This document shows positions 1 through 64,000 of a stretch of DNA of 64,000 bases, piece by piece. Position 1 is the stretch's first letter. Every line of letters begins with the position of its first letter. Under the pieces are notes generated by a model, which saw only the letters and a list, made by a program, of their open reading frames with translations, ran no database searches and had not been told where the DNA came from. The stretch comes from Thelephora terrestris (taxonomy: Eukaryota; Basidiomycota; Agaricomycetes; Thelephorales; Thelephoraceae): the NCBI GenBank assembly GCA_015956445.1, contig WIUZ02000020.1, forward strand, positions 620,001 to 684,000, written 5' to 3'. Both the position numbers and the translations under genes were made by a program.

Positions 1-2064
1 AAGTATACCACTGGTGACGATCCCACTCCTCGGAAAAATGTGTTGAATACACCTTGCGCACGGTCCCCTTTCGCTCCTTTCAGGGGATCGGGCAAAACTC
101 TGTGAATCTTTCCGGCCGTGTGGGCGATCCGCGGGTGGATCGATTCAGACTCGCGTGATGGCGAGTCACATCCACTCCTATCCAGCCATGCGCAGAGCGC
201 CGAACCATCAACGTTGTCAACTGCAATGGTGTGCATAAATGCTCCAGCCGGTCGCTTCCTCGACTGTCTGCGCGATCCCTAACACTCATCCCATAACGCG
301 CCTGCATGATTGAACTTTGGAACATCAAAAGGGCATCGTCCGCATCAGTGTTTTAGGTGTTTCCACGGACATTTGGGGATTAGCTGCTCAGCTTGGGCAT
401 AGGGAAGATTCAAAATCAATTGCGGATGAACCTATCCACAGATGTCCCTGATGACAAGTGGGGAGGTCCATCAAATATCCGCAGTGATGATGTTCGAACT
501 GGTCGCAATGAGTAATCATCGAATTCTGACCACTGAAATCGTTGACTGTGACCCCAACACGGTGGCTAGGGTCAACTGTTGGCAACTCAGCGAAGTCAGA
601 ATCCCCAGCGTGAACGAAGGGGGCCGAGGTGAGGTAAACGCGGGAGGGGAGGATTGACATGGCAGGCACACACCAGAACAAAGATCAGAGAAGTCTGGAT
701 GCACAACGTCAATGTCTATCTGCAACGAAAGGTTCACCCTAGGGTTGAACATTTGAGTGTGGAATCGAGCGATCGTTGCGGGTTTTGATAATCACGTTGT
801 GCAGTTGCCTGATATTGTGGTTTTACCGAGAGGGGTAAAACCAAGAAGGTGGAGCTGCTGACCCGGCGCATATTGCCACAAACTAACGACAACGGGTTGT
901 CGTGGGGGTGAAACTAGAGTCTAGCGGTCGTCATGAACCTAAAATTATGAACTTTTTGGTGAGCATCTGGCGCCATGCCCACTAGGAGGCAAGTCCCACG
1001 AGAAGAACAGGGAAGAAGGCACTTGCGGGTCGCTGGATGCACGAAGCCCGAAACTAGCCTGACGTCTCGAAAGCTATGGAGTCACTGGGTCGGTTCTAAA
1101 TGGAAGGAGAGGCTTCTCACGACGGGCCGTCGTGGGGTGGAATCTATAGCAGCTACTGAGGTGCGGGTTAACACATGGCGAGTGGGCGTCCAAATACCAA
1201 CAGAGTTGCTTGCTCCATCCAGTTGTATTCGGACCGTACGATGACCTGCTGACGGTTATTTTCCAGGTCCCAAACATTTGGTAGGTTTTCGGAAGATTCA
1301 CAACAGAACGATTATCGGGTAGCACAGCACGAGTGAAGCCGCGTTCGACGAGATCACTGGGGGACATAGTGGCCCAGAGTAGAAGCCATCATCTGGTTTG
1401 CCTGGTCTCGAGTAGCCCATTTGATGTTGCTGAAGATCGCTGGTGAGGCATATGGGGACTCTCTCGGCACAATGTCGCGAAGTCCGGGGAGACACGCAAG
1501 CTAGTTTTCCGCGGGGCAGAACCTGAACTCGGGGGTGAACTAAGGCGTACAAGTACGCGGGCGAGTGCATGCACCTGGGAAACAACGCGATGAGGGCTGT
1601 ACCCTGGAGGCAAGTAAGTATGGTCATGGGTAGTCATTGCGATCAGCAACGGACGGTCTAGACTCTGGATTGGCACCTGTGGATGATCGAACCAAAGTTT
1701 GATTCTGAAGCGGCTAAGCGCGGCCGTGACGTTAGCTCTGACATAACGGTCGCACGTGATTTACTGATTACCAGCCGCGGTCCCGGTCCCTTTCGACTCT
1801 CGAGCCTTACCCGGTACAGCTGGTCCCCTCTTCGCCATTGACTGTGAACCTCACCGACGCAAGATCTACGACCTTGGACAGGTCGCGTGATCCCCAGAGG
1901 TGATAGACCCCGAAGATGCCAGAGAGAAGAGCAAAGCTATCGAGAGGCGTCTCTGCCAGTTCGCTGAGGGAAAGGTTGTCTTCGTTAAGCTCTACTCCTC
2001 TGAAGCCGGTGGCCGCTAGTTTGCAGGCTAACATCGAGTGCGTGTTCTACTCCCTGCCTGCCTG
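1..2064. other. No confident gene; decayed or intergenic sequence
   Basis: No open frame here reads as a protein I recognise, and none can be extended by plausible splicing. The longest minus-strand stretch, at 1807-2034, encodes about 75 residues and lies immediately upstream of the acyltransferase gene. It has ordinary amino-acid composition and could be one exon of a divergent neighbour, but I cannot connect it to anything else. The bases just before 2065 should hold the promoter of the acyltransferase gene; I see no clear TATA box. Confidence 0.4.
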
Positions 2065-3787
2065 ATGGTCCTCCGGTCACCAGACGTTCCCCCGCTCCGT
2101 CGTTCAACTCTCACACCCCTCCCTCACAAACGTCTTCCGGATAGATTCGTACCTTCAAAAGTCCCAACCAAACGGAGGATCCAAACGCTAGCCGTATTTA
2201 CCTGGTCTTCAACGATGTTCATCTGTTGTGCCCTGTTCTTGTACCTATGGTGCGGAATTAACCCAACCGCCAGGCTTGGCGATCTAACGCTAATGGTCCT
2301 TCAGTTCGTTCCCCCCGCTATGGCCAGTGCTAGCCACGTATATGTTCTGGGTGTTGGTTATCGATAAGAGTCCGGTCACCGGGGGAAGATCAAGTCAATG
2401 GTTCCGTGGAATGAGATTCTGGAGATACTTTTCGGAGTACTACCCCGCCTCGTACGCGTCTTTCCTCGGTCCGCTCTAGATTAATGCCCCTCACTTAATG
2501 CCTCACGCCCGGATGTTGTTTTCCAAAGATTCGTCAAGGAACAGGATCTCCCAGCTGATAGGCCGTATGTTTTTGGATACCATCCACATGGTGAGTCCAG
2601 AGCGTGTGTGCTTGGCCACCTCAGTGAAAGTTCCTGACCTCATCCGACCAGGGATAATTGGCATGTGAGTGGCAGTTCCAAGGCTCCGATTCTCGGCCTA
2701 TCATTCTGAGGCATCTCATCAGGGGTGCTTTGGCAACTTTCGCCACTGACGGTTCGTGTCCCGCCCCCCGGTGTGCTTGTCACTCCCGATATCTGACACC
2801 CCCTGCAGCTACAGGGTTCTCCAAGGAATTTCCTGGAATCACACCACACTTGTTGACACTGGAGACAAACTTTCGTACACCCTTCTACCGAGATATCTTG
2901 ATGTGGATGGGCATCTGTTCCGTTAGCAAGGACTCTTGTCAAAACATCCTTGGACAGGGTAGCGGGTCCGCGATTACTATCGTTGTTGGCGGAGCTGCTG
3001 AGAGTTTGAGCGCACGTCCCGGGACTGCGGATCTGACCCTTAGGAAACGGTACGAAACCAATAGCCCAAGAGGCTGCCCTTGACCCTACCCGATACTTAT
3101 GACCTATCTCATAAGACTCGGGTTCATCAAGGTTGCCATACGAGAGGGGTTCGTTAAGTGGCAGAGATCGTTCAATTCGCGATGACTTAACGTTGCCATA
3201 GCGCCGACTTAGTGCCTGTATTCTCGTTTGGGGAAAACGATGTGGGCTCTGACCGGTCTTTTTTCTTCTGGTTCTCTGAACGTTGACATTTCGGCAGATA
3301 TACCAGCAAATGCCGAATCAAAAGGGAACCTCCGTCCATGCACTGCAGAAAAAATTCCAAAATGTCTTTGGTTTCACCTTGCCCCTATTCCATGGACGTG
3401 GACTTTTGAATTGTGCGCGTGGCCGACTTCTTTCGTTGTCCGCAAGCGTTATTTTTGACCCTGTATTAGATAACCTCGGCTTGCTACCTTATCGTAGGAG
3501 GATCGTGTCTGTTAGTAAGTCATCAGCAATCCTGGGCGCCCGATATCGGAAGCCTCATATAACTCTAGTTGGTCGTCCTATACATGTCAACCGATCGGCG
3601 AACCCCACTATGGAAGAAGTTACAAGGGTGCAAAAGCTGTATATCCAGGAGTTAGAGAGGTTCGTGAAGACGCTCATCCTCGCGCCACTCATCACGTTCT
3701 CAATCGCTTAATCACGCCAGAATCTGGAATAAGTACAAGGACGAATTTGCGAAGACCAGACTGAGAGAGATGAAGATCATCGAGTAA
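2065..3787 (+). CDS. DGA1: Diacylglycerol O-acyltransferase, DGAT2 family
   Basis: DGAT2 enzymes use acyl-CoA to acylate diacylglycerol, the last step of triacylglycerol synthesis at the ER and lipid droplets. The spliced product shows the family signatures in order: an N-terminal hydrophobic hairpin after RRIQTLAV, the DKSPVTGGR and YFSEYYP segments, the catalytic-site motif YHPHG, ATDG, GFSKEFPGI, HLLTLETNF, VVGGAAESL, GFIKVAIREG, PVFSFGEND and the C-terminal GRPI motif. About six short introns are needed; one splits the Gly of HPHG from the next exon (GIIGM). I chose the ATG at 2065 because the in-frame GTG at 2038 is not a normal fungal start. The stop is TAA at 3785-3787. No motif residue is missing and no frameshift is needed, so the gene looks functional. 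DGAT2 is a firm assignment; relatives such as wax synthase or MGAT cannot be excluded from sequence alone. Confidence 0.9.
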
Positions 3788-4018
3788 TCCGGGACGCAGA
3801 AGACGATCCTCTCTCAGAGACCAACCGTTGTTGCTTGTCGTCATAGATTTTCACCTAGACACCGTTTGTTTTTCGTGCCCTATGTCTTACTAAGTTCCAC
3901 GACACTCGGCAGAATTACGGCGCTTGAGGCAGAAGGCTAAAAACCTTATCCCCGCCAGCTGTCGGTAAAATGTGTTCGAACGGATCGGGAGATAAGGCCA
4001 AAAAAGCTACGAAAAAAT

Positions 4019-4122
4019 TCCCATTAGCCGACTCGAACGACTGACCTCGTCATCACGCGAAGTAACGCCGCAAAGCTGGCTGAGATACTAGTGACGCGCT
4101 CTACCAGCTGAGCTAAACGGGA
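4019..4122 (-). tRNA. tRNA-Thr(AGT) with intron
   Basis: The minus strand folds as a tRNA. The acceptor stem TCCCGTT pairs with AATGGGA (one G-T), the D stem is GCTC/GAGC, the anticodon stem CGTCA pairs with TGACG, and the T stem AGTCG pairs with CGGCT around the loop TTCGAGT. The anticodon loop reads C-T-AGT-A-A after removal of an intron of about 32 nt (4054-4085) at the canonical position 37/38. Anticodon AGT decodes Thr (AGU, read as IGU). A-box and B-box sequences lie in the D and T arms as expected for pol III. I see no CCA encoded, as normal in eukaryotes. Confidence 0.85.
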
Positions 4123-6029
4123 GCTACCGAATGTTGGATTTTTGTGCATTCTGTTCACCGCCTTGAGGTACAGGAACCGAACGGAAACTTCCTCAGAGGG
4201 AATGGCCAAATGACGTGTTCCAGTCTCGGCCCGGGTCGTGGGAACGCCAAAGAACAGCACTGTCGATCACTTCTTCGGGTCGCGGTGATCGGACGAAAAT
4301 GGAAAATGTTTGAGGAAAAAGTCGGGAAAAAAGGAACAAGCGAGGGTTGCCGCGCAATATGTGTGACAAATAGCGGCGGCTTGAGGGGGAAAATGGGGAG
4401 GCGGATTTTGGAAACACATGATCCGGTTCACGAGACGAGATGACGAAAAAATCACGGCCTACGGAGACGTGACACACGCGTTCTCCCTCCCTGCCCGCGC
4501 ATACAAATGACGTTCTGTCAGTTTCTGTCAGCCGTTGTCACGCGCCAATCTGGATATGCGTCGAGTGGAAGGTTCTCTACTTAGGTCCCAATCCACCCCT
4601 CCCCACCCATCATGAAAATGACATTTCGCCGCCGGTGCGGTTGTTGGACAAACAGTTCCATATCAGACGCGAATTTGTGGCTTCCTGGGCGCGCCGGGCA
4701 ACTGCCAACTCTGTGCCTAACACTGAAACCCGTCGTATTTTTTTTTTTTCACGCGGAAACGCGACCGATACACGTGCGTCTCAGGAAATGGAGGTTACGA
4801 GATGCGCCGGATGGGTCGAGGCATAACCCTGCGCATCGTGAATTCACGATATAAAACCGCCGCCTGGGTGGCAACCATCATGAATCCCCGCTCATGCTGA
4901 TGGGCAATATGAATAATCGCAGGCGACTCGTGATGCATAGACGCCTCCTTTCGTACCTTTTCGTTTTACCTTTTCTCTTTGTTAGCCTCGAGTGAATTTG
5001 TGTACCCCACGGTATGGCGCGCGACAAATTCGGAGGGGGAAAAACAGCGAATGAAGACCTCGCGGTAGATCCGAATGAGTCGAAGCTGTAATATCGGGTC
5101 GCGTTTGGTGGTTTTTGAGTGGGGAGTGTTGCTCCACAAACCGATATCGGCTTTTCTGTCAAGCGAGTGGGGGTCGGGAGTTTGTGATACTGCGGACGTA
5201 GCATCACCTTCGTTGGGGGGTAAGAATTTGCGCGAAAATGACATAGTAAATTGAACATCAAGAGTGGAGCTTCGTGTCGGCCAGCCGACATTTGGGTATT
5301 TGTAACCCTCGGTGATTGCACACCGCACGCCGGTGAGAAATAGTCATGAGAGCGATCCAACCAACGGCAAATTGCCGCTGATGGGTCGAAAGTCAAGGGG
5401 ATTCCAGAAGGATGAAGGTATAGTCCAGCGAAGGGCCCCAGGTAGCGACGGGCAACCCAAATGACCCGTTATTCGATCCATCGATTAACCACCCTGCTAC
5501 GTGGCACTGGTACAAGTTGGTGCTCTGGGCGTCTCGAGTTATTCTTTGTTCCCTGTGCGCCATTCTTTTCCACAAAAAATCTGTCCACATATCGTCGGAT
5601 ACACGAAAGGGGAAGAGATAATCCACAAGTGCATTCAATTGTACCTTGAAAAACGTCGCTCGGTCCAACGGATCCGGCATGAAATCCCGATGATGCCGGG
5701 AAGGACGGATTCCATAACAAACAGGAAGAGACGATCTCGATCATCAATCGGAGGTGAGGCCCCCGGAACGGCAAGCAAAGCTATAGGGGCCTACATGAAT
5801 CCGGGACGGTTCCGAGAAAGATTGTGGCCAGGGCAAGCTGAGAATCCCACAAGAGAGATCTTCCTGGGACCATAAGGGCAACGGGGGTCACGAAAAAGCA
5901 TAAGGCAATTTCATAAGAGTCATAGTTGGTGCGGCGGATCTATGGGATTTTCGCATCGTCCCGGTAGCGGAAAAGAGATCTTGAAAGATACAAAACACGG
6001 CACATCGATACGAGAATGGTATTCCCGCT
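4123..6029. other. Intergenic, no recognised gene
   Basis: This 1.9 kb gap between the tRNA and the CK2 gene has several open frames, the longest being a 172-codon minus frame at 4878-5396. None has a recognisable domain or a second exon that would extend it. A TATAAAA-like sequence lies near 4850 and a T-rich run at about 4740-4750. I regard the open frames as chance. Confidence 0.4.
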
Positions 6030-7490
6030 TTATGTCGAGTAGAATCCAGAATCGCTGACGCAATCACCAGGATTGCCTGTCGCCTCTAAACGTACAGCAT
6101 CTAGATCGGGGACGTAAAATTATGGAAAAAGACCTTGAGCAGAAAAAAGCCTTACTGAAATAGGCGTGGGCTTGGGCCTCACGAGCAGTCAGTCGTTCTT
6201 GATGGTCATAACGGAGAAGCTTCTCGAGTAGATCAATAGCCTCTTGGGTAAAAAACGGCACGGTATCTGGCGTGGTGTATCGTGTCCAGGGTTGCCTTGG
6301 CCACCTGATGTATAAAGTTAACCTTCACTCAGGTTGAGAAATTTTCTGTACACACGCGCGAAGCAAAGCATCCGAATCGGTCTCCATCTCGATATCATAC
6401 TTCTCCATATACTTATCAAACTCTTCTGTCCCCAGGACCTTGAGAATCTTCAATAACTGGTCAACGTTATCCGATCCTCGGAAGAAGTGCTCCCGGCGGA
6501 ATATCTATAGTGTTTTAGCTATTGAGGAGACACATGCAACGAGGACCACACAAACCAGCGAGGCAAGCATACAGCCAACACTCCACATATCCAGGCTATA
6601 GTCATAGCGTTTGTAGCCGACCAAAAGTTCTGGACCTTTGTAGTACCGGCTGCCGACTCTGATATGGTAGTCTGTCTTGGGGTGATAAAACTCTGCCAAG
6701 CCCCAGTCGATCAGACGCAACTGTTCGGATGCCAATGAGTATGGCGACGTTTAAGAACGGAATGGAAGGGACCTTTCGTGTCTCGACGTCTATCATAACA
6801 TTCCCCGGCTTGACATCGCGGTGGATGATACCCCTTGAATGAACAAAGTCCAGGGCCTAGAAGAAGTGCCTCAGTACGGGTACCCTCAAGAGGCCGAAAA
6901 ATCGAACCTTGAGGAGTTGGAACAGGTAGTACTTCATATCGAGTTCGCTCATGCTCCGGAGGAGGACCTTCCAGTCGGTATTGTTCACGTGTTCCATGAT
7001 GAGGCTGTGATACGCATGTGAGGGATCCCGCACGACATCCAGGAGCGCAACGATGTTGGGACCTCCAGAGATGTTACGTAGCACCTTGATCTGGTTGTCT
7101 GCGTGAATATCGGACGAGGAAATGAATGAAAAGATCAAGTGGCACCTCTCGTTTTATCTTCTTTTCCGAGACAGGCTTCAGGACTTTTATTGCACAGGTT
7201 TCATCATTAAGGATGTCTGTTCCTTCAAAGACCTGAATGCCCGATTCTGGCGTCAATGAGAACTGTGGAATGGACGAACAGAGTTGTCAAACCTCTGAGT
7301 ACTTTCCACCACCGATCCTGCGGATGATTTCATACCTGCTTGGCTCATTCCATTGTATTTCCATGTGATCTGTGGAGGTAAAAGTGATTGAAACCGGGGC
7401 GACGGAGGGTGGAAATGATGGAGATTACGGACCATAGTCGTACCATTTTGGACCAGAGAGAGCGTTGGCGTCCGCGTATACTCGTGCCAT
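6030..7490 (-). CDS. CKA1: Protein kinase CK2, catalytic alpha subunit
   Basis: CK2 alpha is a constitutively active Ser/Thr kinase that works in the nucleus and cytosol with the regulatory beta subunit. The gene reads in about nine exons. The ATG at 7490 starts [11 protein letters not shown], matching the usual CK2 alpha N-terminus. Then come the glycine loop [11 protein letters not shown], the VAIK-type lysine in CAIKVLKP, the basic stretch [15 protein letters not shown], the catalytic loop [12 protein letters not shown], the DWG that replaces DFG in CK2, [34 protein letters not shown], and the C-lobe [15 protein letters not shown]. The last exon ends at a stop codon at 6030-6032. All splice sites I placed are GT-AG; one intron follows MIDVETRK and one precedes IFRREHFF. 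All catalytic residues are present and no frame break is needed. Confidence 0.92.
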
Positions 7491-9522
7491 AGGTGAATTG
7501 ACTGGCACAAGGAAACGCCTGGCTGACTTGGTCAACTGGGGAGTGTGGAGGAACGAGCCTTTGAGGATCGCTCGGGATAACTTTGCGATTACTCCGAATT
7601 AGGAAGGTGCTTCTTTCGCCCCGAGCCGAGTATCTAAAGGCAAGCCGAGCGGCAGTGGCTAAAGGCAACGAGGTAGCCGCGAGGTCTGGAACATACTTGT
7701 CTACCGAGGCTCAAGAGGACGGCGGAGAGAAATCACGGAAGAGATGACCACAGTAACTCCGTACTTTGAAACAGTCAAGGTGACACATCAGGAAAATGCT
7801 CGGTGACTTCCATGCGATTCCAGATGATCGAGTTTGTCCACACGATTCCATGGTCGAGACAGACAATTCCACGCGCTTCCATAAAGTCAAAAACGCTTCC
7901 ACGCGCTTCAATGAAAGGAGGCAAGGCTTGCATGGGCCTCCATAAAGGAAGAAGAGGTGTGCATGTGCCTCCATAGAGAAACAACAAACATGAGAGCACT
8001 TGCAGGATCCCTGTTGGTTCATGGAACCGCATTGATTCACATTGATATACTGTGCTCTCACTTTCCGCTCGGGCGTTCGACGGCGCAGCACATTTCGTTC
8101 CGCTAGGGCATTCGACGGCTCGGGCAGCCACGCGCATTTATTACAAGGACAACAACCATCAAACGTGAGTACTTGGGTGCCCGTTGGTCCTCGGTTTGAA
8201 GATAAGGCGACACGGAGGTACATTTGTTTGGCGGTGTTGTCATACCCCCAGGTCAAAAGCGAGACTTTTCTCGATCGAGCCACAACCTGCGCCTTGTCCT
8301 TCGACCATCATGGTCCCAACCTCATCGGTACCCTCTTTGCCTGAGACGCACTCTCGTTTGGAGTCCCTGACTAGATTTTTCGAGGCGCCGAACGATCTAT
8401 CACTGTGACTGTGCAAGGTGTGCCCCTACCCCTATTTTCTCTCTCAACGACACATTCTCTAATCGCCTCGCTGGTGTATGACATCAAGAGCTGTTACCTC
8501 GGTCCCAATTCCCACCCCATCTGGCAAGATTACACCCATCCTCTCTCCACCAAACATCTGCATCTCGGTTTTGTTGTCTTGTTGGATTCCGTTTGACAAA
8601 GATCATGAAAATCGAATGGAAGAACAGTTGGGAGGCACGAGGAAGTCTGAAGGATCTTTACTGGATAGACTCTAGAGCTATGCAGAGGTACGTTCCTGAT
8701 GTCTTGTTTGCTTTCATGTGGAGGTGAGTGATCTGCAGGATGAAAGTTTTGGTGTAGGTGTTCACCAATTTCGTCCCGTTGCTGCGCACTCATGGCAAGG
8801 ATTTCTTGACCAGTGTTCCCTGTCATTAACCTCTCCTTGGCTCCTAAGCCATCTTCAACCCGTATCTCGTCTTCGCGCTCAGAGTTGGTTGTTGCCTTGC
8901 CCGGTATGTGTGGGTTTCCCATTTTTATCGGACACGCCCCACTTATAGTTGATCCTCAGAATGGCCGGCTTAACACACAACGAAGGGAGTGAGCCTGTAA
9001 GGTGACATGGTATCTATTTTCTCCTATCTTCATGACTAGGATGTCCTTCTCTTCCTCGTCATTACTCGTAGTACGGATATAATACAATCCTCGTTTCCTA
9101 TCAACAAACCTTGGACATCCATAAAGCAACAGTGAACCTGTTGCATTGCAGGTGGGTTCTGGGTGGGGGGTCAAAATTAAATTATGAAAAAAATCGAGAT
9201 TTTTGGTGATTGGGGGTGTTTCGATGCAAATCTACGCACTTCCACGGGCTTCGATGCACATCGATCAAATTACTTACGATTCCATCCACTTTGACGAACC
9301 CAGGTGACGTTTCCATACGCTCTGACAAAACTGGGGTGGCGTTTCCATGCACATCGTTCTGACAGTCATTCGATAGAGGCGCGTGGAGAAACTGGGTCAC
9401 GACGCTTCGCGATTTCGGTGATCCCAAGCGCATCGAAGCGCATGGCGAATGATCTGCCATTTTCCTGATGACATCTTCAATTTCATTCACCATCTCTTTT
9501 GCCGATTGCTTTGCGTATACAG
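7491..9522. other. Intergenic, repeat-rich, no confident gene
   Basis: The first 150 bp should carry the CK2 promoter. Beyond that I find no recognisable protein. A 130-codon minus frame at 8530-8922 and a 114-codon minus frame at 9182-9526 are open but match no family I know; the second overlaps the 5' part of the glycolipid transfer protein gene. Two patches (7800-8000 and 9220-9400) share short motifs of the type CTTCCACGCGCTTC and TTCCATGCACATCG. The missing first exon of the downstream gene must also lie here. Confidence 0.35.
7800..7985. repeat. Local degenerate direct repeats (TTCCACGCGCTTC type)
   Basis: The unit TTCCACGCGCTTC occurs twice within about 50 bp (near 7866 and 7898), with weaker variants on both sides such as CTTCCATGCGATTCC and a repeated GGCCTCCATA. 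A related patch at 9235-9350 carries CTTCCACGGGCTTCGATG and GTTTCCATGCACATCG. The repeats are imperfect and untranslated as far as I can see. They could be remnants of a minisatellite or a degenerate mobile element. Confidence 0.45.
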
Positions 9523-10349
9523 TCATTCGCGGATGTATCGGTTTCCAGTGATGGCGTAGAGACGGCCTCCTTTCTGGATGCTTCAGATGGACTCGTGAAT
9601 ATGTTTGGTACGTATCGCGAGCAACCGGCTAGTCCGACCTCAAGAGATTAGGATATATACTGACAGTGACACCCACAAGATCTCCTCGGGATTGGCGTGT
9701 TTTCCTTCGTGCAGGTCGACCTGCGATCCAACATTGGAGTACGCGTGCACCTCCTGAGTCGTCCGACGATGCCCTGCACTGACCAATACAACCGAAACAG
9801 GGGGTCCGGTCCCGTCATATGTCCCATCAGCAGGTATCCACCACGCTTGAGAAGTTGGTTACCAGCGAGGCCCAAGAAGGTACCCGACAGAGTACCGCCT
9901 GTCTCGTTCGTCTCATACGGTACGTAACCCGCAATTCCCTCTACAATTGACCGCCGTCCGATGTCCCGTTCTGCACGCGCACAGCGGTCTCTTGTTCACC
10001 TGTCGAGCGCTGGAAAACATGCAAGCCGATCACACTTCTGAGCTGCGAGCTTGCTTCAAGCGATCATATGATGAGGTCCTGAGGCATCACCATGGCTGGT
10101 TTATCCAGTCCGCCGTTACCGTACGTGCCAGCAACGCGCCCTTTCAGCTCAAACGACTTAGTTTTCCCCTTGTGTTTCTAGTTGGCCATCACCGCTGTTC
10201 CTTCCCGATCGGACTTTTATAGACGGATATCTCAGGGGTCATCGCATGAGAAACTGGACACGGAATTGTCAAAATGGCTCAAAGGGCTCAACCTGATTGT
10301 CGTCCACATGAAGCGCTTCCTCGACGAGGGCGGCTATGGCACGGTATAG
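9523..10349 (+). CDS. Glycolipid transfer protein (GLTP fold), 5' exon not found
   Basis: GLTP-family proteins carry glycosphingolipids between membranes in the cytosol. Exons joined by GT-AG introns give SFADVSVSSDGVETASFLDA, then DLLGIGVFSFVQVDLRSNIG, a helix with HQQVSTTLEKLV, then LIRGLLFTCRALENM, FKRSYDEVLRHHHGWF and AITAVPSRSDFY. These match the family pattern, including the D-x3-N lipid-headgroup motif (DLRSN), the tryptophan and the histidine of the RHHHGW segment. The product ends HMKRFLDEGGYGTV at TAG 10347-10349. The first coding exon, usually a short M-x-YF-x-TVK segment, is not visible; an acceptor AG sits at 9521-9522, so translation must start further upstream. The start given is therefore the first supported exon, not the start codon. 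Confidence 0.85.
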
Positions 10350-10924
10350 AGTCGGGGGCAGCTCGGAGATTATCACTCGTTATATACAATACAACGCTGT
10401 GGATCACACATTACAGAAGCTGTTAACCACACAAGGAGAAATGATGATGCCTCTCGTGTTTGTTGTCGCCACCGAACCAAGTGCACTAAACATTCCGAGC
10501 CCTGGAATAGATTCCCGGCTTCGCGGTCGACCGTTGTCATGGTCAACCGACATTTGTCTTTTCGTTTCGTTTCGACCGCATTTGACCAATCAAAAATCAA
10601 AAAAATTGATATCTCTTCAGTGCACCCCATTTGCTTATAACATATGTAACTCATTCAGGTTTGGTTTCCGTCTCCGCTGCTCTCTCCCTATGCCCATCAT
10701 GACACATCCACTGATGGTAGTCAACCCGTAAGCCTTATACCCCTCGCTCCTCCCTCGTGCATTCCTTGACTCCCCCTTCTCCTCCAGGTCACGTAGCCCT
10801 CACCAGAGGGACAGCCCCCCTATAATGTCTGTCCCCCTTTCCCCGATTCGGTACTTCTATTCACTGATGCGCGTTTCCCAGGGCTCCGAAGACGAGCATC
10901 CTCAATGCATCAGGAAATGGAGAC
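10350..10924. other. Intergenic, no gene seen
   Basis: The stretch contains a few frames of 60-130 codons on both strands but none with family features. The last 150 bp are pyrimidine-rich (runs of CTCC and CCCC), which is typical of fungal promoters just upstream of a start codon. Confidence 0.4.
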
Positions 10925-12721
10925 ATGGCGACAGAGGATCATCCCAAGAACAACTCGCCACCGCCAGAACCTGCACGGCGGCCGTTCAGTGCCTCTTCGA
11001 TGAAGGAGAACGATCTTCCACCCTCCATTCGCGAAGGTGAATACGAATCGGGCCGCGTGATCTGCGAGGTCTGTGAAGAGGGTGTATCGATTCGGGATGA
11101 GGAGACTGGGGGTTTCAGCATCTCAAAATGGACCGCACATCGCAAATCGTGGTAAGCAACGCCTAGAACGTTACGCCCCGGCCGATACACACGTTCCTGA
11201 TCCCCTCTCTCCCTCAAGCGCAACCTCGCACGTCGCCGGCCCACCCGACGGATCTGCTTCATCGCAATCGCGCGAGTCTACGCCTCTCCCCCCTTCTAAC
11301 TCTCTCAGCGCACCACCGGTACAGACCCAGCGAAAGAAACGTAGACCGAAGCGGTCGGAGGAGGAGCGCATCAATTTCTTCCGAACTGATCCATACGTTG
11401 CCCAGTTCGAGGCCTACCGGGTCCTCTGCGCCGGCTGTGACAAATGGATCAGGCTACGTAGCAACTCCAGCTATTGCTCCATTCCATGGGAAGCCCATCG
11501 GAAGAGCTGTCTCGCCAAGAAAGGGTAGGATCTCCTAACATCCGAAACTTAGGCCGCCTGTTCACCCCCTTTCCAGCACTCAAAAACCAACCCTCAAGGT
11601 CGAAACAGATCGTAGGCTGTGCGAGAACTGCGATAACTGGATTATCATCGATAATGGTGATGGGGAAGCCGATGCGAAGTGGGCTCAACACAAACTCGAC
11701 TGCGCTCGCAATGTGTTGGCCTCGGCCCATATGGCCCCCAAGAGACACAAAACTGACAGTCCCACGTATGCATAAAATCCGCTTTCTGACGTGTTCTTCT
11801 CGGAGCTGATGTAAACTGTAGCTCCGAGTACGATAGGGCCTCAAGCCATCGTTCTCGGGAACGTATCGAGCTTCCACCTCTCTCCGCGATCTCTGGGATC
11901 TCCTCTCCTTCCATCTTCACGACCCCCTCCCACGCGCTCCCCACCGAAGACACTCTACGCTTGAGCCCCGAACAACGGGCTAAAGCGCTCCGCATGGACC
12001 CCTACCTCGACGAAGTCGAACCCCACCGAGTGTTCTGCAAGCTCTGTCAGCACTGGATCCCCTTACGGAAAGACGTTCATTACTACACGCCCGCATGGCA
12101 ACAGCACAGATCCAAATGCACCCTTGTACAGTAAGTCCCACGCGTTGTCCCACCTTCGGATCGCCTTTCCGCGTGTCGTAATATGTCAAATGACATTTGG
12201 GCTCATCCCTCCCACAGTAGAGACCAGGCACGCGATGACATGGACCGGTCTAATTCCCACCTAAGCCCAATTTCTAATCTTTTCCCGTCGCACTCTGATG
12301 AAGACGCACACCGAACAAAGCGAGTCAAGCTGTCGCACGTCCGTGGAGACCTTAGCGATGACGAAACGCCGGAGAGCCGCTACCATGGCGCGGTCGATTT
12401 GAAGACTTCTGGAGGCCGGTGAGTGAAAACCGACCTTCGGGTCCCGGTTGCAGAACGGAGAGATTGATCAGCACTACTCCTAGCGCCAACTTCATCCACA
12501 AATCCGTCGGTTATCTGTTTCGAACCACCTATTCCGTTGGTGATGAGATAACTATTGCATCTCTTGTGACCTACCTCAATTCGGCTCTACCCCCTGACAA
12601 GTACGAGGATTTTGACACCGTGGAGGTGACCCGTGCCGCCATGGCCTTGTCTAAAATCGGTTCGTACGTTTTCGAGGGCGACGTCCTTCGACCCCACACC
12701 CCTTCCCAACGCTCTCGCTAG
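10925..12721 (+). CDS. Hypothetical protein with four CxxC...W..H....C modules
   Basis: I do not recognise this protein by name. Starting at ATG 10925 (MATEDHPKNNSP), at least five exons joined by GT-AG introns give a product of roughly 400 residues. It contains four spaced modules with the same metal-ligand pattern: CEVC followed by W-x-x-H-x4-C; CAGCDKWIRL followed by W-x2-H-x3-C; CENCDNWI followed by W-x2-H-x3-C; and CKLCQHWIPL followed by W-x2-H-x3-C. Each could bind one zinc ion as C2HC. Modules 2 and 4 follow a similar D-PY-x3-E-x5-C lead. Between them are low-complexity Ser/Pro-rich linkers and a basic RKKRRPKR stretch that could be a nuclear signal. The C-terminus (from HKSVGYLFRTTY) has a non-repetitive folded-looking segment. 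A nuclear or chromatin role is plausible but only inferred. Confidence 0.75.
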
Positions 12722-14036
12722 ACTTGAGAAGGGTTCTGCACATTCCCCTCTCGTTTTATTTTCCGTTGTAGGATTTTTCTCCGATTTCTCCACGTCACTG
12801 CCATGCCTACAATGCTTCCTGTCCCCCTGAATCCTAACTTGTTGTTCTCTATCGCTCATTGCCCACGTAGTTCTATACTTGTATTGCATATGTTACACCG
12901 TCGCCCCATTACTCTGCGTTCTAAGTTACCCGATTTATCCTTCAACTAATCGCACGTATACCCATATCACCATTACCAGTCATGTTTAGGATATACCCCC
13001 TCGATTTTCAATCATCAAAGATCTAATCGCTCGTTTTGCCAATCCATTTCCTCCGGAACGGCGCAAAGGAGAATCGTGAGAACCGGAAGCACATAGCGAG
13101 AAGGCGCTCTCGAGCCGTTGGAGTCAGTCGGAGAATCAAAGATCAAATACGGAGAGTCAAGGTGATGAACCGGGTTGAAGTGCCCCCCCCCCCCAGTGAG
13201 GCTTCCGACAAGGTCGGACATTGTACCCGGTCTTCTAGTAACTGCGGCCAGAATAGCCTGCCCCACAAGTACGGAATATCAGGCTCAATCCAAACCTAGT
13301 AGGATCGATAACGGAAACAGTGATCATGCGGACGCCTTATAAACAAATCTCTGAGTCAATCGGACCGGGTTAGCACAGGCTAGCACCAAAAAATTGTATG
13401 CTATCCAGAAGACCAGAAGGCCAACCAACTCACCTCGACAGATCTTTCAGGCACCGCCAGGACTCTTCCACAACATAATCCAGCCTTGACAAAAACATGA
13501 AACAGCTTCCTCTCAAACGGATGAGGAATGGGGTGATTCGATTCACCCGGGCTTACCGCCATTGTCACGGGGGTTCTTCCTTTGTTTGTGCGATTCAAAC
13601 GACCATATCTGTGAACCTTAGCCCAAGACCCTGTTACGAGTTGCGTTCGCTGTTCCCGGGGATGTTATTGCTCCCGCGAGGAGATCAATTGTCGTTTGGA
13701 ACGTGTGAGCATTCTACGGTTGCCGCGGCTTACGAACCTTTTGCTTCCGGATAGGTTGTCAAAACGCCATAGAAAGGCACGAGGCAGGCACCCATCTCTA
13801 TTAATTTATGGACATGGTTGTGGGGTGTAACCAACAATGACACCCATCGGCGTGTGGCCGTCAGCGTGTTGTCGATGCCAGTAGGGGAGCCGCCTGTGTG
13901 CCTTGCACAGGAGCGGCACAACTAGCGAAAGGGGTTTCTATCGTAAGTCCCGAAAGAAGGCGCACAATAAACGACAACCTTGGTGGCCAAGATCAGATGA
14001 AGGCGAGTGATAGATCAATCGGCAGGAAAATTTGGC

Positions 14037-14651
14037 CTAAGAGAAGATGGCGTGCACCTTCGAACGAGGATGACATATCCGAGCGTGGAAATCTGAAGTC
14101 GTGTGTTGATGCGCCTCCATCCCAGACCGACAGAGTATCAGACATGCACAATTATGAGGGGTCACAGTGCTGGCATGGAAGCTCGGGATTGACGACATGC
14201 GCGTGGCACGTAATGGAAAAAGAAGCACCAAATCTCCCCTCAGACTGCGTCGGGTGCCTTCTTCGAGATTTACTTGATCGACCATCGTTAAATTTATCTC
14301 CAGATCTCGGGAGTGAAGAATGTCCGCCGGAGCGTTGAAGGCAAGATAGGGCACAACCTTTGACGAACCAGAGGCGAGGAGGGCAAGGACCCGAATTAGG
14401 TTATCACTGTCAAGTCGTGTAGACGCGCGATCTAACCAATACGGTCCATCCTCCTCATGCTCCTGTCTGTGTCCGTAACGGTTCAGTTTGGTCCTACAGT
14501 CGGACAGCAAAGTAAGCTGAGAAAGCGTCGAGGTGAAGCTTCGAACATTGAATATTGAGGCCTCGGTTTGCAACCATTGACGGTGCACTTCCAAAGCCCA
14601 CGACCCACAAAGATTAAGGAACCGATGCTGATCGAAAGATTCGTCCGCCAC
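14037..14651 (-). CDS. Uncertain 204-codon open frame
   Basis: An uninterrupted minus-strand frame starts at 14651 (MADESFDQHRF). Its first two thirds have a composition like a soluble helical protein, with Leu-rich stretches such as NLIRVLALLASG. The last third is Cys/His-rich and looks out of frame. No domain is recognised and no neighbouring exon extends it. It may be one exon of a decayed gene or pure chance; a 204-codon open frame in sequence of this base composition is not strong evidence. Confidence 0.2.
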   Translation of the reverse strand: MADESFDQHRFLNLCGSWALEVHRQWLQTEASIFNVRSFTSTLSQLTLLSDCRTKLNRYGHRQEHEEDGPYWLDRASTRLDSDNLIRVLALLASGSSKVVPYLAFNAPADILHSRDLEINLTMVDQVNLEEGTRRSLRGDLVLLFPLRATRMSSIPSFHASTVTPHNCACLILCRSGMEAHQHTTSDFHARICHPRSKVHAIFS

Positions 14652-15965
14652 ATCACGTGGAGTTATTTCCTCTCCTGACCCGTGCCGATGTCATGCTGCG
14701 GGTTGTCGCTCAACCTGAGCACGGGCGCCGCGCACAGAGACGCTTCATCAAGGGGGCAGAATCAAAATAAGTTCCAACGTATCAGGAGGATGATGGCAAC
14801 CGACGGTGGTCAAAAGGCGTCGCCCTTAGTCCAACCCTTTGGTGCAGGGCAGCACCTAATCCACTCTTTCCAGGTGATCCAATAGGTAAGGGTAGCTGAC
14901 AGAACCTGAAACAGGTGGTTTTCATAGAGGTGGTGGGGAAACGGTATCCAGTGGCGGACAAGATCTTTCACCATCATACGTCTGTGTTGAAAAATTGGAG
15001 CGTACTCATGGGAGTAAATCAATGCATCAGGGTAAACAGTAAAGCTGCGCTTGGGACTCTTTTCCGTACGAGAAGAAAACTGCAGAAGGACCCTCAACAT
15101 CAGTGAAGGGATTTTCCAAGGGTGGTGGTCAACCTCAACCCTTTAGGGCATGGCGCAACTGAGACCATTTTTTCAGCGGCCCCGCCCTAGAATTTGGCAT
15201 CTTAGCTCTACTCGAAAACAGTATACTTTTACCCCAACATGAAGAACATCGGAAGTAGACGAGGCGCTGTCTTCCGGCTCCGTTCATCACTACATTTTTC
15301 CAAACCAGCTGAGAGGAAATGTTGCTTCAATGCGGCAAGGTCAAGTACCAGGGCGCCCGGTTTGGAACATACATCAAAACACTTTCGACTGGCCGCGACA
15401 CGCAAGTGTCACAGCAACACCTTGGACATGGCGTTCACCCAGATTCCTTCCAAATATCAGAATCTGAGCCCGAGTCAAGCAGATGGTTGGTGGAGTCGAG
15501 GCGGTGCGCCACACACTTCCATCGAGATACGATCACCTTAAGGTCTTCCAGATCTATCACCTTGGAGCTCTCTTGAGCATACTTATACCCTCACGGTTTC
15601 ACCCTCGATCACTACTGTCAACTTGACATGTGGCGCGAAAAAAAAAAAAAAAAGTTTCTGAGACCGGGCATTGGTCCCCAGTTGTTCTGTGCGGTTGACC
15701 GTCGGTGGAGAACATGCGGTGAGGTTCCTGGGATATCGGCATTTGATCGAGCATGGCCTCATCTTGAGTCACGTGACCTTGAAAGAAGAGCACGTGCTGG
15801 GCTTCAGACCACGCGTTTCGTTGACCTACGTTCATGAGTATTGAGTAACAACGGATGATGTCATCATAGAGACCTCTTCTATTTCCGCTTCTCAGCACGC
15901 GCCAAATCACATCTGGGCCACCCCTTGCAGGACCCGGGAAAGTTGGAGAGGAGGTCTGATCGAGA

Positions 15966-16199
15966 ATCCGGACAAATTGGGTGATTTTTGGTGTCAAGGC
16001 CGGATATTTTTGAGCAAAAAATCCGGACATTTAGCCTCAAAAGTACCCTTTGGCCAGATGGGAATCCGGACAAGGGTGGCAGTAGTCTGGTTGGCGGCCG
16101 GTACATAATCAGGACAAGCTTAACGTGGCCGAAATTCTACACCACAGATGCCGATTCATAATCCGGACGAAAAAAAATCGTGGAGAGGGAAATCCGGAC
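15966..16199. repeat. Cluster of five ATCCGGAC motifs
   Basis: The octamer ATCCGGAC occurs exactly at 15966, 16021, 16064, 16161 and 16192, with an imperfect form (ATCAGGAC) near 16107, all in the same orientation and mostly followed by A. The core TCCGGA is palindromic. Spacing is irregular (55, 43, 97, 31 bp), unlike a tandem satellite. It could be a binding-site array or the remains of a repeat whose units have diverged except at the core. Confidence 0.6.
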
Positions 16200-16942
16200 A
16201 TGACTTTTTGGTTCATGATCAAGCCTCTACACCTAGTTTCAGGGGTCCTCCCCTTGCCCCCTGGACCTGAACAACGGAAGTCATTCCGAGGTCATGGTGA
16301 TGGAGGCGTTTAGACGCAGAGGCAAGGGCAGGAAAGGGAAACAAGCCCACCAATGAGGTTACCGAGGCCATTGCAGGGGGGAGACCCCGTGCATTGGGCT
16401 GATGCAGTCAAGTTTTGGCCACACGTTGCTCTGCGACGGAAGGCGGCCGTCAATCACTCGTTCCACCGTAATACGCGTTGCTCCGCTCACAAAAACCCCG
16501 TCTCAGACCTCTTTTTTTGGAATAGCATACACTGCGTGAGAGACGGAAAGTAGGGCCTTCGGAGCACCGTTCAATGTGATCACCCTCAAACGATACTTCG
16601 TGTAAGAGCTGTGGAAAGTTGTTCAAATAGTAGATTCTCAAGCACTTCACTGCGTTACAAACTTTGTGTCGCCGGAGTGGTGGTGGTAATTAGGGACAGT
16701 AAACCTTAGGTCTAAACTTTCGAATGGCAGGGGAACGGCTCTCGTCATCTTGTCTACATCTATGCCAATTTAAATAATAACATTCATACACGGCAGCGGG
16801 CAGTTGGCTGGATCCATTCTTACAGGCTCGAAGCCAGAACTAAAAGGTAGAAGCCCCGTGTTTCTTGCTCAACCTGTTGAACACTAGTCAATCACTCAGC
16901 ACGATCTTGTCTTGTGATCTACCGAACACAAACCTCGCAATA

Positions 16943-18660
16943 TCACACGGCAGCTACGTCCTCACTCTCAACTGCGTCGTGTTGAGCCGTTTTCCTGAAC
17001 GTCCCCTGCATCCAAATCCTGTACATCTTGAGCTGTCGCTTTCGGTTCACGAGCAAACGCCTGTCTGGGGCCAACACCACTATCTCGAACAATGGGTGAG
17101 GGAGGTCCAGGAAAGCTTGAGATTCGAAGTGGGGATGAAGGGCCCTATATTTCGATCCCGCTTCGGAGTCGTCAAGAGGTGGCAAAGGACTTCCAATGAT
17201 CGAGTCCACGGCTCCCGGATCTAGTTGCTCCGGGCGAGCCTCACTCGAAGGTGTATGGCTCGTTGGGGACGCTGCCGCATCTCCCTCCAGTTCTTCAACG
17301 ACAACCGGTTGCGCGCTAATCGCGTAACTCTCTGGCGGAACAGGGGAACCGGAAAACAAAAGCGCTAGCTCGTCTGTCGTGTGTGATTTAATATTGGGTG
17401 CAACACTGGGAGCGACCAGGGGGTCGCTTTCGCTTTCTTACCAATATCGAAGAAATAGACTCGCGTTTTGTCACCTCGAATGTAAAAATTATCCTCGAGC
17501 AATCGCTTAGTCTTGAACCGCAGCTGGGCGAGATCGTGGCGCCCATAGTCCCGGAGAAACAGCAATCCGCTGGGTTTCAGCATCTACGTTGTGGTGTGTC
17601 AAGTCCGGGTTGGAAATCGATGGAACTGGGACCCAACCCTGTGAACGTTCTTTACGGCATTGAACCATTCATCTGGATGCAGCGCGCTGAGAACGAAGAT
17701 GAAGACTGCAATGTCCACGCTTCCGGGTTCTAAGTCGCTGGGTAACCGATCAGACGACAAGTCCCAAACACCAGCTTGGATGCTGCCTATCGGAGGAGAC
17801 TCGTATATGGGGTTGCGCTAGCACATCAGTGAGGACTACATTCGTCTTGGTCCCCGGAAATGCGCACCTGGACTAACTTGACAGCGTGCGGAGAGTAGTC
17901 GTACGCGTGGAGACTAAGATGTGGATTCTTGTTCATTGCTAGCAGGGGAAACACGGTATTACCGGCTCCTGTGTGTCTTTCGTGAGTGCACGCCAATCGG
18001 TATGCAGATAATACAGACCACACCCGATCTCCGCCACTGTCATTTGGCCCGCCTGTCAAGTAGCAGGTCAATTCAATAGCTACAGAGACTGAGGGGATAA
18101 GGCGCACGTCTGTCTTAGTAGTAGCCACCAGCTCCGGGAATTCAATACTTAACCTGCAAAGTAATCAGCACGAGGAGCGACGTACAGCTTCAATTGCATG
18201 CACCAGTTTCTATCCCGGAAGAAGTTATTGGCATTATTCTTGTAAAAGGTGTCCCTATATACCCGGGTGTTCAGTCCGTGAGGCCGAAGGTCACTGGCCA
18301 GGAGATATACCAGCTCCTGGATGGTTTCGCGTTGATTTTTGCCTTCTCTTCCTCGGAAACGGGGAGGGATTGTTGTTTGGCTATCGCAGCTTGTATGATC
18401 TCATCTTGATCGTCCGGAGGCGGGACGCGGTCCCAGGCATTATGATTCCATACCTCTTGTTCGTCCGTCAGAAATCTATCCTTGGAAGCAGATAACGAAG
18501 ATCGGTCGAAAAAGGTTCTTGAAGCGGGACTGCCAGCCATTTACCTTGCACCGAATGGTGCCCGGGACTTCGGTTCCGCCTCAGCCTCGTTTTCTTCGCG
18601 ACTTGGAACAGAAGTTGTGGCCACAAGATCAGGGTCGTCAGTCGTCCCTGCCTCGTTCAT
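16943..18660 (-). CDS. TRM140: tRNA N3-methylcytidine methyltransferase (METTL2/Trm140 family)
   Basis: Members of this family use S-adenosylmethionine to make m3C at position 32 of tRNA-Thr and tRNA-Ser. The ATG at 18660 begins [11 protein letters not shown]. Exons then give PFGARFLTD and VWNHNAWD (the family N-terminal signature), [17 protein letters not shown], the SAM-binding motif [45 protein letters not shown], the [20 protein letters not shown] motif, [15 protein letters not shown] and the C-terminal [20 protein letters not shown]. Introns are GT-AG. A loop of about 80 residues rich in Pro, Ser and Glu ([10 protein letters not shown] to DDSEAGS) sits between RVYFFD and the final motif; it is longer than in most relatives and could contain an unrecognised intron. 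All core motifs are intact. The tRNA-Thr at 4 kb belongs to the class of substrates, but the link is coincidental. Confidence 0.9.
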
Positions 18661-19146
18661 CGTTGTAACTTGTGGAAGGCGGGATCAAAATGTGATCGAA
18701 GCGTTTTTCGCCCTCTTCGTCCCCTACCGTCAGACTCAATCCCCGAGAAGTCCGATATACACCAACATCTCACAACTAGAAAAATGCCGACTTGATGTCG
18801 ACATAAACCTTGCTTGTCAATAGGAGTGTGTATTCCTATATATTTTCACAAATATCATCCGCATGTGTACATGGACAAGTATAATTATCTGTTGGTGGTT
18901 GTCAGCGTGCTGAATTTTACCCTCTTTTTAAACCATTTTCACACCCAACTTTCGCCCACTTTCCTTACCGATACCCCTTTCCTATCTTATCATCTTCCTT
19001 ATCACAACTCACACGTCATCCGAAAGGCAGAACACAGATGATATTACAGCGGGCGAACCCGCAAAGAAGACACAAGACGAATGGCCAACGGAGTTGAATC
19101 CGCACCGACCCTATGGACAGAGACTAACGTGCACCGACTCTAGTCG
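18661..19146. other. Intergenic, no gene seen
   Basis: AT-rich sequence between the methyltransferase promoter and the 3' end of the coiled-coil gene. It includes a TATATATT near 18839 and pyrimidine-rich tracts. No open frame of interest. Confidence 0.4.
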
Positions 19147-20899
19147 TCAAGACCTGGTTTGCCAGTACTCCTCAGCACTGGCAACCTCCTCCTCCGTCCC
19201 CTCCGAGGCACTCTCGACGACTTCCTCGTCGACCATCTCGATGACCCGAGCTTCCTCCCGACGATGAGCGACGGCCAGCTGAACCTCGGCACGCAGGCGG
19301 TTCCTCGCTGAATCGACCGTAGTCTGATCCAGAGTCCTCTGGACTGACCAACCCTCCACTCTCTCGGTCAGTTGAGCCACCAGGCGAACGGCCTCCGCTG
19401 CACGCTGGACCGACAAGAGCGTAAGGTCGGTTAAGCCGTTCACGTCGACGGACTCCACCGGAATCAACTCGCCGCAATCCACGCGACACTGCAGCATCGT
19501 CGCATCGGAATAGGACGGTGGACTCGATGTCTCCACCCTGGCGGACAGCGTCGGGATTGCTGGGATGCATGCGGTGGGCTGGACGAAGTGCCCCACGGTA
19601 AGGAACCCATCGGCGAGCACGGATAGAACGCTGCCCACGCACCGGAGAGATCGACGGAGGCGGAACCGGAACGGCCACCTTGTTCTCCCCCGCGTACTCC
19701 AACTCGGGAGAACTGCTAATCGGGTTCACGGCCGTCTCCTCAGACGTCTCGCGAACGACCTCCTCTCCGCCATCAGTATGTGCAGGCGTGCGGTACGACC
19801 CATCGGAAGCTAAGAGGGATGTCAGTGGACAAGCAAATATGTCAACCGGCATCCCGACCTATTGGGGAAGCCATCCGATCCGGAATCGACTCGTCCCCGG
19901 ACTCGTCACGGACCGCAGCTACCGAACGAGTATGGCAGTGGCACAATCGCTCACTCATCGACTCGACTCGAGCGCCCAGCAACGGCAAGGCGTCGTCTAA
20001 CGTATCAACCTAGAAGCGGCATGAGCTCTCTTGGTTAAAAGACCAGGAGAAGTCGCACCGACCTTGGTGTCGAGCTCATTCAGAGCCCTTCGATGACGGT
20101 TGAGCCGTCGGTCGACCTCGATCAGGTCTCGCTGAATGGTGTCGTCCCGTTCCTTCAAGGACTCCACCAATCGATTGTGTTCCTCCCGCATTGCCAGCAT
20201 CTCGCTCTCGAACGTCACGCGAAGCGTATCGTTCATTAGGAGCAGCGTCTTCTTCATGTCCAACGCCTCCGAGTACATCCTACGGGCGTCATCCTTCGCT
20301 TCCTTCACCTCGCGTTTCAACCGCTCATTCTACAGCCAATCAGTGTTATCCCACAAGCGGGATGCACAGATCGACTCACCGCTTTCTGTTCCGTCCTCAA
20401 CAGGAACCAAAGGCGGTGACCAACGGCAGCTGTGTAGTGTTGGGAACGAGTCGCCCCAGGCCATCTTCCTTCCCCGTTCCCCAGATCGTAGATTCCCATC
20501 CGTAGGAGCCCCCACAGCGACGAAGCCACCGGAGTCTCATACGGCATGCGTAACTCGGTGTTGAACGTTACCCCTCGCATCGACTCCTGCAGCTTGTGGT
20601 CGATCAAGTTGTGGTACCACAACTCATCGTCCATGGTCAGATAGCTGGGAGGCTTGGCTATTGTTGCCTCCAGTTGTCGAGCATCCACCTTGTCGGTGGC
20701 AGCAAAGATCTACGAAAGCGATGTCAGTCGAACGCCAACAACCGGCGTACGCGTGACAACGCGCCTCTCGATAACTGGGGTACGCCACATTGGCGTTCGG
20801 CAGGAAGTAGCTCTTGTTCTGCACGGACTGAGGATCCGCGGACTCGATGGTAGCAGTGCTGTTCTCAGCACGGAAGACACGGTCGGAGATCATGGGCAT
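19147..20899 (-). CDS. Hypothetical coiled-coil protein
   Basis: I do not recognise the family. From ATG 20899 (MPMISDRVFRAEN) at least six exons joined by GT-AG introns give about 500 residues. Exon 2 reads IFAATDKVDARQLEATIAK and continues through DDELWYHNLIDHKLQE. A long heptad-rich helix follows (NERLKREVKEAKDD to RHRRALNELDTK, about 95 residues). Next come an acidic Ser-rich linker and a second helical, charged region (LTLLSVQRAAEAVRLVAQLT onward). The protein ends EEVASAEEYWQTRS. The exon 1/2 junction is the weakest, because no ideal donor is in phase. The coherent frame across several introns argues for a real gene. A TATA-bearing, LTR-like stretch at 21.3 kb lies upstream, so the gene may belong to a mobile-element-associated family, but this is inference. 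Confidence 0.65.
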
Positions 20900-22375
20900 G
20901 ATGGATGAGTAGTTGGTTGGTGGAAGTGTTGGTTTGGAAGAAGGGAGTTTGATGGATCCAACGACCGGTTCGCGCTACGCTTTATTCGACCATCGACAGC
21001 GCCCGTGCCCTATTCGCCATTGGATCGGACCATCGTTTCACCGGTCCAGACTCCTCATACATTCGCCCTCGACATTCAAGCCCCACTCGGTCTTTTGTTG
21101 TCCCGATAGGACGAAGCTGACGCGTCGTCCTCCCATTGGTTCGTCCTCGCATGTGATATTATCCTTTGTCATTCCTTTCCCACACGACGTCATGACCCCT
21201 TTCTCATTCTCTCACGAACCCTGACCCATTAGTCATTCCTTTATCATTTCTATTCTATAATCCGGGCCGCTTACTGTTCCAGCTTACTCTCGGCCCTTCT
21301 TTGCTCCGAGTTATTATTAGATAGGGTTATCTATGTCTCGGCCACTCTTCTATATAAGTACCAGTAGAGTAGCTGAGGATTCCCTATCTTTGATATCTCG
21401 GGAAGTCCTCTTCTCCTTGCAGCATCGGTGTATTTGCTGTAGGCCACTGAAGAGCTTATCGAGTAACTCTCTGAACACGTTCGCTCTCCTCTCTCTCTCA
21501 GCCTTGCGTTAAGAATCGGCGAACGCGCTTACGAAAAGGAGTTCCTCGCCGCTCTCTTAATCAAGCACCAGTTTGAGGCGCCATCCTCGGGCTCTTGTAT
21601 CTGCCCTCAGAAGACGAAAGGGATTTACCTGATAGAGGCTCGGCACTCCTGCTGTGAATTCAGACAACCTACCGGAGAACGCTCGTCCATCGCGTTTTGG
21701 ACCACGTAGACTTTGGGTGGATATAGGGAAGTCGTTCCCCCTTTGCCCCATTGTTTCTTGTTGGTTGGAGTTGCGACTCACCAACAGCACTGGTACCTGA
21801 AGGGCGAAGAGTGGCCCTGACAGTGGTGTAACTGAGTGACAAGACTATGCAAACTCAGTGTGAGCCAGCTACCCAAATTCATGCCCTCAGGACCTCAAGG
21901 TCTCAACCTGTGAGATTCATAAGGGAATTGATATCAGACACCAACGGGACTGGCGTTGATTGAAGGCTTCGTTGCCAGAGTAGCGGCCGCTGGGTTTATT
22001 GATTTGCCGGGGCCGGTGCCGATTCTACTATCTCAACATTTGAACCGTCAAAATGTTCATATAGCCAGACAACACGCGCTTATAATTTAGGGGGGTCAGG
22101 GAAACCTTGCAAGCAAGGTAATTTTTTTATACCTATTTTAGCTGCACCACGTGAGTTTTAAGATCGGGTTTGACCTTCTGACGGGGCTACAGAGCCTCTT
22201 CCCCGAGGCTGCTGGAATTTTTCCTCTTCTGTGTCGATTCCGGGGGTTCCAAGGCATGGAGATAAAGAGATTCGTTGAAGTGTTGAATTGCCTGCACTTT
22301 CTAAACAGCACCAGTTAGTTGGTGGAATAGCGGCGCCATTGCATGTCCCAACTCCCCCGCCATGTTACTATGACC
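20900..22375. other. Non-coding, LTR-like promoter region without identified element
   Basis: No open frame here is convincing. A canonical TATATAAG at 21351 on the plus strand is followed by a CT-rich leader and a long transcript-like stretch without start codons, which resembles the TATA-R-U5 part of a retrotransposon LTR. I could not find TG...CA ends with matching target duplications, nor a primer-binding site. Around 22080-22130 there is a short AT-rich patch. Confidence 0.35.
21351..21358 (+). promoter_or_regulatory. TATA box in LTR-like sequence
   Basis: TATATAAG follows GGCCACTCTTC and precedes a CT-rich stretch, a good core promoter context. No coding sequence was found downstream within 1 kb, so the transcript it would drive is unknown. 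Confidence 0.45.
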
Positions 22376-22452
22376 CAGGGGGCATGCCATCCAGATGTAG
22401 TTCATCCAATTCTCAAGCGGGTGTCCTATCCCTGTGCTTCCAAGAGGGTTCT
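22376..22452 (+). repeat. 77-bp direct repeat, copy 1
   Basis: The sequence from CAGGGGGCATGCCATCC to GAGGGTTCT recurs at 25640-25715 with only about four differences. The two copies are direct repeats 3.2 kb apart and flank the first crinkler-like kinase gene. Beyond the shared block the sequences diverge at once, on the right because the copia element starts there. Confidence 0.8.
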
Positions 22453-23384
22453 CATGACACCTGGGGCGTATGCGACACTCATCGAGACCTCTGAGGTTGC
22501 GAGTTCTGCAAGAAATTCCAGGGGTGTATTCCGAGGTATCTACGCGATAAGATGGAGCGATGGAGCAAGGGATGCCGCAGAGACGTGCCTCAGCCTTCTC
22601 AACAAACCCAGGCACGTCTCAGCGGCATTCTTTGCTCAATCAGTCCACAGAATGTATTCCGAGTCTGACTGCGGTTTCCGTTCCATCTTACACCGTACAA
22701 TAAGTTGGTTCCATCACCTACGGACGATCGTACCACTCGGAATCTCGCCTTTGAATATTTGAATGGTGGAGCTATCAAATTTCGCTCCCGCATTTTACCC
22801 ACGGGCCACAGATTAACTTACTTCTCTATCGATCATAAGGGCACGATAGTTGACACTTCGTAGGTCAATACAGACGAATTTGACACAGAGGTTAAGTGTC
22901 AGACCTCAAGGCTTAACATACGATGAGCAATCCCGGCAGCAATAAGAGGAGCACTCTCAAAAAAGCGAATACACAGAAAACAAAACTTGGTTCAAAGAAT
23001 CGGCTACAAGCAAAGCGAAACCCCGGGTCAAAAGTGTCTCACCAAACGACACTTGAAGTTCTTTGAACGACACCAAAGCACGTGGAGAAAGGTGAGAGGT
23101 TGCAAGGCGTCAGCCGACATGTTATCAAACTCCTCGACCAGCTCGCTCGTGGTTGAGCATCGCTCTAAACGCACGGAGCGTTTTGTTCTTCTGCTAGTGC
23201 ATTGTGCGAAGGGAAGGAAATTTACGAGTCGAAACGAGATTGTAGTGCTCATCGGTTACGAGCATCGCCGTTTTGGAGTCTGAAACCACATAATGATGTT
23301 TAAGGAGCAACTCGTAATCTTATTCAACCACCGTTTTGGCACAAGGACCAGTAGCACAACAGTTGAAGATGGGAAAGTAAATGA
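22453..23384. other. Intergenic; right part shared with the second kinase locus
   Basis: From about 23075 to the end of this stretch the sequence is closely similar to 37533-37843, so the duplication that produced the two kinase genes includes about 300 bp downstream of their stop codons. The part before 23075 is unique in the window and shows no gene. Confidence 0.5.
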
Positions 23385-25579
23385 TCACGCCCGTGCCAAC
23401 GCAAGGCGGAGCCTCTCCAACACCATCTGAAGATTCCCAAAATCATGTTCCTTTTTCATAACCTGCCCTCTTCGCACGCCGGGGGCGAACCCTCCTTTGG
23501 GGTTAAGACAAGCAGAGTAAGTCGCTTCCCCGTCTCCACCAACCATATCAAAATCAACGAGCAGAATCCGACCACCCGATTCCGGCAAATACAGCAAATT
23601 CGGTTCTCGAAGGTCACCAAAAACCAATTGTTGTTCATGAAGCAAACGGAGAGCCTTGTGAACTTCCTGCTGGACAATTTGGGGTAGGTTCGGTGGAAGG
23701 GGGGGGCCATAATCATAGACCTTTGTGTCGGCAGAACGACCCCTCGACTCCGGGATGTACTCCATAACGACCATATACATGTCACCGATGACACGCGCAC
23801 AAAAGTGGAGAGCTGGCGCCAGCGGTGGCTTCTGACTGGCGAGCAAGCGATGAGCGGCTTCGTTGTAATTGGGAGCAAATTTGACGAAGACTTCGTGAGT
23901 GGATTCCTCAGCATCTCCCTGAGTGGATCCCTCAACCTCTCCCTGGGCGGATCCCTCGACCTCTCCCTGAGTGGATCCCTCAATCTCTCCCTGGGCGGAT
24001 CCCTCGACCTCTCCCTCAGTGGATCCCTTAGCCTGAGTCGAAGTCTTGACCTGCATCCGCGCGAGGTACATCGCGTGGGGTTCATTATCTTCGTCGATCT
24101 CTAAGAGTGGCTTCCCAGTAACGCGATCGACTTTGGCAAAGAACTCGAGTTTCGGGATGGACTGGGTCTTGGATGGATAGATTGTGGGGCGTGGCCACAG
24201 TGCTACCGTTTGTGGGGGGAGTGAGCGAGAGCCGAGCAGTAGTCCTGAGTACAGGCCGATGAGGCGTCCCATAGCTTGATTTATCGCCATGAACACCCGC
24301 CCAACGCGCAAGACATTAGCTGACCCGTGGGGCCCGAGCCGAAGCGTGACGGAGAGCAGCTCTTCGGCGTATACTTTGTTGGTGAAAATGGCGGCTGACA
24401 CGACGAGGCGATTCCCCGCGACAGCTAGTAGAATGGCAGGTAGGTTGGATCGCTCTCGGTATGGAGCATACTGTGTGATGTGATTCAGAGGCAAATTGGA
24501 TGAGGGAACGGGGTCGAACAGACCTTGTCTTGGGCAACGATCTTTCCATACGAGACTAGACCCTGTAGAAATGGGTCACCGCCGAGCCCTTGTTCATTCT
24601 TCAACTCAAAGATCAGATAGGTAAAAATGTCCCTCGTCCAAGCACCGTCTATCTTGGCTTTTCCACCTTCAGTCAGCTCCTGCCACTGGGCATCGCCTGG
24701 AAGGAGATGTCCCAGGATGGGTTTCAAGGCTGCTTCCCTGGCGTGTTCGTTGTCGTGAAAATCAGCAGACTGGGCAACAAAGTCAAAGGCATTATCCAAC
24801 GTGCTAGGATCCGGGGTAAGCAACTCGAGGTGGTCGAGTTGGTGTTTCAAAAGCGCCAGCGGCGGACTGAAAAGGGCTACGGGTGGACCAAAGCGGTGGC
24901 AAGGTCTTCCATATCGTGGTCCGTTAGGGTCATTCGAGATTTCCTTGACTGCAGCGGGGTTCTTGATGCAATCAGATGGTGAAGTGCCCCGTTGGATGCC
25001 CTTGAATGTTGCATTTCGCGCTGTAGGAAACGAACATAGGTATCCAGGAATACAAGGTTGGAAAAACTCTCACCCTTGACGTACTTGAATTCACCCACGG
25101 TCCCATGCGAAGCTTCGGTGACTGTGGGACGACCAGTTAGAGAGGGACTCAGGTTCGAATGTGGAGACGCACTGTCTGGGGTAACGACCACAATGTCAAC
25201 CATCTTAAGCGATTTGACATGTGGGCCTTGAGGAAATGATTCCACTATAGCATCGCGCCTGGAAATCTGGGCGTCTTCGGCTGCCCGGTTGATCCACTCG
25301 TAGATTTTTTGCGTGGAGCCATCGCACACGTCTGCTTGGCTGAGGTCACTGGCCTGTAATTGTGGTCAGAGGTATGCACCGCTTATTGACAGACAAGCTG
25401 CTTGCCTTCCAGAGGGTGGCCTTTTTGAAATCTTCAATATACTCTGGATCTGTATATTCTTTTTCAAGCTGGTCAAGGATATCTCTCCGATCCGTCTCTG
25501 CATCTACTCTGCATCGGCAGCAGCGGTCTTCTTGGTTAAGTGATGGATGAGGGTAGGCGACGATGTAAGTTACGGTCAT
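23385..25579 (-). CDS. Crinkler-like protein with C-terminal kinase-like domain, copy 1
   Basis: Exons from ATG 25579 give a short N-terminal header (MTVTYIVAYPHP..., ending IEDFKKATLWKASDLSQADV) resembling the ubiquitin-like header of CRN proteins with its LWK motif. A middle region with the basidiomycete signature GDPFLQGLVSYGK, SNLPAILLAVAGNRLVVSAA follows, then a kinase-like lobe. The lobe has VFVKFAPNYNEAAH (ATP-site lysine), ALHFCARVIGDMYMVVMEYI, the catalytic loop FGDLREPNLL and the metal-binding LLVDFDMVG. The HRD motif is replaced by FGD with Arg, as is common in this fungal group. The intron after TLWK uses a GC donor. A 24-bp minisatellite lies in frame before VFVKF. CRN-type proteins are known as host- or competitor-directed effectors; that role is only inferred. 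The crinkler label is moderately sure, the kinase-like fold more so. Confidence 0.7.
23897..24028 (+). repeat. In-frame 24-bp minisatellite in kinase copy 1
   Basis: Five full 24-bp units starting at 23897, 23921, 23945, 23969 and 23993, plus a partial one, follow the pattern GAGTGGATCCCTCAACCTCT plus CCCT and alternate with a GGGCGG-starting variant. On the coding (minus) strand each unit adds eight residues of the type GSTQGEVE or GSAQGEVE. The paralog at 37.8 kb has only the residual AKGSTHE at the same point, so the array expanded after the duplication, or was lost in copy 2. Confidence 0.85.
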
Positions 25580-25639
25580 GGTTGAAGCTGAGCGTGATTC
25601 AGCGGGTCACGTGAACACTACTCACTCGATCCGTCGGGC

Positions 25640-25715
25640 CAGGGGCCATGCCATCCAGATGTCGCTCATCCAACTCTCAAGCGGGTGTCCTATCCCTGTG
25701 CTTCCAAGAGGGTTC
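25640..25715 (+). repeat. 77-bp direct repeat, copy 2, interrupted by copia LTR
   Basis: This block matches 22376-22452. Its right edge at GAGGGTTC coincides with the first bases (TGTCATGA) of the copia LTR, which places the left end of that element at about 25716. Confidence 0.75.
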
Positions 25716-26040
25716 TGTCATGATATTTTTCTTTTATTTTCTTGTTTCAAGTCGACCCACTTCGATCCGATCCGCTCTCGCCCTTATGCGATTCACATTC
25801 ACTTCTACTTTGTTCTCGCGCCTTATGTTTGACACTTTTTGTCTCTATGATTGAGACCCGCACATCTTGTCTTCACTGCTTCCTTTTGTCCTTGTTTGAT
25901 ATAAGATGTAGCCTGTATTTTCTTATTTCCCTCAGTGTTCGCTCCTCCACTTCGCGCACTGAGCTCGTCTGTCTACTTGCTTTCTAGTTATCTAGCTCGC
26001 GCTATTGCGCACCTGTTGGATTTTACTCCCCGATCACTCA
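25716..26040 (+). repeat. Copia 5' LTR (inferred ends)
   Basis: The boundary starts TGTCATGATA where the direct-repeat homology ends, and ends CACTCA 15 bp before the primer-binding site, giving TG...CA ends and 325 bp. The right LTR is absent, so the ends cannot be confirmed by comparison. The interior is CT-rich with a GATATAAG near 25897 that could serve as TATA box. Confidence 0.65.
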
Positions 26041-26055
26041 ATTATCCGGCTCGAT

Positions 26056-26068
26056 AGGTTATGAGCCC
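26056..26068 (+). promoter_or_regulatory. Primer-binding site, initiator tRNA-Met half
   Basis: AGGTTATGAGCCC is complementary to the anticodon stem-loop of initiator tRNA-Met, whose loop carries CTCATAA. This is the half-tRNA priming known from Drosophila copia and fungal relatives, rather than priming by the tRNA 3' end. The gag start codon ATG at 26061 lies inside the site. Confidence 0.75.
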
Positions 26069-26789
26069 GGCTGACATGTCATCCACATCTTATCCCGCTA
26101 CTTCCCAAACCACGACGACTATCCCCAAACTTGCCGTCAATGGTTCTAACTGGATCGTCTGGAAGAACCGCACCCTGATCTTGATCCATGCGAAGAAGCT
26201 ATCCCATTTGTTGGATGACTCCGTCGCACGTCCCGTCAAACCGGAACCCCTTGGTGACAATCCAACCACCGAGGAAACTGATACGTTCGCTACTGCTTCC
26301 GAGAAATATCAGGAATTTGACCAGTCGGACGCCGAAGTCAAGCACTTCATCACCTCGACCATTCCTGATTCACTCTTTATCAAAACCATCAACTGTACCA
26401 CCGCAAGCAGTCTCTGGAAAGTGATTTGCACCGAACACGAGGCGAAAACCAAACGATTTGCTGTTGAGATGTATCACAACCTCCACAATCAACGCTGTTC
26501 GGAAATGGATGACATCAGAGAACACTTCACAAAGATGATCAAACTTCGTGAGGAACTGGCCGCAACAGGGAAGCTCATTGAGGAAATTGACTTCACATCA
26601 ATTATCACAAACTCCCTCCCTCCCTCCTACGACAACATCATCTCCGCTGCCTATTCCGCCGCCATCGCTGTTAGCAAGGAAGTCACCACCGATCTCCTTG
26701 TCTCTGTTGTCCAGGAAGAACAGTCCCGTCGCCAGATTTTGAACGGAACTTATTATACCTCCACCGCTCTCTTCTCTAACCCTCAGTGA
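26061..26789 (+). CDS. gag: Copia Gag (UBN2-type), ends at in-frame UGA
   Basis: The frame opens MSPADMSSTSYPATSQ and contains the Ty1/copia Gag features: KLAVNGSNWIVWKNRTLILI near the N-terminus, TASSLWKVICTEHEAKT, a helical segment around HFTKMIKLREELA, and SLPPSYDNIISA. It stops at TGA 26787-26789 before a zinc knuckle. After that codon the same reading frame stays open into pol, so a single stop separates Gag from the knuckle and protease. Either a point mutation or programmed readthrough could explain this. Confidence 0.85.
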   Translation: MSPADMSSTSYPATSQTTTTIPKLAVNGSNWIVWKNRTLILIHAKKLSHLLDDSVARPVKPEPLGDNPTTEETDTFATASEKYQEFDQSDAEVKHFITSTIPDSLFIKTINCTTASSLWKVICTEHEAKTKRFAVEMYHNLHNQRCSEMDDIREHFTKMIKLREELAATGKLIEEIDFTSIITNSLPPSYDNIISAAYSAAIAVSKEVTTDLLVSVVQEEQSRRQILNGTYYTSTALFSNPQ

Positions 26790-29040
26790 CTGTCGTCGAG
26801 GGGCAATAATCAGAGGAAGGCCAAAAAGCCAGACATCTGCACCAACCAGAAGTGCCACTACCGCCACAACCACGAGTTTGTCGAGTGTCGATCGGTTGGT
26901 AGGCCGCTTTACGGGCAGAACCCACCCTCTTATTACCAGGCGAACAGCCAATCTAGTGGACAGAGGAGAAGTAGAAGCCAGGAAGGAAGGAACACTCAGC
27001 AGGTCATGCGGGCGAATGTTGTTCACGAGGAAGAGGACGTCTCTGAAGAGCACGCCTTTACCGTGGCTACCTCCTTGAGTGTCACTGACGCTGGTCTTTG
27101 CACCGCCAGCCCACTCGAATGCATCAAAATCTACGACAGCAGTGCCAGCTGCCATATGTCTCCCTATCGTGAGGCCTTCACTGACTTCTGTCCCATCAAC
27201 CCTCGGCCGATCTCAGGTGCCGACTCCCGAACGTTTGAAGCCATTGGCAAGGGATCCATTCAGATCGCCATACCGAACGGCAACGACTCTACCACTGTTA
27301 CCCTCCGTGACGTTCTGTATGCACCGACCATTGGGTTCACTTTGATCTCCCTGAGTCGTGCTGATAGGGCTGGCTACTCTACCCTCATTCGGGATGGGGA
27401 TCTCTACATCCTGGATCAGGGGAATGACGATGCTGTCATTGGCAGGGTTCCCACTCGAAACGGCCTCTGGAGTATTAAGAGAACGACCAAAGCCCTGGAG
27501 AATGGCGTAAGCCTGCTCCCAGGCACTCACGCACTTACGGCCGTCTCACTGATGGACCTGCACCGTTGCCTTGGCCACATTTCTCCTGCCGCCGTCATCA
27601 ACCTCGTAGACAAGAATATCCTCACGGGTGTAACGCTTCAAGATCGCAACGTTGAATTTTGCAAAGTCTGTGCACTTGCAAAAATCAGACGTCACCCCTT
27701 CCCGAAGTTGCGCGCACATCCTGCTCAGGAAATCGGCGACGTCATCCACTCTGATCTATGGGGACCCGCGCAGGTCACCGCGCTCGGAGGTAGTCACTAC
27801 GCGATCACGTTCATCGACGAATGTTCCCGTTTTGGGATTGTTGGGTTCCTACGTGCCAAAGACAAGTCTTTTAAGGAGTACAAGCACTTTGAGTCTTGGC
27901 TCCTGGTCCAATTTGATCGACGCGTCAGGTGCCTGCAGTCTGATCGAGGGGGCGAGGACACGAGCAACAAATTCACCGAGTATCTCCGTGAGCGAGGGAC
28001 CGTTCGACGGCTGACTGTGCATGACTCTCCGCAGTCGAACGGGATCGCTGAGCGCTGCAATGGCGTCTTGGTTGCACACGCTCGTGCTCTACTCATTGAC
28101 TCGGGGCTGCCGAAGTTCCTTTGGAAGGAGGCCATGCAATTCTCCATGTGGATCAGGAATCGAACCACAACCCACCACTTGGATGGACGCACTCCCTATG
28201 AGGTCCTTTATGGTGCTAAACCGGAGATAGGTGGGATTCATTTGTGGGGATCACGAGTTTGGGTTTGCAGCCTCACAGCCGGGAAGCTTGACCCGAGGGG
28301 GCGAGAAGGACACTTTGTTGGCTATGACGATGAAAGCAAAGGCTGCCGTATCTACTGGACCGACTCTCGCACGATCGGTGTCGAACGCGACCTCATCTTC
28401 GAGGACAGACCGACGGATAACGAAGTTGTCTTCCTACCTGAGGCGTCCACCACGAAGAACCAACCGAAACCTGTCCAACCTCCTTCAAACCACCGCAACC
28501 CCTCTCCATCTGAAGCTCTAAACGACATCTCCCCCACCAATATCCCACTTCCATCAGATGAGGACGAGACCGAGGACACTGCCCAGGATCACGATCACGA
28601 GGGCCCCACGCAGATCACCGCGCCAGCTCCCGCATCCGACGAGTCCATCCAAAGTGTCACTCCCTCTGTCAGGCAATCCTCGCGAGTCCGGAGGCCGACC
28701 AAACGTTATGTTTCGACTGAAACGGACGACACTACGACTCGAGGAAAGCTAAGGCCTCCGAAAGGTTCTCGGGCACCGCCTGGACTTACGGTCATCAACG
28801 AGGAGGACGAGACACTGACGTCACTCAATCCCGAGATCCGTGCTATTGAATCTGCAATGGCCGTTCAGATCAAAGACGGAACACCTGATGATGATCCGAA
28901 GACCTTGGCGCAGGCCATGGCTCGTCCTGACTGGCCGGAATGGGAGAAAGCTATGGAAGAGGAGATGTCACTCATGAGGAAGTACAGCGTCTGGGACATT
29001 GTCGCTGAACCTGCTGATGCCAACATCGTTGGGAGCCGCT
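26790..29040 (+). pseudogene. pol: Copia pol 5' part: zinc knuckle, protease, integrase, start of RT
   Basis: In frame with gag across the stop, this reads a variant zinc knuckle (C-x4-C-x5-H-x4-C, from CTNQKC), the aspartic protease motif IYDSSASCHMS (DSSAS in place of DSGAS/T), the GAG-pre-integrase HRCLGH...C-x2-C finger, and the integrase core: HSDLWGP, LQSDRGGE and SNGIAERCNG, that is D, D and E. A Ser/Pro-rich linker and the start of RT (WPEWEKAMEEEMSLMRKYSV) follow. The frame then runs into the inserted element at 29041. A methionine at 27006 begins the longest stop-free part after the knuckle, but it is not a real start. Confidence 0.88.
29036..29040. repeat. Target-site duplication CCGCT, left
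   Basis: CCGCT directly precedes the left end TGTCAGGG and is repeated at 31347-31351 after the right end GTGACA. Removing the element plus one copy restores the copia reading frame (S-R-W-V-F-R-I-K). Confidence 0.95.
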
Positions 29041-29060
29041 TGTCAGGGTTGTGGGCCTGC

Positions 29061-29684
29061 TTACTGTTTATGGGGCGCTAGAGGATTAGCGGACGGATGA
29101 GGGGTGTCGGGTCTAGTTTTGAAGGGGGTTCCGGGTGTGGAGACGAGGGGAGGAGGAATATCCAGAGAGAGGGGTGACTCCGTCTGATAAGGGTGAACGG
29201 GTGAGTGGTAGTCTTGGCAGAACTGATTGAGTTGCTGCACAAAAGGTTCGAAGTCTTGATCGCTAAGGCGTTCGAAGTTGACGAGGTATTCTATAACCGA
29301 ATAAGGTAATTCAGTTGGGATCTCCCACCAAAGGACAATGATAGCGGGGGAATGGGTGTGGATGTTAGTGGTAAGATGAATACGTGGGGAGGGAAAGTAG
29401 AAAGCTGGGCTGATACTGAAGTAGACGGTCGCAAGGACGCTCTCAGTGAGATCCGAATTCCAAAGGAATTGATGATCTGCTCCTAGGAGAAATGGGGGAG
29501 TTGTGACTCCAGCGTCGAGAGCTGCAAAGGGTCGATAGTAAGGAAAATGGGTGAGTAAACCGGTGGTTCGGTTTACTTGAAGACTCCTGATGAGTTTATA
29601 CTCCCAGATAGATCTCCTGGCGTCAGGGACAACTGGTCGCTGGACTGGGCTTGTAGAGGGGAAGGGATTGGGAGCACTGAACAT
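29061..29684 (-). CDS. TGTCA element gene A (207 aa), copy 1
   Basis: The product is not recognised. The 207-residue frame starts MFSAPNPFPSTSPVQ and contains a conserved core: RRSIWEYKLIRSLQVN, HFPYYRPF, LLGADHQFLWNSDLTESVL, IVLWWEIPTELPY and FEPFVQQLNQFCQDYHSP. The C-terminal 40 residues are Pro/Thr-rich. The protein is likely soluble: no signal peptide and no membrane segment. The copy at 33466-34089 is the same length with 17 substitutions, mostly conservative (I/V, R/K, E/D), and no gap or stop. This suggests selection on the protein before or between insertions. A TATA box lies about 145 bp upstream. The frame ends 20 bp from the element terminus. Confidence 0.75.
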   Translation of the reverse strand: MFSAPNPFPSTSPVQRPVVPDARRSIWEYKLIRSLQVNRTTGLLTHFPYYRPFAALDAGVTTPPFLLGADHQFLWNSDLTESVLATVYFSISPAFYFPSPRIHLTTNIHTHSPAIIVLWWEIPTELPYSVIEYLVNFERLSDQDFEPFVQQLNQFCQDYHSPVHPYQTESPLSLDIPPPLVSTPGTPFKTRPDTPHPSANPLAPHKQ

Positions 29685-29828
29685 ACACTAGCAGGAGGAT
29701 TCCTGCTGAAATGAGTTAGAAAAGGCAAGGCGTGAGGAGAATTCCTCAGCTTACTTTTATTCAAGTTGTGGGTAGAGGAGTACAGAAGAGATTGAGAATG
29801 GGGAAGAGAAAGGAGCGAACGCCCTTCC

Positions 29829-29836
29829 TTATATAC
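29829..29836 (-). promoter_or_regulatory. TATA box of gene A, copy 1
   Basis: On the minus strand GGGTATATAAGGAAGG precedes the gene A start by about 145 bp. The same sequence stands at the same distance in copy 2 (about 34238-34245). Confidence 0.6.
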
Positions 29837-29999
29837 CCAATCCTTTACAGGAGTCACTATTTTACAATGAGTCAAACATGAGTCAACATGGTCTGTGCGT
29901 AGTTTAGGGTAGGTTGGACGAGTTAGGGGAGTGGGACTTTGGAACGACAAATGACGAAATGAAATAAGGGAACAATAGTGACGGGGTCATTAGGAGCAT

Positions 30000-30140
30000 A
30001 ATGGGGATTTCTCTCGATCGACGGTGGTAATAGAAGACTGGTGGGGATTTCTCGCGATCGGTGGGAACTTCTCTCGTTTCACGGTAGCAATAGAAGATGG
30101 ATGGGGATTTCCCATGATCAATGGGGACTTTCTGAATTGA
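30000..30140. repeat. Imperfect ~63-bp repeats in element centre, copy 1
   Basis: Repeated TGGGGATTTCTC and GGTAGCAATAGAAG motifs lie between the two promoters. The same motifs occur at about 35405-35555 in copy 2, where two units of GGTAGTAATAGAAGC...GGTGGGGATTTCTC are clear. They may be subterminal-type binding sites moved to the centre, or regulatory repeats. Confidence 0.65.
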
Positions 30141-30240
30141 TGGGATCGCGATTGGGGCTGAGGGTTCGTTTATCCTAATGAGGATGTTAATGGATAATAG
30201 GTTATTGTTTTCCCCTTTTGGTTTTCTTTGAGTCAGGATG

Positions 30241-30247
30241 TATTTAA
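30241..30247 (+). promoter_or_regulatory. TATA-like box of gene B, copy 1
   Basis: TATTTAA stands 97 bp upstream of the gene B start. In copy 2 the same TATTTAA stands 101 bp upstream (35657). Confidence 0.55.
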
Positions 30248-30337
30248 GTCAGGGGGATTAATGATCGTTCCCCTCATCGTCTCTTCTCCACTCCCACCAA
30301 ATCGACCACTACTCTCTCCCATACATCTTATCTTACC

Positions 30338-31241
30338 ATGTCTGCCTTCGTCGCCAGCAACGCCGTGCTTAACGCTGCCGCCACTCCCTTTACTCCGTCC
30401 TTTGAGACGGATGCTCCTTACAATGTGGAGCAACACTTGTACGACACCCCCGCCAACATCGCCCATGACAATCAGGTGGCGGTAGGCTTCTTGACCGCTC
30501 ACAACGCTCCTGCCGAATTCTGGGAACAGGCCGGGTATGAAGACCCCCGACTTGCTAGACCTCAGGTTGAGGCTAGGCACCCTGGAGCCGTCCTTCTGTT
30601 GGACGCCATGGAGAGGGAGCGGGAGGACCGGATTGCGAAATTGGAGAAGCGCGTGGATCTCATGTACGTCATCATGAATAGCTTGAATGATGACTTCTCT
30701 CACTTTGCTTTGGAACATTGGGGACCTTTCCAGGCATCTCTCTTCCGATACTTCGGACATCAATGCCACGGGGCTTATTGCACCGACCCCCCTTGCAAGT
30801 CCCCAGTCATCCCTTTGCCACCGCCAGGATCAGGGCGTTCCTCTCCCTCCATCCCCTCCCTGGAGTCCTGCCCCAGTTCGCCAGATGGTGGAGAGGTCCC
30901 AGAAGAAGAAGACCCGCAAGAGTCCGATGACTCGTTCTGGTCAACGTTGTTGTCCCTCCGACAAGTCACGTCAGGTCCGGATGAAGTTGAAGGTGGAAGT
31001 GGCGGGTCTCCAAGACCGCTATGGGTTCGCATTAGTGAGCGCAGCCTTGTCGGACGTGAAGCGAGAGATGCATGATAGTTTGTATCATGATGTGTTGGGG
31101 TGTCGGGACTGTTGGCAGGATCCGGTGACGCTGGCGTATTTGTATTGTCCTGAGAGTATACACAACCCTCATCATTTTGCTCACCGTTGCCCGTTTGCTC
31201 AGGACTGTGCTTGTGACGTAGATCCGTTTGTCTTGGTTTAG
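30338..31241 (+). CDS. TGTCA element gene B, copy 1 (frame change near 30.9-31.0 kb)
   Basis: The product is not recognised. From ATG 30338 it reads MSAFVASNAVLNAAATPF, then a helical part with AHNAPAEFWEQAGYEDP and REDRIAKLEKRVDLMYVIM, a possible short coiled coil, and a Cys/His patch GHQCHGAYCTDPPC, followed by a Pro/Ser-rich acidic linker. The first frame would stop at 31075. The other frame, open to 31241, gives VEVAGLQDRYGFALVSAAL, LGCRDCWQDPVTLAYLYCP and HRCPFAQDCACDVDPF, a second Cys-rich, possibly zinc-binding segment. Comparing the two element copies, the changes after about 30970 are almost all synonymous in this second frame and not in the first. So the real protein changes frame there, through a short intron (AG at 30977 is a candidate acceptor) or frameshifting. 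Confidence 0.7.
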
Positions 31242-31346
31242 ATTTGCGATCGTTACTAGCTCCATTTGTACTTCTAGTAGTTCGAATAAGACCAATGTCT
31301 TTGATTATCTGTGCAATCTTGGCTACCATGTCACGCGTTCGTGACA

Positions 31347-31351
31347 CCGCT
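31347..31351. repeat. Target-site duplication CCGCT, right
   Basis: CCGCT follows the right end GTGACA and matches 29036-29040. Confidence 0.95.
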
Positions 31352-32126
31352 GGGTTTTCCGCATCAAGCGAGACTCGAATGGGAAGATCCTTAAGTATCG
31401 GGCCCGGCTCGTTGCTCAAGGCTTTACCCAGATGTACGGTGTCGATTTCCAGGACACCTTTGCTCCTGTCGCTCGACTATCCTCCATACGTACGGTCATC
31501 GCCCTTGCTGCATCCGAAGATTGGGAACTGCATCAGATGGACGTCAAGTCGGCGTACCTGAACAGCCCTATCGACACTCCCGTCTATATGCGCCTTCCTC
31601 CCGGATACACCCAAAAAGGAAAGGTAGCTAAAGTCAATTGGGGTCTCTACGGATTACGCCAGAGCGGTAACTTATGGCATAAAACTCTCTCTTCTGCTTT
31701 CGACAATCTGGGCCTAACTCGATCCGCCGTGGACCACGGAGTGTTCTTCTCACATGACAACGGTGGGACGACCATTGTCTGCTCTTCCACTGACGACTTT
31801 GCGATCGCTGCCACCCCCGTTGCACGGATGACCCAGTTCAAGGCGGCTCTCGGGAAGCACTTCGAGATGTCCGATCTAGGGGAACTAGCCTGGATTCTCG
31901 GGATAAAAGTTGACCGTGATAGGGAATTGAGAACAATCTCGCTGTCTCAGACGGCCTATATCGACTCTCTCATCAAACGGTTCAACCTTGTTGATGCACC
32001 TCCTCTCACGATGCCAATCGACCCACACGCCCTTCTTACGACGAACCAGTCCCCATCCACTCCTAACCAGTTCGAGGAAATGAAGAATGTGCCGTATCAC
32101 GAGGCTGTAGGATCTCTCATGTACGC
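31352..32126 (+). pseudogene. pol: Copia pol 3' part: reverse transcriptase, truncated
   Basis: The RT resumes exactly in frame after the insertion: WVFRIKRDSNGK, YRARLVAQGFTQMYGVDF, DTFAPVARLSSIRTVIALAA, QMDVKSAYLNSPI, VYMRLPPGY, NWGLYGLRQSGNLWH, the catalytic STDDFAIA (STDD at the YVDD position), LGELAWILGIKV and VPYHEAVGSLMYAV. The coding match stops at about 32126. The following bases (TGTCGGGTTCG) are unrelated and run to a chance stop. The end of RT, all of RNase H and the 3' LTR are missing. Confidence 0.88.
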
Positions 32127-33445
32127 TGTCGGGTTCGTGGGGAGTGTAGTGTTATTTCCTATACGGAAGATAACTAACACCCTTTGGTTTGCTTAGAGAC
32201 TAGAGTATAGAAACCAAGCAGGCTGGTTGATTAGTCAATGAACTCGACTAACAACTCCACAGGGTAGAGCGGGGTTCCTCTTTCCGGCTCTTGGTCCTGA
32301 TGAGTTCGCTGGGGATCTACTAGTAGTGTGTCCCTCAGTAATTCTTCTTAGGGAATCAGTAATGTTATCACTCAGGGGCTCTGTACACTCTGATTAGACA
32401 CCTAACTTCACCGTGGGAATCTATGTTCTGATAGGAATGGGGTTCCTGACTCAAGGATGGGCCTTGAGGCTGTGCTTGAGGCTGTGTAATAGTCCTGTCC
32501 TTAGGCTGTACCTAAAGCTGTGTCGAGGCTGTGTCGTGAAGCTAAACCAAATAAGGAAGGTGCACACTTACACCTGAGGCTGTGCTTGATATGTCGTAAA
32601 AGTGACAAGATATGTCGTAGAGCTTATAGAGGTATGTCAGATACCTTAAACTTGCTACAGATGACACCTAGTGCGTCAAACAAATATAACTTCAAATAAA
32701 CTTGGGATAAAATGATATGTCGTAGAATATGTTGGAGACCTTTGTGGTACTTGCTAAATCTGGCTGTTACCTAGACAAACACTCTTCTGAAGTGGAGGGC
32801 TATCTGCCTAAAGTATCAGACTTCAGCAATACAGACACCAAAAACTCCAACGTCACAAGTGTGCTAGGCTTGATCAGTACTTCTGACTTAGTGCTTCTTC
32901 ACACAGAGGATGAGGCTGAAAGTGGTATGTGATTACTCAAAATCACTCAACCAATCAGTCCTAAGGGGTAGGGGGTAGATGAAAAGTTGTGGGGGAAAAC
33001 TAGCAAAGAGAGCCTCAGTCTAGGTGAAGACTGAGCTGTTGGTGATTTTCCTTGAGTAGTGGGTGAGCTGCTGTCCTGGTGGGGTGAACTGACTATCCCT
33101 TAGAAGTGTGGTTGAGGTCTATATATACTAATTTACAGGAGAATGTCCCAGAACATTCCAACGCATTCCACATTATTCCATAACATTCCATCATGTTCCA
33201 TGGCATTCCGTCTTGTTCCTTTGGGTGACCAGTGGTCACATCTGTGACATTCCGTCACCTTCTAGAATGTTCCATTACCTTCTAATACGTTCCGGTGTTC
33301 TCCAGTAGGCTCCAAGGAATTCCATGATTTTCCATGATTTTCCAGGCTTATCTTATCTCTTATCTTATCTATTGTCCTTATCTTATCAAATGAATAAACA
33401 ATTATCCATAAAATATTCCTGCTTGGGCTGTAAGTACACTATTAA
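32127..33445. other. Unidentified inserted DNA X, left part
   Basis: The sequence begins TGTCGGGTTCGTGGGG where the copia homology breaks off and is AT-richer than its surroundings. It has several copies of GAGGCTGTG (about 32460-32590), of ATATGTCGTA (32590-32720) and of a CATTCCA motif (33140-33340), plus a TATATATA near 33120. No protein is recognised. It continues after the second TGTCA element (from 36772), and a CCGACA at 36814-36819 could be its inverted right end. The flanking bases (TACGC and ACGGC) do not match as a target duplication, so the right end is unproven. Confidence 0.5.
33441..33445. repeat. Target-site duplication ATTAA, left
   Basis: ATTAA directly precedes TGTCAGGG and recurs at 36767-36771 after GTGACA. 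Confidence 0.93.
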
Positions 33446-33465
33446 TGTCAGGGTTGTAGGCCTGC

Positions 33466-34089
33466 TTACTGTTTGTGGGGCGCTAGAGGATTAGCGGATG
33501 GGTGTGGAGTATCGGGTCGAGTTTTGAAGGGGGTTCCGGGTGTAGAGACGAGAGGAGGGGGAATGTCGAGCAAGAGGGGTGACTCTGTTTGATAGGGATG
33601 GACAGGCGAGTGATAGTCCTGGCAGAATTGTTCTAACTGTTGTACGAACGGTTCGAAGTCTTGACCGCTGAGTTCTTCGAAGTGAACGAGGTATTCTATA
33701 ATTGAATAAGGCAATTCAGTTGGAATATCCCACCAAAGGACGATGAGAGCAGGGCAGTGAGTATGAACGTTGGTGGTGAGATGAACTTTTGGAGAAGGGA
33801 AGTAAAAGGCGGGGCTAACGCTGAAGTAGACTGTTGCTAGAACGCTCTCAGTGAGGTCCGAGTTCCAGAGAAACTGATGATCTGCACCTAAGAGGAAAGG
33901 GGGAGTGGTGACTCCTGCGTCGAGGGCAGAAAAGGGACGATAGTATGGGAAATGGGTGAGTAGACCGGCTGTTCGGTTTACTTGGAGACTTCTGATGAGT
34001 TTATACTCCCAGATAGACCTCCTGGCGTCAGGGACGGTTGGTCGTTGGACTGGACTAGTAGATGGAAAGGGATTTGGGGAACTGAACAT
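33466..34089 (-). CDS. TGTCA element gene A (207 aa), copy 2
   Basis: This is the homolog of the 29.1-29.7 kb gene, 207 residues with no gap and 17 substitutions. It starts MFSSPNPFPSTSPVQ. The most conserved parts are RRSIWEYKLIRSLQVN, LLGADHQFLWNSDLTESVL and FEPFVQQL; the last 36 residues are identical. The function is unknown. Its stop codon again lies 20 bp inside the left end of the element, so the 3' UTR and polyadenylation must lie in the terminus or in flanking DNA. Confidence 0.75.
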   Translation of the reverse strand: MFSSPNPFPSTSPVQRPTVPDARRSIWEYKLIRSLQVNRTAGLLTHFPYYRPFSALDAGVTTPPFLLGADHQFLWNSDLTESVLATVYFSVSPAFYFPSPKVHLTTNVHTHCPALIVLWWDIPTELPYSIIEYLVHFEELSGQDFEPFVQQLEQFCQDYHSPVHPYQTESPLLLDIPPPLVSTPGTPFKTRPDTPHPSANPLAPHKQ

Positions 34090-34237
34090 ACACTGGCAGG
34101 AGAATTCCTGCTTGGATGAGTTAGAGAGAGTAAAACGTGAGGAGAATTCCTCAGCTTACTTTGTTTATTCACGTTGTGGGTAGGGAGGTACAGAAGAGAT
34201 TGAGAATGGGGAAAAGAAAGGAGCGAACGCTCTTCCT

Positions 34238-34245
34238 TATATACC
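34238..34245 (-). promoter_or_regulatory. TATA box of gene A, copy 2
   Basis: The minus strand reads GGGTATATAAGGAAG, the same as in copy 1. Confidence 0.6.
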
Positions 34246-34349
34246 CGATCCTCTACAGGAGTCATTATTCTACAACGAGCCAAACAGGAGTCAACATGGT
34301 CTGTGCGTAGTTTAGGGTAGGATAGATGAGTCAGAATGAGGGGTCTTAG

Positions 34350-35395
34350 AACGACAAATGGTAATACTAGTACGGTGAACTGCTACTATCCGGGTGGAGT
34401 CGGGACACGACCAGAATAGCAGGAGTGGGGGTGAGGGGTCACCGGTTGTGCAGAGGTCGGGAAGGGGAGAGAAGCTAGGCAGAGGAGAGGGAACCACGGT
34501 AGGTCGCGACGTTGTCGGGATGAGAAGGGAGAACTCCGTACTAGCAAACTCCTGCTAGACGATGACGATGGGCTAAGGGGCTAGTGGGCGATGGGCTAGT
34601 AGGCTAGGGGTCTATTGGAACTATGGGGCTAGTGGAATCGATGTCAGAGCGAGGAGCTGGAGGTTTTCGATGATCAGGTCGTTCAAGCAGAAGGGAGAAG
34701 AGGTGTGAAGAGGCCCAGGGGTTTCTTGGTCGTTCAACTAGCTAGTACAGGGTATTTATAGGTAAAGACAGTGCGATCTACGCGAAAGAGATGGGAAAAG
34801 TAGCGAACAAATGGAGAAACGGTGGGAGAATAAGAACAGGTAGATAGAAGGGGATAAACGAGAGTCCGATGCAGGGTAGGGAGACAAACGGTTCATCGGG
34901 AGGCCGGAACGAGGCTGGGACAGGTCTTACCGAGAGGATGGAGCGATCGTGAGAAACAGGACCGAAAGGGGAAGTCTACGGGTTCGAGATCAAAAGATCG
35001 TAACCGGGCGGGAGAGCGGGAGCAGTTGAAGATGATTGGCGAGCGAGAGGGAACGAGTCGACACGTGTATGGACTGAAGGGAACCGGACCGAGGGAGGGG
35101 ACACGTCATCTCGGCGAGATAAGGGATCGGGAGACATCGGCCGATCGCAACATCACGTGCCGTTCGGGGAGGACGGCCACGGAGGCAGAAACAGCGTGCG
35201 ATGACGCGCGTCGAAGGGATCGCGGGAACGGTTCGATGATCGGGGCGTCAAGTGGGCGTGACCCTCCTGTGACCGATCGAGGGGTCGTCGGCTCGCGTAG
35301 TCAGTAGCTAGCGGGGTAGGGAGGTAGGGACTGGGGACTAGCACTAGATTCGAAGGTCGCGCGAATAGACAGCGGGTCAACGGGAGCGGTTGAGA
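34350..35395. other. Extra central segment of copy 2
   Basis: About 1 kb without counterpart in copy 1, richer in GC, with purine-rich plus-strand sequence (GGGAGAACG, GATCGGGAG). A 93-codon plus frame at 35026-35307 is highly charged and looks like translation of that purine bias rather than a gene. No target duplication or inverted ends were found at its edges, so copy 1 may have lost it rather than copy 2 gained it. Confidence 0.5.
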
Positions 35396-35656
35396 TGCGA
35401 GTCGATGGAAGCATCGGGGATTTCTCGTGTTTCATGGTAGTAATAGAAGCGTGGTGGGGAATTCCCATGATTGATGGGGATTTCTCTGGATCAATGGTAG
35501 TAATAGAAGCACGGTGGGGATTTCTCATGATCGATGGGGATTTCTCAGGGTTTGATGGGATCGCGATCGGGGCTGAGGGTTGATTTACCCTAATTAGGAC
35601 TTCAATGGATGATGGGTTATTGTTTTCCCTTTCCGGTTGCTCTTTGAGTCAGGATG

Positions 35657-35663
35657 TATTTAA
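35657..35663 (+). promoter_or_regulatory. TATA-like box of gene B, copy 2
   Basis: TATTTAA stands 101 bp upstream of ATG 35758, in the same context (GAGTCAGGATG before it) as in copy 1. Confidence 0.55.
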
Positions 35664-35757
35664 GCCAGGGGAATTAATGATTGTTCCCCTCATCGTCTCT
35701 TTTCCACTCCCACCAAACACCAGTACTACTCTTTCCTCTAAAACCTCCACCACCATT

Positions 35758-36661
35758 ATGTCTGCCTTTGTCGCCAACACCGCCGTGCTCAGCGCTGCCG
35801 CCACCCCCTTTACTCCGTCCTTCGAGGCGGATGCTCCCTACGACGTGGAGCAACACTTATATGACTCCCCTGCCAACATCGCTCACGACAACCAGGTCAC
35901 CATCAACTTCCTTACCGCCCATAATGCTCCCGCCGAGTTCTGGGAACAAGCTGGGTACGAAGACCCCAGACTTTCTAGGCCTCCGGTTCAGGCTCCACAC
36001 CCTGGAGCCGTTCTCTTATTGGACGCCCTGGAGAGGGATAGGGAGGATAGGATTGCGAAATTGGAGAAACGGGTGGACCTTATGTACGTCATCATGAACA
36101 GTTGGAATGATGACTTCTCTCATTTTGCTTTGGAACATTGGGGACCTTTCCAGGCATCTCTCTTCCGATATTTCGGACACCAATGTCGCGGGGCTTATTG
36201 CACCGACCCCCCTTGCAAGTCCCCAGTCATCCCTTCGCCACCGCCAGGATCAGGGCGTTCCTCTCCCTCCATCCCCTCCCTGGAGTCCTGCCCCAGTCTG
36301 TCAGATGGTGGAGAGGTCCCAGAGGAAGAAGAACCGCAAGAGTCCGATGACTCGTTCTGGTCAACGTTGTTGTCCCTCCGACAAGTCACGTCAGGTTCGG
36401 ATGAAGTTGAAGGTGGAAGTGGCGGGTCTCCAAGACCGCTATGGGTTCGCCTTAGTGAGCGCAGCCTTGTCGGACGTGAAGCGGGAGATGCATGATAGTC
36501 TCTATCATGATGTGTTGGGATGTAGAGAGTGTTGGCAAGATCCGGTGACGCTAGCATACTCGTATTGTCCTGAGAGTGTATACAACCCTCATCACTTCGC
36601 TCATCGTTGCCCGCTTCCTCAGGACTGTACTTGCGACGTGGACCCGTTTGTTCTTGTTTGA
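35758..36661 (+). CDS. TGTCA element gene B, copy 2 (frame change as in copy 1)
   Basis: This is the homolog of the 30.3-31.2 kb gene. It starts MSAFVANTAVLSAAATPF and keeps the DREDRIAKLEKRVDLMYVIM helix, the GHQCRGAYCTDPPC patch and, in the second frame, LGCRECWQDPVTLAYSYCP and CDVDPF. The first frame stops at 36495, the second at 36661. Both copies share the same frame architecture, so the change is an ancestral feature (intron or recoding), not a mutation of one copy. Confidence 0.7.
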
Positions 36662-36766
36662 TTTTGTAGTTCTTATTAGTTGCTTTTGTACTATTACGTT
36701 TACGAATAAGACCAATGTCTTGAATTACCTGTGCGATCTTGGCTACTATGTCACGTGTTCGTGACA

Positions 36767-36771
36767 ATTAA
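36767..36771. repeat. Target-site duplication ATTAA, right
   Basis: ATTAA follows GTGACA and matches 33441-33445. Confidence 0.93.
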
Positions 36772-37843
36772 TTGTGCGAAAAATAGTAAATAAATCATGA
36801 TTAATCCAGGGGTCCGACAACGGCACACGTCGGAAGCAAATTTGGCTGAGGGTTGCCGGTCCCCACAACTTGCTTCCAAAACGGGTATTGTGGTTGGACT
36901 GAATCAAGTTCGTAGGTGAGGAGGACTTAGTTTAGACACGGGAGGTACAGGGAGAGGCATTGAATGTTATCGCAGTAGGCCCAATTAACACGCTCAGCTG
37001 CTCGACAAAGGTCTTGTCGTCTCCGGGTTTGGTTGGTCGCGTGCAAATAAATATCGACATCCCCAGGTGTGAATTTTATTTCGACCTCCTCGCACCAGGG
37101 ACCGTTCGTTGCCTTCGGACGGACAAAACGGGTGCTTTTGTTTTACCATTGATCTATCCTAGGCTCGACAGGTTATCAATCTTGCGGGGACAATACGAGG
37201 GACGATGAACTTGCATGGGCGTACCGACTCGGATAGTCTCTTGGACTTGGGGGTTTTTTTTTCGGTCGCCTCACTCCGGAAATATGAGAATATTCGTGAT
37301 TGTTAGAAAATGCTACGCGAAAATACATGTTCGAATACGATAAAATAGCGCTCAAATCGCTGGATGTCTTTGAGGATCGCGAGGAGTCAATTTCATCGAC
37401 CAGGATCGCTACCGGTCACTGCCGGTCAACGAATTTCTTACCGGGCGTCACTCTCCAGCGCTGGGGATTGCGAATCAGGGTCGGTCAGCCAGAAGGACAC
37501 CGAACGCTTGTGTCCTGGCGAAACCCCAGTGACAAAAGCACGTGGAGAAAGGTGAGAGAGGTTGCAAGGCGTCAGCCGACATGTTTATCAAACCCCTCGA
37601 CCAGCTGCTCGTGGTTGAGCATCGCTCTCAGACGCACGGAGCGTTTTTCTTTCTGCTAGTGCATTGTGCGAAGGGAAGGAGATTTACGAGTCGAAACGAG
37701 ATTATAGTGCTCAACAGTTACGAGCATCACCGTTTTCGAGTCTGAAACCGCATAATGGTGTTTAAGGAGTAACCCGTAATCGTATTCAACCATCCTTTTG
37801 TCACAAGGACCAGTAACACAACCGTAGAAGATTGGAAAGTAAA
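36772..37843. other. Right remainder of X, then intergenic, then kinase downstream homology
   Basis: Bases up to about 36819 (CCGACA) may belong to X. The next 700 bp show no gene and no trace of the missing copia 3' part. From about 37533 the sequence matches 23075-23384, the downstream flank of kinase copy 1. Confidence 0.45.
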
Positions 37844-39912
37844 TCACGCCCGGGCCAACGCAAAGCGGATCCTCTTCAACGTCATCTGAAGATTCCCAAA
37901 ATCATGTTCCTTTTTCATAACCTGCCCTCTTTCCACGCCGGGGGCGAACCCTGCCTCGGGGTTCAGACAAGCAGAGTAAGTCGCTTCCCCGTCTCGACCC
38001 ACATTATCAAAATCAACGAGCAGAATCCGACCACCCGATTCCGGCAAATACAGCAAATTCGGTTCTCGAAGGTCACCAAAAACCCATTGTTGTTCATGAA
38101 GCAAACGGAGAGCCTTGAGAACTTCCTGCTCGACAACTCGAAGTAGATTCGGTGGAAAGGAGGGACCATGAACCGGTACGTCGGCGGAACGACCCCTCGA
38201 CTCCGGGATGTACTCCATAACGACCATATACATGTCACCGATGACGCGCGCACAAAAGTGGAGAGCTGGCGCCAGCGGTGGCTTCTGACCGGCAAGCAAT
38301 CGATGAGCGGCTTCGTTGTAATTGGGGGAAAATTTGACGAAGACTTCATGAGTGGATCCCTTAGCCTGAGTCGAAGTCTTGACCTGCATCCGCGCGAGAT
38401 ACATCGCGTGGTGTTCATTGTCTTCATCGATCTCCAAGAGTGGCCTCCCAGTAGCGCGATCGACTTTGGCAAAAAACTCGAGGTTCGGGATGGACTGGGT
38501 CTCGGATGGATGGACCGTGGGGCGTGGCCACAGTGCTACCGTCTGCGGGGGGGGGGGTGAGTGAGAGGCGAACTGTAGCTTTACGTACAGGCCGTCGAGG
38601 CGTTCCATAGCTTGGTTTATCGCCATGAACACCCGCCCAACGCGCAAGACATTAGCTGACCCGTGGGGCCCGAGCCGAAGCGTGACGGAGAGCAACTCTT
38701 CGGCGTATACTTTGTCGGTGAAAATGGCGGCCGACACGACGAGGCGATTCCCCGCGATGGCCAGTATAATGGCAGGTAGGTTGGAGAACTTTCGGTATCG
38801 AGCATACTGTGTGATGTGAGTCTGAGGCAAGTTGAACGAGGAAACGGAGTCGAACAGACCTTGTCTTGGGTAACGATCTTTCCATACGAGACTAGACCCT
38901 GCAGAAATGGGTCACCACCGAGCCCTTGTTCATTCTTCAGCTCGAAGATCAGATAGATAAATGAGGCAGCCCGAACACCACCCTGCTTGACTTTTCCACC
39001 AGTCAACGTTTGCCACCTAGTGTCGTCTGGAAGGAGATTTTTCAGGATGGGATTTAAAGCTCTTTCCCTGTCGTTTTCGTTTTCGTAAAAATCAGCGGAC
39101 TGGGTAACAAATTTAAAGGCATTATCCAACGTGCGGGGATCCGGGGTAAGCAGCTCGAGGTGGTCGAGTTGGTGTTTCAAAAGCGCCAGCGGCGGACTGA
39201 AAAGGGCTATGGGTGGACCAAAGCGGTGGGAAGGTCTTCCATATCGCGGTCCGTCAGGGTCGTTCGAGGTTTCCTTGACTGCAGCGGAGCTCTTGACGGA
39301 ATCAGATGGCGAAAGGCCACGTTGGATGCCGCTGCATGTTGCATTTCGCGCTGTAGAGAATGAACACACGTATCCAGGAATACAAGGTTGGGAAGACTCT
39401 ACCCGTGACGTAGTTAAATTTACCCAAGTACCTACCCAAAGCTTCGGTGACTGTGGGACGACCAGTTAGAGAGGGATTCAGGTTCGGATGTGGAGACGCA
39501 CTGTCTGGGGTAACGACCACAATGTCAACCATCTTAAGCGATTTGACATGTGGGCCTTGAGGAAATAATTCCACTATAGCATTGCGCCTGGGAATCTGGG
39601 CGTCTTCGACTGCCCGGTTGATCCACTCGTAGATTTTTTGCGTGGAGCCATCGCACACGTCTGCTTGGCTGAGGTCACTGGCCTGTAATTGTGGTAAGAG
39701 GTATACACCGGTTACATATTGACAGACAAGTTGCTTGCCTTCCAGAGGGTGGCCTCTCTTAAATCTTCAATGTACTCCGGCCTTACGTATTCTTGTCCAA
39801 GCTGGTCAAGGATATCTCTCCGATTCGTCTCTGCATCTACTCTGCATCGGCAGCAGCGGTCTTCTCGGCCAAATGATGGATGAGGGTAGGCGACGATGTA
39901 AGTTGTGGTCAT
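37844..39912 (-). CDS. Crinkler-like protein with C-terminal kinase-like domain, copy 2
   Basis: This paralog of the 23.4-25.6 kb gene has the same exon structure and strand. From ATG 39912 it reads MTTTYIVAYPHPSFGRED and RPEYIEDLREATLWK, then the GC-donor intron, VKSLKMVDIVVVTP, LLKHQLDHLELLTPDP, GDPFLQGLVSYGK, SNLPAIILAIAGNRLVVSAA, VFVKFSPNYNEAAH, VFGDLREPNLL and LLVDFDNVG, ending LKRIRFALARA. It lacks the 24-bp repeat array of copy 1. The kinase lobe keeps the ATP-site lysine and both acidic residues. One middle exon (about 39302-39420) shows the weaker alignment to copy 1 and its splice sites are less sure. An effector-type role is inferred only from the CRN resemblance. Confidence 0.7.
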
Positions 39913-40621
39913 GGCTGAAGCTGAGCGTGATTCGGAGGGTCACATGAATGGTTCGATCCGTCTGAGACCGGCCTTGCAAGTTGGAAAGAAGCTTCCTTTG
40001 CGATCGTGGGGGGGATGAACAACTTGAATTGCACAAAAAGACGAAGACTTGATGTGGGCGAAGCAGCTACGCCCTCCCCCCTGCATCGCTTCTAATGGGC
40101 GCCAGTCGACCAGCACCGCTTTTGGACTCCTCATCAAACGCGCCTCTAAACTCGTTCAACCCATCTCCACGCGCAGGAAATTCAGCAGGGACTTCGCCTC
40201 TCCTCTCCTCTATATAAAAACCGCGGAATCGCGTGCTGTAGAGGCGCGAGCGGATCCTGCAGACGGAGATGATTCGGTATTGATGTCACGACGGGGACAA
40301 TTCACCCCCTCAGCGAGTTCTCTTGGCAGCCCCTCACCGCGAAATCCCCCCCTCCCCCTCCACCCCGTCTGCCTATGCGTCATGGATTCAGGGGGAGGGG
40401 GGTTCCGCTCAAACAGACTCTAAACATCGCCAAGCCCCCTCTCGAAAGTACTTAAAACCTGCTTCGGTGCCCACCTCCAGTCTCTCCCAGGTTCCTCGTC
40501 TACTTTCACATTCTCTGTAGTCCTGGTGACTCTACCTTCGCTTCCCTTCTCTCAATTCGCATCACTTCTACTGCTTCACCTCTGCCGCTGGTCGCGCTTC
40601 ACTTTTCTTCATCCTCCAACG
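39913..40621. other. Intergenic, promoter of secreted His-rich gene
   Basis: Up to about 39966 the sequence still resembles the upstream flank of kinase copy 1. A TATATAAA at 40211 followed by CT-rich sequence is the likely core promoter of the gene at 40622, about 410 bp upstream of the start codon; a second possible site is near 40450. Confidence 0.45.
40211..40218 (+). promoter_or_regulatory. TATA box
   Basis: TATATAAA in the context CTCCTCTATATAAAAACCGC, upstream of the secreted protein gene at 40622. Confidence 0.45.
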
Positions 40622-42932
40622 ATGGTCCTACTTTCCCCCAAGTTCGTGTTCGTCGCCCTCTTGGCTTCTTTGACCGCCATCTCTCTCGCCCCTCCCACCG
40701 ACGCCGCCGCCATCGCCATGCGCCGCACCACCCAACACCACATCTCCGACTCTTCAGAACCACGATCGAGCTCCTCACTCTCCCACGGCGATCACCCCAT
40801 GCTCCCTCTCCCCGCTCACCTCACGTCTGCTTCCGGCAAGCAATCTGAGGGCAGGAGCGGGACCCCCTCTAGAGGCAATCCAAAGGTATGTACCCGTTCT
40901 CATCCCAAACCGATTGCTCACGTCTCATTAATCACGCAGAGACGGAGCCCACGCGACTTCTTCGCTTCGGAACGCCGCGATTTGACATCTGAAGACCTGC
41001 CTCCCCTCCTAACGCGGCGAGCCCCCTCGCATCACAACGGTCATCAACCGCAGGGCCAGGGCTCACCGCCCGACGCGTCAGCACAGCCATCGACTCTGGA
41101 AGTTTCCGGGGCGAGACCTTTCGTTCATATCAACGGAGCGAACAGCCACGCCACTTTCGACCGTCGTGCTCCAGACCCCCACCCGGACCCACGTCACAGC
41201 CACCACCACCACGGCGATCATCACGATCATGATAAGCATCACGGCTCCAAGCACGCTGAGGATGTTGTGGTTATCGAAGGAGATAACGATGACGTTCATA
41301 TCGGTCGGCGGTCTCCTCCTAGCCACTACCATCAACATGAGCGTTGGAGGAAGCTTGGAGGAAATGACAAGCGTTTATTGGAGGACAGCAATCTCGGCCG
41401 CCGCTCACCCGACCCGAGGCACGACGACCATCACCACCACGATCACTCCGGACATGGGCACCATAAAGGAGGTCACGGCCAAGAGAAAGTGATCGTGAAG
41501 GGTGATGACAACAATGTCAGCGTGCACTCTCGTTCTCGAGTCGCTCGTGATCAAGGACGCAATCATCCTCAGGAGCACCAGTCAGATAGTTCACACGCAG
41601 GACATCATCAACACCACGATCGCGCTCGGGAACACGTCTCACCGTACCGATCTCATCACGATAGCGCATCAGCCGACGACGCAGATAAGGCCAAGGCTTA
41701 TCATGGGAGACATACCCGCTCGGTTTTGATTAATAGCGTGGAGGGTGAAGAGAAGTATTTGGTGCCGGATGACTATCAGGATCAGAGGGTGACTGTGATT
41801 GAGGGAGATGGGATCTCGAAGATGCTTGCCAAGGCCAAACGAGGAGACCCTGGAATCGAGGGTGTTCCTGGATCGATTGAGATTATGGTACGGTCCCTCT
41901 TTGCGCCCTTTGCATACATCTACTAAAAGTTGCACACAGAGTCAGTCGGCAATGTCAGAGACTGGCCAACGGATCGCGTCACTCGTGCTTGTTGAACCCG
42001 ACAGCACGATGAGCGAGTTTGGGAACAGCACGTTTATCCTGAACGCGTCGGAGAACAACCAAACGCAACTGTACATGGTGGCGCTGAACACGACGAGTTC
42101 TGGAGTGGAAGGCGAAGACGTTCCGGTCGCATTGAAAGTGCCCGTTTTCAACCCTGACTCTGCGTCGATCGAAAGCTACTGCGCGACATATGACCCTGAA
42201 CCGCTTGCTCCCGCTCCGCTTTCTGTCGAGAAGTGTTTCTACGACGAGCCTACTGGACCGCACAAGAGCCAGGTGTTTTCGTACACTCCGTCGACGAGCG
42301 TGATCCGACCGATGTGGTTCGGCGGCGAGACTGACGAAGAGGACGTTCTGGACGACCCTGTCTCGAACTCTACGGCGAAACCTGATGCTACTGTGGACCC
42401 GAAGACGCCCCTCGGCAGTGACATGACGAGTATCACCGACGTTGGTGAGTTTGGAAACTCCACCGCACCGCCACCTTCGGTCTATAAATCGAGCGGGATC
42501 GACCAAGGGCTTACCGAAACTGGGACCGGGAACGATTCTATGATCCCGAGCGGTGTGGACTTTGCTGCCAAGGCTCAGAACGTGACTTTGGTGTTTACGC
42601 CTGCTACTCTGGTGGTACCCGCTGGTTTGAGAACGGATCTCTCTGATGGGACGCCGATGAGCGAGACGAACGGGACTGGGAGCCCATTGAGCTCTGGAGG
42701 GATGAATGAGACTGAAACGTTGGACGGTGATGGACTGCCTAGTTCATCTACGCTTTCGCCCCACTCGACACGATCGGGAACGGTTTCACCGGCTGCAAAC
42801 CCGATGGAGTCTGGTGTGTCAGAGGATGGGCAAGAGTTGAATGTCATGGTCGGTGTCGCGAGGGAGGAAGGTGACATGAGAGCGGTGAGCACCGCCCCAT
42901 ACAAATGGTTGTTCGATCGCGAGCGCAGTTAG
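40622..42932 (+). CDS. Secreted His-rich protein with multiple dibasic sites
   Basis: ATG 40622 starts a good signal peptide (MVLLSPKFVFVALLASLTAI, cleavage likely after DAAA). Three exons are joined by introns at 40886-40939 and 41888-41939. The first half (about 400 residues) is full of His clusters (HSHHHHGDHHDHDKHHG, HDDHHHHDHSGHGHH) alternating with RR sites followed by S-P or A-P: QRRSPRD, TRRAPSHH, DRRAPDPH, GRRSPPSH, GRRSPDPR. Such sites suit Kex2-like cleavage. The second half is acidic, rich in Ser, Thr and Asn with many N-x-S/T sites, and contains FGNSTFILNASENNQTQLYM. I know no function; the His clusters suggest metal binding and the dibasic sites processing into peptides. The GTG frame start at 40526 was rejected in favour of the ATG with signal peptide. 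Confidence 0.8.
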
Positions 42933-44584
42933 ACGCGCGGGCAGGAGAGATTGTTTTTTTGTTGGACGCTCGTTCTCGTTCGTTTTAGCCTTTTTGGCAC
43001 TGTTCATCTTTTTGGTGGTGTCGTTTTTTGGTCGCGCTTGTTTCTGTCACCCCGCGATGATAGCGTTCTGTCCTGCGACGATGTGGTCGTTTGTCGTGTT
43101 CTGCGTTGGTGTATCATGTAACATGTTCCCTACCCCTCCCCCATCTGTATTATCAGAAGTGAATGTATGCCGGCTATACATTCGTGCGGTCACGGATCGT
43201 TCCAGTGATTTTTGATGGGATGTTGGACACACGTGAGGGGATTTGTATTCCCCCCCCCCTCCCCTTCCATTGACCAAGACTTCGAAAGCACATGTGGATG
43301 AAGACCCACTCGAAAAGTTCAATTGGTCATTGTTACTCGTGACTCGGTGGGCCTCTCCGCTCCTTTGATTCTGTTTTGGGATGGGGGAGGAGGGTATAAG
43401 ATTTTGGCGGAAGTGAAAGGGAGGGGTCTAGATCGTGATCTGCGAGATTGTGTTTGAGGTGCCCATGGGTAGGTATGAGAGTTCCAGCTTGTGTTTGGCG
43501 TACGAAGAGGGGACATAAGGGTGGGCCTTTCCCTCCCACCCACCCTAGCGCTTGCTGGGCTGCGTAACGTGCTTCAGATGAGTGACTCGGCGGTAATGGT
43601 GGTGGAACACCGAGGGGGTCGTGTATTGCACTGTAAGAGGGATCTACGTTTGTTGAGTGGCTGGGCGGATGACTGGACTCGGGGTGGCACGTGCCGGTGC
43701 TGCGACGGCCTCGTAGTCCTGTGAACGGGACCGGGGCCGTGTCAATTGGGACTGTCAATCAGACTGTGGATGCCATAGCGAGTAGTAAGCGAGCGGAGGG
43801 GTAGATACAGTCTGTTATCTGGCAGGTGTACGACCCTGCCATCAACGTGTGTTATTCCGACCTACTCAGTCCCGGAACTGGGGATATGTATACAGCGCTG
43901 GGAGAGGAACGGTCAAGAGGTTAGAAGCTAGAGACCAAGATCGGAACGTAGGAACAGATGATTGAGATTGTTGGTGTTGGGGTGCCCAGGCACGCCGCGG
44001 GGGTGGGAAGTGGGCATCGCCACTCAGTCGTGGTGGTGCTGCGTGGGCCGTGTAATGCAACGAGAAATGATACGGCTTCGAATGATCCTGATTTTTCGTT
44101 TTTTTATTTTGGAGTTGCGGTATAGACTTCAATTGCCTCGGGCACCCTCGACCGGGGGGTGTCATTTCGCTCTTTTGTCCTGCCTCTCCCCCTTCTCTCT
44201 TCCCACAGCTACACGTCTTCTCTCCCGGAGATGCCGAGTGTGGATTAGTAATCCACAGCGAATTTCGGAGAACTCAAGTTCGACTGGACAATCATTCCGG
44301 CGTTCCAAAACTGGACCGGTGTCGCTTTGATTCAAAAATCTTTTTTTGGTTAGGCTCCCCTCCGGACTCTTTTCCTCAACATCTCGACCCTCAGACGCCC
44401 ACCACAAAAGTGTTCTGTGGTAAATTGCACATTGGAGCTGTGTCTCCCCCCCTTCGAGATGATGATGACGCCGAATATAAAGAGCGGTCCCCCATCTTTG
44501 GCAGGTTCACCCCATCCCCGGTTTCAACTTCCCCTTCCTCACTCTACTCTCTCTCCCTTCTTTCCACCCCTATAACACTCCGTC
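42933..44584. other. Intergenic, no gene seen
   Basis: This stretch contains C- and G-rich homopolymer patches (C-run near 43250, G-rich around 43380) and open frames of 75-140 codons on both strands without family features. The last 100 bp are CT-rich with TATAAAG near 44477, the likely promoter of the transcription factor gene. Confidence 0.4.
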
Positions 44585-47500
44585 ATGCGATCCAGCTCAG
44601 ATGCGAGAGGTTCTTCAATCCTAAAATCCATGCCTCCAGAGGAGGTCCAGATGAAGCGCTCCCGAGGCGAGCTCTCCTGTGCAGAATGCAGAAGGTGCGC
44701 ACCGCCACCGCTTCACTCTCCCCTTCCCTCTCTTACCCCATAAATCCCTTTTGTCCGTAGGTGTAGGATACGATGCGACAGAAAGGTTCGTTCTCTTTAC
44801 CGACACCTTTGAGAGCCTCCCAGTCCTGATCTCTCGTTTTTTTTCACTGTTAGGTCCCATGCGGATCATGCGTACGGAGGGGTTGTGTCCCACTGTGTGA
44901 GTCGCTGCTGCTTCTTTTTCTCATCATCATGTTGTCTCAATTGTTGAATAGGTCCCAACGGTGAGTCTATCATGGGAAAAAAGACGGAAGTATGATCTGA
45001 CGGGATCCCGGGATCAGGTTCGTTGCGTGCTGGCCATGGCTCTCGGTGAGTAGTCCCCCATTCCTCACATTCCCCTCTCCCCAAAACACGTTATCTGATC
45101 GACCCACTTCCCTACCACAGATTCGTTTTGGCAGACACGGAGGAGCTACACAGTCAGATCGCCCAGATGAGTCAGCGGATACGCCAACTCGAAGAAGCGT
45201 TGGCATCCTCCCACAACTCCGACCCGCACGGGGATCGTCATCCTCTCTTGCGGGATGAATTGCTCGCTGTCAAGTTTGGCTCTGGCAGCCGTGGTACCAG
45301 TGAGGAAAGCGACGGAGACGACATGTTCACGCTATCTTTCGGGACGCTTGCAATCACTGATACCGGGGGCTCCAGTTACTTTGGGGTCTCTGCTGGTGCA
45401 CTGGTGAGTCGTGAACGCCTAACCCACCCGTGTTCCGATGGTTAATCGTTGTAGGCCAAGCCGTTTGCTGAGCAAGCGCTGTCGAGCAGTTCAGCCGGTC
45501 GGTCCACGTTGCCCCCACACGACATCTGGAACCACAACTCGCGCGGTCAATCCGAACTACCCGACGACGTGTTATCAGACCTCAGGCGTGCTCTACCCTC
45601 ACACTCTCAAGCCGTCCACCTCTGCGAACAATACAAAAAGTGGTACAGGTTCCAACCGATCCAAATCGGTGACCTCATGGACGACGTCCTGCCGTTCGTT
45701 TACGAGGGCGATCTCACGAGCTCGCCTCACAAGCTCGCCGTTTTGTATTTCGTGTTCGCCGCTGGATCTTTGATGGACCCTGCCCTCCCTCCGCGAAACG
45801 CCCGCGCCGAGGCCTTTTGCGAGTTGGGGTTGAAAGCTTTGGACCTGCGGAACGTGTCTGCGTCGACCGAGGTCGAGACCGTGATCGCGATCTCGTTGCT
45901 TGCGTCTTATCATGGGAACCTTGGGACCGAGAACTGCTTGGAGACCGCTTGGGAGGAGATGTCGTTGGCTATCAAGGTTGCGCAAAAGGTGCGTCTGTGT
46001 GGTCGTGCATACCCTTTATTATCGATTTTTAACGCCCCCCTGCGTTCAGATCGGATTGCGTACGTCGTCTTCACTGTGTCTCTCGTCTCATCGTAACTCA
46101 CCTTTCGTTGTTCAGATCGTGAACCTTCCCGATGGAACCTCGAGCCACAGCAGGTACAGAAAAGGAGAAGGCTCTTCTGGGAGCTCATGTCCCAAGATGG
46201 CGTTCGTGTAAGTGCTTAATTCCCCCCTTTAGTTGGTGTTGCTCATCTGACTTGGCTCCCTCGGCCAACAGTCGTTATCCCTCGGTCGACCGCCAACGAT
46301 GTCCCTGAAATGGGTAGACTGTTACCTCCCAACTCTAGAAGAACGTACTCCGGAACAAATACGTAAGCGATCTTCTTTTTCTCGGGGTCCCCTCCGTAGA
46401 TTCTCATCGGTTCCTTCCCCAGTCGCGACCTTCCAGTATTCGGTCACGAAAGAAGTCATATGGCCTTTGATGGAGTTGATTGGATCGACCTCGCCCTCGA
46501 GTTACGGTGCGGTGCTCGCGTTGGACAAGAAGATCCGCGAGTTGAGCTCGACGGTCGATGTACGTGGGGGCGAGCAGTTTACTATCGCTACCGCGTCCGC
46601 GATGGAGTGGAACTGTATCTTGGGAGCGAATGCGAGGCAAGCTAGTGAGTGTTCTCTCTCACGTTCCCGTCATTGCTTTGCCGCCCGTTCGCGGTGCCTC
46701 GGTCCTGAGTACGATTGATATGTTTGAAAGAGCCATACTGACGTGATGATCAGTTTTGCTGTGGATTCACCGTCCGTTCCTGGCCATGGCTCTCCTCCAA
46801 CACCCCGAAAACCCGTTCGAGTCGGTCTATTCCCAATCCGTGCTCGCCGCGCAACAAGCCGCCTCGTTTATGATTCGCACCACCGCACGGTATCTGGATA
46901 AAGCTCCAGAATCCATCTTGAGACATTGGGACGTGTGGGTCGACATTCCCAGCGCCGCTGTAAGCATCTGCACACATCGTTCACTCTCTCTGTGGTATGC
47001 TAAATCCTCCACTTCCGGGTGTTCGGGAACGCTTAGATAACCGCGGCATCTATCGCGATACATGCGCCGAACATGCCGTCTAGCGCGATGAGCGATTTGG
47101 ATCTCGCGATCAGGATCTTGGAGAGAGGAGCTGATCACTCGTGGTACGCCAGGGTGGCGCTGGTGAGTTTTGATCAAAACCTAACAACGATCTCCCCCCC
47201 GATTGATTACTCTCCCCTTTTTTCTCGTATACGCGCAGCCTTTTATAGTTCAGATGAGGCAGAGAGTGAGCGACTCGGTGACATCCGGAGATCCTTCAGA
47301 TAGTCCGATGCTCGGTGTCCCGGTGGGGACGGACCTTGACGAAGACAAGAACAAGGACGATCTGTACCTCTTTACGAGAGGTCAAGTGTTCAAGAAGTCG
47401 AGTCGGAGGCCGTCGTCTGTTCCTTCTAGGATGTCGAGCTTCCCCGTTCCGAGCCCTGCGAACGTGAAACTTTCCTTGCCGTCACCGTTCGTGGGGTACG

Positions 47501-47757
47501 CCGATCCTGGGTTCGATGCTGCTGCGGCCACCGTCACCGGCGGGATGATCTTTTCCGGTCACCACCAGGATGGGTTCGTGTCGTACGCGCCTGCCATGGA
47601 TTTGTTTTCGTTGGAAGCTGGGACGCCCGATCAGCTGTCGATGTTTGGATCTGGGGGGACGACGACGGGGGAGCACCACCACCAACATCAACACCACCAC
47701 CATGAGAGCTCTGCGTCGTGGTTGCAGTTTGGGATAACGGACGCGTTTGCGAGGTAG
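44585..47757 (+). CDS. Zn2Cys6 fungal transcription factor
   Basis: From ATG 44585 (MRSSSDARGSS) more than ten exons give a typical fungal regulator. The binuclear zinc cluster is split over exons: SCAECRR, then CRIRCDRK, then VPCGSCVRRGCVPLC (C-x2-C-x6-C-x5-C-x2-C-x8-C). A linker and coiled coil follow (ADTEELHSQIAQMSQRIRQL). The fungal-specific TF domain is recognised from IGLHREPSRWNLEP, QKRRRLFWELM and SLSLGRPPTM, and LWIHRPFLAMALLQHP near its end. The C-terminus is low complexity and ends with a His-rich run (GEHHHQHQHHHH) and FGITDAFAR. Such factors bind CGG-type DNA in the nucleus; the targets are unknown. The short exons between 44.95 and 45.13 kb are uncertain. Confidence 0.85.
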
Positions 47758-49718
47758 CTTCCCTCCTCCTCCCCTCCCATGCCCCCCTCCACGGAGGTCT
47801 CTGGCTCTCCTCTTTGCTTTTTATTTTGCATTCCGTGGCTGCTTTTTTTATTAAATCCAAGGGGTTGTTTTTTTATATTTCTGGTTTGTAAGAGCGGTTA
47901 AGTTATTCTCTCTCTCTTCACGTGTACGCTTCAATTATTATCTTTCGTCTCTTGTTCTTTTATGATGTTTTTTTTCCCCCTTTCCCCCCCTTGGGTACCA
48001 TCCTCCCCCCTCTCACTAATGCTTAACGCCCGCACGCCCCACACAACAATATCGCATATGCACGGCGCACGCCGTGTTCTTTATATAACCTGCAAACTCT
48101 CGTAAATCCGTAACCGTAACTTAGATAGCATCTCTCCTCTTTTTCTCTCTCTCTTGGTGTTTTTCGTTAATCCTGGCATGTATACGCCCCCCCCCCCCCC
48201 CCCCCCCCGAAAAGCAAGCTTTCGCCCGTAATATATGTGTATGTGTGTATTTTTTGTAATGGGGTTGCACGAATCTATTAAGTTACAAGTTTTAGTACAA
48301 GGGCTCAACAATTCCGAACCCGGAACTGGTGACCGCGCGTTTCTGGCGTCGTTGATCTCCGCAGGTTTGAGAGGGGTTGTGTTTTCGAAGTTTTTGTCTC
48401 TTGTTGCCTACGTTGGGTGACAGAAGGGGGGGATGGTGGGTAACCTTTGGCCGCGTTTTTCGAGGCGCTTGCACCTATCCGATGTTGTCGAGAGCCGTGA
48501 CGGTGGGGTAGAGGGCCCGTCAACGGGACGCCCTCATTTCGTATATAGCCCTCCAAACCCTGCTCAGAGACTTACCCGAAAAGAAATCTGTGAGCGCCAA
48601 GAGGTTTGACCGAAAGTGCTGCCCACTCGACAGGGTAAAACACCAGCTGATGGTGTAGGTGCTAGTAGGGGCGTCTTCAAGAACGCTCTTTCACAACTTT
48701 CGACTTTCGACTTTCTTAACTCTCTCTCTCCCCCCAGCGTATATTATGGGCCACTCAGGATTTTTGCATACATATATATAGCCCTTCCCCCCGCCCTGAC
48801 GCCGGGTGCGTTCGCGCGTTCGGAACGTCTTTGTTTTTTCATCGATCGTCGATCCACCATTTTGAAAAAAAGTTAATCGAACACGAATTACATGCCCGCT
48901 GTGGATCAGTGGGCCACCCCGCCTATCCGCTGGTTTACGACAGTTGGAATCCTGCACTGCACTACTTGAGATATTGCTCTGCACTTTAGAATTTGTGCGT
49001 TTAGGGAAGTCGCTCGTCGGGTTTCAAGACAAGACCCTTAAGCTTGTCCACGAGGACGGTGACATGGATGTTAGGTGAAGGGTAGTCTCGGAGCTTCTTA
49101 AACCCTCCGGACCCCGTAGCTCTCAAGTGGCGTATAGGGGATCCCTGGCTGATGGCCGCACAGTGTAGCGCTGAAGTGCGGCGCGAAGTGAATCGTGATT
49201 TGCGCGTTCGTTCAAAAGCGGCATAGAGCGAGTGACTTTATATATATGTGTGTGTGGGGGGGGGGGGTTTCTCGTGAGCTCTCCTCGGATCCCGAGGGCC
49301 CTGTTTCATTGACCTACGGTTCTTCCCGGTGGTTGTCGGATGCTAAAAATCAATGAAATTGCTCGATGAAGCTGTTTTTGCAGGTTAGATTCGAAAACCG
49401 GAAGAGAGAGTTTGGCACGGGGTAAGGTCGGATAAACCGCATTTCCCGAATCGGTCATGAGGCTCAAGCGCTCAGGGTGTTACCGTGTCAGGCGGCTTGC
49501 TCCTAATTCGATCCCCTTGGCTCCGAGCACTAGAGTACTTAATTTGATGTGTGAAGATTTACAATTCCCAAGCCGATGGTCTTCCGCGTCCTCCTACTCC
49601 TCCTCCTCCCCCCTCTCTCTCATTGCTAACGACCATCTTCGAACGTTGCAAGGCCAAGCTCCTGCAGTACTGACATTTCCCGTCCATCTCGCCGTGGGGG
49701 GCTCTCCGGTTTTCTAAG
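47758..49718. other. Intergenic with homopolymer tracts, no gene seen
   Basis: Nearly 2 kb with no credible frame. It holds a 22-base C run (48187-48208), a G run of about 12 near 49256 preceded by TATATATGTGTGTGTG, and pyrimidine-rich sequence. A CTCCTCCTCC tract lies near 49600 before the next gene. Confidence 0.45.
48187..48208 (+). repeat. C22 homopolymer
   Basis: A pure run of 22 C. Length is unstable in vivo and hard to sequence, so the exact count may be an assembly estimate. Confidence 0.9.
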
Positions 49719-51408
49719 ATGTCCAACATCAGTTTCGCGTTTGCGTTCATCGCAGGAACGTTTTTGGAGTGCGTGATGTACGGTAAGCGTATATCCTGCC
49801 TCCCCTCGGTGCTTGTTTCGTTCAGCCGGGTTGATGTCCCTTATTTTTGAATATACCTCCGGTCCCGGATTGCGTTCCTCGCTCAGGCATCTTCGTTCCC
49901 CTCCTCATCGCCGCATGTTACGTCCAGTGGGAGAAGCACTCAAAGGGGCGACGCGTCCACCGAGTCATGGTCTTCACCGCCGTCTTTTTTGGGCTCACAA
50001 TCACCACAGTAAGCGGGGGAAGGGAGGAACCCCTCTCTCAAAGTTTCCGCATCAGAATCTGACACTGTTGTTGGGCAACTTTTACTACCAGCATTGCGTT
50101 CTCTCGGTCTATCGGTCGATGCGAGCGATTTTGCATTCCACCCAGGGAGAACCCGTCGATCAATATCTGAATCCTCCGTATCCCGCTCTGGAGATTTTTC
50201 GGCTGGGACTGTTCCAGCTCCAAATCATCGTCGGGGACATTATAATGGTGCTTACTTTCCTTTTAACGCCGTGAGGCTTGCAGAAGAGCGATCGCTGACG
50301 GAGCGTGACGCGGGCAGATGCATAGGATGTATCACGTTTACAACAAAAATCTCCTTCTGTGTGTCGTTCCTTCGGTGACTATAACCGCTTTGTTCGGTGA
50401 GTTCCTTCCCCCTGCCCTCCCCTGCGTGTTCAGCTGCGTACGTTCGTCGCTCATTCTAAATCGCATAGCCGTCGGCTGTTGCACGGTGAACCAATTTCGG
50501 GACCTCACAACACCTCGCAGCATAAAATTACTTCAAGACTTTAGTGCAGCCTGCTTCTGTCTCACACTGTTGTAAGTCGGCCAATCTTTTTTTCTTTCTT
50601 TTCAGGAACAAAACGCTCAACCCGAAAACAAAGTAACAGCCTCTTTATGACTTGTGAGTGGGCCGGGTTCTTGCGCCGCTGGTAAACTCTTGTCGCTCAA
50701 CGTCCGTCAGTCGCTATCAGTTTCAAACTATGGTTTGTGCATCGGGAAACTACGAGAGCTAACATACGGATCAAGGGTTCGGTCGTCTTGGTACGCCACA
50801 ACGGTTTTCCCCATCCCTCCTCTCTCCGACCATCGTTCCGCTAATCTGTTCTCTTCTAAATAGCGGGCTATGAAGGTGCTCATCGAAAGCGCTGCGCTGT
50901 GGACGTGAGTCGCGGCCTGGTTCACGTGATAAATCAAGAAGTTAGGAAAACTCACCCAAGGGGTCGTACCCGATTTTTTTAGAGCCTGTGTGGCCCTCAG
51001 CTTCTTCGCTTTCCTAGCCCAGACTAACCTCATGTACACGTTCCTCGCTATAGTACGTTCGGGCTTTCTTTCTACAAACCACACTCATGCGTTTGTACTC
51101 ACTCCGCCCCCCTCTTCACCTTTTCTATATAGTCCGGACCAGCGGCCGGAATCTCGTTCTGTCTGATCATCGTCCGGTTGGGCATGACGCTCCAAAACAG
51201 GGAATCGCGAGAAGAAAGCTGGGACGTCTCCATCCACACTCCATCCACCCAAACGCCATCGACCGGCCACATCTCCTTATCCTTCTCGCGGGACGCAATC
51301 AAACGGGATTTGGATTCGAAAGAGCTCAAGCTGGACCCGGAGTCGTCGAGACGGGGGTGCGGCGACGGAGACCAATCGGGGAACTTCGCAAAAGCGGCGC
51401 TCTCTTAG
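49719..51408 (+). CDS. Fungal seven-helix integral membrane protein
   Basis: ATG 49719 starts MSNISFAFAFIAGTFLECVM, the first hydrophobic helix. Further exons give GIFVPLLIAACYVQW, VMVFTAVFFGLTITT, LFQLQIIVGDIIM, the conserved HRMYHVYNKNLLLCVVPSV, FSAACFCLTL, KVLIESAALWT, FFAFLAQTNLMYTFLAI and GISFCLIIVRLGM, followed by a hydrophilic Ser-rich tail of about 70 residues ending NFAKAALS. This is the layout of the large basidiomycete family of unnamed seven-helix proteins, with the IESA and LIIVR signatures. Function is unknown; a receptor-like role is often guessed. About nine introns are needed; those between 50.4 and 50.85 kb are uncertain and one alternative there contains a stop, so mis-splicing or decay cannot be excluded. 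Confidence 0.75.
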
Positions 51409-54400
51409 CCTTGCGACGACGTGATTTTTTTTATGGGGGGCGGTGTGGGTGAGAGGGCACCCCTCACATCGGGTTGCTTCCCGCTCCTCTTTGTAAATCT
51501 GCTCGGTGCACGGGGTATGAGTATCGCACCATTGTATAATGTACAGTAGCCGGACCCGGGAACACAGCATATACTTTATATATAGTCAGCGCATCGCTTA
51601 TTGAGTCGTTCGAGTTCGAATGTGGAATCGCGAGCGTGCCGCAGCATCACCCAAGACTCGGGCTTGTGGCGAGCTGCTCCGACCTCAGTGTTCTATACTG
51701 TTTTATACCCCTCGTTTGATCTTCCCTTGTCATCAAGATGGGCTTCTGCTCGTACCCATACATACCGCCATGCTGTATAGTCATACAGTGCAGTATTGAA
51801 CAGTAGGGGTTGTTCGGAACCGTCTCTTTGGTTTCCATCACTCGAGCTCCTACGTGTCGCGTGTTGTTTTGATCCTGAGGTGATTCGATATAAGGCCAAA
51901 TGTGGTCCATGATTTCCTTTACACCTCGTTCGTCGTCATCGATGACAGGTTTGATCGTAGACACAGGTTTTTTTCTTTGCGCATTGGCCGGTCGTCAGTC
52001 CGCAAACGGCTCTTCTGCACGAACGGGGTAGCGAAGTATGTACAAGAAATGCGCTCCGAGTCGTCGAGTGACGGATCGCCCAAGGTCCCTCATCCAGAAA
52101 GTGTACGTCACTGGGAATAGGTTGCGTTGATCGCCTTCTGGGGCGACACACCAGGTGACAGGCCGGTTTGGCTAAGGGTCTGGTACAGGAGTCAAAGCAA
52201 ACGTCCATTAGTTTTCTTCCGTTCCCTAGAAGCGGTGTAAGTTATCGTCGATGAAGCTTCAAGTTTGCGGAGGTGGGAATCGAACGCCCGAACGGGGCGT
52301 TTCTTCCTGGTCAACTGATGGCCACGTAGAATTCAAAGCACCATCCGCCCGGTGCGATGGAACTGTGATGAATCGCACTCGGCCATGATGTTGAGTGTAT
52401 TCGTTCCGGAATGGCGTGGGTAAACCAGCCGCGCGATGGGTTTGCGGCGATCGTATAACGAGTGGCCATGCAGATGTAGTAGAAAGAGCCCAGCATCTCG
52501 CAAGATAGATCGTGAATGGCTCAAGTTTTGGGTGGCTCTGCAGAAAAAGACCAAGGTCCCGTGCCAGAACTTGTCGCCTTTTTTGGGCCGCCCGAGGGTG
52601 GTCAGAACTGGGGTAAGCTGCCGTTTCGACGGGGAATTCCTGAAGATCTACGAGTTCCAGAAAGGTCGGACTCAATCAGATGCCAAACACGCCCAGAAGC
52701 ACCTTTCGTTGGGAACTGTGATAACATCCCGCAGGGTGCCCGACTCTCTATTTCCGTCAGTTCCGAGACACCATCATCCTGGGACGGGATCAATGATTCG
52801 ACTTGCGATGCGGTGATAGGCTCTAGCACAAGACGGCGTATGAGACTAGTCAAAGACGGGACGAAGCCAATGTCGTGTTACCCGATTGCAACAAATGCAT
52901 CACCCGGATTGATGGACGCGAGAGCTACTGGCTCAGCTTCTCTGCGCTGCGGACCGTAGGTTCTGGATTTCGGGTGTGCATGTGATGCTCGGAATTCTTG
53001 GGCGGTATGGATATCATGGATCTCGGTGCCTGCAATATCAGCTGGAATGGGTTGGGGGCACCCTTGATCGGTTCCTGCTATTCCGGAAAGACCCTAGTCG
53101 TGTTCCTTGGAGATCTCCTCCGGATTGGTTTTTCTTGGACGTTGGATTCATCGCCGAATCTCTCTTGTCCAGGGGTGTAGTGGGGGAGAAGGCAGAGCGA
53201 CATGATGGCCTGGTGAGGAGATCGTCATTCAGGGATTGTCGGGTAGTCCCACGACACGAATTGCGCCTCCCGAGGCCTCGTGTTCCACTGCGCCCGCCGC
53301 CCCACATGGAATCACAGCCATTCTTGGCCAGCTCATCCCAAGCGCAGAAGCCAAACGACCAGAACTTGGGCCTGTTGCTGTTGGAAACCCGGCTATGTTC
53401 GGTTTTACGACTCCAAAGGCGACTGTGGCTGTAACCGTTTGAGAGACCAGATCGACTCCCCTCGATTTCCATTCCCTCGCGATCCGCGGTGGCTCCTCGA
53501 CGAGATTATTTCATCTCCCGTGTACGCACCTCAATCCGGCTTGTTCTTTCACGCTTGTTCCCCTGGTGTTTCGTTCCGACATTTATGATTCAAGCGTTCC
53601 GCGCAACATTTCCAATGTGATGTATGAGACAAGGCCCGCCTCGTCATAGTGCTGACCGTTCGGAGTTACTGATCCTAGCCTTGGTTCCAGGTAAGCATTT
53701 TCAAATTGTGTCGATCCGCCATGTAACGACGTAACGTTGGTTGATGGAAGATCGTACCTTCACCCGTGAGGGTCCATCGTCGCTTGTTCGTCAAAGCGTT
53801 ACCAGGGCAGAGAGACAAGGTTGGGTGACTTTTGTGTGGATTTCATGGGGCCCCAATTTTTATTGGCCTGTCCAGTGCGGTTGACACATGGGAGAAACTG
53901 CCTTCATCCTGACAACCTTTCCCAGCTCGGGTAGCACCGCCAATTTTATATTCGGGGGGCGGTTAAGTTTTGATAAAGTGGCGGAGAGCTCCACTCCTGC
54001 ATTCCAGGCATCCTTGGACCGCAGCCGGACCCAACTAATCCAGGGTTCATTCGGTCTTGGCTGTAGGTATTTGATGCAGAACTACAGCCTAAAGTCTCGA
54101 TGTTGTTATCTCCGAACCACAAGAGGAAAGTTGGCACGTATCCATCCCAATTCCATGCGCGCGGACTCCAGGATCTAGTCGACTCTCTCCGTTCTTTACG
54201 CTGGACCCTTTACGCTGGACGTGTCCACCAGTGACTTGAAAAGAGACCAAGGTGGATGATATTGTAGATGCGCGTGTGATTCAGAGCTGTGGTTTCTCAC
54301 TGTGGCTTAGGTGTTATCGCTCGAGTCCACATACCATTCTTCGGTCCTATATTATCGTAAGGAATTGAAGAAAGAGGGGAGCGCGCCGGTGGCGTATTGC

Positions 54401-54971
54401 CCGGTTACAACAAACACATCTAAACCGAGGTTTACTGGTGGAAGCCAGAGCAACTGATTCCGATTCTTCGCACTCAGACTGTGCCAAAATCTTCCTCACT
54501 GCGCAGTGGACTCACCGACATCGGGTAATGGCTCTCAGAGCCGTTGCAGCAACACTGTCGCGATGGACCACGCATATGCATGGTCAACTCGATGTTTTCA
54601 TCGGTATCCGGGGTGAATTTGCAAAGTTGTCGAGGCCGGGAGTACTGAGCTCAGAAATGGGTGAAATTATACCAAGGGGACAGCTAACTACATCGCCATA
54701 ATTAAGATCTTGACCTGTGCAAATTCGCTCTCCGACACCTGTAGGGCCACTGCGATTTTCCTGTTGGCGCTATTTATGAGCTAGACATGGATCGTAAACG
54801 GTCTTGGTACTCGCGCAGTGGTTGCAGACTTACGGAGAAACCTCCTGTCGCGTAAACTTTGTCCCTCTTGAGTGGACCAGTCCGGATGAGCACTTCTAAC
54901 GTGACATACTGCCTATGATATCGTTTATCTGTTTCTAACACCCAGTTTTCCGGACGGTCCCTGTGTGTGAC
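51409..54971. other. 3.5 kb without a readable gene; possible decayed genes
   Basis: Many overlapping frames of 70-150 codons exist on both strands, but I could not splice them into a known protein. A plus frame at 52516-52959 and another at 53280-53588 are the longest with balanced composition. About 80 bp near 52880 resemble a stretch near 54395 (both contain CCGRTTRCAACAAAYRCATC), which hints at duplicated and decayed copies of one gene. A minus frame near 52.4 kb contains HLHGH. Confidence 0.3.
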
Positions 54972-56634
54972 TTAGTGGCGGCTGCAGGGAAACGAGAGGG
55001 ACACAAACCATGTGTATTCGTACGGACTGTATGGTAGACCATCCGTTAGGGAAGTCGCGTATTCTTCGTTTCCATACCTGAACTTGGCATAAACCCGCGG
55101 TCGATCTAGCTGACAGGACAAAATGTATATGCTCTGAACATGCAACTCCAATGTTCCTGGCAACTCCCCGGACGCAGGCCACCTCCGAGAAGTGTGGGTT
55201 GTTTTGAGGCGAGGTTTGAGGGTACGGTAGACTTCGTCGATCGGCGGGCGTTCGCGGGGAGTCACGCTCCAGCAGTCCTCAAGGAGCTCCCAGACCAGAC
55301 CATCGACCACGCCGCGAGGCCGTGTAGGAATTCCCCCCTCCCCTACATATAGAAATTCGGGATAGCGATACTCGCAGTGAGGCGCTATCCCTGTCAAAAC
55401 CTAGGAAACTGATGTGAGCTTCGACCCTCGGACAGGATGATATACACCGGTAGGGTCTCGCCTCATAGATGACCATGGCCATTCCATACACATCACTCTC
55501 CATCGTTCCGCTACGCCCTGTCCCCGAACGATCCCCTATTGTCAGACTGCCCATTATAGTCGAACTGCCCACTATTGTGGAGCTGCCCATCATCGTCGAT
55601 CTGTTCATCATCGTTGAACTGCCCATCATCGTTGAACTGCCCATCATCGTTGAACTGCCCATTATCATCGAACTATCCATTATTGTCCGACTGCTCGCTA
55701 TCATCGTATTGGAGGAATGATGATAGTCAGTGTAATACTTGGGAAGCGGCCGGGTTTCCGGTGCCATATAGTTGGAGTCCTTGGAGCCTTCTATCGATAA
55801 GATCCGCGCATGGTGAATACTCGAGGTGTCATGTGCGGCCATAGTTAATCGAGCAATACCGTCGTCATCAATTAATATGTGGCTCTGCTTGTGGTGTTAA
55901 GCATCATAAACGACAATGATGGGTTACGTACTGGCCACAAAGCACCGTGGACGACCTCGTTGGAGTGCAGAAAGAGCAGTCCTCTGACCGCACCCAATAT
56001 CTATTCATAAGATCAATGTGAGCGTGGGGACACATGGTTAGCTTGAATTGACTAGCCAGGTCGCATCGATTTGTAAGTGGATTTTTCTCCAGATATTGTA
56101 TGATGTTGCCGTTTTTGTACCAAGGAAACACTAGGGAGAAGTCGGAGGTGGTCGTCGACACTCCATAGAAAGGGAGAATGTTATCGTGTGCGAGTTGCTT
56201 CATCAAAAGTGCCCCTGTGCAAAACCGCTACTCACCCGTCAGCACAACGACCGATGAGTCTCCCAGTGGTGGGGATTGTACGACAGCTTACTTCTTGGGC
56301 CCTCGTTATGTCAGGATGGTCTTGGGACAACCTGAGAACCTTAAGGGTCACTGCCTCACCATGGTACCTGCCCTTCCAAATTTCGGTCATCCACGAGACG
56401 CGTTCGGGACGGTCTCCCCGTTTCAAAACACCCCCAAGTTCATACGACGCTGGGACTGCGTTCCAACGAGCACACAGCTGCAAAAGCTCGGAATAACGTT
56501 TTCCCTTCGGCCCATCCTTCCGGTTCCCGAGCTCCTAGGATAGAATGATCAGAACCAGGAGGAGAGATGATGAGCGGTTTTACCACTGCAATCTTGTTGA
56601 TGCGCCGGTAAGCACTCGAAAAGCCGAGGGGCAT
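54972..56634 (-). CDS. Predicted pseudokinase (TKL-like) with C2-like tail
   Basis: Exons give ARWNAVPASYELGGVLKRGD, WKGRYHGEAVTLKVLRLS (lysine of subdomain II present), LMKQLAHDNILPFYGVS, FSLVFPWYKNGNIIQYLEKN, then GLLFLHSNEVVHGALWP and HILIDDDGIARLT. The catalytic loop reads HGALWPSH in place of HRDLKxxN, and no DFG is seen, so the Asp, Lys and Asn needed for catalysis are gone. The APE motif (SNYMAPET) is followed by an expansion of Met/Ser/Thr 6-residue repeats, then ESDVYGMAMVIYE and the C-lobe LVWELLEDCWSVTPRERPP. The tail (GTLELHVQSIYIL, VYAKFRYGNEEYATS) resembles a C2 domain. The start is uncertain; ATG 56634 is a candidate. The gene lies directly downstream of an intact kinase on the same strand. 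Confidence 0.7.
55545..55700 (+). repeat. 18-bp in-frame minisatellite in pseudokinase
   Basis: About nine imperfect 18-bp units of the type GAACTGCCCATCATCGTT follow one another. On the coding strand they give S-S-T-M-M-G repeats inserted between the APE motif and subdomain IX. Three central units are identical, a sign of recent expansion. Confidence 0.85.
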
Positions 56635-56712
56635 CGTGGCTGCAGAGCGGTTAGATACGTAGATTGTTCATGCCGTAGACAGCGAGCAACGGAAAGTGGA
56701 TATTCACTGGAA

Positions 56713-58199
56713 TCAATGTTCTTTGCCTTCACCGTCACCGCCTTCACCGGTCGCGGTGGATTTGAGCCGAACAAATCCGTGTCCACGGCACATTGCATGT
56801 AACTGCGGGAAGCGAAATTAAGTCGTGATGGCGGTTCCGTGCAGAGAAGGTATACTACTAGCCATTCGCGAAGGATCCCAACCACCTTTGTTATCGCGGG
56901 CCGGTGAGCAGGGTCTTGTTGCCAACAATCGCGCGTCATGTTCCATAACGAGTCGGTTAAACCTGGGTCTTGCGGACGCTCGGGCCGTTCGCCGTCCATA
57001 ACCTTCGTGGTAGCGATTCCATCCGGGAGTTTGCGGCCGAACGGATAGTCTCCTGTGAAGACCTAAGAGAGGGTCCAAGTGTCAGGCAAAACATCCATCT
57101 TTTCACATCCAACGCTGGATATAGGGAGACGCAAGGACCTACTTCCACCGCAACCATGCCAAATGCAAAGAGGTCTGCTTCTCGAGTGATTTTACCGCCA
57201 CTCCAGAGAACCTCCGGTGCGGCCCACCTGGCAGTATAACCCTCTACTTTAGACACGAAAATGGAGCTCAACCCACGAACGATTGAGGCAAAGCCGAAAT
57301 CTGTTAAACAGGCATGACCGTCGTCGTCGACGAGAATGTTGGGCTAGTCAAGGATCATTAATGAGGCTGAAAACAACGAGAGTGAGGACCTGCCCCTTTC
57401 AAGTCTCCGTGCGATGTGTGGTTCGCATGAAGATAGTTGAGACCTTCCGCCACGTCTAACAACTTCAAAAGGCATTATTAGTCAGGTATCAATCGCGAGG
57501 ACAGGTCTCACCAAGCCAACCCGGTTTGCGCCCGGTTTTTTGTTGATGTACTCTGTCAGAGTTCCATTCGGCATCCACTCTGAGACAAATTGCAAGGAAT
57601 TTTGCTTGACGCCAATGAAAGCGACAACATTCGGGTGTCTCAGCCTTTTCCATATGATCGCCTCCTTGTAAAACGCCTATGTGGCCATGGACATTTTCAG
57701 TAGGCGGGAAGAAGGAAAGCTGGTACCAAGTGCTCACTTTCTGAACTGCCCCGCGATTTTGCTCAGAAACCTTCAGGTGTTTGATGCAGACCTTGCTGCC
57801 ATTGTAGGTGCCTTCCCATACAACGGAAAACCCGCCAAAGTCGACTGGTTCGTCACCAAGTCGGACGAGAGCGCCTGAAATAGTGTACGAGGATGGCAGG
57901 ATTGCGTGTTGGCTACAGATGGTCCGTAGTTTGCGTATACATCGTCGGAAAACATCGTCAGTAACTGGGGCGACACCAAGGGTCTGTAGAGTCTCTTTTG
58001 TAAGCTGGAAAGGGGGTAAAGGGAAGAAACAAACCCCATCAAGGAAATCCACAAGCCGAGTCAACTCCAATCCCTGAAGACTGGTCAAATACTGGTCTTT
58101 TTCGTCGCTTCGGATCAAGCAGTGGAGGTAGCGCAAGAAATCAGGAGAAGAGGTGTCGAGAGAATAGAGATGATGTAAGACTTGGGAGGTATGCATCAT
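56713..58199 (-). CDS. Serine/threonine (TKL-like) protein kinase
   Basis: ATG 58199 starts MMHTSQVLHHLYSL, a helical N-terminal region of about 110 residues (with LTRLVDFLDG and FRRCIRKLRTIC). The kinase domain has GGFSVVWEGTYNG, VCIKHLKV, AFYKEAIIWKRLRHPNVVAF, FVSEWMPNGTLTEYI, LLDVAEGLNYLH, an intact catalytic loop HGDLKGAANILVDDDG, TDFGFAS, ARWAAPEVL, READLFAFGMVAVE and MTRDCWQQDPAHRP. All catalytic residues are present. The 3' end is uncertain: with an intron after REWL the stop is at 56713, without it the frame runs to 56580. This class is expanded in Agaricomycetes, with unknown substrates. The neighbouring pseudokinase shares the C-lobe pattern, so the two probably arose by tandem duplication. 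Confidence 0.82.
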
Positions 58200-59832
58200 G
58201 TGCAAATCTACTTCCAGAGTTCCGCGGGCGGGGCGAAGATCGTTGGAGGTAAGGCAAGAGATACTGGATTCGCAAGGATACCTCGGCGGCAGCCTGACGC
58301 TACCCTGAGCGGGACCTCAGGCAGTCTGCCACGTGCGCTGACATGTCCTAGGGGTCCTAGGGTCACCGTTCTAGCCTCTTCTAACCCCTGCGATCAAAGG
58401 CGACCAAGCGTGAGACGCGATGCCCTTCCCCGAGCTTCAACCGGCTGGATTCCAGCTCAGGTGCCACGTCTAAACCTAATCCGTGACGAATCCGTGACCA
58501 TATTATCGAGGTCGACGCCGTTGAAGAGAAATCCCACTTTCCTCACTCTCCTATGCAAACCGCTTCTCGATACTATCATCGCCTTGCACAGTCGGACGCC
58601 CGAACTAACACCCTCGAGGGAGGAGTGCTCACATGTCTGCTCTGCTCGTGGGGGGTCTGACTTTGTCCAGCTACGATGGTGGGAGACAAGTTTTGGGTGT
58701 CCGATGGCTTCTGTTGCGCATGCTGTAACTTGCGTCCGTTTCGCGAGACTCTATGTCACGTTGCCACGCTCTCTAACTCTGGCTCTTTCAATGCCCTGCA
58801 GCTGGAGCTTGGTGCAGTATTCTACAGCTGTTCCTGATCATTAAAAATTGAACGGAATAACCACTGCCTTCTGATGGAGTCTCAAAGTTTCGTTCACAAG
58901 GCACCACTATCCACTTACGCTAAGTAATCAGACAAATGCAACAGCTAAGCTGTTCGAACATAGTACGGATTAAATTGGACGAGGCGAGAAACACCGTGGT
59001 CGATTTATATGGAGAGTGACACCGTTCCATAGTATGAGGTAACTGCATAGATCCATCAGGTTACATTCGTGTCTTACCGCAAGCTATTCCGTTCACATGC
59101 TAGCCCGTATGTCAAAACGCTCGATTGACCTGGGTTTTTTTTCCCGCGGGCAGATTTCTCCCCCCTGTCAGCTTCGGCGCAATAAAGCATCCAGTTGACC
59201 TCCCCTCAGTCCCCCCTCCTTGCATGCTTTAAGCAGAATCAAAGCTCCTGATGGCCAGGGTTTGATAGTGAAATTCCGTCCAATGCCTGGCGAACGATCT
59301 CGGCATGTGGAAAGCCACAAGCAGCTCGTGCTAACTGGATGGGGCCACCACACGGCCTATCTTCACGCGAGCTAGTGCTGGATTAGAATCACCCCGCAGA
59401 GGTATGGTCGGGATCATTCAGGCGACCCACTACTGAAGAACACTGTCATGGGACAAGTAGAGCCCGTCGATACCTCGAGGTTGGAACTGGCAGCAACCTC
59501 GAATCTGAGACTTCAGCACCATCATCAAGAATACAAAGCGACTCACGACCAATATCACAAAAGCACGGGTTTCTTCAAGCGGTTGTGACGCCTCCCAGAC
59601 GCCCCATCCACAAAACATTGACCATCCCTCCAAATATGTCCTCAACGAACTCATTCAAATCCTCACACAGCGCCATAGCCCTACTAGTTTTATCCTTCTC
59701 GCCGTGTATCATAAGAGACCAAGGCGACCGATGCTCTCGAGGGTGAAAAAGGTCTGGTATAATATTGCACGTCCGAAAGCAACGATTGAGTAGCCTCGTC
59801 AGCGAACGTGCTCTTAGCTCGCCCGCTCGGAA
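58200..59832. other. Intergenic; contains a decayed fragment, otherwise no gene
   Basis: A 220-codon plus frame at 58182-58844 opposite the kinase promoter is Arg/Pro/Ser-rich and looks like chance. The stretch at 59448-59704 is listed separately. The rest shows nothing. Confidence 0.4.
59448..59704 (-). pseudogene. Decayed copy of the 3' end of the PFF1-like gene
   Basis: This stretch aligns over about 250 bp with 61513-61770, which covers the last exon of the M28 protease gene and its 3' flank. Shared blocks include CAGCACCATCATC, ACGACGCCTCCC-like and CAGCGCCATAGCCCT. Frameshifts and substitutions destroy the protein. It lies on the other side of the secreted-protein gene, in the same orientation, so it records a local duplication of the gene end. 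Confidence 0.75.
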
Positions 59833-60824
59833 CTAAGCAAGAATGACACCGATAACACCTGCAATGCCGAAGACGCTGGAAGAGACACCAATAGGGTCTC
59901 CAGGGCTAGTCGAGGTGCCAATGATTGCAGCGCTCGGGATAGGACTACTCTCCGTGGAATTGTCAAGGAGCTGGATTAGCTCCGTCAATACACATTAGTA
60001 CCGAGGGGGGTGGGGGCGATTACCTTCCACCAGAACCAAATACAGGCGAACAGTTGGGGGACTCCCCGTGGCGGTGTTGATAGGGGAGACATTGAGGCTG
60101 GAGCCACTGATACAGGTCGTATCGCTGCCGGGCTGGACGGTAATGAGATCGGAGTACGCAACTGAGCCAGTGCTGTCCCTGAGTGCAAGGTTGCTATCGA
60201 TAGAGAGGGTCAGGTCATGGCCTTACATGGCGCAAGGGAAGGTGAAGATCCGAAAATACCCACAACATAACTCCTTATTTTAGATCAACAACCCAGGCGA
60301 GTTCATTGCCGGTCTGAGTAGGGAAGGTCTCGAGCTTGAATCAGAAAGCATAAACACCATTAGCACGGGTTTTATTGAGGGCCAGAGCATCACCTACCGG
60401 AGGAGCGGAGACTTGGCCAGCTGGAGGTTTGGATCCCTTGAGATGCCGCCCAACCCGCAAGGTTTGAAACAAAACACCTACCAGGGATGAGGGTCAGGAA
60501 GTAAGGGGGGGTTCCATCGGACCAGGTAAGGCTGAGGGAAAGGTCAGAAAAGGCGATGGATTCTGTTGGTCACGGACTTACAGAAGGGGTTCTACCCGAC
60601 GGAGACAAACGAAACATTCAGCTTCAAGTGAAGTATTTCTAATGTCATGTTACTTACGACACTGGACAGCGTTACCTCTGTGTGGTCAACGGTGCGTCAG
60701 CGGACAGAGGTCTTCGTAAAAACCCTTGCGAGCTTTTCCGACATACTTACTGGGCATTTACGGTCAAGCCCAGAACGGCTGGGGCAAGAGAGATGAGGGT
60801 AGTGGCTGCAACAGTGAACTTCAT
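59833..60824 (-). CDS. Secreted Ser/Thr-rich protein, possibly GPI- or membrane-anchored
   Basis: ATG 60824 starts a signal peptide, MKFTVAATTLISLAPAVLGL, cut probably before TVNAQ. Further exons give LTWSDGTPPYFLTLIPG, a short linker, LETFPTQTGNELAWVVDL, LTLSIDSNLALRDSTG, VAYSDLITVQPGSDTTCI, then a Ser/Thr/Pro-rich region and a C-terminal hydrophobic end SVFGIAGVIGVILA. This matches a common basidiomycete family of secreted proteins with a W-x3-PY core, a TVxxGSD-x-SC motif and a Ser-rich GPI-like tail. The function is unknown; a cell-wall location is likely. Between DLK and GHD a short intron must remove an in-frame stop. TAG is at 59833-59835. Confidence 0.75.
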
Positions 60825-61625
60825 CGAGAGTTTTTGGGGAAAGAACACAACTGAGGTATGGCCGTGACTCCTCATGGCCATGAACGAACAGGGATGAGTC
60901 GGATATGCGCTTCGCCCTGGCAGAAAACGTGTGCTAGTGCACCACGCAATTTAGCATGCAACTATCGCCCCGAACCTTCCGGGCTCTGATCGATCTGGGC
61001 GATCTTGCCCAAAACACCTGGCAGCGACGTCGTCGACTCTGAATGGCCGGGGCTGACTGCACTGGTAAAACCACTGCGCTTTAGATCCAGTGAACTTCGG
61101 CTGAAATCAAAAGTTCAGTCGGCGCGGGCCACGGGCTGAAGATTGACGCCAACCTGAAAGCTTTGAGTCGACTGAATATTCAGGTGGCTGAACATCATTC
61201 GTTATACATGCACTCAACCCACCCAGAGCCGGCCAACCATTTTCGCTGTATGCGTTCTCGAGCGCTCCGAAACGATTTCCGTGGGGGACACCTCACACAG
61301 AAGCGTTTCAATCATCAGGGCGACTCGCCGCCAGAGATCATCGTAAGCACCATTTAGTAGTCAGATCAGGGGCAACATCACCTAAGAGCCGGTGGGGGAA
61401 TGCTGCAGAAGTACGCATAATCATCAGAGTCGTAAAATGCGAAATGTGATGTGGAACGATGCAACCGGTAAGCATAAAATGGAACACAGCACGTCACGGA
61501 CAAGCATACAAGCAGAGCAAGTCGACACTTCCAGGGTTGAAACCAGCAACCTCGAACTTTCAGCACCATCATCTAGAAAACAAAAGCGACCCACGACCGA
61601 TAGCGGCGAAAGCATGGGTGTTTCC
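60825..61625. other. Intergenic, no gene seen
   Basis: The interval holds the promoter of the secreted-protein gene on the left and the 3' flank of the protease gene on the right. The plus frame at 61392-61817 is antisense to the protease 3' end and is considered a shadow. Confidence 0.4.
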
Positions 61626-64000
61626 TCAGACGGCCACGACGCCTCCCAAACACCCCATCAACAACACGTCGACCATCCCTCCAAACTTGCTCTCGACGTA
61701 CTCATCCAGATCCTCAAACAGCGCCATAGCCCTCCCGCCTCTATCCTTTTCACCCTTCTTGCCCGGCCACATCGCCTTCTCCTTAATACCCGAAAAATGT
61801 ATCTTCAGCAGAGGTGATTCAGAGGCAGAGGGCGGAAGCTTGTAAACGAGGTCGATGGACCAGGTGTCGACTCCATAGAACGAAGCCTCTTTGACGTGGT
61901 GTCGGGCGTATTCGTTGGGTGGGTTCTTGTCGAGCGTCCATTCGATCACGTGTGCGTCGAACGCAATTGCTAGAGCGCGTAACAGAGTCAGAAACCTTTG
62001 TTGTGAGGTGGGAAAAGTAATGGGGGATTATGCACCTGTCCAGATAACTTCAGGGTGGTCAATCTTCAGAGTCAATCTCCTCGTCCCAGCTTCTTTATCG
62101 ACTACATCGTTCAAAGCCGTGATCTTGATACTCGCCGGGGCTGCAGACGCTTGCGCGGCCTCGTAATGGGGAACGGTGGGTAAAGCGATCTTAAACGGCG
62201 CCAAGAACTGTTCGTTGACGGTGCAAGGGTCAATTAACGCGCATTTCGAGAAGGATTTTGGACAAAAACGCGTACCTGGGAGAAAGGGTATAAAACATCC
62301 CAGTCCCCGTTATTTTCATCAACGACGGGTACGAAAGCAGTCGCGCCTTCTCCGACAAATCCTTCAGTGATAGCGGTGGTGATACTTTCATAACCAGGCG
62401 CAGCGTCCGCACTTCCGATGAGCAAGTGGTTCTCGCTTGTTGTTACCTAATACGTAAAAACCTTGCGAGTCAGCGGCAGGGAAACCACGGGGAGAGAAAG
62501 GAGTTCTCACGTTCTCCATGTGAATGACGAACAACCTCTTCTGGTGCATCTCGTCGAATGGCTCCCTCCGCATGAACACCAGCATCGCCACACCAGACAA
62601 CAAAGATAGGCACAGAACCGATCGAACAAGAGTTCGTCGACTGAACCGATGTGATAAAGCTATCACGCTGGGGTAGGCCATAGCCCCAACTAAAACTGTC
62701 ATCGAAGCGATGATGTGTTCAGTAGGAGCATCCCGTCCAATTCGTCCTGGAGGATACAAGTCAATCATCACGTCACCCCCAGAAGAAGCAACAAATTTAC
62801 CTGTGAGGGGGACGAAAACGTCAAACAAAGTGGCGCACAGTTCCGTGCCGCTCATCAAGGGCATCAATTGTGAGATCGCGTACGTCCACAGTCGGATCTC
62901 TTCCGGGTCGGAAACGAAAATCTGGTTCAACACGAGTGAAACACCCAGCGGCAAAGAACAGACGAAGTATATCGCTGCAGATCCGTACCCAATCATCTGC
63001 AACGAAAGAGCGAGAGAGGATTGGAGAAGTAAGAGGGAAGTGAAGATCGTGACTTCGCGAACCCGACCGAAGATCAACTGGGAAGCTAACGCGCCAGCCA
63101 GGGCGGGAGGGAGGTATAATGCCAAGCAAGACAACTCTGCAGAGAACCAGCTCATCCCCTTGTTGAAAACGTTGGCCATAAGATAGGCGACGGCATTTGC
63201 GCCAACGAGAGCTCCAATCGGTGCAGCAATGGCGGCAGCGATACCCCTGAGTTGCTCCTGCCACATGGCTCTACCCTTCTTGAGTGCGGGTGCAGGGTCG
63301 ACGTAGGTCAATTTGACGAACGCGAGGGAGGTGATGAAAAATACAAAATAGGTGATCTTGGCCGTGTGGAAAGAGTAGCGGAAGAAGAGGCCAAATAGAG
63401 AGTAGAAGACCGTTTGAGGTTTCGTGTACCCAGTGTCAAGAGACGGGAGAGGGGATTCCGGGGAGGTGAGGTATTGGAGCAAGGCGAGAGTGTTATCTGC
63501 CATGTGCTACCCGAAAATTAGTACTGAGATTAAAGCTAGGAGGGAGACCGTAAACGAACCTGAGCAACACCCGGTTCTATATTTTCTACAAGGTCTTTGC
63601 GCATATGATACAGATAGCTGTTCGATACAATAGCCATCTGAAAAAACGGCATGTAAGGGGCGGGATCTACAAGGCCGGGGGATTGAGCGACTGACATCCA
63701 GGCCGGTGACATTTAAATATTCCTCGAATTGTCTAAAATCCGTACTGTATGCCGACCGTTAGCTCCTCGGAAGACAGGGAGTATTGATTCAGCTGACTCT
63801 GAAAGCAGAATACCAGAACTGAAGATTTCGTTCGCGATGATCGTGCCAAAGGGTCTCGGGACGCGAGAATATGCGTCTATCATTTGTTCTGATGTAGCCT
63901 GGAAAAGTAGTTCGGGCCCTGTTGTGCCAGCGGCCTCAAGGTTGATGACCGCCCGAACGGTTGGAGCTGAGCGGTCCTGGGTAGAATACAGATGGGAGCC
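61626..64000 (-). CDS. PFF1: PFF1/ERMP1-type vacuolar M28 metalloprotease, 5' end outside window
   Basis: The gene enters at the right edge on the minus strand. The first exon seen is the end of the M28 peptidase domain: VRAVINLEAAGTTGPELLF, EQMIDAYSRVPRPFG and IIANEIFSSG, then YLYHMRKDL and HMADNTLALLQYLTSP. Next come about six to eight membrane helices (for example FFRYSFHTAKITYFVFFITS, IAAPIGALVGANAVAYLMA, LALYLPPALAGALASQ). The lumenal C-terminal region has EPFDEMHQKRLFVIHMEN, GSADAAPGYES, IKITALNDVVDKEAGTRRL and VIEWTLDKNPP, ending DVLLMGCLGGVVAV. This is the order of Pff1/ERMP1 proteins, membrane-bound zinc aminopeptidase-like enzymes of the vacuole or ER. The catalytic zinc ligands are mostly beyond the window. 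The internal methionine before ADNTLALL is not the start; a GT-AG intron precedes it. Confidence 0.9.

Follow-up and report, generated by a model that had tools for sequence, protein, structure and literature searches.

Our analysis describes a mobile element of the ectomycorrhizal fungus Thelephora terrestris that carries two genes within 2.3 kb and has moved many times in its host genome. We consider it probable that this element (family 1) is a gene-bearing solo long terminal repeat (LTR) of a third Ty3/gypsy family, by analogy with two resident families, F1 and F2, whose LTRs also carry genes. The copy from which the study started, copy 1, lies at 29041..31346 of the window, the whole stretch of 64,000 nucleotides that was analysed; it starts TGTCAGGG and ends TTCGTGACA, with CGTGACA as its last letters. 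Target duplications of CCGCT flank it on the left (29036..29040) and right (31347..31351), and it splits a copia element (26790..32196, plus strand) into an integrase part on its left and a reverse transcriptase (RT) part on its right. Joining the flanks minus one CCGCT gives an open frame (...GSRWVFRIKR) across the copia RT. The TGTCA/TGACA ends, the duplication and the restored frame are all as the earlier note on this DNA had described them, and the gene said to end 20 bp from one terminus is gene A, whose stop codon is found there. Its account of two divergent genes stands, both being orphans, but needs one correction, in that the second, gene B, encodes two overlapping products by way of an optional 70-nt intron. 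The terminal inverted repeat is 5 bp; the element has no terminal direct repeat, and its internal repeats are all short. Imperfect 20/40-bp repeats between the genes (29980..30130) differ in number from copy to copy, and a 3'-terminal palindrome, TGTCACG-CGTT-CGTGACA (31329..31346), has exactly this sequence in 21 of 27 copies.

Repeated movement is read directly from the genome sequence, which holds 328 5' ends and 239 3' ends at three mismatches or fewer (5 and 0, respectively, for the reversed-pattern controls). Among 31 distinct complete copies the 5-bp duplication is exact in 24, has one mismatch in two and two or more in five, while pairing left and right flanks across different copies gave no match in 930 comparisons. 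Two neighbouring copies at C12 (L036 and L015) lack a duplication, and the outer flanks of the two also mismatch. Empty sites emerged from comparing L020 with L004, and C59 (filled, duplication CCTCC) with C16 (empty). Some copies are nested inside other transposons, several of them within the repeat R considered below. Identity among 27 aligned copies has a median of 87% and reaches 96%, and an older relative, roughly 70% identical, still has its 3' end and both frames of B; its gene A has decayed. The window holds a second copy (33446..36766, duplication ATTAA) whose two genes are about 1 kb farther apart; its gene A lies at 33466..34089 on the minus strand and its gene B at 35758..36661 on the plus strand (B1 to 36495, intron 36084-36153, coordinates by offset from copy 1). 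At C13:553171-558349 two inverted copies have the same 15-nt outer flank, either as an inverted duplication or through a shared junction.

Gene A (29061..29684, minus strand) encodes an orphan protein of 207 aa and is full length in 23 of the 27 aligned copies. Upstream of it lie a presumed 5'-UTR intron (29706..29754, minus strand; GTAAGC...AG, with donor and AG each in 27/27 copies) and a presumed promoter, TATATA (29830..29835, minus strand; 27/27). An inner stop is absent from 140 of the best 150 of 403 candidate genome matches to P0005, a relative of A, a count made from the match table on a sample biased toward good copies. Variation along most of the gene is about 0.2 at third codon positions and 0.01-0.05 at the others; third positions take 190 of 245 shared variants and 69 of 133 singletons, and parsimony omega is 0.09 on terminal as well as on internal branches.

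Gene B is read from the plus strand behind a presumed promoter, TATTTAA (30241..30247; 24/27 copies). Exon 1 (30338..30663) is common to both products and is followed by the GT-AG intron (30664..30733), which is coding if retained and has GT..AG in all 27 aligned copies; the same junction appears in three NCBI gene models (P0033, P0041 and P0043). The unspliced product B1 (30338..31075; 245 aa, intact in 21/27) has a coiled-coil-like stretch and an acidic tail. The spliced product B2 continues into exon 2 (30734..31241; 277 aa in all, intact in 23/27) and has a basic stretch and a Cys/His-rich end. Where the B1 tail and B2 overlap in two frames (30734..31075), variants per site (0.45-0.53) fall below those of single-frame coding sequence (0.61-0.75) and of the part between the genes (0.87). 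Both products are probably made. Parsimony omega is 0.18 on terminal and 0.22 on internal branches for exon 1 and 0.12-0.18 for the B2-only part; strong purifying selection acts on both genes, A as well as B. The tree test, based on parsimony omega, gave no rise on terminal branches, and hence no sign of relaxed selection there. The singleton counts disagree with it on this point, third positions in exon 1 taking 97 of 167 shared variants but 27 of 76 singletons; the tree may be disturbed where copies have recombined with each other.

Searches of Pfam (to E 10) and PHROGs with A, B1 and B2 returned nothing better than E 0.16, and a sequence search of the PDB with A and the B products gave no match of note (best E 0.087). 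Among 5.8 billion proteins there are 10 relatives of A and 39 of B1; all that carry an organism name are from T. terrestris, the rest coming from JGI, ENA and another source, and NCBI lists several as hypothetical proteins. Across the protein, Pfam, PHROG and PDB sequence searches no named homologue of A, B1 or B2 was found, and Pfam profiles detected no rve, DDE transposase, helicase or tyrosine recombinase domain in A or B. The absence of a recognisable transposase claimed in the earlier note was thus borne out by profile searches. Its suggestion that A or B is a novel mobility protein found no support. The ends, TG..CA on a TGTNR pattern, and the 5-bp duplication are typical of gypsy-type integrases. 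The question of class, which it had left open, finds a candidate in the gypsy LTR, a class it had not considered.

F1 and F2 are chromodomain gypsy families with LTRs of 3.3 kb (R) and 2.9 kb (R2). F1 has CCHC gag, protease, Tf2-type SH3, chromodomain, RT and integrase core domains, and F2 has protease, Tf2-type SH3, chromodomain, RT and integrase core. R measures 3299 bp in L027 (L027:4146-7444), has the ends TGTCAGG..CCTGACA, and adjoins F1 on both sides, the upstream R ending at L037:755 and the downstream R starting at L038:973; both the L027 copy and the downstream stretch L038:973-3501 carry an antisense gene. At C23:1032000-1048000 two same-strand gypsy RT matches with identical scores are separated by 9310 bp. 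This spacing agrees with a 6.0-kb interior and one 3.3-kb LTR, the LTR length derived from it being about 3.29 kb; the two matches probably share one LTR (LTR-int-LTR-int-LTR). R2 (2923 bp) adjoins F2 as R does F1, and the window itself holds a solo R2 for comparison (18900..21822, plus strand; 2923 bp, duplication GTGGT) with its antisense gene. R and R2 both start TGTCAG, and the one copy read for each family has a 5-bp duplication. Their antisense genes are homologous to each other (hhalign E 6e-14), with a helical domain, a coiled-coil-like part and an acidic tail, and vary with codon periodicity, coverage being about 2-6 copies over most of the R gene and 2-3 copies over that of R2. Most copies of R are single: there are 200 exact 5' ends (with a pyrimidine at -15) against 8 long RT matches that their scores place in F1 (seven have E 8.1e-31, the eighth 5.6e-30). 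From the 100 R 5' ends listed, 86 of the 15-nt flanks were readable, and 3 of these 86 have a polypurine junction, each beside an RT match assigned to F1.

Family 1 itself yielded neither a paired copy nor a primer-binding site or interior. Its listed 5' flanks (100 of the 112 matching the pattern, out of 328 5' ends in all) hold no recurrent junction except the nested site C6/C31 and the inverted pair at C13. If the share seen for R (3/86) is applied to family 1, about three junctions would be expected, so that the miss is mild and not decisive. Inspection by eye of the 150 best gene-A copies revealed no same-strand pair 7-9 kb apart with room for gag-pol; gene-A pairs at 7.5 kb and 9.0 kb have family-2 copies in between. 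The larger relative with an RT inside the same ends, which the earlier note had proposed as a counter-case, was searched for and not found for family 1; RT was found in F1 and F2, where the LTRs on either side of it resemble family 1 in style but not in sequence. Apart from the final 7 bp, BLAST gave no trustworthy DNA match of family 1 to R or R2, and hhalign gave no similarity worth the name between proteins A and B and those of R and R2. What family 1 and R have in common is only their TGTCAGG/CCTGACA ends; LTR families differ freely in sequence, so similarity is not strictly defining.

Several candidate partners were examined and were rejected or found no support. Family-1 sequence is missing from nine of the ten stretches fetched beside RT/integrase matches, and a role as LTR of the elements behind these ten was not upheld. 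The copy in L066 (C59:1195867), 4 kb behind an RT match, starts 94 bp past a better polypurine-TG junction; given this offset and the lack of a polypurine run before the copy, it looks inserted into that element's own LTR. No LTR pair was shown among the close direct copies fetched, both members having their own exact duplications at L027, L029 and L034; a fourth such pair (C17) has a duplication on its one readable member, and this verdict leaves out the pairs at C23 and C1. Family 1 is not the LTR of the gypsy family F3, as the copy at C59:693916 is a single insertion (CCTCC) with its empty site at C16. The copia family F8 was set aside as a source on its LTR, TGTTGA..TCAACA. Guessed self-priming junctions gave two matches for family 1, about chance level, and none for family 2; self-priming is also unproven for F1, with a match of 9 nt (reached by 10 of 500 shuffles), and for F2, with one of 6 nt (234 of 500). 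A repeat with an integrase core was rejected as mobiliser because its one visible border does not fit. This repeat (L044:888-6143 and L045) spans 5.3 kb, is 99.4% identical between two contigs, includes a 92-aa ORF with an integrase core and lacks a nearby RVT_1 match among those listed; it may be a DNA transposon that encodes an integrase of gypsy type, one border having been seen.

The genome holds a second family of such single units. Family 2 (2417 bp, TGTCAGGCC...CATCACA, L032:3097-5513, equal to C12:1204596-1207012) has the style TGTCAGG..CA, one multi-exon orphan gene and highly conserved non-coding ends. It gave 307 candidates at first look, 40 of which were scored; of six distinct copies four were testable, and all four have 5-bp duplications. 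No same-strand pair within 15 kb was seen by eye among the 43 matches listed.

Our comparison suggests a model in which family 1 is the LTR of a Ty3/gypsy element, probably a chromovirus like F1 and F2, that is single through LTR-LTR recombination or is known only in this form. The integrase of this retrotransposon would be responsible for the TG..CA termini and for the duplication of 5 bp at the target. The LTR would bear two genes on divergent promoters, with gene B giving two proteins through its optional intron, and A and B would aid the spread of the retrotransposon as regulators of transcription, RNA handling or escape from silencing, not as recombinases. This role for A and B is a guess, modelled on the antisense genes of plant retrotransposons.

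We think it rather unlikely, though worth keeping in view, that family 1 is instead a free, LTR-like DNA unit of 2.3 kb without RT or transposase, on whose single copies the integrase of a resident chromovirus acts in trans. A and B would then serve the unit itself, in DNA copying, regulation or defence against silencing, and family 2 would give this genome another lineage of such units, unrelated to the first. Such a unit would account for the lack of any paired copy, for the exact duplications on both members of the L027, L029 and L034 pairs, and for the missing recurrent interior junction in the 100 flanks; the introns on both strands in 27/27 copies fit movement as DNA or as full-length unspliced RNA, and the concentration of shared A variants at third positions also agrees with it. 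Single R and R2 LTRs are, however, explained without such an idea, clean insertion has exceptions (the 5 of 31 copies without duplication, including the C12 neighbours), and we know of no case in which a gypsy integrase mobilises single units of this kind. We favour the solo LTR over the free unit on the strength of the single R LTRs, the mildness of the flank miss and the LTR-only families of S. pombe.

It is improbable that family 1 is an autonomous DNA transposon with TG..CA ends whose recombinase, from a family not yet described, is A alone or A together with B2. The intactness of A and B2, each in 23 of 27 copies, the survival of the B frames and 3' end in the older relative and the lack of a match of note in the Pfam, PHROG and PDB searches would suit such an enzyme, but A and B are small and without a catalytic domain by profile search, A is decayed in that same relative, and the terminal inverted repeat measures merely 5 bp. 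Very improbable indeed is a host gene family, spread by repeats and kept in its expansion by selection on the fungus: omega is low on both terminal and internal branches and A singletons still lean to third positions, yet singletons in B exon 1 are nearly even over codon positions, as in a replicating element, and the precise ends, duplications and nesting in other transposons speak against it.

The closest likeness to the proposed solo LTR is in R and R2, which have the TGTCAG start, the TGACA end, the 5-bp duplication, kilobase length and a gene inside the LTR, R also occurring in many single copies; they differ in sequence and proteins, in having one antisense gene where family 1 has two divergent ones, and in that their interior is known. 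Chromoviruses of the Tf1/sushi and Tcn1-like types and the solo-LTR families of S. pombe make 5-bp duplications, and their LTRs are short and gene-free. TRIM and LARD elements consist of a short or non-coding interior flanked by a pair of direct LTRs, unlike family 1 with its lack of a terminal direct repeat. Helitrons and Cryptons make no target duplication and have a helicase or a tyrosine recombinase, whereas the element has duplications and neither domain, and cut-and-paste DDE transposons have a recognisable DDE transposase, of which Pfam finds none in A or B. LTR-only families are a further likeness to these chromoviruses and S. pombe families, as reported in PMC7175516 (see also PMC2864245); eight of nine LTR families of S. 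pombe are given as existing only as LTRs or fragments (PMC7175516). The plant elements Retand, Grande and RIRE2 carry conserved extra genes antisense to gag-pol that are suspected regulators, but these ORFs are described as lying between pol and the 3' LTR, not within the LTR (PMC11963269). The TGTNR terminal pattern is reported as common to gypsy and Ginger elements, matching the TGTCA of family 1, and TDD-4 and TDD-5 also make 5-bp duplications; Ginger/TDD-4 elements differ in having their own inverted repeats of 40-297 bp and a gypsy-like integrase, both missing here (PMC2836005). PlavakaA has similar ends (TGT..ACA), but Plavaka elements are described with 2-bp duplications and a transposase (PMC12730594). 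A piece of Plavaka transposase adjoins one copy of family 1 (L003).

LTRs are usually viewed as regulatory DNA, and here the kilobase-long LTRs of two chromovirus families bear constrained antisense genes. Genes carried by terminal repeats are unusual and raise the question of their role; among the papers listed from an open-access library, judged by title and abstract opening, none dealt with this element or with fungal LTRs that contain genes. If family 1 is an LTR, it would add to these a third design, with two genes and a pair of overlapping reading frames, single LTRs would scatter retrotransposon genes through the genome of the host fungus, and gene annotation would count some of these as host orphan genes. 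The role of LTR-borne genes for element or host thereby becomes testable.

Other repeats were seen in passing. Near-perfect palindromic repeats, 97-98% identical, occur at L029:3791-7869 (4.1 kb) and L021:4339-5682 (1.3 kb), the latter with ends CACTGGGGG reminiscent of EnSpm-type elements. Within the window, 23072-25615 and 37532-39948 share two directly repeated stretches, roughly 0.8 and 1.6 kb long, that are 89-91% identical and lie about 14 kb apart.
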